A stretch of DNA of 64,000 nt from Macrocystis pyrifera. Taxonomy: Eukaryota; Sar; Phaeophyceae; Laminariales; Laminariaceae. Below are positions 1 through 64,000 of this stretch, piece by piece. Within the stretch, counting starts at the first letter, position 1. Each line of letters opens with the position of its first letter. The notes under the pieces were generated by a model. That model saw only the letters and a program-made list of their open reading frames with translations, had not been told where the DNA came from and did no database searches. The position numbers were made by a program, and so were the translations under genes. Location: NCBI GenBank assembly GCA_031763025.1, contig JASSKH010000031.1, forward strand, positions 3,087,783-3,151,782, read 5' to 3'.

Positions 1-619
1 TACTCGCTATAGGAGACTATGTTACCGATCAGAGGCTCGGCATAGAACTCTCGACAATGTTGGGTAGCATGGTAGCCATCTTTAATACGACCCCTCGATG
101 GAGGTAACACAGTCAAACTTGCTACAGCCAGCTATCAAAATGGATTTCCTAGACCCTAGCTTATTTTATCTAGTTCCATTCCGTCTTCTCCAAAACCTAA
201 TATATCGTTGCTGTGTCTATTTCCACGTGTGCGTCTGTTGCTATGTCGTACAAAGCGTCCATCGGCCCATTGCGTCGTAACAAAAACAACGTACCTTCCT
301 GCTTTGCTTTTGATCTGTGACGAACCCTTGTGCGACTGCTTCAACAACACGCATTTCCTGGCTACGCAAAAGCGCGTATTACTGCTTTGACATGTTTGAA
401 GCATCGATGAACATACAAACCATAAAATACCATGCACACACCTTGGAACCGGCGCGGCTTCACTATCGTCACGGATACATACGACCGCGTACGTACGTAG
501 ATGTTCGTTCGTGTTGGTTCAGCACAACACAGCATAGTCCTTATTCGCTCAGCATGATGCATCGCACACATATGTCTATTGCAGGCATTACTGAGGTCGC
601 TCCTCATTCCCACTAATGA
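1..619. other. No gene recognised
   Basis: Short overlapping reading frames occur on both strands, none with a domain, a splice-site context or a composition that separates it from chance. I see no repeat shared with the rest of the window here. Confidence 0.5.
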
Positions 620-730
620 CTATTACGGGGGTCCATGGTTAACAGGACCAAATATTGTTAGTAAAAATAGTTAAATGTATAGGTTTTTATGAATACCATT
701 GGTCCTATTAACTATGGACCCCCGTAATAG
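620..730 (-). mobile_element. MITE, CTATTACGGGGG-tip family
   Basis: About 111 bp with near-perfect terminal inverted repeats: CTATTACGGGGGTCCAT at the left and its complement ending CCCCCGTAATAG at the right. The interior is AT-rich and non-coding. Orientation is given relative to the long elements at 10993 and 24255, whose two ends this short copy joins. It is too small to encode anything and must be mobilised in trans. The target duplication is not resolved. Confidence 0.9.
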
Positions 731-1031
731 TATACACCAGAAAGACGTATCCGGCACGATGTTGGTTCCTACGACCGGCCTTAGGTTTTGCTCGAAAATG
801 GATACCGGTGGAGAAGCAGAGGTAGGTATAGTTGTTTGGTTCTGACACACGACACACTTCCACACTGCTAACGTGTTGTGGTGCCTTCAAGGAGAAATAA
901 ACAGCTGACACAAGGTGTATGTCGGAGAGACACGAGATTTATTACAGCACTGTATAACACTCACCAATGCATGAAAAAAAAGAAAAAATTCAATGATCTG
1001 TTTTTTTTCCAAGATAGTATTCACATCTACG

Positions 1032-1127
1032 TATTACGGGGGACCATATCAAATAGGACCTACGGCACACACTAAACTATATGTTTGTCAATATTTAGGT
1101 CTTATTTACTGCGGTCCCCTCTAGTAG
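1032..1127 (+). mobile_element. MITE, CTATTACGGGGG-tip family (diverged)
   Basis: The left tip reads TATTACGGGGGACCATA, followed by AATAGGACCTACGG as in the long element. The right tip is eroded (GGTCCCCTCTAGTAG). It is about 96 bp and non-coding. The erosion suggests an older copy than the one at 620. Confidence 0.75.
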
Positions 1128-2011
1128 ACGTTTACCACGTTTCTGCCCCCCCCCCCCCCCCCCGTAAAAAGAAGACGTGTGGGGTGCTACTACAGAACAT
1201 TTCCTGGAAACGTAGACTAGGAGCCGGACCACGTTTCTGCCGCCCTCCAATACAAATAAGACGTGTGGTGCTACGTACTACGAGGCACACCATCTTCTGG
1301 CTTGTCGATGATTAGTGGGTGCGACCCCGCGATGCAGATATGACCCCATCGACTCAGAAGATGGAGTCCAGCGACTTTACATTCGGTGGTTCAGTAGCCC
1401 CTGCGAAGCAAAGATACTCGGCGACTCAGAAGCGATGTTCCAGCGGCCCCAAACGATCGATGATGGTGCGGCGATTCTACAAGGTGTTTCCCCCCCCTGG
1501 AAGTATCAGTAGATCGACGATGCTTTGGCCTGATCCCGAAAAGACACTCACGATAATGTTGTTAGTGCGGCGACTCCGGAGGCTCCGGCAGTCTCATCGA
1601 ACAGGGCCGTAGCAAATGCGATACCAGATGTCTTTCCGGATGTCCCAAGCTGTTTTGTTTGCATCGATATCGTGAAGCGTCTTTCAGGTGGCTCCGCGTT
1701 GATGAGGCGGTGTCTGCTCTAGCTAGCGGTCCCTATGGAATTTTCACGTAATGAAATGCGAAAGCCTTGTCGACGTCGACGTCATATTTACCGATCAGAC
1801 TTTTTCGGCGTTACCGGGGCGGTTGTAGTCTCCTGCTACAGCAGCGGTGTGAGTACTACTCATCAGTGAGCGTGGAACCCCTTGCGCGTAGCATCTGGCT
1901 AAAACGCTGAAACTGAGATTTGTGTACCGTGGGAAACCTGGACCAGCCAAAAGGAGCAATATATATATACCAGTAGTCCAGGAGAGGAGGAAGAAGACGC
2001 ACAGAGGTGCC
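1128..2011. other. No gene recognised; poly-C run
   Basis: A homopolymer C run lies at about 1147-1163. The overlapping frames at 1315-1612 use each other's sequence and carry no recognisable domain. Nothing else is supportable. Confidence 0.5.
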
Positions 2012-2139
2012 CTATTACGGGGGCCATAGTAAATAGGACCTACGGTACACACAAAACATATATATATATATATTATTTATCTATTTTTACTATTTAAAAC
2101 AATATTTTTGGTCCTGTTTACTGTGGTCCTCCGTGTCAG
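2012..2139 (+). mobile_element. MITE, CTATTACGGGGG-tip family
   Basis: The left end reads CTATTACGGGGGCCATAG then AATAGGACCTACGG. The right end carries GGTCCTGTTTACTGTGGTCC and then decays. It has an AT-rich core with a short (TA)n tract and no coding capacity. Confidence 0.75.
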
Positions 2140-4156
2140 TAGCGAATCAACAGAGTAGAACTTCACAAGATGAGAGGCTGTGAAATGAATAGCGAGGAAC
2201 GATATGTGCTAGAGGAGGAGATGAAAAACACAAGACGAACATACGACATGGACTACAGTAGTTTGGCGCACTTTGTGGTAGCGCGAAAACTATCGCTGTC
2301 GAAGGAGACCAATGGCGACCACAGACGTCGAAACAGGAAGGGAAAAATATAAGCAAAAAGGTTTCAAGGTTTTTTGTTTTTTTTACAGGACAGAGTTGTG
2401 TCGAGTATGGAAGTCTTACCGAGTTGGTAGAAGCTCCGGGTACGGGTATGTAAGTCTTACAGGATTCACAGAAGTGCCGAGCAGGTGCGTGGATGCAGGT
2501 AGTTTTACAAGGGAATACCCGTGCCTCGGGTATTGTGCCATGGGGTTACATAATTTTCAGAAGTCCGGAGTACGGCTGAAGATAGCTTGCACTAATTATG
2601 CGATATACACTTGGTATTCAAAAGTTTACTATATGGAGGGGTGGCGATGACTGCCGTTAGACACAATTGCGTGTCTATGTTTGGCGGCAATAGAACCGTG
2701 GCTGGTCGTCAACAATGACCATCGATACGTCCAACTCCACGGTACAAAATACTGCAGGCTTGGACAAAAGCTGTGGCGGAAACTCGCGCACTAGTCTACG
2801 TACTCGTGGGTCCCGATGGCTACTGTTGCACTCAATTGTGTGTCTATTGTTAGCGGCAGTTGCTAACGATCGACAAAATGGTTTGGTCTATTGTTCAAAC
2901 AATGCAATGCACTTTCCGGCCTCTTCACTAGCCTGTGACGCCAATCCTTCAAGGCAATGGCCATCTACGACCAATCGCGACACTTCATCGTTAGAGAGAT
3001 GGAGTATTGTGTCAATTGCCGAAAATAATTGTTCCCTGCTGACGACATCTATGCATAGACAGCGTTGCCAGTCCATTGTTGATTGAGTATGTATGTCTAT
3101 CGATAGTCAGCGTTGCCAGTCTAATAGAAGGGAAAGAATGATAAATTGCATTGCCAGTCTACTGCCGTTCACAAGGTCCATTGATGCGTGCCCTTTCGGG
3201 GCTGCTGTAGCAGCAATGCTGTATTTTCATTCGTCTGTACAGTAGGGTGTAAGCATTTCATACGTCATCTATCCCATGATGCTATCGTAACAGCAACAGC
3301 TCCAGTCCACGTTCCGGTCCTCAGATTCCTCAGACTCCTCAGATTCCGCGTTCCCCTTAGGCCCAGTCACGCGCCTTTGGTTGGTCAAACCCCTCGCCCA
3401 TCAAGAACTCATCATGATGAAATTGCAATCTCCATCTCCGAAATGGAACGAAAAATTGTGCTTGGTGGCAGAAGATCTCCCGAAGGAACAACAAAACGAA
3501 CAGAAGGGAAAGCAGAAAACAGTTGTCACGACAAGCAGTCGCAGTTCCCGTGATTATCATGCGCATCCCACATGTCAAGACAACCGCAACTGTAGCATCA
3601 AGGGAACGCTCTCCTCCCTGCTTGTTGCGCATGGTACGCATGTTACGCGGGTATTCAAAGCTGTTCCCTAGTACAGGTCCTGTTTCTGTGAGCAGCTCTG
3701 TTGTTGCTTTTCTCGTGACATACATACATGCTATGCATTTTGACGGCGCGTCGGCTGGCGTGGACGAGTGGACACCTGAAGGCCGCAACAACCAACTCCC
3801 AAGACCACCAGCTTGGGAGTGGGCTCTGCGAGGCATATACTGTGCTGTCCGCACACGACAGAAACGGCAGCAGCACACGATTTGAGCCTAATTTGCCGAT
3901 GCACGACAGGCGTAGAATCCACAACCTGAACCCAATCTGCAGCCAAAAAAGAAGGGGAAAAACTGGCCGCGAACGAGGTTGAACCGCGTTCGAAAATATT
4001 ATTCAGAGCGAGAAAAAAATGGCTGTATACACGTTTTGGGACGGGGGAAGTTTACGGGAAAGTTGCGGGAAGTTGTAGTCAGTAACCGTGTAGAAGCATG
4101 CGGTGTGCGGACCACGCCTGCACGATCATTCAAATCTGTTTTGCCGATGCTCCCAG
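2140..4156. repeat. Non-coding, with degenerate minisatellite
   Basis: No gene is recognisable. At 3058-3175 the word TTGCCAGTCTA or a close variant recurs three times, next to AGACAGCG/AGTCAGCG. Around 2650-2850 the phrase ATTGTGTGTCTAT or ATTGCGTGTCTAT recurs. Together these look like an old, diverged tandem array. Overlapping frames on both strands at 3357-3924 are mutually exclusive and show no domain. Confidence 0.4.
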
Positions 4157-4271
4157 AATTACGGGGGACCATACATGGTTAATAGGATCCATGGTACACA
4201 CAATCACCCATAATTTTCAATATTTTTACTCACAGTATTTGGTCCTGTTTAACATGACCCCCCGTAAATAG
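4157..4271 (+). mobile_element. MITE, CTATTACGGGGG-tip family
   Basis: The left tip reads ATTACGGGGGACCATA and the right end ends CCCCCGTAAATAG. The subterminal AATAGGATCCATGGTACACA matches the left end of the long element. It is about 115 bp and non-coding. Confidence 0.8.
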
Positions 4272-4379
4272 TACAATTTCAGTACTCGGAATATCCACAC
4301 AGGGAATATATTGTTGAACCCGGCAACACCACGAGTACTCACTGTATGTATATATATCTTCCCGAATTACGGCCAGTGC

Positions 4380-4515
4380 TCTGGAGTTGTACCCCGCAGG
4401 GTACCCGGTACCCGAAATTTTCATATCTATTCCCCGTACCCGTGGCCGGGTACCCGTTTCTCTAGGCACACGCATACCCGGGCAGTGCATGCACCCGGGT
4501 ACCCGGGTACTCTAC
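4380..4515. repeat. GGGTACCC-rich palindromic cluster
   Basis: The self-complementary words GGTACCC, CCCGGGTACC and ACCCGGGTACCCGGGTAC are densely repeated here. A looser cluster of the same words lies at about 6240-6545. No coding function is evident, and the strong inverted symmetry would allow cruciform or hairpin formation. Confidence 0.6.
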
Positions 4516-5115
4516 AGAACTGTTCACGGTCATACAAATCGGACATGAACGTACGAAGTAAAGACCGGAGAAAGTATAACATGAAGCAAACGGTATGTAG
4601 AATTTTGGTGATGGCGAGACGATCTCATGTGTGTTTGGTGCCCGCTCCCCCTCCTCCCCTCCCGATTTTTTTGTTTTTGTTTAGTCGTCTCCGTTATGTA
4701 ATGTCTTGAGTTTCTTGGGCGTGTGATATGGCAAGTACGGTGAATAGCAAGAGGCGTCAAGCAGTACAGAAAACCTACGAAATTAGAAGCAGGAAATCTG
4801 ATCTACAGTATGGTATTGAGGTCTTAGTCCCTCTTCGGAACGGCAGGCGAAAACGCCTGCCAGGTATGATGGGGGGACGATTGTTACGAACTATATCGCC
4901 GCAACAGGGGAGAGGGAATACAATATCAATATTAGACTGTTCTTTTGTTAAATATGGGTGGCTGCGTTTTAGACTAACGTCAGTATAACGACTTCCGAGT
5001 TTATCATTTTCCTGCGAACGTCAGCTTGCTTTTCTTAGTGCTCGTTTGAGGGATGGACAGACCTTGATAGTAGATCTTTATGGGGGTTTTGTGTTGGACG
5101 CCTGAAGCCGACCCT
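4516..5115. other. No gene recognised
   Basis: Short frames occur on both strands without domains. A CT-rich stretch lies at 4640-4680. Nothing else is supportable. Confidence 0.4.
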
Positions 5116-5156
5116 CCGACCCGAACCCCAACCCTAACCCGAACCCTAACCCTATG
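5116..5156 (-). repeat. Interstitial telomere-like repeat
   Basis: Degenerate CCCTAA units occur (CCCCAACCCTAACCCGAAC and following), equivalent to TTAGGG on the other strand. Roughly six imperfect units are present. A shorter second tract lies near 34826. These could be healed breaks or ancient chromosome-end remnants. Confidence 0.7.
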
Positions 5157-5421
5157 CCAGTGGTCAGCGCTGGGATGCTGTGCTTGCTAAGACTCTAGGT
5201 TGGCTCGGCAGGCGTGGATGCTGATCTTGGGAAGACTCAAGGTCGACTCGGGATGACTCGGGATGCTGTTGCTGGGAAAGACTCGAAAGTTGATTAAGCC
5301 GCGTAAAACATACCCCTAGCCAACCAGAGTGCCTAATTAGCTACCCCAGGAAGATCTGCTATCAAGGTTTGTCTACTACTGTGTTTTTTTATAAGGCATT
5401 CTGTACTGTTTCCAGTCTACT

Positions 5422-5560
5422 GGTGGGACGTATCATACTAATATAGGTAAACGTCCCGCTAGTAAACGCCCCGGGCACTATTTTCCACTGGTAGGACGCA
5501 CCATAATAATATTGGTAAACGCCCGTTAGCAAACGCCCCGGGCACTATTTTCAGCGAACA
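5422..5560. repeat. Tandem duplication, about 72 bp x 2
   Basis: Two adjacent diverged copies each run from CTGGTGGGACG or CTGGTAGGACG through a GTAAACG segment to ACGCCCCGGGCACTATTTTC. GTAAACGCC-like words continue sporadically to about 6030. Non-coding. Confidence 0.65.
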
Positions 5561-6689
5561 CGAGCACATAATCCGGAGAAAACGCCCACTATTGTGGGAA
5601 AATGCGAAAAACGCACAGTACACATAGTAAATGCGCCCCCCCCCCGTCTCCAGATGGTTAGGGTAAAAGCCCCGGGTCGAAGCGCGCAGGCAGTTTGAGT
5701 GAGAGGAATCAAAGCACTTCTGAAGCAGGCACGAGGGTTGGCTTTACATGGAAATGTCGATATATGGGCAGATACAGGTGCTGGGCAACAGCAGAACAGG
5801 GATAATCAGCCGAGGGCAGAAACAAGTAAACAAAAACAACACCTTCTTCCTTACGAACATGATTATTACCCAGACAATCGAACGAGCACCGTGACAGCGC
5901 TGGTAAACGACCCGCCCGGAGAAAACGCGTTATTTTGGCTAATTCGACCAAATTAATCCGGAGTAAACGCCCCCATTTACAGCAAAGATAAATGTGGAAA
6001 ACATGTCCTGGCAACGTAGTAAATGCCTCGAGTCGCCCTTGTACGCTTGCACAACCGTAACGCCTCGGCAGTGTTACATAGCATGAATATGGTAGTACCC
6101 GCCGGTTGCGCGGACCCTGTGGGTTACATTGTCCCCGATGCGATGTCCCTCACCTTTCCTACAGCAGTAATACTGTTGAATCCCTCCCTACGAAATATAC
6201 CAGAAGAAGCTGTCAAGAACTCCAACACGCACAGCAATATATCTGGACTCGGGCACCCGGGTACTCGGTATTTGACGTGATCCCGGTGCGACTTCCCTCA
6301 TCATACCTTCTAGAGGTACTCGTGTTTGAGACCCTGGCCTATGGGCTATGCCAGAAAAAATAGCCTATATACCCTGACAGCTTGTTCTGAGCTTTTTTGG
6401 AGAGTTTCCGCAAGGCATGTAACCGGGGACAAGAAAAAATCCGATTACGGGTACCCGAAACATACCCGCGTGTGATATGTCTTACCCGTACAAAAATGGG
6501 TACTACCCGTCGGGTATCTGGGTAGTAGACGAACGGGGTACAACTCTATAGTACCCAAGTATGCTACTGTCATAGTTGGTCATTCGACAACTGTTATCGA
6601 ATACCCCCTCCTGATGTCGAGTCCACCCCCCCCCGATGTCGAGTACACCCCCCCTCCCCCGATATGAAATTTGTAGTGAACGTATTTAG
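5561..6689. other. No gene recognised
   Basis: It contains diverged GTAAACGCC words, the looser GGGTACCC cluster at 6240-6545, and runs of C at about 5634-5645 and 6626-6660. No domain is recognisable in any frame. Confidence 0.4.
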
Positions 6690-6845
6690 TACTGCTGTAG
6701 TGCCACAGATTTTTTTTGCTGCAACACGTTGTACTCCTGTACCAGTAGCTCTCTTGGATGAAGAATCGGCAAGGACACTACTCGTAGGCGTGCTGGATGT
6801 CGACGGTTAGAAAGAACGGTTCATTGTGCAGAATTCACAGAAGCA
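6690..6845 (+). mobile_element. LINE 3'-tail fragment
   Basis: The segment GAAGAATCGGCAAGGACACT ... GTGCTGGATGTCGACG matches the DNA downstream of the LINE reading frame at 31085-31987 (position about 32500-32560). Related pieces lie at about 21530-21612, 48340-48420 and 55080-55160. I read it as a heavily 5'-truncated LINE copy that keeps only the 3' tail. Confidence 0.45.
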
Positions 6846-7117
6846 TACCCACATCCGACCCCTCCAACAGTCTGTTGTGCAATTGTGCTGATAAACCTAA
6901 GTCTACCTTGATTGACTTTCTGGCGACACGCGTGACGTTCTGTATTTTGCAACAACAGCGTACTCGACGCAGCATACAACGGCGTCGTTCCAAGCCTCGT
7001 GCGGAAGACATCAACGCAGAGCACTGGTCGACAGTGAATGACAAGGTCACTATTCGGAAGTCGACTCGCTTCGGCTGGCGCCACATCGACGGCGGCGGCA
7101 GTAGTTATCCTCGCGAC

Positions 7118-7140
7118 CGCCGCCGCCGCCGCCGCCGTCG
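7118..7140. repeat. (GCC)n microsatellite
   Basis: About seven CCG/GCC units. It lies inside short frames with no other coding evidence. Confidence 0.8.
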
Positions 7141-7163
7141 TTGAGTTCGGTGTCTCCTCCTAC

Positions 7164-7510
7164 GTTAGGAACGTGTGCTTGGGTATTAGAGATACACCCT
7201 AACCGCTGAGCTAACAGTCAGCGCTGCTAGCTCAGTGGTTAGGCTGTATCTCTTCAAACGAAAGCAGGAGCCGGGGTACAATGGCTGTAAAGCCGGGGAC
7301 CTCGGATATTCTCAAACAATCTGTAGCCAGCACCGCTTCGAACAGGAGGTAATAGGGCGCTTCTTCTTGCCTGGGGGTGTATAACATGCCCGTCGGGTGT
7401 ATACTTCAGTACTTTCTATGACTTTCAGGGAGAACGGCAAGAAGAACGTCGGAGAGATTCGAACCCCGGATTGCGCTTTTGTTAGACACCATTAACTACA
7501 GTTTAGGGTG
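7164..7510 (-). mobile_element. tRNA-headed SINE-like repeat, minus copy
   Basis: On the minus strand this contains a pol III box-B-like word (GGGGTTCGAATCTC, complement at about 7464-7477) followed by a body of about 140 bp (7328-7460). That body matches 7754-7898 in inverse orientation. At 7189-7217 and 7224-7252 a tRNA-like 5' half (TAGCTCAGTGGTTAGG) is present head-to-head with its own inverted copy. Several partial heads are packed together, so exact ends are uncertain. Confidence 0.5.
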
Positions 7511-7654
7511 TATCTAAAATAAAAAAAAACACACTCCGGGTAGTGTATCTCTCCGACACCCTTGCCTCACTGGTAACTCAGTGGTTGGGGGGTGTCTCTA
7601 ACAAAAACACTATCCGGGGGCGAAATTTCTCCGACGTCTTTCTTGTTAGATATA

Positions 7655-7900
7655 CACGTGAACCTCTGCGCTAACAGTCAGTGCCTGTTGGCTCAGAGGT
7701 TAACGTGAGTGTCAGCTCAGACGTTAACGTGTATACCTGAAAAAAGCACATTCCGGGGTTCAAATCTCTCCGAGGTTCTCCTCGCCGTTTTTCCTGAAAG
7801 TCATGGGAGTTTCAGAAGTATACACCTGCACGGCATGGTACACACTTTCTTCTGGGCAAGAAGAAGCGCCCTATTGCCTCCTGTTAGCGGCGGTGCTGAC
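7655..7900 (+). mobile_element. tRNA-headed SINE-like repeat, plus copy
   Basis: The A-box-like TTGGCTCAGAGGTTAACG at about 7689 and B-box-like GGGGTTCAAATCTC at 7756 are followed by a body that is the inverted counterpart of 7328-7477. The 5' half is again mirrored: 7655-7677 is nearly complementary to 7685-7707. This fits a pol III-transcribed SINE class. No poly-A tail is obvious. Confidence 0.5.
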
Positions 7901-8264
7901 TAAGGACTTTGCAACCCTTGAGTATATCCGAAGTCCCGGCTTTAGAGTAAGCAAAAAAAGTGGCTTGTTAGGAATACAGCCTAACCACTGTATATCTTCA
8001 ATATTGGACGCCAGCACGGATGCGTTTGGGGCCATCGGCACGGACCTGGAGGCGATCCGCGTAGCGATCTACGCCAAAGAAGTCTGGGCTGGCCTTGGGG
8101 TTTCGGAGGTAGGCGGCACGAAGGTCGCCGACATCGTCTTCTACGAAGTGTCCGTGAGTCACGTTAACTGACCCTTTTAGTATATACCGCCCTGCAGACG
8201 GTAACACATGCTCCCGTAGGTCAGTCTATTTTTTGCAGGTAACTTGTCCCCGGAACGAGAATGG
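7901..8264. other. No gene recognised
   Basis: The frames at 7803-8171 (plus) and 7998-8207 (minus) overlap and begin inside the SINE-like repeat. I see no domain. Further tRNA-like fragments (GGAATACAGCCTAACCACTG) lie near 7970. Confidence 0.4.
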
Positions 8265-8644
8265 GGTCCGTTTTAGGAGTGCAGTCCCGCTCTGGGGACG
8301 AACCACTTAAATCGTACTGTGCGGAGGCGTTCCGCAATAGAGGTATCACAATTATTTGGAGACGAAAAACCTTTCTGAGCCACCGCAGTGTCCTTAGCGG
8401 GCACCAACGGAAGGAGGTACGTGGGTATATGTGTAATCGTTGAAGGCGCGCGCTCCGCACATCCCAAGCATCAGTCGCATTCACATACATGCTTGTCCCC
8501 GTTGAATTCTGCATTATGTCTTGGGGGGACATACAGCAGGAGCCTCAGAAAACTTAGTTGGGGTGAATCTCTGTCGGAGAACGCTTCTATTGGTGGGTAT
8601 TCGTAGTCTGTTCCCAAAACGGGCCTGCAGTCCTAAAAAAAGGG
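8265..8644. mobile_element. piggyBac-like MITE, long diverged form
   Basis: The left end (TTTTAGGAGTGCAGTCCCG ... CTGGGGAC) and the inverted right end (GTTCCCAAAACGGGCCTGCA ... TCCTAAAAAAAGGGT) are diverged relatives of the short TTAA-flanked elements at 9776 and 20376. The interior is about 300 bp of non-coding sequence. The boundary and target duplication are not clear. A second right half lies at 10443-10485 because the tandem duplication starts there. Confidence 0.45.
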
Positions 8645-8820
8645 TCAACAGGTTAATTGCGCATTGCTTCCTGTGGGCTCTCATCGTACTGCCCATATAC
8701 TAAAGGTTGTCTCTCTCCCGTCGTGCATCATAAACACTGACGTTATGCCCAAGTTGAGTCTCGAGATAGCCCGACGTATTATACGATACCAGGATGGGAA
8801 ATGGGGGGGCGGGGGGGGGG

Positions 8821-8999
8821 GGCTATGCCATAGCAGCAGTATTACGGTGGTCAATGGGGCGGCGGGGGGGGGGCTATGCCATAGCAACAGTATTACGGTG
8901 GTCAATGGGGCGGCGGGGGGGGGCTATGCCATAGCAGCAGTGTTACGGTGGTCAACGGGGCGGCGGCGGGGGCTATGCCACAGCAGTAGTATTACGGGG
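8821..8999. repeat. Minisatellite, about 50 bp x 4, containing a TIR tip
   Basis: Four units start GGCTATGCCATAGCAGCAG, at about 8821, 8872, 8922 and 8971, separated by G-rich GGGGCGGCGGGGGG. Each unit includes TATTACGG(T/G)GGTC, nearly the tip of the adjacent MITE, and the last unit runs straight into the MITE. Unit B has only two such units (about 10925-10992). Confidence 0.8.
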
Positions 9000-9101
9000 G
9001 TCCATAGTTGATAGGACCTATATGGTATACATAAAAACCTATATATTTACCTATTTTCACTAAAAATAGTTGGTCCTATTTGGTATGGTCCCCCGTAATA
9101 G
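8990..9101 (+). mobile_element. MITE, CTATTACGGGGG-tip family, at the unit A site
   Basis: This 112 bp copy consists of about 55 bp of the left end of the long element joined to about 55 bp of its right end near TATATATTTAC. Both flanks match those of the 9 kb nested element in unit B (GCCACAGCAGYAG on the left, TATGYATATACAG on the right). It therefore occupies the same insertion site and looks like an internal-deletion derivative, or the converse by gene conversion. Confidence 0.9.
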
Positions 9102-9211
9102 TATGTATATACAGGCAGTATTAATAGTTGTAGTAACAATATTAATGTAATGTGTCTTGCCCGCGAGAGTATAGCAGTAGTATCGTCGACCGGGTAGCGA
9201 AGTTTGAAGTG

Positions 9212-9551
9212 TTTTTTTTTTTTTTTGTTTGTTTTTTTTTTTATCCATCACTTTTACTTCCCAGCCCACTCGCAGGAGGTTTTACCCTCGACGATCTTCT
9301 GGACAAGCCGTGGTCCCAGGTGTCGTCCCTTCTCCCCCCCGGTACGTGCCTTTATTTTTTGTCACGCATAGGGTTCAGCATTCCCACTGCTCGTCGATTT
9401 TCATCGAATGTAGCCAACTCACGCTTTCGCGCTTTCCGCTTATCAATTTTTTATGCACGACAAAGTCCCTATGAGCATGCACTCTGTGGGACTTGAACCC
9501 ACGAAATTGATCTTGACAGGCACGCAGACCACCCACCAAGCCACCGGGGAC
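9212..9551 (-). mobile_element. tRNA-derived SINE, copy 1
   Basis: Read on the minus strand it begins GTCCCCGGTGGCTTGGTGGG, a tRNA-like head with an A-box, followed by a B-box (GGGTTCAAGTCCCAC). The body is about 250 bp and it ends in poly-A (T-run at 9212-9240). Unit B preserves the empty site (GAAGTGTTTAGGACACGACG at about 20143). The filled site has GTTT on both sides, a short target duplication. The SINE therefore inserted after the tandem duplication or was not copied with it. Confidence 0.9.
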
Positions 9552-9775
9552 GTTTAGGACATGACGATAGCCGACTATTTCATTCAAGTCGTATACGAGT
9601 ATACTTATATGTACTCTTATTAATAGCAACAATAGATATTCGGGCAGTATTCGGGTAGGATATTGAGGATTGACTTAATGTTTTTAAGCTTCGGCTGTAC
9701 TTGCTGGTTGAAGAGTATCGCCGCCACCTTTGTCCGCCAGGAATGAATGATGCCGATCGCAAGATCTATTATAAA

Positions 9776-9864
9776 CCCCTTTAGTACCGCAGTCCCGATT
9801 TGGGGACAAACTAATCTAATTCCAAGTGATTTGTCCCCAAAACGGGACTGCGGTACTAAACGGG
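9776..9864. mobile_element. piggyBac-like MITE, 89 bp, in unit A
   Basis: The terminal inverted repeats are CCCCTTTAGTACCGCAGTCC and the complement ending GGACTGCGGTACTAAACGGG, about 36 bp each. It is flanked on the right by TTAA and on the left by TAAA. The unit B copy has TTAA on both sides. TTAA target duplication with CCC-starting tips is the piggyBac signature, and no transposase is inside. Confidence 0.75.
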
Positions 9865-9869
9865 TTAAT

Positions 9870-10440
9870 AGAGTGCCGCAACTTTGGTGTCACGCCGACC
9901 GTAATGACCAGCGGAAGAGCGGGACACAGCTCTTTTTCCATATAGGGCGTAGAGCTTGCGCCAGCGGCAAAATTATCTCCTAACCGACCTCAGGCCTGAA
10001 AAAATATCAACAACAGCAGTAGTCAGTCAGGCGTTTCGGTCGATAAAAACGTTTTTCCGCTTCCAGGTACTCGGAGGGCATGCCTCTAGAATTTTCCGCG
10101 CAATTGTTCGAAGAACTGACTGCGTAGCACCAACATCAGGTATGTCATCTTAAACGCCAAACGTTGATGCCATACTGACATTAACTATTAATATCTAGGA
10201 GGCAACGCCTCACTTGTTGCACTTTTACGGCACGAAGCCTAAATGTCCACGTAGTGTTTAGAAGATAGACTCTGGAATTCGTCACACGTGTTTTTTTTTA
10301 TAAAACATCTGTCGACCGGTTACGCACAGCTTGCTTTTTTTGGCCGGACAGTTTTTGATAATTTGAATGCAGTCGCAAAGTCTCTTTCAACACGTTCACA
10401 AAAACGAGCTTCTTTCCCCAAAATGTGGGAAATTGGCATT
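9870..10440. other. No gene recognised (unit A right flank)
   Basis: This sequence is duplicated at about 20470-21035 with few differences. Short frames are shared by both copies but contain no domain. A T-run occurs near 10290. Confidence 0.5.
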
Positions 10441-10534
10441 TCTCAGTCTGTTCCCAAAACCGGCCTGCAGTCCTAAAAAGGGTTATCAGGTTACTTACGC
10501 ATTGCTTCCTGGGCTCTCATCGTACTGCCCATAT

Positions 10535-10797
10535 TTTATTTATTTATTCATTTTTTTATCCATCACTTTTACTTCCCAGCCCACTCGTACGAGGTGTTAC
10601 CCTCGACGCTCTTCTGGACAAGCCGTGGTCACAGGTGTCGTCCCTTCTCCCCCCCCGGTACGTGCCTTTATTTTTTGTCGCGCATAGGGTCCAGCATTCC
10701 CACTGCTCGTCGATTTTCATCGAATGTAGCCAACTCACGCTTTCGCGCTTTCCGCTTATCAATTTGTTATGCAAGAAAAAGTCCCTATGAGCATGAA
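10535..10797 (-). mobile_element. tRNA-derived SINE, 5'-truncated copy
   Basis: The body and A-rich tail match 9212-9551, but the tRNA head is missing (it stops at CCCTATGAGCATG). It is flanked by a perfect CCATAT duplication (10529-10534 and 10798-10803). Unit A shows the empty site CCCATATACTAAAGG near 8690. Truncation at the head end is the hallmark of incomplete reverse transcription. Confidence 0.9.
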
Positions 10798-11479
10798 CCA
10801 TATACTAAAGGCTGTCTCTCTCCCGTCGTGCATCATAGACATCATGACGTTATGGCCAAGTTGAGTCTCGAGATTGCCCGACGTATTATACATGTACCAG
10901 GATGGGGAATGGGGGTGCGGGGGGGGCTATGCCATAGCAGCAGTATTACGGGGGTCAATGGGGCGGCGGCGGGGGCTATGCCACAGCAGCAGTGTTACGG
11001 GGGTCCATAGTTAATAGGACCTATGGTATACATAAAAACCTATATAAATACAACTATAATTACGATTTTTGAGGACGTTGTCACTTGCTAGCTCTTGGCA
11101 GACAGACCGACTGATAGACAGCTCTTCGCAAACAGCCCTTCTTCTTTGAAACAGCCGAACAGCCAAACAACCTTTCTTCCTTCTTTGAAACAGCCGAACA
11201 GCCAAACAACCTTTCTTCTTTCTTCTTCCGCAAACTGCCAACCAATAGACAACTCTTCGCACGGCGCCTAAAAGAGGCGTCTCGCCTTCGACGAACGGCA
11301 TAGATAGGTAGGTGCAGCTGTGTCGGCGGCCAAGCTGCTGCTGTCGGTGGCGAACCTGCTGGTGCTGCAACCCCCGCCGCTCCCTTCTCCACGCCCCCTA
11401 AGCTCACCTCCCCCTCGTCGAGAAGCGCGTGGTCCTCGCCCTCTGGCAAGAGAGCGGCAACGACAAAGACCGACCTGGT

Positions 11480-11690
11480 GCCGGCTGGTGTTTGCGACCA
11501 GTGCACGGACCAGCACTTGGTCAAGAACTCCGCGCCTGGTGGCAAAAACGTGGCCTTCGCCACCTGCAAGGATCTCACGTGCGTGGTGGCGGGATCATCC
11601 TGACAGAGCAACCGACTGCGAGTTCTGTGCTCGCCCGATCAAGGAAGGGACTGTCTCGTACTCCCTCGAGACTGCTGACAGTGATGAGTG
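11480..11690 (+). CDS. Zinc-finger-like coding segment of the long element (copy 1)
   Basis: Two overlapping plus frames look coding. One carries VCDQCTDQH ... ATCKDLTC (paired C-x2-C then further Cys). The next carries DCEFCARPIKEGTVSYSLE at about 11611-11670. The second resembles the start of a PARP-type-like CCHC finger: C-x2-C, then I-K-x-G. In copy 2 the matching segment ends at a GTGAGT donor (about 24953); copy 1 has GATGAGT there. A candidate acceptor with H-x-H-x-C coding (HMHNC) follows at 11840-11880, which could complete the finger after an intron. No single open frame spans all of it. The function is unproven; DNA or RNA binding is inference. Confidence 0.35.
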
Positions 11691-11839
11691 TCTTATGTCT
11701 ATTGTGCATGCTGTATGTTGCCAGTACGTTTTTTGGGGGTTTTCAATTGCCTTTTTGCACACAAACTTAAGTCAAAGCGTTTTTTTTTTGTTTACTCATC
11801 CATGCTCGTTTTTTCCCCTTCGTGCGTTGCGTCGGCTCC

Positions 11840-11945
11840 TCTTACACACAGTGCACGCGAACGCGCACATGCACAACTGTTTGCGGGACGTGAACGAAGG
11901 AACGGAGGATTCAGGTGTCGCCGTCACCGCTGCACCGAACGGCGT
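11840..11945 (+). CDS. Candidate second exon of the long-element gene (copy 1)
   Basis: It is bounded by CTTACACACAG upstream (an acceptor-like site) and GGCGTGAGTG downstream (a donor-like GTGAGT). The open frame reads HANAHMHNCLRDV then a Thr/Ala-rich stretch. The His-x-His-Asn-Cys end could supply the H and C ligands missing from the preceding CEFC segment. The same boundaries are present in copy 2 (about 25065-25165). The splice prediction is by eye only. Confidence 0.3.
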
Positions 11946-12501
11946 GAGTGCTGCTGCTACTGTGGTGCATTTTCGGTGCATGCACACGATTTCTGTGTGT
12001 ACATGATTGGGTGACCCCACGTACTCATTTTGCTCGTTTTCGGCTGCCGCTGCTGCTGCTGCTGCTGTCAGCGCCACGCCATGAGTGCTGCTGCCGCTGT
12101 GCACCTGCTTCTCCTGTGCACTCGCTGCTGCTGTAGTTCTGCTGCGTTGTTGCCGTGCTGTGCACCTGCTGCTCCTGTGCACTTGCTGCTGCGTTGTTGC
12201 CGTGCATCATGCTGGAAGCGTACATATTTTCGGATCGTCAATTCCGTAGGTTTTGCGATGGCGGCATACCAGGGTACATGCTTTTTTTCTTCCATATTTT
12301 CATATCGTTGCTATGCTGCTGCTGCTAATGCTGTACGAGTAGCTGCTTCTGCTGCTGCTGCTGCTAATGTGCTGCCGCAATATCCACTGAGTGTTCGTAT
12401 GTACTCGGATTACTGTTTTTCTTGGTCGTTTTTGTACCCAAATGGTTCCTTTTGATACGTGAAAAAATATTTTTGTCGTTTTGCTCCTGCATTTTGCGTA
12501 C

Positions 12502-12733
12502 TGTAGCCAAAAGATACCAAGCCGTGGAGGTTTCAGTGTAATCGCATGTGTGAGTGGAGCAGTGGCCGGGGATCCTGTGTGATGTCCCCTAGCCACCTGG
12601 CTCGTGGTCCGATGAGGATCACTCCGTGATAATACAAGCTCTAAGAACAAGACTTACTGAGTGCGAGGCCAGCGAGACTGGTGGAGTCCCTCGCTGGAAG
12701 CCCTCTTGCTGATATCATCTGGCAGAGGCCATA
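12502..12733 (+). repeat. 5' LTR
   Basis: It begins TGTAGCCAAAAGATACC and ends GGCAGAGGCCATA. It matches the 3' LTR across its full length by eye. Confidence 0.92.
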
Positions 12734-12940
12734 ATATCTAGATATTCGCGGAACTTCTGTTGGAGGAGTTTTCGGCTGCGGAGTATTGGGTCACAGCTGG
12801 GAAGGCAGTTGGCCCGTTGGACGGATCGAAACGGCTTGAAGCGCACAGCAGGGGAGGACGCTCCGGGAGCTGGAGGACGCACAGGTCAGGCGGCAGTTTC
12901 TCCGTTATTACAGTAGAGTCCAGGTGGACTGCTGTGGATT

Positions 12941-15900
12941 ATGGCGCACACGGCAAGCACGCCGCTGGTGGTAGGGGAGTCTCTGACTCCACCGAAATAC
13001 GGAGAGGTGTGGACCGAGCAGGCCTCTCGTGTTTTTTACGCAGCGTACCTCGATTATGAGGAACGGCTGCAGCTCGCCAACGCTCAGGGGGTGGTTCAGC
13101 ACTCCAAAGTGAGCATGGGCCAGCTTATCCCCAATTACATTCATCGGTGTTTTGAGGGATTTTACAAGCATCAGACTACGATGACCGCCTCGGAGTTGTT
13201 GGACGCTGTTAGGCAGCACGCTGGTTACACAACCACCAGCAACAGATTTGACACCTCGCGGGCGGCAGCGGACTTGCGTCGCGTTCTCTCAATGAGGCGC
13301 GATGAAAAGCAGGGCGGTGAAACATCCGTCAAAGACCGCGCGATGATGGTAAACTCCGCTATGGAAAAGTATTTTGCGGAGAATCACGCGGTGCATGCCA
13401 TGTACCGCGCGCAGGACCGTTCGTGGTTGCCCGGACCGGCGGAATTTGTGAGCATGGCGTTGGTGGATGGCTTATGGCCGTCCGAGTTCAAAAAGTACGT
13501 AAAAGGTCAGCTAACGTACGCTGCAGGGTGGAAGAAGGACCCGGCATTGGTCATGGACCAAATTTTTTCTGCTGCAGAACAGTGGAAATTCATCGAGGCG
13601 TATGGTCGGAAAGATGCTGCAGGGGCAGCTGAACCGCGACGCCAACAGCAGCAGAAACCGAAACAGCAGCAGTCCGCGAAAAAGTCGTTTGTTCGCGTCT
13701 GTTTCGAGTGTGGTGATCCCAACCATTATGTTTCTGATTGCCCAAAAGCTCGCGGTGGCGGCACAGCTCCCAGCAGTGGTGGGCGCGGGTCGTCAGGGTA
13801 TCGCGGGGGCCGCAATGGCGGCCGGGGCAGATTCAACCATGGACGCGGGCGCGGTGGCCGTGGTGGCAATCAATTGACAGCGGGCGGTGGAACTTCTGCT
13901 GTTGCTTCTTCAACTTCTGGTGCGCCAGCGGCAGGAGCCGCTGGGTCGGGATCTGGTTCGTCTGTTGCCGGCCGAGCTGTATACGTTGGAGGAGCTGGAA
14001 CATCGGTGGGTGCTGCTGGAGCGAGAACTTCGCCATCCACCGAGCGGGCGGAGTCAGTGTCTGGTGCTGCTGCAGGGGCGGTAGCGCCGGAACCGTCTGT
14101 ATATTCGACGTCTTGGTCGGGGTGGACCGCCGATTCTATTTCTTCGGCGCCGGCTGTAGGAGGGCAGCCATGGCGTCAGGTGACTCTTGGTACCGACCAG
14201 AGTTCAACGGCAGGTGAAGTGCCTGTCGATCGCAGCGCTGAGTGTTTACGCGCTGATCTCTCTTTGCCAGGGTCGGTTGGTTCGCTGATGGCGCGTGTGA
14301 TCCTTGATTCGGGGTCGGCGCTCACGTCCATCGGTGTCGGCTTACTTCAGCAGCTGTCTTCGCATTTCGGCGGCGCCGATCTGCAAATTCCGTTCGAAAA
14401 TGGCCCGCAGCAGGCGAAAACCGCTACGGGTGTTTCAGTGATGGTCACGCACAAAACGGTGCCGATTGCCGTGAGTGTACGGACGCCGTGGGGAGCGGTG
14501 AAATTGGAGCCCATCACTTTCGCGGTCATGCCTGGTACAGATAACGTCGTTCTGTTTGGCATGGCTACCATGAAAGCTCTTGGCATCGACGTCTACCGTG
14601 AAGCTCTGGAGAAGCTTCGCCCTCGCGCAGTGCCGGTATCGACCGGTGTGGAGACTCCGAGTTACCTTGCGGCGCGCAGAGTGACGGTTTCCGTGCGTGC
14701 TTTTCAGACCGAGGCTACGGTGGATGCTCCGGAGGACAAGGCGGTGGAACATTTGGTCGACCGGGGGCCAGACATGTTCATGGATCCGGAGGAGGAGCGG
14801 ACGGCCCGAGAACGGGCGTTGGAGGACAGCGTGCAGCAGGCAGAGCAGAGTGGATTAAGCGTCGGCGGAGCAACCCGTTTGCGCGAAATTTTGGCTCGTC
14901 GCGTGGGTGCTTTTCGCCGTGCGCTGTGTGGTGATCCGCCAGCGCAAGTGGAGCCGATGCGAGTGCAGCTGAAGCAACAGGCGAAGCCTGTCAAGGCAAC
15001 GCCACGTCGGTACGAACCGACGAAAAGGGACTGGCTCTCGAAGTGCATTGCTGCTTTGGTGTTTTTTGGCTTTGTCTACCACAACATCCAGGCGGTGTGG
15101 GCGAGTCCGGCGATGGCGGTGCCCAAGAAGGACTCTTTCCGTTTGGTGAGCGACTACTCGGCGGTGAACGCACAGGTGGAGAAGTCCCCGGGCGTCATGC
15201 CCAACCATGAAGACATGGGAGATCTGCTGGGGGCGCGTTTCTTCGGCAAGCTGGACCTACTTCAAGGGTACTGGCAGATGCCTTTGGCTCCGGAGGCGCA
15301 AGACGTCTTCACCATGGCGACAAGCGACGGTTTGTTCACGCCTACCCGTGTTCCCCAAGGTGTTTTGAATGCGACTTCTTATTTCCAAGGTGTCATGACT
15401 GAAGTGTTGCGTGGTTTGGATTGCAAAGTTTGGGTCGATGACGTTTTCTTTTTCGCAGACACCGAAGAAGCTCTTCTGCAGCTGCTTGATGACATTCTTG
15501 AACGCCTGGAGAATGTTGGACTGTTTGTCGCCGCCCACAAGTGTACCTTCTTCTCTCGTGAACTGGTCTGGTGTGGTAAGGTGTATTCCAATGGTGTCGT
15601 GTCCCATGACCCCGCTCGAGTGCAAGGTTTAAGTGAAATGCGTCGTCCCGAAAACGCTGGAGAACTAATGCAATTCTTGCAGGCTGTCAACTGGTTGCGT
15701 ACATCGTTACCACGTTTAGCGGAAACGGTAGCACCGTTACGTGATTTTTTGGAGGAGCTCCTTGTTGGGGCTACACGTCGGACTAAGCGAGTGGCGCGCA
15801 ATCGTGTCATCAAGGATACCGCGTGGACGGAGGATCGGGTGCGGGCGTGGAATGCCGCACGGGGTTTGGTGGCGCAAGCAGTGCCGCTTCATCATCCTCG

Positions 15901-17950
15901 TCCCGGGTGCGTTGTTCTGATGTTTCCTGACGCTTCTGATTTCCATTGGGGTAGTTTTCTCACCCAAGTGCCTGAACACGAATTTCGCAGTGGATTGGCG
16001 TTGGAAAGCATGTCTCACGAGCCTCTCGGATTTCTGAGTGGTTCGTTCACAGGTTCGCAGTTGCGCTGGGCGACTGTCGACAAAGAAGGTTTTGCGATCG
16101 TTAATACGTTCCGGAGGCTCGAATACCTGCTTTGGGGTGGTGTTCATATCTTTACTGATCATCGAAACTTGCAGTACATTTTCAATCCGGAGAAGTGTGT
16201 CACGACGGTCACAAAGACCATGGCACAACGCCTAGAGAATTGGAAGGGTGTTTTAGGACAATACCGCTATGCAATCGAACACATCCCTGGCGATCGAAAC
16301 TGTTGGGGGGATCTGTTGTCTCGTTGGGTCAAAGTTCCTACGGTGCCTGTTCGTTCGGTTGCCGTGCACAGCCCATGTAATGCTGACGATTCGCTTCCCG
16401 CATTGGATGTGATTCGTGCCTCGCAACAAAGGTCTGTCGCTCGTATCGGCGTTGGTGTTCATGAATTTTCGACAACCTTCGGTCAAGCTACCTTGGCCGA
16501 TGATGGTTTGTTTCGTGTGCGTGTTGGGGTGCGTGACGTCTTGTGGATTCCGCCGGATGATCTTGCTCTTCAAACTCGTTTGATGGTGTGCGCGCACATG
16601 CGCTCGGCTGGTCACCGTGGTGTGGCGCCGACTTTGTTTCGCCTGAAGGAATATTGTGTTTGGCCTCACATGGATTCTCAGGTTCGCGAATTCGTTCGCC
16701 AGTGTTTGCACTGTGTAGACACGCGTGCAGGTGCACTCATTCCTCGTCCCTACGGAGACACGGTGCATGGTACCGCTCCGGGAGAAGTGGTGCACTTTGA
16801 TTTTTTGTATGTTGGCCACAGCGGGCCCGAAGGTAGCGATGGCCTGCCTGATGAGGATGGTTTCCGATATGTTTTGGTCATCATGGATGATTTGTCCAAC
16901 TACGTGGCGTTGGAACCGGCCGAGGCTTGTACAGCCGAGGTCACAGCGAAGCATTTGCTAGCCTGGTGTAAGACTTTGGGGGTGCCGCGTGTGTGGGTGA
17001 GTGATACCGCCACGCATTTCAAGAACAGGGTGCTTGCTTTGTTGAGCGACGCGTTGCACATCGAACATCGTTTTGCTGTCGCTTACACGCCGTGGTCGAA
17101 CGGTACGTGTGAACGCATGGTAAAAGAGGTGGTACGTGCTCTGCGTTCCATTCTGTCAGAACAGCGTCGTCAGGTTTCGGAGTGGGTTGATGTTTTGCCG
17201 GCCGCTCAGTGGGCCTTGAACACTTCGTTTCGTGAACGTTACCGAAGCACTCCGTACAGCGTGATGTTTGGGCGTGCTCCGCGTACCGATTTCTCGGCGC
17301 TCGTTTCTGAGTCTGATGGCAGGTGGAATGTTGACGTGATGAATGCTGACTTGTTGCGTGCGAACGTCCGTGAAGTCGTTGCAGAGCAGGAGAGATTTTG
17401 CGCCGATATTCGCGCAGCTGTTGCCGTGTCTCGCGACAACAAACGTAAACAGGCTCAGGGCCAGGTGGTGTTGCCAAAATTTGCGGTTGGTGATTTCGTG
17501 TTGTATGCTCGTGTTCGTCGGCAGGGTGTCACACCGAAATTGTTGTCCACATGGACTGGTCCGTGGCGTGTGGTAGCAGCTGATCATGATCATGTGTACT
17601 CAGTTCAGAACATCGTTTCTGGGAAGGTGCATCAAGCTCACGTGGCTCGTTTACGATTTTATGCGGATGCGACGTTGAACGTCACCGCTGATCTGAAGGA
17701 TGTTTTCCAACATTCCTTTGCGCAGGGTGAATGCCGCATGAATGCTTTGGTGCATGTGGCCGAAGATGATGCCAACGAGGTGATTGTCTTGGTCGATTGG
17801 GATGGTTTCGAAGCAGAGGAGCGCACGTGGGAGTCTTTGCGGTCGATTTATTCTGCTGCGCCTGAATTCGTCGTGAAGGAATTGCGCAAATTACGGATGA
17901 CCCGTGCGCTCAAGATTAAAATTGCTTCAGAGTTCAGCATTGATTTGTGA
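12941..17950 (+). CDS. Gag-Pol polyprotein of the chromodomain gypsy element (1669 aa)
   Basis: A single open frame contains, in order: a Gag region with a zinc knuckle near residue 257 (CFECGDPNHYVSDC); a Gly/Ser/Ala-rich linker; an aspartic protease with DSG near residue 455; reverse transcriptase with the VWVDDVF active-site strand near 830; RNase H with FPDAS near 995; and integrase with an HHCC zinc motif (about 1219-1255) and D, D, E residues near 1287, 1352 and 1391. The C-terminal chromodomain (VLVDWDGFEAEERTWE, about 1615-1632) places it among chromoviruses. Gag and Pol share one frame, so no programmed shift is needed. The start chosen is the first ATG after the 5' leader. The encoded proteins assemble virus-like particles, copy RNA into DNA and integrate it; the chromodomain typically targets marked chromatin. 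Confidence 0.93.
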   Translation: MAHTASTPLVVGESLTPPKYGEVWTEQASRVFYAAYLDYEERLQLANAQGVVQHSKVSMGQLIPNYIHRCFEGFYKHQTTMTASELLDAVRQHAGYTTTSNRFDTSRAAADLRRVLSMRRDEKQGGETSVKDRAMMVNSAMEKYFAENHAVHAMYRAQDRSWLPGPAEFVSMALVDGLWPSEFKKYVKGQLTYAAGWKKDPALVMDQIFSAAEQWKFIEAYGRKDAAGAAEPRRQQQQKPKQQQSAKKSFVRVCFECGDPNHYVSDCPKARGGGTAPSSGGRGSSGYRGGRNGGRGRFNHGRGRGGRGGNQLTAGGGTSAVASSTSGAPAAGAAGSGSGSSVAGRAVYVGGAGTSVGAAGARTSPSTERAESVSGAAAGAVAPEPSVYSTSWSGWTADSISSAPAVGGQPWRQVTLGTDQSSTAGEVPVDRSAECLRADLSLPGSVGSLMARVILDSGSALTSIGVGLLQQLSSHFGGADLQIPFENGPQQAKTATGVSVMVTHKTVPIAVSVRTPWGAVKLEPITFAVMPGTDNVVLFGMATMKALGIDVYREALEKLRPRAVPVSTGVETPSYLAARRVTVSVRAFQTEATVDAPEDKAVEHLVDRGPDMFMDPEEERTARERALEDSVQQAEQSGLSVGGATRLREILARRVGAFRRALCGDPPAQVEPMRVQLKQQAKPVKATPRRYEPTKRDWLSKCIAALVFFGFVYHNIQAVWASPAMAVPKKDSFRLVSDYSAVNAQVEKSPGVMPNHEDMGDLLGARFFGKLDLLQGYWQMPLAPEAQDVFTMATSDGLFTPTRVPQGVLNATSYFQGVMTEVLRGLDCKVWVDDVFFFADTEEALLQLLDDILERLENVGLFVAAHKCTFFSRELVWCGKVYSNGVVSHDPARVQGLSEMRRPENAGELMQFLQAVNWLRTSLPRLAETVAPLRDFLEELLVGATRRTKRVARNRVIKDTAWTEDRVRAWNAARGLVAQAVPLHHPRPGCVVLMFPDASDFHWGSFLTQVPEHEFRSGLALESMSHEPLGFLSGSFTGSQLRWATVDKEGFAIVNTFRRLEYLLWGGVHIFTDHRNLQYIFNPEKCVTTVTKTMAQRLENWKGVLGQYRYAIEHIPGDRNCWGDLLSRWVKVPTVPVRSVAVHSPCNADDSLPALDVIRASQQRSVARIGVGVHEFSTTFGQATLADDGLFRVRVGVRDVLWIPPDDLALQTRLMVCAHMRSAGHRGVAPTLFRLKEYCVWPHMDSQVREFVRQCLHCVDTRAGALIPRPYGDTVHGTAPGEVVHFDFLYVGHSGPEGSDGLPDEDGFRYVLVIMDDLSNYVALEPAEACTAEVTAKHLLAWCKTLGVPRVWVSDTATHFKNRVLALLSDALHIEHRFAVAYTPWSNGTCERMVKEVVRALRSILSEQRRQVSEWVDVLPAAQWALNTSFRERYRSTPYSVMFGRAPRTDFSALVSESDGRWNVDVMNADLLRANVREVVAEQERFCADIRAAVAVSRDNKRKQAQGQVVLPKFAVGDFVLYARVRRQGVTPKLLSTWTGPWRVVAADHDHVYSVQNIVSGKVHQAHVARLRFYADATLNVTADLKDVFQHSFAQGECRMNALVHVAEDDANEVIVLVDWDGFEAEERTWESLRSIYSAAPEFVVKELRKLRMTRALKIKIASEFSIDL

Positions 17951-18028
17951 TTTGCCGCATGCGATTTCGTCTTGGTTTTTTGGTTTTGTCAAGCTCGTTC
18001 GTGTCGAGTGAACTCGCTTTGGGGGTGC

Positions 18029-18260
18029 TGTAGCCAAAAGATACCAAGCCGTGGAGGTTTCAGTGTAATCGCATGTGTGAGTGGAGCAGTGGCCGGGGAT
18101 CCTGTGTGATGTCCCCTAGCCACCTGGCTCGTGGTCCGATGAGGATCACTCCGTGATAATACAAGCTCTAAGAACAAGACTTACTGAGTGCGAGGCCAGC
18201 GAGACTGGTGGAGTCCCTCGCTGGAAGCCCTCTTGCTGATATCATCTGGCAGAGGCCATA
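18029..18260 (+). repeat. 3' LTR
   Basis: Same sequence as the 5' LTR. It is followed by GTACGTACTGC, the second half of the target duplication and the resumed host element. Confidence 0.92.
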
Positions 18261-19239
18261 GTACGTACTGCAATTTCTCGTTTTTGGCTTGCTTATTTTC
18301 ATATATATCGTTGCTATGCTGCTGCTGTGGTGCTGCTGCGTTGTTGCCGTATATCATGCTGCACTTGTGTGTGTACATATTTCGGTATCGTCGATGAAAT
18401 TCCGTAAGTTTTGCGATTGCGGCATACCAGGGTACATACTTTTTTTCTTCCTTATTTTTATGTCGTTGCTATGCCGCTGCTGCCAACGCGGATTATTGTT
18501 TTTATTGGCCATTTTTGTACCCAAATGGCTTTTTTGATACGTAAAAAAAATATTTTGGTCGTTTTGCTCCTGCATTTTGCGTACGTACTACTTTTTCTCG
18601 TATTTCGTATTATTGTTGCTATGCTGCTGCTGCGGTGTTGCCGTACAGCATGCGGTGGTGGGTCTATAGTGAGGTACCAAAAATATTTTTCGGACGGCCT
18701 CGGGGTACATTTTTTTTTCTCCCTTCTTTTCATATCGTTGCTATGCTGCTGCTGCCAACGCTGTGGCGATCCGTTGCTACTGCTTCTGCTGCTGCTGCTG
18801 CTCTGCTTTTAGTGCTGCCGCAATATTCACTGAATGTTTGTATGTACTCGGATAATTGTGTTTCCTGGTCGTTTTGTGGCGCTGCTGCGTTGTTGCCGTA
18901 CATCATGCTGGACATGATTTGTGTGTCTTGCACTTAAACTTGTGCGTGTGTACATATTTCTGTATCGTCAATGATATTTTTTGTGGTGCTGCTGCGTTGT
19001 TGCCGTACATCATGCTGCTGGACGTGATTTGTGTGTGTAATGTACTACACTTGCGTGTGTACATATTTCTGTATCGTCAATGAAATTACGTACTTGCTGC
19101 TTCTGCTGCTGCTGCTGCCGTCGTATAGCAAGCGATTACGTACTGCTGTTGTGCCGCTGTAGAGTAGTACAAATAATGAACTCTGCCCCCCCCCCCTCTT
19201 CCCCCTCCCCCGCCATTCCCCGCACGCCACTCCCGCCCC

Positions 19240-19764
19240 GCGCACCCTATATGTTTACTTCGACCAGGTCCGTGGCAAGTGCTACAACTGCCGCCTGACG
19301 GACTCCACCATCAAAGACGGAGACATCATCATCAAGCGCAAAAAGACTCCCTTCCATTTCGCCTGCTCCAGGGCTTCGCGGAATTCCGAAGCAGTACGCC
19401 AAGCAGATTGTCGCCATCCAGGACGAACGAAAGGAAACAAATTGTTTCCCACATTTCCCAAAATCACGATTATTTCTTCCTACACATATCCAACGGGTTC
19501 AACAGCGAACATATCCACATTCTGGGCCTCCCGCCTCGTTACTACAGCATCCTGGAAGACTATTTACATATCATGTCTCATCCAAACTCTTATGCTGGCT
19601 ACATCGAAATCGCGGCCGCCCAGCAACTATACAACATTTCCATAACCGTTGTCGTTGCCGGCACTGCTGCTTTCTCTCCTGTCCCAAACCTTCCTTTAAA
19701 CAACAACCTGTATGTTGTATATCATCCACATGCCAAGCACTACTCCACTCTCTCCCCACACTGA
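19240..19764 (+). CDS. CCHC finger and OTU-like protease segment of the long element (copy 1)
   Basis: One frame holds GKCYNCRLTDSTIKDGDI ... TPFHFAC (about 19274-19366), a C-x2-C ... H-x2-C finger like PARP-type zinc fingers. A different frame from about 19426 to the stop at 19762 holds RKQIVSHISQNHDYF, then SYAGYIEIAAAQQL (the OTU helix containing the G-x-x-E motif), NISITVV and finally NLYVVYHPHAKHYSTL, the strand and catalytic-His HY region of OTU cysteine proteases. I do not see the catalytic Cys (D-x-x-C) segment. The frame change lies at the same place in copy 2, so it is either an intron or an old shift. OTU enzymes remove ubiquitin-like modifiers. Assignment rests on motif recall. 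Confidence 0.5.
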   Translation, partial: AHPICLLRPGPWQVLQLPPDGLHHQRRRHHHQAQKDSLPFRLLQGFAEFRSSTPSRLSPSRTNERKQIVSHISQNHDYFFLHISNGFNSEHIHILGLPPRYYSILEDYLHIMSHPNSYAGYIEIAAAQQLYNISITVVVAGTAAFSPVPNLPLNNNLYVVYHPHAKHYSTLSPH

Positions 19765-20375
19765 TGAAAGATGTTATTCTTATTGTTAGACGAATGTCAT
19801 TCTTACTCTTGCGTCACCCGATCTTACGTTTCACACTACATTCATAAATAAACGCGATTATTACATCATTCACCGTTTCTTACACAAATACATTTAGTTT
19901 GGTTGGCTTTGGGCTATGTCGCCAATTAATTGCAGTTATACGTACACGAAACGACGGAGTACCCACTCCGAAGAAAAGCCTTGTATTTACATATTTTTAC
20001 AAAAAATAGTTGGTCCTATTTACTAAGGTCCCCCGTAATAGTATGCATATACAGTATTAATAGTTGTAGTAACAATATTAATGTAATGTGTCTTGCCCGC
20101 GAGAGAATAGTAATAGTATGGTCGACCGGGGGTAGCGAAGTTTGAAGTGTTTAGGACACGACGACGATAGCCGAATATTTCATTGAAGTCGAGTACGAGT
20201 ATACTTATATGTACTCTTAATAATAGCAATAATAGATATTCGGGCAGTATTCGGGTAGGATATTGAGGATTGACTTAATGTTTTTAAGCTTCGGCTGTAC
20301 TTGCTGGTTGAAGAGTATCGCCGCCACCTTTGTCCGCCAGGAATGAATGATGCCGATCGCAAGATCTATTATTAA

Positions 20376-20464
20376 CCCCTTTAGTACCGCAGTCCCGATT
20401 TGGGGACAAACCAGTCTAATTCCAAGTGATTTGTCCCCAAAACGGGACTGCGGTACTAAACGGG
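20376..20464. mobile_element. piggyBac-like MITE, 89 bp, in unit B
   Basis: The tips are CCCCTTTAGTACCGCAGTCC and the complement ending ACTAAACGGG. Perfect TTAA duplications lie at 20372-20375 and 20465-20468. It is the same locus as 9776-9864 through the tandem duplication, and non-coding. Confidence 0.8.
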
Positions 20465-21040
20465 TTAATAGAGTGCCGCAACTTTGGTGTCACGCCGACC
20501 GTAATGACCAGCGGAAGAGCGGGACACAGCTATTTTTCCATATAGGGCGTAGAGCTTGCGCCAGCGGCAAAATTATCTCCTAACCGACCTCAGGCCTGAA
20601 AAAACATCAACAACAGTAGTCAGTCAGGCGTTTCGGTCGATAAAAACGTTTTCCCGCTTCCAGGTACTCGGAGGGCATGCCTCTAGAATTTTCCGCGCAA
20701 TTGTTCGAAGAACTGACTGCGTAGCACCAACATCAGGTATGCCATCTTAAACGCCAAACGTTGATGCCATACTGACATTAACTATTAATATCTAGGAGGC
20801 AACGCCTCACTTGTTGCACTTTTACGGCACGAAGCCTAAATGTCCACGTAGTGTTTAGAAGATAGACTCTGGAATTCGTCACACGTGTTTTTTTAATAAA
20901 ACATCTGTCGACCGGTTACGCACAGCTTGCTTTTTTTGGCTGGACAGTTTTTGATATTTTGAATGCAGTCGCAAAGTCTCTTTCAACACGTTCACAAAAA
21001 CGAGCTTCTTTCCCGAAAATGTGGGAAACTGGCAGTTCTC

Positions 21041-21529
21041 GCCTCATAAAAATCCTTCCCCGAGGTTGATCGAGAGCAACTTCCCAGCTCTACGAACAGG
21101 GGGGCAGTTGCATGAATTCCCCGCAGCACATTTTCGATTCAACTGGGTAGAATATACGGCTGGTTTCGATTGCCGATCGCGCATATATATTTGCCTTTCG
21201 CCTCGGGGTGCGCGGGGGGTGGAGAGTATTGGTGAGGTATTTGTTTTTTTCGGGCTCGAACTTCAGCATCAACACTAATAATCTTATTGGCAGCATTCGA
21301 GGGTGGTAGCACTAGTCCACCGAGCTCGTACATTTTTCTTTCATTGATACGTAGCAGTATTTTTGGTTGCCTGTCACGTCGTTTGTATCATGTTTCATGA
21401 CCTTGCTTCAAAGTATTTTAGATATTTCTGGCCTGGCTTGTGCTGTTGTGGTCTCGCGCCCGGCACGTTAGCATTTCTCCTGGCTCCACCTACTGATTTG
21501 CGCGTATTGTGTGGATGTTTATCTATCTC
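21041..21529. other. No gene recognised
   Basis: Single-copy in this window. The short frames have no domain. Confidence 0.4.
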
Positions 21530-21612
21530 ACAGTATGTGACCATATATATACGCATGATATCTCTATAACTAGAATAAGAACTAGGACGGACACTGGGTG
21601 TACTGATAGCTG
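21530..21612 (+). mobile_element. LINE 3'-tail fragment
   Basis: CAGTATGTGACCAT ... GGACGGACACTGGGTGTACTG parallels CTGTGACCACATAG ... CACGGACACTGGGCTTGCTG at about 32467-32530 downstream of the LINE frame. It is a weak, diverged match. Confidence 0.35.
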
Positions 21613-24254
21613 TTTGTTGTTGTTATCACATTTTACCCACCATGTCCGTAATATTGAGACCGTGGTCACAGGACAGACAGGCTCCAAACCCTCGAGATGA
21701 CAGTGTAATAAGTCAAATACTAAAAAAAAAAACAGCCGTATACGCATACAAAATGGCTTAAACAAATCAGATCGTACACCTTAAACAAGAAAAGGTCAAG
21801 TCCCCGCACAAGTTGCAACCGAATAATCTTATGGGGTCGCATACGAGAAACAAACTGAAACGGAACGAAGCGAAGCAAACTAAATTACTTTAAATGAAAT
21901 GAAATTAAACGCGTCAAACCAACGCAAATAATAACTGTCAAATCAATCCCAAGGAGCACCAAACAAAAAATGAATAGGTGTCACGGGACAGGGGAATAAG
22001 AGGATAAGACGTGTCTGTCCTAGACCTCGAACCACGCGTGCAATGAAGGATAACTCTGGAAGCCAGGCATTTAGACCCCACCGGATTAGATCTCGGATTG
22101 TTAGGGGTCCGCACCACGGACCGTGTTGACCTCTCCCCGCAAGCTGAATATGCGGTTACCTCTCCAGAATCGACCCGATCAGACCCGGCCCTTTTGACCA
22201 CCTGCGGTGTCACTTTAAAAACCTTGACCTTTTCGCGCATGGCAATGCCTTGCCTTGCTAAATACACGAATAACTCCAATAATAGCGTAAGCCAGGGTCC
22301 ACCGGCTGCGAGGAAGGGCTCAGCAGGAGGAGAAAAATCAAGAGAGAGAGGGCGCGCGCCGTCGGTGCTGTGGTGGGTAGAATCGGCAATCAGAGCGCCG
22401 TCAGCTTGGACAGTGGTGGCAGCTCTTCATCTTCCAGCAGGTACGCCCAACCACGCATACATGCTCATGTCTCGCTTCTTCCTCGAGCAGCGTGTGAGCT
22501 TCACAACACTGTGCATGCTCCTCCATCTCGTCCTCGAGGCCATCACCGCGCTGGACATCTTCGAGAGCCGCCCAAAGCTACAACCAGCGCAGCAGTAGGC
22601 AAAAGACCATCGATACCGCGTACTGCGGCCATCGGGTGCGGACACGCGGTGCTGACGGGGTAGATATATATAAGGATGTATCACGCTGTATCGCCGCGAG
22701 CAGCAGCAGAAGTGACACCAGCCAAGCCAGCGTCGCCGATGTTGTGGTATGGCGTCGTGCCTGTCGTATGTCGAGTTGGTTTGGCGTGGGTGTGTGATAC
22801 TCGTACGAGTATGCAGCAGGACTTTCTAACTCTTCCGATGCATGAATCCGACGGGCGTGTTGGTTCGAAAATCTCAGCTTTTTTTACTGTCTGATCCAGT
22901 TGAAAAAAATACTGAAAAAGCTTGGATTGAAAAGGCACTTTTTTCAACTGCGTACGAAAGCCAATTTTTGTCGCCGATGGGAAACCGTCTTTTTCAATCC
23001 ATGTTTCCGACTGCATAAGAACTGGCCTAAAGCCTGTACTACCGAGAAACAATTGCAATTAGATAGAAAAAAATGAATTTGATTTGATTCGAATAGAATA
23101 AAATTTTGTGAAAATATGACTTTGGGTCCCATCGAGGAATAGCGGTTATTCTTCGAAAAAATCGAAAAACACACAAGGGTCAACGAACACCGGAGGGCAA
23201 CCAACGATGCGAGTCACGGCCCGCGTCCTCCCCGCGTCCTCCCCACGGTGCCCCGGCTCTATACGGTTGGTCTACTTACTATAAACCAGGCACTCCGTCA
23301 CATTAGCCCACCCTGAACGGCCGTAGATGCAGATCACACCACGACCAGCATTTTGGCTACTATGGACATCAGATCATCTGAAATAGGGGGTAAATACATA
23401 CTGCTATTAAAACAAACTAGAGCCCAAATGAAACAATAGGTCAACCCACACCTCGTAAATGAGGCTCAAACGCCTCTGATAAAAGTCTAACCCTTCAATG
23501 CATTGTAGGGGGATGCTGGATGGGGGCTGCACTGATGCTTGAGAGATAAAACGCAAAACGAAATTAATAAGACGAAAACAAAACGAAATGTTTGGCATGA
23601 TACACGGCGAGAATGGAAATACCAAGGAAAGGCCGACAATAGTGGGCCCGATACAGCAAGCCGTGACTGTTCGCTGCGCCAGCTGACGAGAAAAGCGGGA
23701 AAGGCCGAGCAAGACCAGCCACAAACAAGCAAGACAAGGATAAGGGAGGCGTGGTGAGCGCTCATAGGCGGGTGGATGTCGGCGCGTCTGAAACAGCGGG
23801 TCAGGCCGGAAGAAGACCGAAACGGCAGTACCCAGACAGACGGAGCCGATGCTGGCATAGGATTACGTGTTCGAGACAAGGGATCGTGCTGAAAACAAGG
23901 AAAACAAGTAAACGAGACACGAAACGTGCTGATACCCTCATGCGAACATAACAATTCAGAATTTGGAAGCCACACGCTCAAAGTTGAGGCGCAATATTTT
24001 GTTTGTGATTTTCTTACGGAAAAAAATCCGCTCGTGGCGTGTGCGTTCTACTCGGTTTCAGTATGTAGCTCTTTTCGGCTGACATGGAACAACAGGTGTA
24101 CGTACCTGATTTGGGCTTTTGCCCAAATAAAAACAAACTCGCATTAAGCTGGAATCCAACTCGCTCGCGAGGGCATCGCGGTTAGACCCCCGCACTGCAT
24201 CAAACCGAGAATCGCAGGACTCTACGGAAGGTCATAGACTTACTTGCAATAATA
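21613..24254. other. No confident gene; weak candidate frame at 22290-22598
   Basis: The plus frame ending at 22598 includes a hydrophobic run (MLMSRFFLEQRVSFTTLCML) and has better-than-chance look at 22440-22598, but an equally long competing frame overlaps it and no domain is recognised. A small inverted repeat (CAGTTGAAAAAAATAC and its partner) lies at about 22889-22952. From 23540 to 23950 the sequence is purine-rich. Confidence 0.35.
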
Positions 24255-24749
24255 CTATTACGAGGGTCCATAGTTGTAATAGGACCTATGGTATGCTTAA
24301 AAACCTATATAGATACAACTATAATTACGATTTTTGAGGTCGTTGTCACTTGCTAGCTCTTGGCAGACAGACCGACTGATAGACAGCTCTTCGCAAACAG
24401 CCCTTCTTCTTTGAAACAGCCGAACTGCCAAACAACCTTTCTTCTTTCTTCTTCGCCAAACGGCCAAACAACCTTTTCTTCTTTCTTCCTCCGCAAACTG
24501 CCAACCAATAGCTCTTCGCACGGCGCCTAAAAAAAGAGGCGTCTCGCCTTCGACGAACGGCATAGATAGGTGCAGCTGTCGGCGGCCAAGCTGCTGCTGT
24601 CGGTTGCGAACCTGCTGGTGCTGCAACCCCCGCCTCTCCCTTCTCCACGCCCCCTAAGCACACCTCCCCCTCGTCGAGAGGCGCGTGGTCCTCGCCCTCT
24701 GGCAAGAGAGCGGCAACGACAAAGACCGACCTGGTGCCGGCTGTTGTTT

Positions 24750-24955
24750 GCGACCAGTGCACGGACCAGCACTTACTTGGTCAAGAACTCCGCGCCTGGT
24801 GGCAAAAACGTGGCCTTCGCCACCAGCAAGGATCTCATGTGCGTGGTGGCGGGATCATCCTGACAGGGCATCCGACTGCGACTTCTGTGCTCGCCCGATC
24901 AAGGAAGGGACTGTCTCGTACTCCCTCGAGACTGCTGACAGTGGTGAGTGTCTTA
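24750..24955 (+). CDS. Zinc-finger-like coding segment of the long element (copy 2)
   Basis: This is the counterpart of 11480-11690. It keeps CDQCTDQH and the CDFCARPIKEGTVSYSLE segment and runs into GTGAGT at about 24953. Relative to copy 1, a 4 bp TACT insertion near 24777 moves the first finger frame, so this copy is not one continuous frame either. Shared exon-like boundaries in both copies favour a spliced ancestral gene. Confidence 0.3.
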
Positions 24956-25964
24956 CGTCTATTGTGCATGCTGTATGTTGCCAGTACGTTTTTTGGGGGT
25001 TTTCAATTGCCTTTTTGCATACAATCCTACGTCAAAGCGTTTATTTATTTCGTCGGCTCCTCTTACACACAGTGCACGCGAACGCGCACATGCACAACTG
25101 TTTGCGGGACGTGAACGAAGGAACGGAGGATTCAGCTGTCGCCGTCACCGCTGCACCGAACGACGTGAGTGCTGCTGCTACTGTGGTGCATTTTCGGTGC
25201 ATGCACACGATTTCTGTGTGTACATGTTTTTTTGGTGACCCCACGTACTCATTTTTTGCTCGTTTTCGGCTGCCGCTGCTGCTGCTGCTGCTGTCAGCGC
25301 CACGCCGTGAGTGCTGCTGCTGCTGTGCACCTGCTTCTCCTGTGCACTCGCTGCTGCTGTAGTGCTGATGCGTTGTTGCCGTGCTGTGCACTTGCTGCTC
25401 CTGTGCAATTGCTGCTGCTGTATGTAGTGCTGCTGCGTTGTTCCGCGTGCATCATGCTGGAAGCGTACATATTTTCGGATCGTCAATTCCGTAGGTTTTG
25501 CGATGGCGGCATACCAGGGTACATGCTTTTTTCCTTCCTTACTTTCATATCGTTGCTATGCTGCTGCTGCTGCTGCTGCTGCTGCCAACGCTGCTGCTGC
25601 TGCTGCCAACGCTGCGGCGATTCGTTGCAGCTTCTGCTGCTGCTAATGCTGTGGCTGCTTCTGCAGCTGCTGCTGCTAATGCTGCCGCAATATCCACTGA
25701 ATGTTCGTACGTATGTACTCGGATTACTGTCTTTCTTGGTCGTTTTTGTACTCAAATGGTTCCTTTTGATACGTGAATTTTTTTTTGTCGTTTTGCTCCT
25801 GCATTTTGCGTACGTACTGCAATTTCTCGTTTTTGGCTTGGTTATTTTCATATATATCGTTGCTATGCTGCTGCTGTGGTGCTGCTCGTACATCATGCTG
25901 CACTTGTGTGTGTTCATATTTCGGTATTGTCAATGAAATTCCGTAGGTTTTGCGATTGCGGCAT

Positions 25965-26269
25965 ATGCTAGATGGGTGTATCTCAGGTTCGACCTGGGTC
26001 TGCAGCAAGCTTCTCTTTCGGTAAGGTGTAGCGTGGAGGACACGCCAGGTATAGGTGAGGCTCGGCACGGTCAGCCGAGCAGAAGTGATCATGAAGCATG
26101 ACGCAAGTCATCTCACATGACAGTCATCAGCAATTACTTGGTGATGGAGGCTGGTAATTCCCCGCCTCAACTATCATCAGATCTATGGAGATCTGCGGCC
26201 ACTTTTAGTACAAGAGTCAATATCCACGATAACGGATGAACCACTGACTGTAGAGTAACGACCTGAGCA
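25965..26269. mobile_element. Solo-LTR-like insertion in copy 2
   Basis: A 305 bp block begins TGCTAGATGG and ends CCTGAGCA, with TG...CA termini and short inverted ends (TGCT/AGCA). It is absent from copy 1, which reads GCGGCATACCAGGGTACAT at this point (about 18418). No target duplication is visible, and a few bases of the site appear lost. Another class of insertion cannot be excluded. Confidence 0.4.
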
Positions 26270-27010
26270 GGTACATACATTTTTTCTTCCTTATTTTCAT
26301 ATCGTTGCTATGCTGCTGCTGCCAACGCGGATTATTGTTTTTATTGGCCATTTTTCTACCCAAACGGTTTTTTTTGATACAAAAAAAAAATATTTGGGTC
26401 GTTTTGCTCCTGCATTTTGCGTACATACTACTTTTTCTCGTATTTCGTATTGTTGCTATGCTGCTGCTGCGTTGTTGCCGTACAGCATGCGGAGGTGGGT
26501 CTATAGTGAGGTACCAAAAATACTTTTCGGACGGCCTCGGGGTACAAACTTTTTTTCTCCCTTCTTTTCATACCGTTGCTATGCTGCTGCTGCCAACGCT
26601 GTGGCGATCCGTTGCTGCTTCTGCTGCTGCTGCTCTGCTTTTAGTGCTGCCGCAATATTCACTGAATGTTTGTATGTACTCGGATAATTGTGTTTCCTGG
26701 TCGTTTTGTGGCGCTGCTGCGTTGTTGCCGTACATCATGCTGGACATGATTTGTGTGTCTATTACACTTAAACTTGTGCGTGTGTACATATTTCTGTGTC
26801 GTCAATGATTTTTTTGTGGTGCTGCTGCGTTGTTGCCGTACATCATGCTGGACGTGATTTGTGTGTGTACTGTACTACACTTGTGTGTCTACATATTTCT
26901 GTATCGTCAATGAAATTACGTACTTGCTGCTTCTGCTGCTGCTGCTGCCGTCGTATAGCAAGCGATTACGTACTGCTGTTGTGCCGCTGTAGAGTAGTAC
27001 AAATAATGAA

Positions 27011-27048
<38 letters not shown>

Positions 27049-27269
27049 CCCGCCATTCCCTGCACGCCACTCCCGCCCCGCGCACCCTATATGTTTACTT
27101 CGACCACGTCCGTGGCAAGTGCTACAACTGCCGCCTGACGGACTCCACCATCAAAGACGGAGACATCATCATCAAGCGCAAAAAGACTCCCTTCCATTTC
27201 GCCTGCTCCAGGGCTTGGCGGAATTCCGAAGCAGTACACCAAGCAGATTGTCGCCATCTAGGACGAACG

Positions 27270-27380
27270 AAAGGAAACAAATTGTTTCCCACATTTCCCA
27301 AAATCACGATTATTTCTTCCTACACATATCCAACGGGTTCAACAGCGAACAGATCCACATTCTGGGCCTCCCGCCTCGTC

Positions 27381-27415
<35 letters not shown>

Positions 27416-27966
27416 CATCATCACTTTTACTTTCCAGCCCACTCGTAGGAGGTTTTACCCTCGACAATCGTCTGGACAAGCCGTGGTCACAGGTGTCGTC
27501 CCTTCTCCCCCCCGGTATGTGCCTTTAATTTTTATCGCGCATAGGGTTCAGCATTCCCACTGCTCGTCCATTTTCATCGAATGTACAGCTAACTCACGCT
27601 CTCGCGCTTTCCGCTAATCAATTTTATGCAAGAAAAGTCCCTAGGAGTATGCACTCGGTGAGACTCGAACTCACGAAATTGATCTTGATAGGCTCGCGGA
27701 CCACCTACCAAGGCACCGGGGACGCCGGTGTATATCACTACAGCATCCTGGAAGACTATTTACATGTATATATCATGTCTCATCCAAACTCCTATGCTGG
27801 CTACATCGAAATCGCGGCCGCCCAGCAACTATGCAACATTTCCATAACCGTTGTCGTTGCCGGCACTGCTGCTTTCTCTCCCGTCCCAAACCTTCTTTTA
27901 AACAACAGCCTGTATGTTGTATATCATCCACATGCCAAGCACTGCTCCACTCTCTCCCCACACTGA
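27270..27966 (+). CDS. OTU-like protease segment (copy 2), interrupted by a SINE
   Basis: Matches 19426-19764. The N-terminal part (RKQIVSHISQNHDYF) ends at the SINE insertion at 27383. After the SINE, YSILEDYL resumes at about 27740 and runs through SYAGYIEIAAAQQL to the stop at 27964-27966. The final motif is HAKHCSTL instead of HAKHYSTL. With the insertion in the middle, this copy cannot make an intact OTU domain. Confidence 0.45.
27383..27734 (-). mobile_element. tRNA-derived SINE, copy 3 (nested)
   Basis: The minus-strand head GTCCCCGGTGCCTTGGTAGG (A-box) and GAGTTCGAGTCTCACC (B-box) are followed by the body and a pure A-tail (T-run 27383-27414). It is flanked by TCAC (27379-27382 and 27735-27738). 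Copy 1 of the long element keeps the empty site (CTCGTTACTACAGC at about 19535). The long uniform tail suggests a young insertion. Confidence 0.92.
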
Positions 27967-28299
27967 TGAAATATGTTATTCTTATTATTAGACGAATGTC
28001 ATTCTTACTCTTGCGTCACCCGATCTTACGTTTCACATTACATTCATAAATAAACGCTATCATTACATCCTTCATCGTTTTTTACACAAATACATTTAGT
28101 TTGGTTGGCTTTGGGCTATGTCGCCAATTAATTGCAGTTATATGTACACGAAACGACGGAATACCCACTCCGAAGGAAAGCCTTGTATTTACCTATTTTT
28201 ACTAACAAAATTTGGTTCCATTAACTATGGACCCCCGTAATAGTTCTTTTTCGGGTTATCGTAAGACTTCTCAGAGCGATAGTCTACTGTATGACGTAC

Positions 28300-28345
28300 A
28301 AGGCGCTTCGCTCCGCGGGCGGCCTACGCCGCCCGCTACGCCCCC
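28300..28345. repeat. GC-rich palindromic cluster
   Basis: The block contains CGCTTCGCTCCGCGGGCGGC followed by its near complement, then CGCTACGCC. A looser relative (CGCGGGCGGTTTTCCGCTACG) lies at about 28510. Such palindromes resemble dispersed GC clusters of some algal organelle genomes, so an organellar insertion is possible but not shown. Confidence 0.4.
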
Positions 28346-28661
28346 TCAGGAAGGAAAAGTACATCAAAGTATGCGAAGCGGACAGAGGTCCATGATTGAA
28401 TATTGCTTTTTTCATGACCCCTGTAATTGCAAACTGGCGACTTGATAATGCCAAGAGTCCCGCCGCCATGCTTCAGGATAAAACAGCTCGGACGCCACAT
28501 ATGCTTCGCGTCGCGGGCGGTTTTCCGCTACGCTCGCTCACATGTCGTACATACGTACATACCCCAGGTAGGGTACTTATTTTCTTCTTTCGATATGTTC
28601 TGTGTCTGTCTGTACTCGTATGTACGTAAGATAAAGCACAGCACGGCACAGCAAAAACAGT

Positions 28662-29020
28662 GAAAATGAAACCGAAAAATTCTGGAAGAAAAACGTCCCC
28701 GTTCCCTTTGGTATAATAATTTACAACCTGATTAGAACACCTTCCACTAGTCCAAAAGAAAAAATGAAAAAACGAAAAAGTAAACAGCAGAGCTTCTCTC
28801 TGAGCCTCGTACGCCGCCCGCCCCTCTCGCGACCATATCGCCAGCGAAAAGAAATGAAAATGAAACCGAAAAATTCTGAAAAAAAAAAATCCTCTTCCCC
28901 TCTCGTGTAATAATTTACTGCCTGATTAGAACACCTTACATCGGTCAAAAAGAAGAAAGAAAAAAGAAAAAAATCAACAGCAGAGCTTCTCTCTCAGCAT
29001 CGTACGCCACCCGCCCCTCT
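28662..29020. repeat. Tandem duplication, about 195 bp x 2
   Basis: GAAAATGAAACCGAAAAATTC ... AATAATTTAC ... CTGATTAGAACACCTT ... CAGCAGAGCTTCTCTCT ... GTACGCC occurs twice (from about 28662 and 28857). Purine-rich. A minus frame (28945-29157) covers one copy but shows no domain. Confidence 0.75.
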
Positions 29021-29878
29021 GCCACCATCTCGACATCGATTCGGTCTTGATAAAACTTTTCTTCCTCTCTTCCACAGTGAGCCTCGTCGCCCGCCTCGCG
29101 TGAAGCCCGGTGCTCACCGTGGCCGTCGTTCGCCAGCTCGACAATGTTGGCGCTCAAATTGGGTACCTACCCCAGTATTTTTCAGCCCGGGTGCAAAAAT
29201 AAGCACCGCTTCAATATTTTCTTACAGTACTATCCCGAACGACCCTTAAATACTGGTACATTCTCTATCAAAAATCACGAACGGAGGCCAGACATAGCGC
29301 AGTCATGCTTCTCTCGTGTCTCGAGGCACACGCGACGCCCAGCCACGAAAACGGCGACCGCGTTCCTTGCAACACCCCCTTTACCCGCCAGCACCCGCTG
29401 GCACCCGCGACGGTTCCGCGGGCGACCCCGGCACCGTGCTCGGAGTACACGCACGCACACGAAACGAAAGAAGAAAAAATGTAAAAAAAGGGACTGAAAG
29501 CGCCAAGAGAAATGGAGAAAACAAAGAAAGACCCGCTGGAAAGGTTTGGCAAGTAATAAAGGAGGCGATTCCCAAGTGGGAGCTCTGAGAGGCCAGGGAT
29601 GTACCAACCGAGCACGCTCAGAGGTCGAGATATCTCTAAGTAGTTCTATGTATGATCTTTCGTTGGTGTCTACGACGATGTCGACCGGATGGCTCGTGCT
29701 TTTCGTTGATTCTTTATTTTGTCATCTGTTTTGCGCTTCCTGAACTATTACGGTGGCCAGTAAAAAAAAAAACACTTCAAAACAGCTTTTTGTCCGTCTC
29801 GGAATATTTATTTGGGGCCCAAACTATTCCCTCCTTTTATGACGGAACGTACTTGCATCTTAAGTAAACACACCACAA
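29021..29878. other. No gene recognised
   Basis: GC-rich frames on both strands at 29275-29615 overlap and compete, and none has a domain. ACTATTACGGTGGCC at about 29746 resembles a single MITE tip, with no partner tip nearby. Confidence 0.4.
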
Positions 29879-30536
29879 ATACAAGAACCCCAATCCAAAC
29901 GAAGTATTCGCAAAATGCACTGTTTACTGTCTGTATATCGCCACCAAAAGAAAAAACGACACTGAAGACAGACGTGCTTGTGCGACGCGACGACGAAACG
30001 GCGACAGGAGATGTGGCCACGCAAATCCTTGCAGCCCGGGGTGACCAAGATGCGGTCAGCTACCATTACGCGAACTCCGCGAAGGGGCAAGTGACCCAGT
30101 ATGACGGTGTGGAGAATTCTAATTCCGGTCCGATTCTCGAGATCACGTCAGACGCCGGCGTCTCTTTCTTCGACGTAGCGCTGGTGAGAGCTATGCTGTA
30201 GGGCAGTCAGAGCTGTTGCTTCGCGTATATTGCTGTTTTTTTGCCAACCGTGACCTTGAGTACTGCAACAACAGTCGATGTTTTGATATAGTGTTCTCGA
30301 CTATATATCGAAGACAAAAGCCCACCAAAAGAAAAAAGGTCCCACCGCGTGTTGGAGGCATACCGTAGGACATTGTTGCGTGGGTTGATTGGCCGCTGGG
30401 CAACGCCGTGCTCAGACTACTTTGGATTGAGTGTCTCAACGTCTTCGCCAGCTGTCGTCAAGTTTCGACAGAAAAAAAGGGCCTGGAACTCTATGCTATC
30501 GATTCCTGCGTACCCATGGCCTATCAGAAGCATCCT
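29879..30536 (+). repeat. 658 bp dispersed repeat, copy a, with open frame
   Basis: It aligns end to end with 36285-36942 (same length, mostly substitutions). The plus frame ending at 30201 is open across the first half and contains TLKTDVLVRRDDETATGDVA and SNSGPILEITSDAGVSFF. A second stretch, from about 30349, is open in both copies (SVSTSSPAVVKFRQKK). I do not recognise the protein. Acidic, mixed composition makes it more protein-like than neighbouring frames. It could be part of a duplicated gene or of an unclassified transposon. Confidence 0.5.
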
Positions 30537-31084
30537 TAAGTATTTTTCGATCACAGGGCACACAAAGGGACATCTAAACCATATGGGTAGGTTCGATGGA
30601 AAGCTGAAGACATTAGCTTTTCAACGATCCTACGTGTAGCCGAAATTATACGGTTTTAGGTGAGGACAAGATGTCATATGAGCAAAAATGACTGCTCAAA
30701 AACATAGTATTTTTCAAGGGCTGAGGGGGGATAAGCCCCCGACCCACATTGTGTTAGGAAAGATACGTATTTGGCATCACCGGAAAGCTCACGATTTGCG
30801 CCGTGCAACCGTAGTTCTATTTTTGTGAGAATAGCGGTCGTTCCTGAGATACAAGCGTTCCAAGTACGGAGTCTAAACCCCCCTCGATCACCTCTGCCTC
30901 GTCTGCAGCCCCATGATACCATGATTTCGATCACAAGTACCACCACCATTGGCAAGCTGGATTCCTCAGCTTTCCGTGTAGCCTAACACAGGATTTATGG
31001 GGTCTCTGTGTCTGTCTGTGCTCGAGTTTATTTGTCCAGACGCACATATTTTCTCGTATTTTATTTCGATAAAAAAAAGCGACA
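30537..31084. other. No gene recognised
   Basis: Downstream flank of repeat copy a and 5' side of the LINE frame. No domain in any frame. Confidence 0.4.
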
Positions 31085-31987
31085 ATGATGGCCAACCAAA
31101 CAATTAATCTTGGAAGATACAATAAAAGTGAATCCGCACGGGGTTATTCACTATGGGCCACGGTAATCGAGCGACGAATCCGTCCGATGCGGGCATGCCT
31201 CAAACGGTATGGTCCGGAACTGTACGATAGGACGAACGCACCGCTTAGTCTGAAAGTCCGGATGCTGAAGGCCGAGGTGATTGAGACCTTGCTGTACGGT
31301 TGCGTGACGTGGACCCTCAATGCGGACCACTTCGCCAAGCTTCGATCAGCCCACCACGAAGTCCTTCTGCGAGTCATTGGTTTCCAGCGCCGACTACGCA
31401 CCGACCACACCACCCTCTCGTATGCGAAGGCGCTCAGGATAACACGATGCGAAAGTATCGAAACGACCATCCGTAAACGGCGACTCTTCTTTGCGGGGGC
31501 TGTGGTGCGGCAACACGAGGGGCGATTGCCCAGTCGGTTGATGTTCGGGACGATCGCTGGTGGGGGGAACCCGAAACCAGGCGGGCAGCCCAAGACTTGG
31601 CCTAGGGCAATTGCTGAGGACCTTAGAGTGTTCAAAGCCACCGAGGGATCAACGGAAGACTCCCCCTTAGTCTTTGGAGTTGGGACCGCACTGTGGCCCA
31701 CTGCAGCAAAACAGACGGGAAAGTGGTACCGGGGAATCCTCGAAGCAGCTGAACAGTTCATGGGCAGGTGGCACGAGGCTGAGGCAAAGCTGAGTAGACA
31801 GCGCCGTGCATCCGCTGCAGGTAGTGTTAGAGGGAATGGGGGGAGGGGTAACAGCAGGAGGGGTAGAGGGAACACCGTACAAGTGTATGGGGGCAGGGGG
31901 GGGAACAGGAGGAGTAGAAGGGAAACCGCGGTAGAAGAGAGTAGCAGAGAGACCGCAGATAGGGTAGCAAGGTACCAGGCCGACTAA
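31085..31987 (+). CDS. LINE reverse transcriptase, C-terminal part (300 aa)
   Basis: The frame matches the end of RTE-like non-LTR reverse transcriptases: PLSLKVRMLKAEVIETLLYG, then CVTWTL, then a His-His helix (SAHHEVLLRVIGFQRR) and TIRKRRLFFAGAVVR. The endonuclease and the catalytic FADD region are absent, so this copy is 5'-truncated. The upstream 80 bp show no continuation. The last 60 residues are Gly/Arg-rich low complexity. The start shown is simply the first ATG in frame and is unlikely to be a true initiation site. The related copy at 46440-47720 supports the boundaries. It was once part of a protein that nicks DNA and reverse-transcribes its own mRNA at the target. Confidence 0.75.
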   Translation: MMANQTINLGRYNKSESARGYSLWATVIERRIRPMRACLKRYGPELYDRTNAPLSLKVRMLKAEVIETLLYGCVTWTLNADHFAKLRSAHHEVLLRVIGFQRRLRTDHTTLSYAKALRITRCESIETTIRKRRLFFAGAVVRQHEGRLPSRLMFGTIAGGGNPKPGGQPKTWPRAIAEDLRVFKATEGSTEDSPLVFGVGTALWPTAAKQTGKWYRGILEAAEQFMGRWHEAEAKLSRQRRASAAGSVRGNGGRGNSRRGRGNTVQVYGGRGGNRRSRRETAVEESSRETADRVARYQAD

Positions 31988-32590
31988 TAGGTTGGACTTT
32001 TCTTTGCTACTCGCACCGCCAACTGCTGCGGCCGTTCGGTATGCATTTTGATTTTTTTCCCTTCTTATCCTTATGAAAGAAGTACTACATAGTGGGTGGG
32101 TGACGAGCGTATTTTGGCCCAATCACTATTGCTCTTTTTACTTAGTTAAGTGTTCACCGGGATGCATAGTCCCCTTTTCCCTTCTCGTATCTTTCCCCTT
32201 GCACGTCCCTTTTGGCTCATGCTCGGGGTAAGTATGTATGTGTCTGAGCTTTGGCTTCCCATTTTATTTATTTATTTGGGATTCTTCTCCTATTCTTTTT
32301 CTTTTTCTTGTTCTTTTTCGGTTTGGTTTTTTCGTTGCTTCTCTTTCTTTATGGTGTATTTTGGTTGCTGGCGTATGTATGTATGTTGTGTCGGCCGCAC
32401 CTAGTGCGAAGGCATGGTATTACGTAGGCTATTAATGCATTACGGTGTGTTATCTCTGTGTCGTAGTCTGTGACCACATAGCTCGTATCTTTCTAGGGTG
32501 AAGAATCAGCACGGACACTGGGCTTGCTGGATGTCGACGAGTAGAAGAACGGGGTCATGTGAAGAACACACGGTAATAATTGATTATTTA
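31988..32590 (+). mobile_element. LINE 3' untranslated tail
   Basis: Pyrimidine-rich (TTCTTTTTCTTTTTC near 32290), ending in the segment CACGGACACTGGGCTTGCTG / GATGTCGACGAG. That end segment recurs on its own at about 6757, 21585, 48346 and 55110. Its position after both LINE frames in the window supports it as the LINE 3' end. Confidence 0.5.
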
Positions 32591-34017
32591 ACATCCTTCT
32601 ACTTCTTCCTTCAGTCCCAATACTCACAACATAATTAATTACAGATGTTGCCATTGGACATCCGAGATTGGAAGTACCCTGTGTTTTTTGGGAGAGGAAT
32701 GGTGATGAAAAATCCCCTCCACTACTGTTTCCCGGAAAATTCATACTCATACTTTGTACATTCACTCATGTATGTGGTGATACCAGTATGGTCAATCGTT
32801 CTTGCATGAGTTGGAGTTGTAGGGTTTCAACAGGTTATTGCCGGCTGTAACGGGACATATGTACACGAGAACACCCGAAAACGGGGATGGATGCGGGTCG
32901 AAAATCCTCGCATCAAGAAAATAGCACATCGATGGCGCTAAATTTTTCAACATATTATTTATATATTTTATTTCGGAAGCGGGGGTAACGAATCCGTCGG
33001 CGGAATATCGACCTTACTTATGATTGCGTACGTACAAAAATATGAATCTCTGGCCAGTTGGCGCCATTGTTCCGGGGCGAAGCTTTTTTCCGCACTATTT
33101 CCCCTGAACTGCAACCTAAAGTAACTTGGCCGCGGGAGAAATAATAGACCACGGCAGCGTGACTGCGCAGACAGATGGATCAGATAAAATACCCCGCATT
33201 TTCGTGCTGGAAAAATCTTGTTGAGGCACACAACAGGAACCATCACTCTAGAATGCAAAGGTGACGAGGATGTGCCGGCGTCCTCCCTGAACTTGACCCA
33301 ATCGCCCTCGCGCGCTCGGTTTCGCTCCGATTGCTAACCCGAGACCGGCTACCCCCCGTAACAAAGTCAAGCCACGCGTCGATTGAAGCTTTCCTCCCTT
33401 TGAAAATGTGCACGCATTATTGTATTATTTATCTTGTTTTTTTTATTTCCAGAAATGTGTTTCGTCTTGTCAGGTTCGAGAACTATTTTTTTTCGTGTTT
33501 GTTTGTTTTTTCAATCCCTTTAGAACAGCCGTTTTCGAGCAAAGAAACAATCATTGTTTTTTCGCAGAATTGAGCAGGGGGGGGGGAGGGGGGGGGGGTA
33601 CTTTGTTGTGTCGCGGCGATCGACAGGGTGTAGAACCACTTTTTTCGGGTTTCGTTTTCGTGAGATTGTTACGTTGCGTGCATATAACATTGCAGTGATT
33701 TTCAGTGGTTAAATGGCCGCGTGGCATCCACTGCTTGCTGTGCCGTGCTCCCGTACTACCTGGTTCAAGCATAATTGGTCTGGCGTCGTTCGTTTGTAGC
33801 AGCTCCCCAGTTGAGGTTCCCAGAAGACGCCTTCGATAAACATTTTCAACAACATTCGTGCTCTGGTCAACTCCGTACGTACGTATATCATAGTTACTGA
33901 AAGGGCGAAACGTTATACCGTGCTAAATGTCATGCAGTCCATATTATACGTACGATAAAACTACTGCTGTTTATTGAACCGTGCAGACATATAATACTGG
34001 GTTGTTGTGTAAATTGT
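32591..34017. other. No gene recognised
   Basis: Contains a G-rich run near 33577-33598. Short frames only, without domains. Confidence 0.4.
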
Positions 34018-34205
34018 TTTTCAATACATTTATGAAATACGTCAGCTGTGAGTTCGACCGATTAATTTAAGTAGTTGATACTCAAATTTGCAAGCTGCGT
34101 AATACGTCTCGTCTACATTCCATTTTTACCGAATTTCGCAAGTGTTGTAATAAACCGAACGCACGTATTCTACATGTACTTCCGAGTCAAAGATAATTGT
34201 ACAAA
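34018..34205 (+). repeat. CAGCTGTGAGTTCGACC repeat, copy 1
   Basis: Core ACGTCAGCTGTGAGTTCGAC, then TTGATACTCAA and TTTGCAAGCTGCGTAATACG. It aligns with 35585-35775 over about 180 bp, and partly with 36085-36200, 36219-36250 and 59820-59915. GAGTTCGACC resembles a pol III B-box, but no A-box is evident. Possibly a SINE remnant. Confidence 0.6.
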
Positions 34206-35457
34206 GGGAGCGTTGCTGCGGCATGCTGACGCCCGCCTTGGCGCCGCGCGTGCCGGTAACGACCGAGGATGACGGGAAATCGAGGTCGTAAACGCGACAG
34301 TGCTGGTAAGGTGCACAGCAGTAAAAACGATACCTGGTATTTATTTTAGTGCAGAGAAAAAGAAAAATCTGGAATCGAATCCAATGACCCAGGAACCAAT
34401 GTCGCCATCCAACACACTTCTGGGGTTGTATTAACGATTTTCAGAGCGACTTGAGTGCAGGAAATTTATTTGGTTCCGAGTCGACGACTGTACTTTCCTA
34501 TAGTATAGGAAACAGATCGGGCGAAATAGGCGGTCGGCACGCCGGACGGCGGCAATCGAAAGATTGGTATGACCCCGTTGCATACGGACACCTTGCCGTT
34601 CGTGCGGTTCCGGATTCGATATCAGCTATTTTTAGTTTTTGCTTTTTTTCGTGGCTGTGCTCCGGCCGCTCCTGCGAAGCCTAGTTTCATTTCTGCACCT
34701 TGTGGGTGGAAGCAAGAGGTCTTATTTATATCTGTGAGCCCGGAGCCTTAGGTTGGTAGGCTCTTCAGATATTTTGCTTCCTGTTGGGATCAAGGTGCGG
34801 GCGAAGACCCTTGCCAACCCCTAACTCTAACCCTAACCCTGACCCCCCCACCGCAGCCTAACCGGGCCTAACCTCGCCACCAACGCGGCCTTTGCATCGC
34901 ACCACGAAATTTCTCATTTGCGGACCACGGTTCCGAAGCGCAGTCGGCGCTACCCAAAGTTTAATTCGAAACAACCGTGAAGATCCGGGCTGCTGACATA
35001 TTGTAAAACCTACTCCGGATGTCACGTACCAGGTACAGCATGTAATACGCGCAGTGAGACGCTAGATGTTTGTTTATACCGTACTGGAAATATAGCTAAG
35101 TATTGACCAGGGATGCTATATCGACGTTTACACTGAACGGTGGCGACAGCTGTATATATGCTGCTGTCGTACTCTACGTCAAGTGAGGACGCGTGTATAT
35201 ATATATGCCTCTTTTCTGCCTTTGATATCGTAGTGAACATCAACCAACTTCCTGTTTTAGGGATTCGGGCAGACGAAGTAGGCCAGCCGTGACGATTCGA
35301 ACAGGTTCGAGATTCAGGGAATATGATAAGCAATCGCAAATTCAGTACCTGGTACTTCGTCACACGAGTAATTTGATAGCAAGATCCCTTGTGTAATGCG
35401 TTGGTCATGCGTACTGTAGTTGCCACTACTATGCTACGTCAGTTTTATTCGGGTATA
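34206..35457. other. No gene recognised; telomere-like tract
   Basis: CCCTAACTCTAACCCTAACC lies at about 34822-34848, a second short interstitial telomere-like tract. The 134 aa minus frame at 35022-35426 has no domain. Confidence 0.45.
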
Positions 35458-35568
35458 CTATTACGGGGGTCCATAGTTAACGGGACCAAATTTTGTTAGT
35501 AAAAATAGGCAAATATATAGGTTTTTATGTACACTATAGGTCCTGTTAACTATGGACCCCCGTAATAG
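35458..35568 (-). mobile_element. MITE, CTATTACGGGGG-tip family
   Basis: 111 bp, with tips CTATTACGGGGGTCCATAG and CTATGGACCCCCGTAATAG nearly perfect and an interior highly similar to 620-730. This is one of the best-preserved copies. Non-coding. Confidence 0.92.
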
Positions 35569-35584
35569 CGGTAATCAAATTTCG

Positions 35585-35775
35585 TTGGGTATGTTTTTAT
35601 AAATTTTGAAGTACGTCAGCTGTGAGTTCGACTGATTAAATAGTTGATACTCAACTTTGCAAGCTGCGTAATACGCCTCGTCTATATTCCATTTTTGCCT
35701 AATTTTACAATTATTGTGATAAACCGAGCGCGCGCGCACGAATTCTATATGTGATTCCTTGTCAAAGATATAGGC
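35585..35775 (+). repeat. CAGCTGTGAGTTCGACC repeat, copy 2
   Basis: Aligns with 34018-34205 through the core and the downstream ATAAACCGA ... TCAAAGATA segment. Non-coding. Confidence 0.6.
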
Positions 35776-36084
35776 CAGCGGCTCCCCTGGATGCTGCCCG
35801 GGTCAACAGGACAATTTTAACTAATCATTCTGCGCACTGATACTATATATAACCCGAACAAGGGATATTGTTTCAAAAATGTCTGAAACCGACACACGTG
35901 CGGAGCTGATTGGCTGGGCACGTTTATCGGACGTTGCTCCGTTTGTTAACTGCTAACCAACCCACAGCAACCCGGGAATACTTGTTGCAGGTGAAAAACA
36001 AACGTTCTTCTGGCAGTTTGGTCACTTTTGCCCACAGCAACTAATCGTTCGTGGCTTGGGATTGCTTTTTTTTTTTTTTTTTAT

Positions 36085-36250
36085 AAGAAACTAAGAAAGC
36101 ACGTCAGCTGTGAGTTCAACCGATCGGCAGATCGATCGATACTCAACTTTGCAAGCTGCGTGAACCGCGCGCGTTTTCCATTATTTCCCTCGCTTTTTTT
36201 GTAATAAAAAACTAAGAAAGCACGTCAGCTGTGAGTTCAACCGATCGACA
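36085..36250 (+). repeat. CAGCTGTGAGTTCGACC repeat, tandem partial copies
   Basis: Two copies of AAAACTAAGAAAGCACGTCA / GCTGTGAGTTCAACCGATCG occur about 125 bp apart (36088 and 36207). The second is cut short at the start of the region leading into the 658 bp repeat copy b. Confidence 0.65.
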
Positions 36251-36284
36251 GATTGCAGCAAAACGCAGGAAACACGCTTTTAAT

Positions 36285-36942
36285 ACAAGAATCCCAATCC
36301 AACCAAACTATTAGCAAAATGCACTGTTTACTGTCTGTATATCGCCACGAAAAGCAAAAAACGACACTGAAGACAGACGTGCTTGTGCGACGCGACGACG
36401 AAACGGCAACAGGAGCTCTGGCCACGCGAATCCTTGCAGCCGGGGGGTGACCAAGATGCGGTCAGCTACCAGAACGCCCACTTCGCCAAGGGGCGATTGA
36501 CCCTGTACGGCGGTGTGGAGAATTCTAATTCCGGTCCGATTGTCGAGATCACGTCTGACGCCGGGGTCTCTTTCTTCAACGTAACGGTGGTGAGAGCTAT
36601 GCTGTAGGGCAGTCAGAGCTGTTGTTGCAGCGCGTATATTGCTGATTTTTTGCCAACCGTGGCCTCGAGTGCTACGACAGTCCATGTTTTAGTATAATGG
36701 TCTCGACTATATATCGAAGACAGAAGCCCACCCAAAGATAACAGGTCCCACCGCGTGTTGGAGGCACACCGTGGGACATGGTTGCGTGGGTTGATTGCGC
36801 GCCGGGCAACGCCGTGCTCATACCACCTTGAACTGAGTGTCTCAACGTCTTCGCCAGCAGTCGTCAAATTTCGACAGAAAAAATGGGCCTGGAACTCAGT
36901 GCTATCGATTCCTGCGTACCCATGGCCTATCCAAAGCATCCT
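36285..36942 (+). repeat. 658 bp dispersed repeat, copy b
   Basis: Counterpart of 29879-30536. The conserved protein-like frame (TLKTDVLVRRDDETATGALA) breaks near 36447, where an extra G in a G-run shifts the frame, and continues in the next frame to the stop at about 36605. Both copies keep the TSDAGVSFF segment. Confidence 0.5.
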
Positions 36943-37881
36943 TGTTTCCCCTTCTTGAAAATCACAATCGGCCCAACCCTCGACTCCCACGCGTGTCTTG
37001 TTGAAATCCGGGTAGCGAAACTTCATTATTCCGCCAGTTCAGACGACGTACGAAGCAACCTGCTGGATCTCAGCAGCGGATCTACCTGCGCTCGGCAAGG
37101 TACGACTAGGTTTGGTTTGGCCTCGTGGCATATCACTCATTGCACGGAATGTCGGCGTATGTACCCGACGAACGAACGTGTTACCCGCAGGGGACGACCC
37201 GGGGGGAATCCTCCTCGGTCTTCCTCCCGCGCCCCACGTGGTGGAAAAAGCGGTTGCGCTGACTTGCTTCTCCCAAAACCTCCCAGTCCCTTACCCCCGA
37301 GCGTGCCTGTGCTTCTTTGAGGTGGGCGTTCATATAATGGAAATGTATGAATGCCGCGTGCGGGGGTCATGGTATGGTCGGCGGTATATTTATGTTGAGC
37401 TTGAAGACTCCGGTCGAAACAATGAGACCTTCTCAAGCCAGGCAGAACACTGCTGTGCGTAGCGGAGAGAAACATGCCAACATCTTGTGTTTTACTCCTG
37501 ATTGATACAATACGGTACCAGATAGGTAGACCGTCCCACGACCGAACTGACATTGTCCGCGTCCGTACCCTTCGAGGAGTGCGCAAAGGATCGTGCTCAC
37601 CATCTCGTGGACGTAATGCTGTAAGGCATGTGAGTGGCGCGGCGCTCTATTTTTAGAATTGCGCAACAGCGGAGATTCAAGCTCATATCGTGGGTATTTG
37701 GTTATTGTCACACGTACTCAACCGGAATGCCCAACTAACCTATTCCGACCAGCAACGATAAAATGTGGATTTGACGTCAGCATCGTCCGTGTAAGACGAA
37801 GCCTGGGTTGGCGAAAACCTGATGCCTTGTCCCCTCTCGGCGACGTTGTGATGGCGAAGACATTGACACCGGCCAATACAA
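36943..37881. other. No gene recognised
   Basis: Competing frames at 36883-37320 (plus) and 37137-37586 (minus) lack domains. A 5' exon of the monooxygenase below might lie here, but I cannot identify a DOMON domain. Confidence 0.35.
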
Positions 37882-38421
37882 ATGGATGTGCATTTTGAAT
37901 CAGCACCTTCCCTATTTCCTACTCGCTCCCTCCCATCTTGCCTTGTTCCTCGCACGAACGATTCCAACGGCGATACACGGCAGTACCACGCGATAGGTTT
38001 CGGGGCAGTTGTCAACAAAGACGCCGCTGGATATGTGCACCATCTCGTGCTCCAGGCGTTTACCGTCGACAATTGCGACCGGCTCTGTGACGAGGACCAC
38101 TCTACGACGCCCTCGTCATACTCGGCGTCCAGTTCTGCACTCTGTGATGACATTATCTTCGCGGTTATCTTCGCCTGGGCGCCGGAAGCGCCTGGCATAG
38201 GTTTGCCCAGTGATGTTGGGCTTCTGCTCGGTATCGCCTCCGGCGGTTCATATCCCCATATTATCAGATACACCATAACAACCCTGGCAGAGTCGAGGGT
38301 TTGGTCGATGACTCCGGCGACCGTGTGCACTACACGGAAGAGCTGCGCCTGAAAAACATGGGGGTGATAGAGCTGCACGATCCGTTCAACGAGCATTTAG
38401 GAAAGCCAGTGCCGGAGGGAA
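37882..38421 (+). pseudogene. Copper type II ascorbate-dependent (DBH-like) monooxygenase fragment
   Basis: The first frame (37882 to about 38250) gives AAGYVHHLVLQAF, carrying the His-His pair of the CuA site, then IFAVIFAWAPEAPGIGLP and SDVGLLLG, all typical of the Cu2 monooxygenase N-terminal domain. The match resumes in a second frame from about 38253: YYQIHHNNPG (third CuA His), VDDSGDRVHYTEELR and GVIEL ... GKPVPEGK. A one-base frame change near 38250 separates them. Only about 180 residues of a roughly 600-residue family are visible; the C-terminal CuB domain is not seen. The family hydroxylates catecholamine-like or peptide substrates in the secretory pathway. It is either a pseudogene fragment or a real gene with a sequencing error and further exons. 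Confidence 0.65.
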
Positions 38422-38626
38422 AAGTCTTGTTACTCCTTCCACTGCCCGAGCTCTTGATTCGAGGAGGGAGCATTTTTGAGGTGCGGAAAGAGAGTAGATT
38501 TGTTTGCTACGAGAGAATATTGTCGATTGTCTTCGCTGTGTGGCCTCAATACCGGAGTTTTTTGAACGGTTTCACGGGCTCTAGCCCAATACCGTGGCCG
38601 TATTAAATGGTGTACTCAGGTATCCC
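38422..38626. other. Open continuation after the monooxygenase match
   Basis: The second frame stays open to 38606 (ending SSPIPWPY), but similarity to the family stops after PVPEGK. This could be unspliced intron or non-homologous DNA. Confidence 0.35.
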
Positions 38627-38733
38627 ATTACGGGGGACCATAGTAAATAGGACCAAACGTTGTTTGTAAAAATAGGGAAATATATAGGTTTTTGTGTGTA
38701 CCGTAGGTCCTACTAACTATGGTCCCCCGTAAT
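38627..38733 (-). mobile_element. MITE, CTATTACGGGGG-tip family
   Basis: The tips are ATTACGGGGGACCATAG and CTATGGTCCCCCGTAAT, with an interior like 53347-53457. It lies about 200 bp after the monooxygenase match. Non-coding. Confidence 0.88.
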
Positions 38734-38919
38734 ACATTGTTTGGGTAACATCGTTGCCTAGTGGTTTCCGAATGATGGTCTGTTTCGACGTGTTTACTAC
38801 GTAGTAGAGCTCTGTTTATGTAGGTATTGTGTATGTACAGGAAACGAGCAGCAAAAAACAGTCCAAGCAGGCTACTTGCGGCCGAATCCTCGGCAAGGAT
38901 TCCTGCCATACCAGTATTA

Positions 38920-39310
38920 TTGTCGTTCACATCTCAGAGTACGGAGGTCGAATGCGGCGCCAGCTCTAGCTTCTGCAAAACGAATATATCACACACAACG
39001 GTACCGCAGCAAATAGTAGTGGACGCCACAGCCAAAAAGTGGAATGTAAATTGTTATTGTAAATCCTACCAAGTGTCAGGCATCAAATTCTGTGGTGATG
39101 ACTGTGGCGTTGTTGCCAGTTTTAGAAGGCTATTTAAGCGCGATGCGCAGAGCAAGGTAACCGGAGGATCTAAAATATGTGGCTGCGTCTTACTACGGCG
39201 AGGTGGACTGCTGCATCGACAACAGGCGAGATTGTCGGGAGGCTACCGCGACAGAAAATCAAGTGAGAAATGAACAGATTCAGCACGCAGCCTAGCAAGG
39301 CTGATATTCT
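38920..39310 (+). CDS. Cysteine-rich candidate exons, unrecognised
   Basis: One frame contains VDATAKKWNVNCYCKSYQ and IKFCGDDCGVVASF, ending near an AAG|GTAACC donor-like site (about 39159). A second frame at about 39165-39270 (DLKYVAASYYGEVDCC, then IDNRRDCREA) ends at GTGAGA. Regular Cys spacing is protein-like, but I cannot name a domain and no acceptor is clear. Confidence 0.25.
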
Positions 39311-39639
39311 ATTACGGCTGAGACAACCATGCGGCTTCAGAGCGAGCGCATATACCGCATACCAGACGACAGCCGTGTCAGTGTACGCGGCTACCACTGG
39401 GTCGAAGCACGAGTATTTTTTCATTCGTATTTCAATTAAACTCGGGTCGATAGTTGCGCAGCGGCATTCCCGCGGCGGTGTTTGAAATCAAGCTTGAAAC
39501 AAGCCCACGACGCCGTCATGCCGGAAAAGCAAGCAAATGCACATCGTAAAGTTACCCTATTCGAAATCCCTCAAAGTTGTGGCGAAGCTACACTTGTACC
39601 ATGTGCAGCAAGCACATACCATAAACTTGCGGAATAAAA

Positions 39640-39840
39640 TCCCACACGGTTGTGACTGAACGCACCACGTCCGTACCAAGTGCGGCAGAAAGTGCAGCTC
39701 GCAGAGATGCGGCATCTACAAACGCACCGGATGCAGCGCAGAGCACTACGAGAAATACTTTTCGCAACGCCAGGGAAAGGACATCAGTGGGGTCATGCAA
39801 AGCTCATACCAGACATTGGTACTCGTACGGCAAATAAATT
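39640..39840 (+). CDS. Cysteine-rich candidate frame, unrecognised
   Basis: A frame without its own ATG reads KCGRKCSSQRCGIYKRTGCS then AEHYEKYF, a Cys/His pattern of the zinc-ribbon kind. It may belong with the cysteine-rich frames at 38920-39310. No domain name is justified. Confidence 0.25.
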
Positions 39841-42800
39841 TCTTTGAAATATTCTGGATGTTTCAGAGGTTGCGGCGTAGTACAACAATAGCTCGGTTTA
39901 TTGCAGGGAAGCATCGATAAGGATTTTATGAGCCAGGAGCAGTACTACCCCTACAGTTAGTTTTTGTTCAACGGAAACTATCTCTGATACTACCACCACT
40001 ATTGCGTGTTTCACGTGTAGCACTACTCCTAGAACGTCCCATCAGCTGCACACCCATCGCAGTACTGCCACAATAACGCCCATCAACTTCTCAACGACTG
40101 CATCTCCCATCAACATAGCATCATCTATCGCAATGACGTCATCAACACGCACACCAACGTATCGTCGACCAACGCAAATGGCGTCTTATTCAGCAAATCG
40201 AGACAGGAGGCACGCATCTTCGAGAGCTTGGTCTCATCATCATAGTCCTTGTCCGAATTATCAACGCTACTACAGCAGGGACAGCAACAGAACTGGAGAC
40301 GGCTAAGTCAGCTTCTTGACGACCACATAAGACAGAGGCAGCTGCAGCAGCGGCTACAGCGTGACCAGCGGCAGCCCCATCGGCTTCATCGTCTCAATTG
40401 GCCTTGTCATCAGCTTGAATGGCTTTTTTAGACAGGTGTTTAGTTGGAGCGTAGGGCGCACTCGTGGGGGCGGCTACCAATATACGGAACCCCGTAAAAC
40501 AGGTGCACATATTGTGGCGCATTATTATAGGAGTTATTTTGTCTCGACGTCAGTGCAACGCACGGTACGCATAGAACCCCTTTCATTTGTTTTCCAAAGG
40601 GAGTCGTTAGAATGCGCCTGGTACGTTGAAACGGGTCACAAGTGTCAGCAGTGATTTTGTTATTTCAGGGTAACCTGGTAGTGTACGCATGCAACAACAT
40701 GCACTCGATTGAGTTCCACGCGAGCGAAACGGTAGAGTAGGAAATCAGTTGTGACGAGATTCCACTTGCTCAAGCTTTAGGTTACATAGCATGCATTCAG
40801 TGAGTTGGCAAAGCTCAAGAATGGAAGAGGCCGCACCGATTGCGACGATATTTCACTCCACATGTTTTTTTTTTTAGCTAGGGAAAAACCCCAGGGAAGG
40901 ATTTCCAGGTAACAAAAGATTACGTCTGCGACAATAGCATTATTTGCAGACGCGCCTGCCATTCGGGGGGGGTATTAAGAAATAGGTAACATCAGCCTCC
41001 TGCTGCCGTGATACAGATTCCGTGGCGACTGTACAGCAGTACAGCAATCCATCTAGTCAACGGTCAGTGCCATGGATTGCTACTGAAGAAGCCGGAGTAT
41101 AACAGAAAGCACTGCGAGGCTGATCTACGTACTGCTGTGAATTTACACGCACGAGTATGCTCAGGTGCGGCAATGGTAGCAATAAAGCGGCGGAATTATA
41201 TACAAATAATGCGGTACAATGGCGTTCGAGTTGTGCGGTCAACACTGCTGGGAACGGTGCGAAGTATAGCTGCTAGGAATGTTGCTATAGATCGGACTGT
41301 CGACCAGTGCAACAGCCCGTAGAGCACGTCATGCCATACCGTAGGCGTTGTCACGTGGTGGTCAAGTGTCGACCTCGGCCCACTTCGATCACTCCTCTAG
41401 CTTCTCCTCTTCCTCTCTGTTGTATTTCGTTTTCGCCCGCGAGTGGCAATTTTGACACGACAAACATGGTATATATTTCAACTCCAAACGCCAGCCAGGT
41501 ATTGTGGCTCAAACCACTTTCAGCGCAGGCCTGTGCTACCTCTTGCCAACGGTGTACCAACAAGATATCCGAATGTGAAATAATAAAGACGTTCCGAGGT
41601 CGGTCGGGGCTCGCTCATTTCCGGACACTGTGTAGCGCTTTGATCCAATCATACTCTTGAAGACACGGAAGCAAAAATCCGGAATCCAACAAGCCCAGAC
41701 ATAAATGGTGATACCTATCAGAGGTGAAAGCTTGACGAAATATATATCAATATCGCAATGTAGATCCCCCGGTGAATAACTCTACTACTGATTCCTAGCC
41801 TGCGCTTTACCGTGATTAAGTGGTTGATACACTGGCCGTTGTTCCATCCTAGACTTGCGCACGGGTTTCGGTTCACAAGGGAGCGACACCATTTTTCATC
41901 TGACGCCGCACCCCCTGTATCGTGTGCCCATACCCGTCGTTTTTTTATATTCTCCACGTGCTGGATGACACGGTAACCGTCTTTTCGCACGGCCTTCACA
42001 TGCATGAGAACGGACAGCGGCTCGAAGCTCCACGACAGTGATGGCGAGGAGCCCTGGTCCACTCTGCCGAAGTCGAGCATTACTCCTTCTTGCAGGCGGG
42101 CTTCCATCTTGTCACCAGCAACGACAGCGTCACTATCCAGATCGGTCGTTGGGTTTCTTCGTGACAGGAGCCCACAGCCTTGCAAATTCGTTTCGGTTTC
42201 GTCCTTCGGATTTTGTGATGTGTACTCTGTCCCGAAGTGTTGGGACTGTTATTGTAATTTTCAACGCAAGCGTTAGCATTTCGGGACAGGTTGGTATACC
42301 GTAGTGCCCTCAAGTGGGCGTACTGGAGTAGGCCGGCGGTAGGCTACTGTTTCCCGCGGCGACGTCTGCTGATAGATGCACTGTCCTCACTGGTTTACCG
42401 TTCTCTGGCCCTCTGCGAAACCATCTCGTAGTCACATTTCCGCACGGCCGCGATAGCCTCGTCTCTTACTTCCTTTAATCTACCATAACGTCGTATTTCG
42501 CTCTCGAACCAACGGTCCGTGCAGAAAAAGGATCGGTTTGAGACGGATTGCTATTACGACACCGACCTCTCTTCAGAAGACCCGGACAGCGTCGCATTCG
42601 GCGTAGGTTCTGCAAACGGGATGTAAGTTGCTTGCGTTTGCATTTTATGTGCGCCACAGTCAGACGTTTGCGCTGGCGTTGTACGTAGGCCGCGCAAGGA
42701 TCCTCACAGCCCACGACAACCTCCATGGATGTCGACTCTCGACGTGTGAAGCTGGCCCCATTGCCGGAAAAGAAATACCCATGTTCGGGCATGACTTTGC

Positions 42801-45152
42801 CCATCCTCTGTCTCTAAGCCATGGGCCGCGGGTTGTAGACCATAAAAGAGGGCACCCTGCGGCATGGTGTACTCCCGCTCCTAAAACGCAACTGGCAGGT
42901 CCTCATCACGCTCATCGTCAAGGCTACGTGCAGTAGTTGATTTAACATCCCTTGCCGACATGACAATGTAGCGAGCATTCGTGGTTCGGGGGGGGGTACC
43001 GGTGTACAGCCCGTCGGCTGGGTGTAGATGGAAGTGCATTGCTGCCGCGGTTGGTGAAGGTGTTCACGTTCCTTTTTATATTTTCAAGTATTTTCGCGGG
43101 ATCATGTATTGTCTACTGTGTTTTTTTTGTGTTTTATGGCGTTGACATATTTGTTGCTGGTCTTGTTTCGGCGGAATGTGTTCATACACCACCTGTTTCA
43201 TTGTCTTCGTCGGCGATGGATGTTCCTGTTGAAATACTCGGGCCCCACGCGTTGGGGCGATGCTTTGTTTTGTAACTCCTATCTCGAATAATCAACAAGA
43301 ATTCGACCCCGATTCAGTCGGTCTGATTGCTCCGATGGTTGGAGCATGAAATGAGTCGTGCTGCAATTCTACTCTCAACAACAGGCTGAAGCGCCTGGTG
43401 AAGGGATACAAGAGACATACACACCGTGGTTTTGTTAAGAGGGTCTAAACCAGGAACCACGGAGGGAGTACAACTATCTACGGCTACCGAGTGATCTCTT
43501 GCAGCTTATGATATGCGTAGGAGTACGATGGCAGATACAGGACCAAAATGCTGCAAGCGTGTAAGTAGTATGTTGTACTAGTAGTGTACATAGGCCGCCT
43601 GGCACGAGGTCCCATCGGGGAGATTATGGGTGACGATAATATAGTTGGAGGTCAATACCCATTCTGCCCCCAATTCCTATGGGAGTACCAATGCATACGG
43701 TCGCTTCAAGTGCACTTTTAGCTGAGCGTGTACAAGGGAAAAGTACCTCCACCATTAAGGTACCAGAGAACTGTTGCGTTTGGTAGTATTAACTAATCAA
43801 TGACTCATTTGACACTACAGTAACACTGCGCATTAATTAACTGCTTTAATTTAGGAGATGTTACAGTACATAAGACTTTCGACCCGTGGAGCATCAAGTC
43901 TCACCCTCTGTCGGCTCTTTTCGCGTCTCGTTTAGAAGACAATCGGTGCGCGTAGGCGTTCAACAAAAATAGGTACAGGACTCGGAAATAGGCTAATTGT
44001 TTTTTTCAGAAATTGCGATACACGTGCACACGAATCCGGAGAGCCGTTGTCCCGTTGTGGACGTCATTTCTTCATGCCCGCAGCTCTTTAAGGTACGTCA
44101 GCTTACGTCAATAGAGCGCAGTAGTCCATGCCATCCACCATTCGACCAGCAAGGCCTCTTGAAAAACATTATTTCCTCCGCGATATAGTTAATGCCACAG
44201 AATTGTTGAAGACTCTCGCACATTAAATGAAAATTCAGCGATTTTTCGGAGAAACGTTATGCTGCTGGCGCAGGGGCAAGTACAAGGTAAACTACTAGAG
44301 TACCAGCGCTCCTCTTTTTTCAAATTTAAGCCTCCGGGGGGGGGGGGGAGCGGCGGCGGCAGTCACACTGACATCGAGTGATGCGCTGAATAAATAATAG
44401 ATACCATGAAATACACCTCCCCTCCCCCACGAACGCCTCGTCGTTTCTGCAATACGACAGTGCATGTTCTCTTTGAGCTGTACGTAGGAAAGCTGAATTT
44501 TTCACTTCATATTATATCGGTGCTCGGAAACGTGTGGATAAGTTTTGTTGTGCATCACCTTTGTTGTCTGTTGAATCTTGTGTGGCGAGAAGTAAATACA
44601 CTAAATCGGCCGGCGTACGCGAGGGGGGGGGGGGGAGGCGTTGGTCCGGATTGAATATTCGCAACTTCGAAATAACGAACACACTCCGTGGGCCGTGTTT
44701 GCTTGCCTTTACGGGCACGCGGTGCCTTCGCACGCCCCACCAGGAGCGCGCCGTAATTTCACGGCGTTTTGGTAACTTTAAAGGAGCTGTACCGCAATAG
44801 CTATCCGCTGAGAACAAGCGAAGTGAACGCGTTCAGTTGATGGTCGGTAGTTGGCTAATTATGTGTAACCGAAATTTCGACCACTTTCGACCACTGCAGC
44901 ACCAAAACCTCCAGGTAAACCTGTCTGGCCAGGCAGCGCACACGGCCAATCTGACAAGAATCAACGCTGCCGTGGAGAAAACGCTTACAGTAGTTGATAG
45001 ATTCGCTCCCTTCCAAGGAACGAACCAGCTGACTCTTTCACACGCAGCGTGTTAAAATTGTGGCGGAATGTACTGTGCCGAAAACATTTTAGAGGTTTGG
45101 GTCGCCCGGAAATCTGGGGGGTGGCTGGTGGATAAGGTCATCCGCGGCCTTG
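39841..45152. other. Long interval without a confident gene
   Basis: Weak candidates only. A Ser/Thr-rich frame at about 39965-40305 is interrupted by competing Gln-rich frames. A 155 aa minus frame at 41718-42185 (LDSDAVVAGDKMEARLQEGV) and a 109 aa minus frame at 42475-42804 (FTRRESTSMEVVVGCEDPC) look somewhat protein-like but carry no recognisable domain. G-runs lie at about 42990, 44336-44349 and 44624-44636. Confidence 0.4.
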
Positions 45153-45451
45153 AGCAAGTTTCAGGGACGTTCTAGATGATGAATTTCCCTCCTCTCTCTT
45201 CCCACCCGCCGCTGTGTCAACAGGTTCACATGCGTCATTGTACACATTAATTTCGCAACATGAGTACATTGTGACCCGTACATTGGAGCAAGTTTCAAGG
45301 ACGTTTTGCGTGATGGATTTCCCTATACCTCAATCCTTGCGGTATGTCCTTCCTCTCTCTTCCCACCCCCACTGTGTCAACAGGTTCACATGCATCATTG
45401 TACATATTAATTTCGCAACCTGAGTACATTGTGACTCGTACATTGGCCAAT
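45153..45451. repeat. Tandem duplication, about 150 bp x 2
   Basis: GAGCAAGTTTCARGGACGTT ... GATTTCCCT ... CCTCTCTCTTCCCACC ... TGTGTCAACAGGTTCACATG ... ATTAATTTCGCAAC is present twice, from about 45153 and 45287. Non-coding. It lies immediately upstream of a SINE. Confidence 0.75.
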
Positions 45452-45476
45452 CCGGGGGCATCGTCAAGGTTTGTAC

Positions 45477-45832
45477 GTCCCCGGTGGCTTGGTAGGTGGT
45501 CCTCGTGCCTATCAAGATCAATTTCGTGGGTTCAAGTCTCACCGAATGCATGCTCGTAGGGACTTTTCCTTGCATAAAAAAATGATGAGCGGAAAGCGCG
45601 AGAGCGTGAGTTAGCTACATTCGATGAAAATCGACGAGCAAAGGGAATGTTGAACCCTATGAGCGACAACAAATAAAGGCACGTACCGGGGGGGAGAAGG
45701 GACGACGACGCTGTGACCACGGCTTGTCCAGACGATCGCTGAGGATAAAACCTCTTACGAGTTAGGCTGGAAAGTATAAGTGACGATTAAACAAAAAACA
45801 AACAAACAAACAAACAAACAAACAAGCAAACA
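45477..45832 (+). mobile_element. tRNA-derived SINE, copy 4
   Basis: The head GTCCCCGGTGGCTTGGTAGG (A-box) and GGGTTCAAGTCTCACC (B-box) are followed by the shared body (GGAAAGCGCGAGAGCGTGAG) and end in an (AAAC)n tail at about 45790-45832, instead of pure poly-A. It is the only plus-strand copy in the window, and full-length. The target duplication is not clear. Confidence 0.9.
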
Positions 45833-45890
45833 CGTTGGTCAATGACCGACCTTGAGAATTTTTGTGACCCAAGATGTTTTTTTCTTAGGT

Positions 45891-46072
45891 CTGCTGGAGT
45901 ACACTCTCAAGGCACTCCAGTGGCCACACCCGTGCTGCACTACTGATGCCACCAGCGCATGCCGGAACGTCCGACGGGCACTGCGCTTCGGACCGCGCGG
46001 CGCGTTTAGTAAAAACAAAACTCGGGAAGACGTGGTTGAAAATGACCACCGAACGACGACTTTCCGTTGCGG
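45891..46072 (+). CDS. Candidate host internal exon
   Basis: It is bounded by TTTTTTTCTTAG|GT upstream (pyrimidine tract and AG) and TTGCG|GTGAGTAAT downstream. One frame is open across it: LLEYTLKALQWPHPCC ... FGPRGAFSKNKTRED. It is about 180 bp. No domain is recognised and no neighbouring exon is identified, so this rests on splice-like edges plus an open frame. Confidence 0.3.
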
Positions 46073-46439
46073 TGAGTAATTTAATGTGTGCGTGGTATGG
46101 GAATGTGCTCAATACGAGTCATACAATAAAGCGGCAGCACAGTAAGCTCACGCAACACTCAAAACTGTCGTGTTCATAAAGTAGTGTCCACGTGTACTTT
46201 CAGCAGAGCAGATGCATCTATCTTTTAGCAGCAGTAAGTAGTACGTCGTCGTCGGGCAAAAAAGCATGATGTGGATGAATGCTTCACAACTAGAAAGCAC
46301 TAAAACATTTTGTCACGACAGTACGGGAAGTGCAAAGGGGAGAATCACATTGCTCAAACGCCGCCCAAGACACCATCCATGGTCGCACCTGGTGTACGAG
46401 TCGAGCGATATACACGACGGCAAGCCCCACACACAGTTT

Positions 46440-47720
46440 CCTTTCGAATACCATATCAGAACCAATGGAAATGGCACTTTGTGATAGAATTCCGCACCAG
46501 CGTCCCTCGTGACTGCCAGTCAACACCAAACGAGGCACTTCAGACCTCACCGCTCGTCACACAAGCAGCGGGCCAGAGGTATAGAAAGACAATGCGGTTT
46601 TTGCGCCTGGGTGGTCTTGTCGACGCAACCGCTGACGTTGTACCAGATATCAAACGCCGGATCCGACTTGCAAGGGTATGCTACAATCGGTTCGATCGGG
46701 AGCTGTACAAATAGTGTGGAGGCTGCTCCCATTGACTCTTAAAGGCGCGCACGCTCGAGGCCGAGATGGTGGAGACCCTGCTGTGTCGTCGTCGACTCTC
46801 GGCCAGGACCCCGCTCCGCTGGGCTTCGAACGGCGCACCCTAACCTCCTCCTACGGATCAGTGTCTTCCAAGGCCGACAACGCACCGACCACCTCATCAC
46901 ATCGTACGCCAAGGCCCTCGAGGAAAGGCACAATGCGAGAGCCGTTGAGACGAGTGTATCCGCGAATGACGCATCCTCTCTTTGCGGGGGGCGTACAGTG
47001 GACGAGAAATGAGCGACTGACCCGTGGGGTGATGCTTAGGAAGGACTGATGTTACGGTGAGGGGGCTACCTACCACTGTCACTGCCACTGCCGCCGCGTT
47101 TAAGCCACACTCGGGGAGAAAACGACTCTGAAACAAACAAAATAGGATATAATTTGTTTGTTGGCGCAGCGTAGTAAGCGACACCATGTAGTCGGTGCCT
47201 GTCTAACGCGAAACCACAAAATGAAGATTAATAGCTCCAGGATAGCGACGAAAAACGGTAATTGTCGTTCGGCGGAGTGGCTCAGAGCGGCTGAAATAGA
47301 AAGAGGTATCTACGACTCCTCCACTGGTCGCGGGGAGAACTCGGGACCAGGCCGACTAGACAATAATTGGGTCCCCCAATGTCTAGCAGACGACGGTATG
47401 GTAATTCAAGCCACACGAGAGGAGTCAACGGAAAGATCACCTTTGCTGTTCGGAGTAGAGGCGGTGCATTGGCCGAGGGCGGCCAAGACGAGTTGGGAGG
47501 GGTATCGGGGAATCATCTAAGCGGCGGACCGCTTCATTGCGAGGTGGCACAGCGACGGGGCCGAGGAAAGCCGGTTACGCCACACAGCAGAGAATGCCAG
47601 GAGCGGCGGCACAGGGGCAGGCGGGGGGGGGGGGGGCGGGCAGCCGAACAGACGCAGCTGCCGATGAATGCAGAAACGAAGTAGTAGATGGTGCGGCAAG
47701 GTACCGGCTCGATTTATGGG
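46440..47720 (+). mobile_element. Decayed RTE-like LINE, second copy
   Basis: Parallel to 31085-31987 but extending further 5'. ITS segments in order: TQAAGQRYRKTMRFLRLGG and DIKRRIRLARVCYNRFDREL (46560-46710), a stop, then LKARTLEAEMVETLL (about 46740), then degraded sequence to about 47050. EESTERSPLLFGVEAVHW resumes at about 47420 and WHSDGA at about 47548. Several frame changes and stops separate these blocks, including a stop after ELYK (46714) and one before the AADRF segment (about 47520). A poly-G run interrupts the tail (47623-47635). It is older than the copy at 31085. Confidence 0.7.
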
Positions 47721-48420
47721 CGGGACACGGGTCACTATAGTCCTGAATTTTGGGACACACAGTTTTTGTTTGTGTTCGTGGAGTTCTTTTCAACGGGGGG
47801 GGGGGGGGGGGGTTGAAGTAGAAACAGCGGCAGTACTGACACTTGACACCACAATTGACAAGACAGGCGTAGGAGGGAGATGGCAGATGGTGTGGCAAGG
47901 TCTCCGAATCGGGTTTGAGGCGGAAACGAGAACTTATGTTGCTATCGCTGCCTTGAGTTGTCCTTCTTCTTCCTTGCTCTTTGCCTTGTTTCTCTCTTAG
48001 TTTCCTTTTTCATCCGCCGTCCCTACGCCGGTATTCTCCTTTTCTTCGTATTGCTTCGTCCATGCAGCAGTCATATGTTCCTCTTCCATGTGCTCTTCTC
48101 ATTGCAACATTTGTGGTCTTCTTGCGTCACTTGTGTTTTGATTCTTTTCATAAGTACTTTGTGTTATTGTATTTTGTCCTGTTTTCCGGTCTGGCTTGTT
48201 GCGTTGCTGTCTTCTCATACCCAGCATGACGGCCTTTCACCTGTTTTACCAATTCATTTGCGATCATTACCTATTATAGGCGTTTTTTTCGTCTTACAGC
48301 CTGTAGCCACGGAAGTTACAACCCCTCAAGCATAAGGAATCATGACGGATACTGAATGTACTGATGTAGAGTAGTCGGACAGAAATAACGGTTTATTGCG
48401 AAGACAACGTGCACACAATA
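47721..48420 (+). mobile_element. LINE 3' tail region, second copy
   Basis: Pyrimidine-rich sequence (TCTTCTTCCTTGCTC near 47970), with a G-run at 47795-47811, ending with GACGGATACTGAATGTACTG near 48346. That end is a diverged version of the motif downstream of the first LINE. A repeated GGGAGATGGCAGATGGTGTG (about 47876) echoes the coding end at 47685. Confidence 0.4.
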
Positions 48421-49320
48421 GAATATCCTCATGCGTATATCGAGCAACCCAAGACGACACCTTATGGACCAAGGATGCACGCGGATCCGGACGCCAGATG
48501 CCACACTTACCCCCCCTAGGTTGGACGGCCAAAAACGAAGTAAAAGAAGTTGTTGTTATGTTTGGATGCGATTTTGTTTGTTTCACGTGCTTGCAGACAG
48601 ACACTGATCTTTGTACGAACGTGTGGACGCTGCTCAATTTGTGCGTGCGCTTGCCAGCGTTCTGGATTATACATCGTGCTCATGTATGCCCAGTGTATGC
48701 TTTGGAACGAAAACGGTGAGAAAGCGGGAACTAAAACACGTAAAGAATACCCGTACTCTATTATACTAAAGAATACCCGTACACCGACCACATGCAGGTT
48801 ATATACGCGACAAAATATTTGGACACAGTAGTAAGACAAATTATCCACATACGTAATGGTAGGTCCACATTCCCTGAAAGACTTGTGCGTGCAGATTGAA
48901 GTCTAGATGTTGACTCCGCCGGGCGGAGTGTCGTGACACAACGCGAAGGTTCTGCTACTACTGAGAAACAGTGGTCGCTGATGGTCGCTGTGGCATCGCC
49001 CAGGGGGGGGGACACTAGACATACGCCCCCGGTGCAAACACATTACTATCAGTTTCTTCCTAGCAATATTTTTGCTGTAGATCTTGTAGACATGCGATGA
49101 TCGCGTAATACCGGTGATCCGCATATATGATTTGCGGTAATGAGGAATGTATATTTTTATGCTTGTTGCTGCGCAATGTGGTTCCTTGTTCGTAAGCAAA
49201 GTCAAAGCAAGGGTGGAGCGTCCATGTTACAAAAGTAGAGTGGAGAAGCAACAATGACGAGTTTTGTTCTGGTTTTTTTGGGTTGCTCTCTTGAGAGCAA
49301 AATCAAATGCAAAAGTGGGC
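48421..49320. other. No gene recognised
   Basis: Competing frames on both strands at 48396-48848 have no domain. GAATACCCGTAC is repeated twice near 48750-48780. Confidence 0.4.
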
Positions 49321-49329
49321 CTGGTCGAT

Positions 49330-50165
49330 TGCTCCATTACCCGCCTGTTCCCGTGGGAATCCCTCTTCAATCGCGGGTTCTAATGGGAAGCCCATGGTGA
49401 ACCGCGGGTTTACTGTGGTTCACCGCGGATTCCCGTGGGAACTCCCCCTTAACCGCGGGTTCCAGTGGCAATTCTTTGTTTCAACGGCGGATTCGTATGG
49501 GTTTCGGCCGTTTCCTCGGGAATCCTTCGACATTCACGCTAAAACCGGGGGAATATCGCGGAAGTTGTTTGTGATTTTCGTAGGTTCCTTTGGGTTAACA
49601 CCGTTTCCACGGGAACTCCCACTGTTGCACGGGAGTCGGTGGGAATTTCCACGAAAAGTCGCGCAATACCGTGACAATTGAAAATGCTCGCCGTGAACTC
49701 CTTTGCGTCTCCGTGTTTGCCATGGATGATCTTGGGAACTTCATCCGGATCCTTTTTGAAAATTCTAGATTTTCCTGTAGGCTCATGTTGGCTCGATATA
49801 TTCTTGGGGGATAGTATTCGCCATGGTTTTCACGTATACGGTACTGTTTTGTATCTGGCATGTAATCTTGGTTGACCCATACTATACATATATCTAAGGC
49901 AACCCATGGAATCTCAAGAGACGCCCCACGGAAACGCCCGTCGGACCCCGCGAGAGAATAGCAGGGAATTTCCAATCGACCCCACCGTGTACCATTGAAT
50001 CCCGTGGTCGTCCCCCTAGATCCCATGAGAGCGATCGGGAATACCCACGGTATGCCGCGGGACACCGTGGACTGCCGCGTGGATGTCCACGGGTTCCCGT
50101 GAAGTGCACCACGGGTTTCTATGGGACACCATGGTGCACCATGTGTTCCCCTTGGGGTTTTCGGT
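49330..50165. repeat. Degenerate CCGTGGGAA/CCGCGGGTT array
   Basis: Short words such as CCGCGGGTTC, CCCGTGGGAA, CCATGGTG and CCACGGGTTCCCGTG recur at irregular spacing of about 12-25 bp, densest at 49350-49480 and 49890-50150. Frames on both strands stay open for 120-156 codons because the repeat lacks stops (for example a repeating NRGF-like peptide). I read these frames as by-products, not genes. Confidence 0.6.
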
Positions 50166-50722
50166 GGGAGCTCAGAAATAGCCGCCTAAGCGTCCATCAC
50201 TGGGAGTGTGCAACTACAAGTAGATAGATAGCGGTGGTATTCAACCACAAAGCGGGGGAAATTGAACTGAATTGCCGCTGGGGGAAGGGAGGAAGAAGCC
50301 GGAGGAATGCGGCCAATGACATGGGGATGGAACGTCGATGAGGAATATAATATATTATACTGGTAGCTAAAATGAAATGTATGTTGTGGGGAATGGGAAT
50401 TTGGAAACGACAGGCAGAGAAGTGTATGAGGGATACTACTGATTTACAGAAGGATATTTGGTTTATATAGGAAGGCATCTACGCTATTTTGTCAGAAGGC
50501 AAGCATAATAATACTAATAATAATTGAACGGCATAACAATTCGTCCAGTCACAAAAAACAAGAGCAAAGGACGAGAGCTCTTGAAACCCGGTGTTAAATT
50601 TTAAATGTGTGCAAACGGTTGACAGATCACCTACCAAAAAAGGCTTTTGATAAATTGTAAACACAAAGTCCATGTCGACTGGGATGAGAAAATTACGTGT
50701 TTTGTTTTTTTAGAGTCTAATA
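50166..50722. other. No gene recognised
   Basis: AT-rich, with short frames only. Confidence 0.4.
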
Positions 50723-51096
50723 AGACCAACTATTATGGGAAATTTTTGAGACGTTATTTCTGGATTTTTCAGCGATCTCCGACGCTCAGAAATGAGAACC
50801 ATCTATTATGGGTCAGAAAAACATCGATATTTTTGGTCTCAGTTCCTGGAGGGGGCAGAAATCAGCAAATCCTCTCAGAACTGAGCCCAGTTCTGAGCGG
50901 TGTCGCGTACCTCTAGGAACTGAGAAATTTGGATTTTGGGTGCTCTGCCTTCTGCTGCCCACCTGTCCACCACAGCAGTACATACACCTTCTACTCACAC
51001 CAACGGCTAGCTGTACGTACGGCCTACGGTGCTCGTGTGGGAGATGGCCTCTCCATCACCTAGAAGCGATAGCAGCGGCAGCGTCAGCAGCAGATA

Positions 51097-51102
51097 CTAG
51101 CT

Positions 51103-51153
<51 letters not shown>

Positions 51154-51172
51154 GCAGCAGCAGCAGGAGGAG
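51097..51172. repeat. (CAG)n microsatellite
   Basis: More than twenty CAG units with a few interruptions, inside the Harbinger-like element and directly after its short ATG frame. Confidence 0.9.
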
Positions 51173-51230
51173 CAACAGCAGCGATGCCGATTCGACATGG
51201 CCGGCGATGATCCTCTAGTACTATTAATAT

Positions 51231-51380
51231 GAAACTACGCTCGCGGCAGCCGCTGCAATCGCGGACCTCGATGACGACGAGGAGGACGACTTGCCCGCTA
51301 TGAAGCGTTCGCGACGAGCGAAGCCGCGCCAAGACAACCGAGAAACAACTTGGATGAAAAAGTCGCGGGCCACAGCCATG
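51231..51380 (+). CDS. Transposon-borne coding remnant, acidic then basic
   Basis: The frame after a stop at 51225 reads IADLDDDEEDDLPAMKRSRR and then AKPRQDNRETTWMKKSR, ending ATAM at a TAA. The final ATG|GTAAAA could be an exon end. An acidic stretch followed by a basic nuclear-localisation-like stretch fits the N-terminal or accessory-protein part of a Harbinger element. The catalytic domain is absent, so the match is by context only. Confidence 0.35.
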
Positions 51381-51580
51381 TAAAAAAAGAACAGCTCTCG
51401 GACGCCTCGTCACGAAACCAACCAATCAATACTACCTGGTACTGTATATAAAACCAGTTTTGACGATCAGAAGCCATAATAGATGGTTCTCATTTTTCAT
51501 CCACATATTTTTGGAGCCTCAGAACTAGAAAAATAATCTCCAGAAATAACGTCTCAAAAAATTCCCATAATAGTTGGTCT

Positions 51581-53346
51581 AAATCACTAAACGGAATGTG
51601 TCGTTACCTGTGGCCCGAGATTCGCGTTTTGACGGTGTCTTCGTTGAGTGTTTTGAGACCTACTCAGCTGAGGAAAAAGGCGAAGCTTTGCGCGGCTTTT
51701 CATTTTTTTTTTAGGCAGATGAGCCACATTACTCCAAATGCGTCGGAGTAGAAATGGTGGTATTCAACGAAACAGGGGGGTAGATTTCATTTTTTGCGTT
51801 TTGATTTGTTTGGTATTGAACAATCATGTTTTCTTATTACGTTGCCTTTATGACTCTCCGTATGGAGCGTTAGATCCGTGTGGACACATAATTTTTATGA
51901 TATCTTAGTCTAGACATGCTCAAACCCGTACAGTTGTTGGTACACTAAACTCCATACACAATACCTATCAAATGCTGTGTAGCAAGCTAGATGTCCATGT
52001 TTCAATCATCAACCACTCGATCTCTACCAAGTATCAAGGCTCACGGACCAGTTGAGTTTGGTATGGACGGAAACTAATCACCTGAAACGGCCTAAAGTCG
52101 TTGTTGAGTATTTTTATCGACCACAAAAATCTTGACCAGGAATAGTAGCACCATTAGTACGGCCCGAAACGATCTGCCCTTCGACTTTATACTTGAGCAA
52201 TCGCGTTGTAATTTAAATACTCAATCAAACCTGCGGGAACAATCAGTGGCGGTTCATACTACGGCAAAATAAAAATGTTACGAATACGATTTACACTATG
52301 AACGTGGATATAGAGCCAAAGCTGTGTGTTAATCTCTGCGTACGGATAATAGCTGTACGTCCAAGTGCAGGGCGCACCGCTGATATATAACGCCAAGCGA
52401 AACACTGGATCATAGGTGCACGTCACTCATTTAGGCCGCGATACCCTAGACACCAGACTCGAAGTAAAGTAGAGCTTATTCTACAGTCTATGGCTGTCGA
52501 AACGTTACGTATTGCGAACCGTTGGTGCAGCATATGAATGAGTTACCTTACACCAATGCCCATCATGTCACCATGCCCCATGCGCGATTGCAACGAGGGC
52601 GACGGAGGTAACAACTCACCAAACAATGTAGGAGCAGGCGATACCACCCTGCAAAACGCTGCACGAAGCATGTATCGATCCAAACACGGAGGGTTGTCAG
52701 CAACAATATGAGGCCGAAATCATGGCTTCAACGACAGCACGACTCTACTGCGAGTATCAGGTATATACTAGAGTATACAAAATCTGGTTTTTCTATCGAT
52801 GTACTCATGTTCGACTTGTTGATCGAAATTAGCTCGGCTTGGGGAACGTTTCTGTGATGTCCCTTTGCTTCTCCGGCCAGGCCCAACGCGGAGGGTTCGA
52901 TCTTTCCTGGCCACCTTAACCATGCCGTTCGGAATGGAAAAGGGACAAATGACACCATTCCTAGAGAGCATGCGTCCATGCCCTTGTAGGAATGATGCCA
53001 TTTAGTCTCTATCTACCGTACCTACCAAACCTTGCCCCGTCCCAGCTACTACCTACTACTCCACCCCGCCCTTGTGCACACGAAGCCCAAAACGCAAAAA
53101 CGTCAACGGCCGAGCATAAAAATTCTTTAACGGAGCCCCGGCTACTCTGTGTTTGGTTTAAAACGCCGGCTTCGCGCGTTGATGTGGAATCTCCTCTTCA
53201 ATATGAGGTACGGTAGGTGAGAGTCTAGAAACATGGGAGATGTCCGAACGACGTGCCGCCTGATCCATAACAATCAAGTTGACTTCGTGTCATATCATGG
53301 TGGGGGCCCCCATGCACAAAAGCCGACTTGCTAGGCATACGTTTCT
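51581..53346. other. No gene recognised
   Basis: Mostly AT-rich single-copy DNA with very few open frames. Short overlapping minus frames at 52728-53001 have no domain. Confidence 0.5.
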
Positions 53347-53457
53347 ACTATTACGGGGGATCATAGTAAATAGAACCAAATATTGATAGTAAAAATAGGG
53401 AAATGTATAGGTTTTTGTGTGTGTCGTAGGTCCTATGTACAATGTTCCCTCGTAATA
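53347..53457 (-). mobile_element. MITE, CTATTACGGGGG-tip family
   Basis: The left tip is CTATTACGGGGGATCATAG. The right tip is slightly eroded (GTTCCCTCGTAATA). The interior matches 38627-38733. Non-coding. Confidence 0.85.
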
Positions 53458-54132
53458 TAAGTACCACTTTGTTTAGGTAGAATCGTGTGCGCTGGATCAG
53501 GTCGCTAGCAGAGCTCAGAAGGTGGAATGTCTAGATTCGGGGCGAAATATCGGGGGCTTCTACACTGGATCGTGAACGTTATTGCGGTTCAAAACTCATG
53601 TGCACGGAAGGGGGGCGGAGTAAAGCACGTCGCGACGACTACGTACCCACATCAACACATCAACACGCCCAGACACCTACCAGGTACATAGTATTCAAAT
53701 GGCGCGACTCGCTTGGAATGCAAAATTACCACACACCTGAACCAGTATCTGTGTACGAATCGCATATATCCAGGTACTGCAGTATGTAAGCAAATATACA
53801 CTAAAAATCAAAAACGAAAATCAAAAACAGTACGCCGATCGACTCTCTCTAATGTGCACATTCATGATTATACTGGATGCCTCTTTTCACTACTGGACAA
53901 TCTACGTGATCCCAGACACAAGATACGCTTCGCCAGCCCTTACCCTTGAGCGCGTTGCTCTTACGCCCTCCGTCCGGTGGGCCAAATGCCGACCTGCTCT
54001 AGCTCGGGTTCTCTGTGCTATGCAATCGTCTCCCAAATCACGCCTTCCAGCACGACGTCTACGCCCACCTAAGGCAGCCCCTACAGGCACCGGCGCACCT
54101 ACCCCCTGCAACACAACTTGGGACTGACCCCT
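53458..54132. other. No gene recognised; possible intron of the minus gene below
   Basis: On the minus strand, GTGAGTAGGGG starts just below 54138, so this stretch would be intronic or include later exons. A downstream minus reading frame to 53902 is open but Arg-rich and unconvincing. Confidence 0.35.
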
Positions 54133-54138
54133 ACTCAC

Positions 54139-54537
54139 TACGGGGGCAACAGACTCAACCGCGGATGCCTCATCTGTCTGTTGTTGTTGCTGCTGCTGCT
54201 CGCTGGAAGAGCCGATGATGTCGTTCCCGTTGTCGTCGTTGCTGTTGCCGTTGTCCTCGTGGCGGATGTCCACCGAGAGGTTGAGCTTTGAGTCTTGGTC
54301 CGGTGCCACGGTGGCGCTGCTGCTGCCACCAGCGTTGCTGCTGCTGTTGTCGATGATTGCGGCAGCAGCAGCAGCGCCGGAAGCGCCGGACGGGGTTGCA
54401 GAGGTGATTTCGGATTTCACAGACACCACCAATGCGTCGGAGATGCTGCATGAGGCCGTGTCTACCCTTTCTCTTGTGGTCATGTTCACGCTGGAGGGAG
54501 AGTAGGTACCCGTCGCAGCGGGAGCTGGTGTAGTCAT
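54139..54537 (-). CDS. Candidate first exon, low-complexity protein, unrecognised
   Basis: On the minus strand an ATG at 54537 opens a frame of about 133 codons: MTTPAPAATGTYSPS, a Ser/Thr/Ala-rich region with SGASGAAAAAAIIDNSSSN, an acidic Asn/Asp-rich stretch (NGNSNDDNGNDIIG), poly-Gln (EQQQQQQQTDE), then VESVAPV at a GTGAGT donor (54138-54133). Such disordered N-termini are common in regulatory proteins, but no domain is visible. The competing plus frame is shorter and lacks such an edge. Confidence 0.4.
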
Positions 54538-54539
54538 GG

Positions 54540-56149
54540 TCGAGTAGAAAGTGTTCGAGACTTCTCCTCACCAGCTGGGCTAGCAGCTAGCAAAGAGGAG
54601 CGATCGATTTTGTTGTGGCGAGGTAGGGGGGAAAGCGCTGCGGGCTGAACCCCTAGGTGCGAAATCGTAAAGCTGTGTATTCTCTGGAAGGCTTTCGGAG
54701 TGTTACGGTTCGCCCTTCATTTACCGCTTCGTACCTCGCGTTTCTACTTTTTGTACCAATCAGAAACGACCATGTTCTTTCCTCTCGCGGATGGCCTGAT
54801 TGGTTCTTTCAAGTTTGAAATAACAATGCGTAGAGCCAGATATCCGAATATCTTTGCGGGTAAAATTCAATCCACATATCCAAATATCTTCACGTTTGCT
54901 ATTTTTCCTGGTACGTGCGTACGTACGTCTCCCCGACATCCTGTTGTGTAGACTACATATATACCTGGTACGTACAAGGTGCAAGTATCATACCGGTGTC
55001 ATAAGGTAGATACAGCAGTACGGTGTTACTGATCACAGAGAGGGCTGGTTCTCTAAACTGCACGTGACAGGACGCAAAATCTGTCCAGAGACTACAATTT
55101 GTTGGTGTGCTGGATGTCGATGGGTGGAAATATCGGTGAAATGAAGAGAACACACATACCGAACAGACGGGTACAGTACGTCTACGAATAGGTTTCAGCT
55201 TGCCATAGACAACGGTAGTGGTACTCGAGTACTGCACAAGACGGCGTGCAACATAATATGCGAGTCACTGTGCTTGGCATCAACAACTTTGCCTGTGATG
55301 AGTCGTTGCTTGAAACACAAACGTGCTTCGTTCGCCAAGGCACGCGAGAAGCTTGATTGAGTTGCTTATTTTATCTGCATATATACTTCTTGGTACTGGC
55401 GTGTTATACTAGTGGTGTACTAAACGCCATGTAAATAAAGTGTGTGGTCTTTCGTATTGCCATTATAAACTCTAAACAAAGCCTGTACACGTTTTTGTGT
55501 ACCAATTATGGGCTTTAGTAAAACCATACTACAATGCCATATTATTATACGTATGGGTTTTAGTATCATATACTAAACGCGATCAGTTCCAAGTATGCAA
55601 ATATGCCAGCACCGGAAAACCCTAATACGCACTAACCAAAGCAACCATCAGTACCACGTTGCTCACCAATATTATGCAAATTTATATACAGCAGTAACGA
55701 GGTCGTGTTGTGGGGTCTGAAAAGTCGTTTTTATTATTATTCCGTTTTCCATCTGAGATTGTGCAGCGATTACTCAGTTCATGACTAACTATCCACATGG
55801 AAAAGGGTAAAAAAAAAACAAATGTCTGCTTAAAACATGCAGATGCCATCAATCAGACTTGGATCATTGACAACAACACAAAAATAAGTACAGTCCCCCT
55901 TATCAATGACTCTACCGACTCTTGAGCAACTTTTCGCTGATCGTATCTGAAAGGTGGGCATTTACGTTTGCCTTAACAATTATATCTATAACCAATTGTT
56001 GTGTTCGCCCTCATGAAAATATCGACAAAATCCGTACGCAATACAGGCACGAACATTCTAGGCAGAATAGCCTTCTTCTACCCACCTTTTAAAAATCCTC
56101 GCTCGGCCTCTATGTGCCAACCCCATGTCATCGACATCAGCCCTCACCT
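54540..56149. other. No gene recognised; LINE 3'-tail fragment near 55080-55160
   Basis: GTGTGCTGGATGTCGATGGG at about 55114 matches the LINE tail motif. The remainder is AT-rich with no domain in any frame. Confidence 0.4.
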
Positions 56150-58350
56150 CCCTTTCCCTCTTCCCCTCCTCCCTCTCATCTCTTGATGATCTCGTAATGA
56201 GAGCTTACACTGGTGAACTCGGCGTGAGATCGCTGCCTGGGGGGTGACTGAAACTATCTGCAAAAGGCGTCCCTTGGTGATGCTTTCTTGGCCATTGCCC
56301 CCCGCATGCCTTCCTCCCGCCACACTCGTCGCCAGCTGATCGACGAATTCGCTTCCTCTCCTTCGAAAACGCTCAAAGCTTTCTACTACAAGGGCGACAA
56401 GTTTCACGGCTGCGCTCGTCGAAGGATACATACCCACCGTGGGCGTAGCGACTGTGCTTTCGCACCTCAGCCATTGAAGCAGTTGATCTTTCTTCGTCGG
56501 CACTTCCGCCACGCAGGTGGGAACCCCCGCTTGGGGGTCCGCGCAGGTGACATCAAGTCGTATGCTCTTCTGTCGGAATATCGGTGCCGACGCGTCTCGG
56601 AGGTCTCTCCTCTCGATAACTATGCTCATACGTGGGTCCCTATCGCGCCGCTTTCCACTTGGTGGCGGATAGACATCTGTTTCAGGAAGCAGGAAGTCAC
56701 GTGGACCTGCACGCCCGCGCGGTGGTAAAAACAAACGTGCAATTTTTCATTTGCTTGTTTTTAATCATCACTTTTACTTTCCAGCCTAATTCGTGCGAGG
56801 TTTTACCGTCAGCGATCTTCTGAACAAGCCGTGGTCACAGGTGTCATCCCTTCTCCCTCCCGGTACGTGCCTTTATTTTTTTGTCGCGCATAGGGTTCGG
56901 CATTCCCACTGCTCTCCAATTTTTCATGAAGTGTAGCTAACTCACGCTCTGGCGCTTTCCGCCAATCATTTTTTTTTTTTCAAAAATTTAAACCCTACGA
57001 GCGTGCTCTCGGTGAGACTCGAACCCACGGAGTTGATCTTCGATCGACACGCGGACTACCTACCAAGCCACCGGGGACATGTCGTGTGTCGGTATCCGCT
57101 GCACCACAGGTGGGGCACGTCACCGACAAGTGCTCCTCGATCCACAAATGTCGCCGCCCTGCCTACAGGAACCGCTGGTCTGGATGGCCGCGTCGAGTGT
57201 CCGCCGGCGTCGCTCGTAACCACGGGGCAGCTCCTGGTCCTGACTGGCTCCGTTGTCTGGCTGCGCGGGTCTCGCTCTCCACGAAAAGGTCCACCTCCTT
57301 CGGGGGGTACGCATTGAGGGGGAATCCGTCAAGAGATGTGACGTACAGGTCGTACCCCACCCGGCTGACCTTTTACCTCGATTTTTGCTGGGTTGTGCGG
57401 GAATCGGTGGTCTCAGCGTCGTGTGCTACCAACAGCTCCCAGTCCGACTTTCTGGATGGGCTTACCTCCTCAGGTCGACAAGCCCTGTTCCTCCAGCCCC
57501 GCGACACTTGTCTCGAGTCCATCTGGAAGATCGCTGAGGCGGGCCTCTCACGGTAGCACTTGGCTACGAATCCCGTAAGCGCTGGCGTGCATGAATGCTT
57601 TAGACGCGTCTGTGTGGATGATCCAGTTAGAATTGCCTGCCTCATGGTGTCTTCGAGCACGTAAGGCTACATGCTCCGCCCCGCCCGACACCCCAACCCC
57701 GTACTCACTTACTTCGGGATTGAGCTCCTCCATACGCGGTCTCCACTCCCTCGGCGCCTCCACGACATCTCCACAAAACCCGGGCGGCATTTTCCTCCGG
57801 GGGCGTGAGGTTTGACGGCAGGAAGAGCTCCCAAACTTCCGCCGGGAAAGCGTCAGGTTAAATCGCCATCCTCCTTCAGAAGGCTTCGATAGCCGGCGAC
57901 GAAGTGTTCTTGACCAAATTGGGTCCTGATGATGTTCATCGACGGTAGATGCGAAAAGCGCAGAACGTCACTCCTCGCTCCTGATGGTGCGTTGCGAGAG
58001 TTGATGACCTCGAAACTCACCTGAGGTCTACACTCTCCGTCCGGGTGCCACGTAGGCCCACTCCCTTCCTCCGGTTTGGCCGCACTTCCCACCCTAGCTG
58101 TCGTCGCTGCTTCCTGGACGGAATTTCGGCCTCATTGCGGGAATTTCGCCTGCGCATTTTGCAGTGTAGCGTCATTGACAGGCGCGCGTGGTTCCGCTAT
58201 TATAGAAAGCCCCGCGGCTGCTACTGTTTTGCTCCCTTGGTGCCGGCACGCTGATGCGGCCCGCTCGGACGTGACCGCGTACGTTGCTTCGCGTGCCGGC
58301 CCCCGTAGACGTGTCGATGTTCCTCCGGTGTACTCCACAAGCCACATAGG
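56150..58350 (-). mobile_element. Decayed reverse-transcriptase element (non-LTR type likely), minus strand
   Basis: Read on the minus strand from about 58350. Recognisable blocks include APVNDATLQNAQAKFPQ (a linker typical of these RT proteins), FVAGYRSLLKEDGDL, NWIIHTDASKAFMHASAYGI (the RT strand with catalytic-type Asp), and a C-terminal zinc segment EEHLSVTCPTCGAADTDTRH like the CCHC end of LINE proteins. A SINE interrupts it at 56741-57078. Beyond that, RLDVTCADPQ and KLVALVVESFERFRRRGSEF match the C-terminal domain of the same RT family. It is broken in several places and cannot act. Exact clade is uncertain. Confidence 0.6.
56741..57078 (-). mobile_element. tRNA-derived SINE, copy 5, inside the RT element
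   Basis: The minus-strand head GTCCCCGGTGGCTTGGTAGG (A-box) and GTGGGTTCGAGTCTCACC (B-box) are followed by the shared body and a T-rich (A-rich on minus) end near 56741-56765. It lies right after the RT element's zinc segment, so it inserted into that element. Its tail is less uniform than copy 3, suggesting greater age. Confidence 0.88.
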
Positions 58351-60732
58351 AGACTCGTGGTCAGATCCCCGCCTTCAACAGACTTAAAACGTAATCCGAC
58401 TCATTCGATTGTCCTGAAAAAGTGCAGTAGGGATGAGGGGAGAGGATGTGCCACAGCTTGAGCGCACGCAAAAGGGAGTTCATGGTGTTCGGGTTCCCAC
58501 TCGGTCGGTGCCCTCCAAAAGGTTGTCGGGACCGAGCGAGTGGGTGACAAGCTTACCGTGAGTACTTGCCAGCTTCGACTGCACTTTGACGACCGTGACG
58601 AAGCGCATGACATGTAGAGGTTGTACAAGGACATCCCGTCTGAGGGATCTGCCACCCCCGAACTAACTTGGCGCCTGGGGCAGTAGCGCCCTTGGCGGTG
58701 TCCCTCGTCGCCCTCTTCGAGCCTTCCTCTTAAGGAAACAGGTGTATCCGAAAGACCCGCGGAGTGGGCCTGTACAGCGGCATTAAAGGCTTCTCATCCC
58801 CCGGACGCGGACCCCGCACCCACGCTCACTGCAGACGAGCGGTGCCTGTACCCCTCTTCGTTCTCCCCGCTCCTACAAGCCACCAGCGCGCATCTCGCAT
58901 GGATGACATGCTTATTGTTCCCGCACGCTAGCCTTACCGCGCGGTTTCCCTGGTTCTACCGCTGCGGTGCAGAGCTCACATGAAATGTGTTCATGGTTCT
59001 CACCCAGGGAGGCGCGCAGCCGCGCGCTTTCCCCCCTGAATCTCCGCAGGCCCCCCAAGTACCCTTACACTTGGCGTCTTCTTCTCCGGACAGTCAGACC
59101 CGCTTCGTACTTTCCATTGCGGGAGCTCTCTTCCTCTCCGTCCTCGCCTATGTGCCCCCCCCGGTAGCCAATCTTTGGGGGTAGAGCGCTGCCCCTCCTC
59201 CCGGCGCTGCGTTCCCCGTGCATACCGGGACCTCTCCCGGCACTGGCTGCTCGTGGTCCTCGTCCTCTCGCTCCGGTCGCCAAGCTACCTACTCGCTTTC
59301 CCTTCCCAGTCACCCGCCCCCCCCCCTTCCCCATGTGACGCAGAGGTCGTAATTTCCGGTGCTGCCGGAGCGGTCCCTAGTCGTTCCCATCATTTGGGAG
59401 AGCGGAGAGGATTTCCCAGCCCACTCCTTTCTCTGTAGTACGGAGAATTGCTTTTCTATGGTGGTACTCGGCTTGTATAGAGAAAGGTATAGTACTGCGT
59501 TTTACAGCCGGTCTATTTTCGTATACACATATATTTTAGTATGCATTGCACCCCCCTATAAGCGTGAGGGTTCCAATGTCAAACTTTAAACCCCCCCCTC
59601 CTTGGTCAGTGAAATCCCGACGTGCTCCGTCCCGGCAGTGTAGGGATGCGAGGGTCTATGGTCATACGACTACGGCCATGCATGATAATGAGTACCCCCC
59701 CCCCCCCCCCCCCCTGTTCGGGCATATGTTTGAACCAGGAGTACGTACGTTGATCTTTGACCTGTTTGTTTTGCCAAAAACTACCAGAAACAAAATGCAC
59801 GTCAGCCGGCCATTTTGTAAAAGTACTAAATACGTCAGCTGCGAGTTCGACTCCTTGAATGGTTCATACTCAACTGTGCAAGCTGCGTAATTTCGTCTGT
59901 TCTATATTTAAGTTATAGTATGGGGGTTGTGCACATTTTTTTTTTCCATAAAATTATGGGCTCCGATCCTATACCTCGGGAACATTTGTTAGGGCGTTAA
60001 ATTATCGGGATGTTTTCCGCGGGAAGAGTTTGTTTAACTTGGTTTTAGAATCGGTTTAGTTTTTTGCGCGTGAACGATACCACTATGTCCGATAATCTAA
60101 GGAATGTTTAGTTATTAATATCAGCACATACAATTTCTTACATTTCCGGACAGAGTGGTGCTGGTCCTACCATTTTTTATCCGGAAATATAAAGACTATT
60201 TGGCGGAGAATACGAGTATCAAAACTATCTTGCACTTCTGGGCGGGGTGGTAAGATTGCTGCTGTACTGCAGCTGTTTGAAATTTGACGGGAAACGCGTC
60301 CTAGCCACTGCAACCAGGGGGTTTGTCCGCTGCTGCAGGCAAGGGACGGAGCTCAGTCAGATTGACGGAGACCAAGCTACTCCTGCTTGTATTGTAGTCT
60401 GCCGCAGGTGTTGTTTCTGTGGTCTGCCTACGCGCACGCACTCAAAACTTGCGCCTGTGCCCTCTGGGCGGATGAGGGCACGTACGGGGACAGCAGGCTG
60501 CGGAGGACCCGACTTTCTACCCTCTCACAGAAACAGAACGTAGACTCCGAGACACAACAAGGCACACACTATAGGAGGGAGACACCGCCACACCAGTATG
60601 GTGTTGGGGGCGCCCTCTGCTGCGTCGATTGTCTGCGCTTACGAGCTGCAATAGAGGTCTCTCTCTTCTTCGCGCGCACCACCTCTCGTGTCGTCTGACT
60701 AACGCGGCTCGATCGTGGTGCCACTCACCGAC
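58351..60732. other. GC-rich interval without a confident gene
   Basis: It may contain the decayed N-terminal side of the minus-strand RT element (58350-59340), but I recognise no motif there. A poly-C run lies at about 59696-59714. A copy of the GAGTTCGAC repeat lies at 59820-59915. Frames at 60247-60698 have scattered Cys residues but compete with each other. Confidence 0.4.
59820..59915 (+). repeat. CAGCTGTGAGTTCGACC repeat, distant copy
   Basis: Core TACGTCAGCTGCGAGTTCGA, then CTCAACTGTGCAAGCTGCGT. The same family as 34018 and 35585. The GAGTTCGACTCC here is closer to a B-box consensus than in the other copies. Confidence 0.6.
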
Positions 60733-60963
60733 TATTAATAGTGTTGGTAAGCAACCCAAACAAGGGCTTGCTTTGATTATTGCTTATTTGGGGAAAAAAA
60801 GCTTGCTTAGTTAAGCATGCTTATTGCCTTATTTTACTACAGTGAAATTTGCGAATTTCTGGTGAAATGGAAGGCGTTTTCCCACCGGGTTCGGCACACT
60901 ACCACCACACACAGCCCGCCACAGCACAGCACACAGGAAACAGACCACAGGTACCGGACCACA

Positions 60964-61085
60964 CCGAACGATTTTTTATAATAAATATATGTTCTATGTC
61001 GTTGATTTGCGAGCGAGAAGTTACTCGCTGCTTGTGGGCAAAAGACGTATCACGCAGCTTCCCAACTTGAGCATCGAACACTCGC
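60964..61085 (-). pseudogene. hAT transposase C-terminal dimerisation remnant
   Basis: The frame GRVFDAQVGKLRDTSFAHKQ and then SQINDIEHIFIIKN fits the hAT dimerisation signature; the usual Ser after R-x-F is Asp here. It is the last coding part expected before the left end if the gene runs on the minus strand, which agrees with its location. It is followed by unrelated low-quality frame to 60899. Confidence 0.45.
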
Positions 61086-61553
61086 CCGGTCGAACCCACA
61101 GCAGACGGATTTAGCCTAAACTTGAAAGAAAAAGCATGTTATTTTTATTGTATCATCCACCACACCCCGTATATTTCTCTCTTCTGCACATCTAAATGAC
61201 ATCCACCATACCTCATCTCCTTCCGCCATGTTGGTAATTCAACTCATACACCAGTGTACTCGCTCAGGTAAGCTTTGTTTGGTACTTCGAGACGCATGTG
61301 CAGTGTGTTCCACATTCCACACAAACTGCAGTGTAGCCGCGTACAAATTCCCTAATTGCCGTGAGTTCCTGCGCATACCAGGCACGCAAGTATACATACA
61401 TGTCGTCAGCTGTTACCATTAAACCCCGTCTCCTCCCGGGCAGGCATACTCGTACTGTCCTTCTTCGACCTACTCGTGTGCCCGTCAAGGCTTTTATAAA
61501 ACAGGGGGTTCACACCTAACTTCAGTATGACGTATAACACGCTCCCGAATTTC

Positions 61554-61910
61554 TTATTTCATATGTGCAGAACTATGGAGGCACACGAAACACGAGAAAT
61601 TGATACCGCCCGAGAAAAACCCTACAACCAGCAACAAAATTAATCTAACATAGAAGACGTAACCACCTTCACCCCCGCCCCTGTAGAATAGAGTGATTTC
61701 GTCAATAGTGTGCTCGAAATAGTCGGACACATCGATCATCTGGAGAGTGCTCCGGCACGTTGTTCCCCCCGACGATTCCTTGGTCCAAAAGGCCCCCAAA
61801 TTGTTAAAGAAGAGTTGTTGGAGGAAAGCCTGCCACTGCACTGCGATTATCTCCTCGTCAAAGAAGGCACCGAATTCCGGACTTTCCACTGAGTCCGCCC
61901 ACGCCACCAC
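61554..61910 (-). pseudogene. Probable hAT-internal coding remnant
   Basis: A 118-codon minus frame, VAWADSVESPEFGAFFDEEI then WQAFLQQLFFNNLGAFWTKE, is protein-like (acidic/aromatic balance) and lies on the same strand as the dimerisation remnant. I cannot align it to the RNase-H-fold core from memory. It may be transposase or captured sequence. Confidence 0.3.
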
Positions 61911-62428
61911 TGCACCCTGTCGTTGAACCTCTTCTTTAGCACCATTTTATTGACGCCGACGAGAGAGCACATGTAACGAGTGAAAGCCACGCTTGACAAC
62001 ACGTCCCACGTGACGCTCAGCACTCGGATCCCTGGCACGCGCGTCCCATGAGCCACCCATTAACAACGTACTGGAGTGCTTGTCCATCAGCCTCATCGTT
62101 GGGAGTGTGGGGGGGGTGTTGTGGTATAGACGGTTAATTTTGCACGAGGCCGCCTTGGGACAGCTCCACAGACCTGCAACAACGATTCCTGGAGCTATTT
62201 GGTGGGCGTGTACTACCTCTCCTCATCCACGTTGTTGAAGACGACGAGTACGGCGGCCTGTATCGTGCTGACAGAGGGTTACAACAGTGCTGCGACGCCA
62301 ATTCGAAGAAGCTATCTGGCACCAAAATATGCAAATAATAAATAAGAATGCTTAAACCAGCTGTTTTCGGTTGCTTATAGTTTACATAAGCATGCTTATT
62401 TTAGTTGCTTACCAACACTATCACCGAC

Positions 62429-62640
62429 GTTTGTCCCAACAAAATCCCTACAAAACTCGTCTGATTGGGGCTACTTGGCAGCAGTTTCCAGAATTTTCTA
62501 GATAAAATCCAACAAAAATTGCCTCAAGCAAGCGTTGTGTATCAACCCAAATACGGCGTTGATATGATACTTGATATTTTGGACGCAATCGGCGTGATAT
62601 TATCATGATAGGTTGATATCAACATATTATCATGACACAT
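62429..62640. other. No gene recognised
   Basis: An AT-rich stretch with repeated TTGATATCAA/TGATATTATCATGATA inverted words at about 62560-62650. Confidence 0.5.
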
Positions 62641-64000
62641 CAATATATCAGGTTATGACCAGCCGAGTCCCAGCTCCGTCGCTGGCGACAGGCGCCGTCG
62701 CCGCTCCGCCACCAGCCCGCGCCGCCGCCGCCCCCCCAGGTGTTGGCCCAACCGGCAGGAAGGGCCCACATGTCTTCATCCCGAACCAGAACCGCTACCA
62801 CTCGCGATCCCCCGGCGACCCCAATCTGGGCGGAGCACCAGAGCCCGCGACCCACCAGCCTGCGCCGCCGCGCCACCTCGCATCCCCCCAGCTGGTGCCA
62901 CCGATCCACCGTCGAGGAGAGCTGCAGGGGATGAGGAGTCGGCCGGGGTATTCGCATGCACGAATTTGCTGTCGGAGAACCGGCATTGGCCCGTGGACGA
63001 AAACATCCTGCACACCGCGGGGCTCTTCGTTCTGGTCGGACCCGTTTTGGCGGGGGCGAGGCTTTGGCTCCGCTTGGATGCCCCATCTCGGCTATCGCTT
63101 GGAACTTGGAGACCTTCGACGAGCCTCAAAACGTCGCCACCGGACGAGCAAAAGGAGCGTGTGCGACTGAACGCAGGGGCAGGCGGCGCCTCAAACACGG
63201 CGTTAAACTGAAGGGGAACAGTCGGCGGACGAACTTGCTGGGAGAACCTCATGAGGTCGTTCACCTAAACAAAGGCGAAGGTCGTCGTTCACCATTTCGC
63301 TCATAACAGCCCGCGCGGCGGAGCCGGAAAGCCAAAGGATGTTGCCGAGAGTGTGAAGACGAAGGATGGCAGCCGTGGATGCGGAAGAGGCGTCGACGGG
63401 TGCCAGCCGGTCCAGGCACGCGCGGTCGTCAGCGACATCAGCCGAGGGTCCAACTGTAAGAACCGCCATAAGAGCCTGGCGCAAGAGGTCCAGGCGGTCA
63501 GCGACCATTGCCAGGTAGGTGGTCGATCGGGCGGTCGGCACGTGGCCCATACGAGACCACATCAAAATTGCTGACGGCACGTAGCTGAGCCGCCAGCACC
63601 GTCGTAACGTTTACGCCCTCACCCACAAACGACTGAATATCCGCGGCCGACTCGCCGAGGTTCGGGGGCAAGCGTCCCCGAAGCAGCCAGTGTTTGCGGG
63701 ACGACATTTTCTTCCAAAGGGCCGTGTCGCCAGTGAGCTGTGAGTCTGGACGTGACGCTCCCTCGCGTCCCCGCTGTCCCGCACGGAAGGCTCACGGTCG
63801 GAAAAGCTGTACACAAACTGCTGAAGAAGGAACTCGTTGTGGGCGGTCTTGGATGCCCTGCCGGTGACGGTATCCGGAAGGTCAGCAACAGACAGAAGCA
63901 CGTTGTCCAGTGTTGATTTGACGCCGAGGATCTCTGTATCTATGCGGGAAAACTCGGATGCCACCTGGTTCTGCCAACAATGCAGAACGTCAGCCTTCGA
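62641..64000 (-). mobile_element. Gag-like retroelement fragment, broken, runs off the window
   Basis: The minus strand shows long protein-like blocks in different frames: IDTEILGVKSTLDNVLLSVA (near 63930), SAADIQSFVGEGVNVTTVLA (near 63630), YLAMVADRLDLLRQALMAVL (near 63500), and a Ser/Ala-rich end with VCRMFSSTGQCRFSDSKFVH (about 62968), which resembles the CCCH-type finger found at the end of some retroelement gag/ORF1 proteins. It is broken in a few places. The pol part, if any, would lie upstream on the minus strand beyond 64000 or be lost. Class uncertain. Confidence 0.4.

Follow-up and report, generated by a model that had tools for sequence, protein, structure and literature searches.

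The locus considered here lies in a window of 64,000 nucleotides from the brown alga Macrocystis pyrifera, in which the same inverted tips bound two long elements and a series of short copies. It raises the question of what kind of mobile element this is, and whether the protease-like coding segments inside the long elements belong to a transposon's own gene or to a fragment of a host gene. With somewhat better than even confidence, we read it as a family of non-autonomous TIR DNA transposons that would insert at TA and be moved by a transposase encoded elsewhere, and whose long form carries a decayed zinc-finger-like/OTU-like gene. The elements, with the insertions that interrupt them and the evidence on which each was delimited, are as follows:

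10992-20041, plus strand: long element A, tip to tip, with a nested LTR retrotransposon whose removal leaves 3287 bp
12498-18264, plus strand: Ty3/gypsy LTR retrotransposon inserted in A and flanked by GTAC (LTRs, open frame, domains)
24255-28243, plus strand: long element B, with two insertions and an empty LTR-retrotransposon site (tips, collinearity with A)
25965-26268 (approximate limits), no strand: insertion of about 300 bp in B only, type unassigned (alignment to A)
27379-27740 (approximate limits), no strand: SINE-like insertion in B (alignment to A)
620-730, minus strand: MITE (both tips)
1031-1127, plus strand: MITE, right end decayed (tips)
2012 to about 2139, plus strand: MITE, right end decayed (tips)
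4156 to about 4270, plus strand: MITE, right end decayed and approximate (tips)
8989-9101, plus strand: MITE in the tandem-duplication unit that lacks A, at the site corresponding to that of A (both tips)
35458-35568, minus strand: MITE (both tips)
38625-38735, minus strand: MITE (both tips)
53348-53457, minus strand: MITE (both tips)

This is a real family of TIR elements with a long form of about 3.3 kb and a MITE form of about 110 bp. The initial annotation had described two long elements and eight short copies with matching tips, and this is confirmed by the frequency of the tip CTATTACGGGGGTCC, which with up to three mismatches has 23 matches in the window against a mean of 1.27 and a maximum of 6 in 100 dinucleotide shuffles; some of the 23 are minisatellite units, and a few are probably due to chance. 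Both tips are present at ten places in the window, namely A, B and the eight short copies. The inverted tips are about 27-30 bp long, and the consensus over 19 copies is approximately TASTA/TTACGGGGG...CCCCCGTAA/TAGTA.

The limits of B stand as initially annotated, and the start of A is corrected from 10993 to 10992. A composite element of 9 kb was rejected for A, since an intact gypsy retrotransposon splits it. Because the LTR pair with its GTAC flanks is present in A and the insertion site is empty in B, A is taken as an element of 3287 bp interrupted by this retrotransposon. The retrotransposon proper (12502-18260) has all the features by which Ty3/gypsy elements are recognized: LTRs (12502-12733 and 18029-18260, direct copies identical at 232 of 232 positions), a target duplication, and an open frame of 1677 codons (12917-17950) with reverse transcriptase, RNase H and integrase next to a gag zinc knuckle; a chromodomain match in the same frame is sub-threshold. 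The insertion looks recent. Apart from these interruptions, A can be aligned with B in the same order over the whole length, both tips included, with main blocks 86.5, 90.4, 94.7 and 93.5% identical. The SINE-like insertion of B has further copies in the window at 9212, 10534, 45476 and 56743. Its look is tRNA-like as judged by eye; Rfam and ARAGORN, run on the window with this insertion included, returned no RNA family or tRNA.

The eight window MITEs measure 97-128 bp and, when aligned, consist of about 50-57 bp of left tip fused to about 46-57 bp of right tip. They are thus short copies built from both tips of a longer element, as MITEs are, in keeping with the proposal that the long element is the parent of the family. 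The tip-to-tip junction is identical in the copies at 620, 8989, 35458, 38625 and 53348, and is blurred in the decayed copies at 1031, 2012 and 4156. The simplest reading is a single MITE family, presumably derived from the long form by internal deletion. The interior is common to both long copies (2/2), as first noted, and missing from the 17 short copies counted.

Copies outside the window were found on published MAG contigs. When GTDB contigs were scanned for a 17-base tip pattern, six contigs came up. Three of them (L001, L002 and L006) match window MITEs, with identities reaching 87, 89 and 83%; the remaining three showed no match to the window. The three MAGs concerned provided the nine copies that were used, on five contigs and near contig ends. 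On the four contigs examined for this (all but L035), open frames and Pfam place bacterial genes beyond the copies, including ATP synthase beta, a release factor, a TonB receptor, RsgA and an oxidoreductase. Because of the contig-end position and the bacterial genes beyond, the MAG copies are read as assembly chimeras of alga and bacterium, and all nine are apparently algal contamination of published contigs. On L033, where a bacterial-looking frame (114-422) starts right at the MITE, an assembly chimera and an insertion into bacterial DNA may apply equally well. Whole-tissue assemblies in a bull-kelp study are reported to contain 39.0-49.8% kelp DNA (PMC9238374). The genera of the copy-bearing MAGs resemble those of this study, which would suggest a brown alga as the source of the copies.

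Wider scans returned little more than the tips. The MITE compared with 398 genomes matched in G001 and G336 and weakly in G376; the match in G336, located where a contig begins, is not part of the 19-copy set. The OTU protein query matched in 0 of the 3 MAGs, and element B gave in them tips and short low-complexity or SINE matches, with no zinc-finger or OTU part. When DNA covering the zinc finger, the OTU part and the right tip was compared with 394 and 301 genomes, the best two candidates per genome included tip matches only in G003 and G002 and, off the tips, one short match of 28-34 bp in 1 of 394 and 3 of 301 genomes. Viral contigs scanned with the tip, the SINE, the OTU piece, the zinc-finger piece and the gypsy frame yielded no relative, the plasmid scan no match, and the literature searched for the tip strings no relevant paper.

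The flanks of the 19 copies indicate the target. TA closes the left flank in 16 of 19 copies and opens the right flank in 14 of 19, with L031b (right, one base) and L035 (left, two bases) mis-anchored in these counts and showing TA as well if re-set; A and the MITE at 8989-9101 share one duplicated site and are not independent in this set. Beyond TA, T-A-C/G is preferred on the left and G-T-A on the right, and at six outer flank columns the bases differ from what the base composition predicts (P from 0.003 to 8e-5 without correction, in copies that are not all independent). No general target duplication of 3-12 bp was seen, and overall the two flanks of a copy do not resemble each other more than flanks taken from different copies; the flank-match tests covered 9 copies at lengths 1-12 and offsets 0-5, and 18 copies at lengths 2-6 and 8 and offsets 0-3. 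Some exact repeats stand against this: 2 of 18 copies have one of 5 bp, where 0.6 would be expected, and 4 of 18 have one of 3 bp at offset 1, for an expectation of 1.8. Most simply, these flanks would reflect insertion targeted to TA, with TA duplicated within a palindromic TACTAGTA-like site. Insertion without any duplication may fit them as well, since TA is palindromic and flanks alone, without empty sites, cannot separate the two. A superfamily placement would go by target and tip alone.

In this respect the family resembles Tc1/mariner elements and Stowaway-type MITEs, which insert at TA and share with it TIRs of about 28-30 bp and short derivatives with both tips; Tc1/mariner fits in its target only. 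No mariner transposase was found in the pieces scanned, the tip sequence is a different one, and the long form contains an OTU-like remnant. The absence of a recognizable transposase, remarked on at the outset, persisted: in the pieces of A and B that were scanned, Pfam detected no domain of a transposase, the nested gypsy aside, and an IS630-type transposase was likewise not found in them.

The coding remnants of the long form are the following:

11620-11943, plus strand: CEFC... segment and putative next exon HANAHMHNC of A (splice-like sites)
19259-19390, plus strand: zinc-finger-like segment CYNC...HFAC of A (by motif)
19432-19764, plus strand: OTU-like segment of A, ending with the HAKHY motif (Pfam profile positions 32-121 of 128)
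27099-27230, plus strand: zinc-finger-like segment of B (similarity to A)
27730-27963, plus strand: OTU-like segment of B, with the SINE-like insertion just before it (similarity to A)

The CYNC...HFAC and SYAGYIEIAAAQQL...HAKHYSTL segments reported earlier are indeed present in A, and in B with HAKHC for HAKHY. For the stretch 19432-19761, one of 14 pieces searched against Pfam, OTU (PF02338) is the sole family at E up to 10, with E 0.0024 and a score of 18.8 bits, below the gathering cutoff of 23.3. The match starts at profile position 32, and the N-terminal part with the catalytic cysteine is missing. In a PDB search the same piece returned only two sequences, both OTU domain-containing protein 2, at E 0.28 and 0.93; the region of the C-terminal catalytic histidine is present, with KHYS aligned to EHYN in the match at E 0.28. 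AlphaFold gave a pLDDT of 38 and nothing usable. The OTU assignment initially made is thus retained in part, as the only family found, at a score short of the gathering threshold and for the portion after the catalytic cysteine; an OTU identity of the segment is plausible but unproven.

The zinc-finger-like segments are of the C-x2-C...H-x2-C type and match no Pfam family, and PDB and NCBIfam searches with the zinc-finger piece gave only weak ribosomal L37e matches. The CCHC assignment once given to them is not supported; the sole CCHC knuckle that Pfam found (PF00098) is in the gypsy open frame. An intron-like organization can be seen by eye, in agreement with the multi-exon gene proposed at first: a putative exon (11852-11943) is preceded by an acceptor-like ACACACAG and followed by a donor-like GTGAGT at 11944. 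The predicted introns would fall in 11688-11852, 11944-19262 and 19385-19432. The first donor-like site, GTGAGT in B, is ATGAGT in A, and the CAG that precedes the CYNC segment in A is CAC in B. The reading frame of the zinc-finger-like segments is not that of the OTU-like one, and the two may or may not have been parts of one gene. Between A and B, there are 2 synonymous and 4 non-synonymous codon differences over 19573-19761, and 0 synonymous and 5 non-synonymous over 270 bp from 19259 in the zinc-finger frame, the last 97 bp or so of which overlap the OTU-like segment. The changes are few, and they show no sign of purifying selection. These copies can hardly encode a working protease, and both long elements have the look of inactive passengers that were mobilized in trans.

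Under the favored reading, a transposase encoded elsewhere would bind the tips and move the elements by cut and paste, with the central TA of TACTAGTA-like sites as the point of insertion. Within the long form there would be a decayed, apparently multi-exon gene, in which zinc-finger-like segments flank a long intron-like stretch that is followed by a C-terminal OTU-like cysteine protease part stopping about 280 bp before the right tip. The likeliest origin of this gene would be the own gene of an autonomous relative, with the middle and the catalytic-cysteine part lost. An element's own gene and a captured host gene may both be compatible with the data.

Capture, the strongest of the alternatives, is possible though doubtful. 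Pack-type TIR elements are non-autonomous and contain a gene fragment with introns, and the long form resembles them in all of this. A TA-targeting MITE could accordingly have captured a zinc-finger/OTU fragment of a host gene together with its introns, in which case the gene would never have been the transposon's. The lack of a transposase among the pieces scanned, the retention of intron-like sequence with the OTU N-terminal part missing, the lack of a sign of selection between A and B, and the absence of the interior from the 17 other copies are consistent with this. Against it, most of the element is taken up by the putative gene, and in both A and B an AATAAA is found 194 bp before the right end.

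That the OTU and zinc-finger readings are due to chance, and that the long element is simply a non-coding TIR element, is quite improbable. The sub-threshold score, the lack of a zinc-finger family, the broken frames and the missing sign of selection all fit such a view, as does the OTU-like segment of B, which on its own has no Pfam match. However, profile and PDB searches, which are not fully independent, return OTU proteins only, and the C-terminal HY aligns with that of an OTU protein.

Among OTU-bearing transposons, Ginger1 is the closest known one with TIRs. As described in PMC2836005, Ginger1 elements are TIR transposons with introns, TGTNR ends, a CCGG/CCGT target duplication and an integrase-type transposase, which in some families has an OTU-like protease domain at its C-terminus; the OTU-bearing families tabulated there measure 2.6-4.6 kb. 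The TIRs, the length, the putative introns and the OTU-like part at the C-terminal end are shared with the present family, but its ends are (TA)TTACGGGGG with TA flanks, TGTNR ends and the 4-bp CCGG/CCGT duplication are absent, and an integrase-like transposase with a C-terminal OTU or Ulp1 domain was not found, the OTU-like part being sub-threshold and the only integrase among the pieces scanned lying in the nested gypsy. Membership in Ginger1 was therefore rejected, and a degenerate Ginger1 is a scarcely tenable account.

Helitrons have TC...CTRR ends. An equally remote prospect is a Helentron or Helitron-like rolling-circle element: OTU-like cysteine protease genes and non-autonomous relatives are described for Helentrons (PMC4067079), and a clear duplication longer than TA is absent here, but the copies in the window are terminated on each side by inverted tips with TA flanks (the right end being decayed in three of them), Rep/helicase, typical of rolling-circle elements, has no match among the pieces scanned, and TC...CTRR ends are absent, so that this membership was rejected too.

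Proteases of the ubiquitin family occur in unrelated transposons, with Ulp1 in Mutator and Ginger1 and OTU in Ginger1 and Helitrons/Helentrons (PMC2836005, PMC4067079), and their role in transposition is not settled. No TA-targeting OTU-bearing transposon was found in the literature searched. A TA-targeting family with an OTU-like gene would provide an independent case for probing the role of the protease. It is conceivable, though unlikely, that brown algae harbor an undescribed lineage of TA-targeting DNA transposons in which the autonomous element would code for a zinc-finger transposase and, at its C-terminus, an OTU deubiquitinase, which would be a further independent recruitment of OTU besides those in Ginger1 and Helentrons.

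Finally, one site in the window exists in two forms, as it lies in a tandem duplication. Like the gypsy insertion in A and the TA flanks, this duplication is absent from the initial annotation. It has the following units:

8605-10444, plus strand: unit 1, holding the MITE 8989-9101 (alignment of units)
10445-21040, plus strand: unit 2, holding A (alignment of units)

The units match at 868 of 888 positions beyond the SINE (7 gap columns) and at 99 of 104 next to the element (6 gap columns); at the unit starts 79 of 84 aligned bases match (9 gap columns), and the left flanks are 89% identical over 200 bp. In the same place, unit 1 has a MITE of 113 bp and unit 2 has A. The swap would most simply be a conversion or gap repair between family members via their shared tips, and conversion in either direction fits the duplicated site; an assembly error may also be the source of the difference. 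Such a site, occupied by a MITE in unit 1 and by a long element in unit 2, documents in a small space how MITEs and their parents can take each other's place. In the right tip, AATAGTTGG is common to A and the MITE at 8989 and absent from the other 17 right tips compared. A simple account is complicated by the left tip of A, which is nearer the MITEs at 620 (0.96) and 35458 (0.94) than the one at 8989 (0.90), and by its right tip, to which the MITE at 38625 (0.89) is just as close.

Other repeats and insertions in the window, some of them within or at the edge of the inverted-tip element, are as follows:

12502-18260, Ty3/gypsy retrotransposon nested in A, one of the two long copies of the element
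25965-26268, insertion of about 300 bp, present in B, the other long copy, and absent from A
8806-9002 and 10908-11005, minisatellite with a 49-50 bp unit
9212-9552, 10534-10798, 27379-27740, 45476-45821 and 56743-57078, five copies of a SINE-like family
20372-20470, inverted repeat of about 100 bp with TTAA on its flanks and CCC ends

The Ty3/gypsy retrotransposon is probably a recent insertion, because its LTRs are identical and its frame of 1677 codons runs without interruption. The minisatellite, the unit of which takes in some 14 bases from the tip of the element as well as the element's left flank, apparently originated at the insertion edge. ARAGORN and Rfam, when run on the window, gave no match for the SINE-like family, the copies of which are T-rich at one end and, by eye, tRNA-like at the opposite end.

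The TTAA-flanked inverted repeat, which has the look of a piggyBac-like MITE, has a second copy within 9770-9871 and a relative at 2947-3048 of L032. The latter is one of the published MAG contigs (L031-L034) that carry copies of the element's own MITE family and that look like alga/bacterium chimeras. On these contigs the MITEs sit near the contig ends, and on L033 the MITE directly adjoins a bacterial-looking frame.
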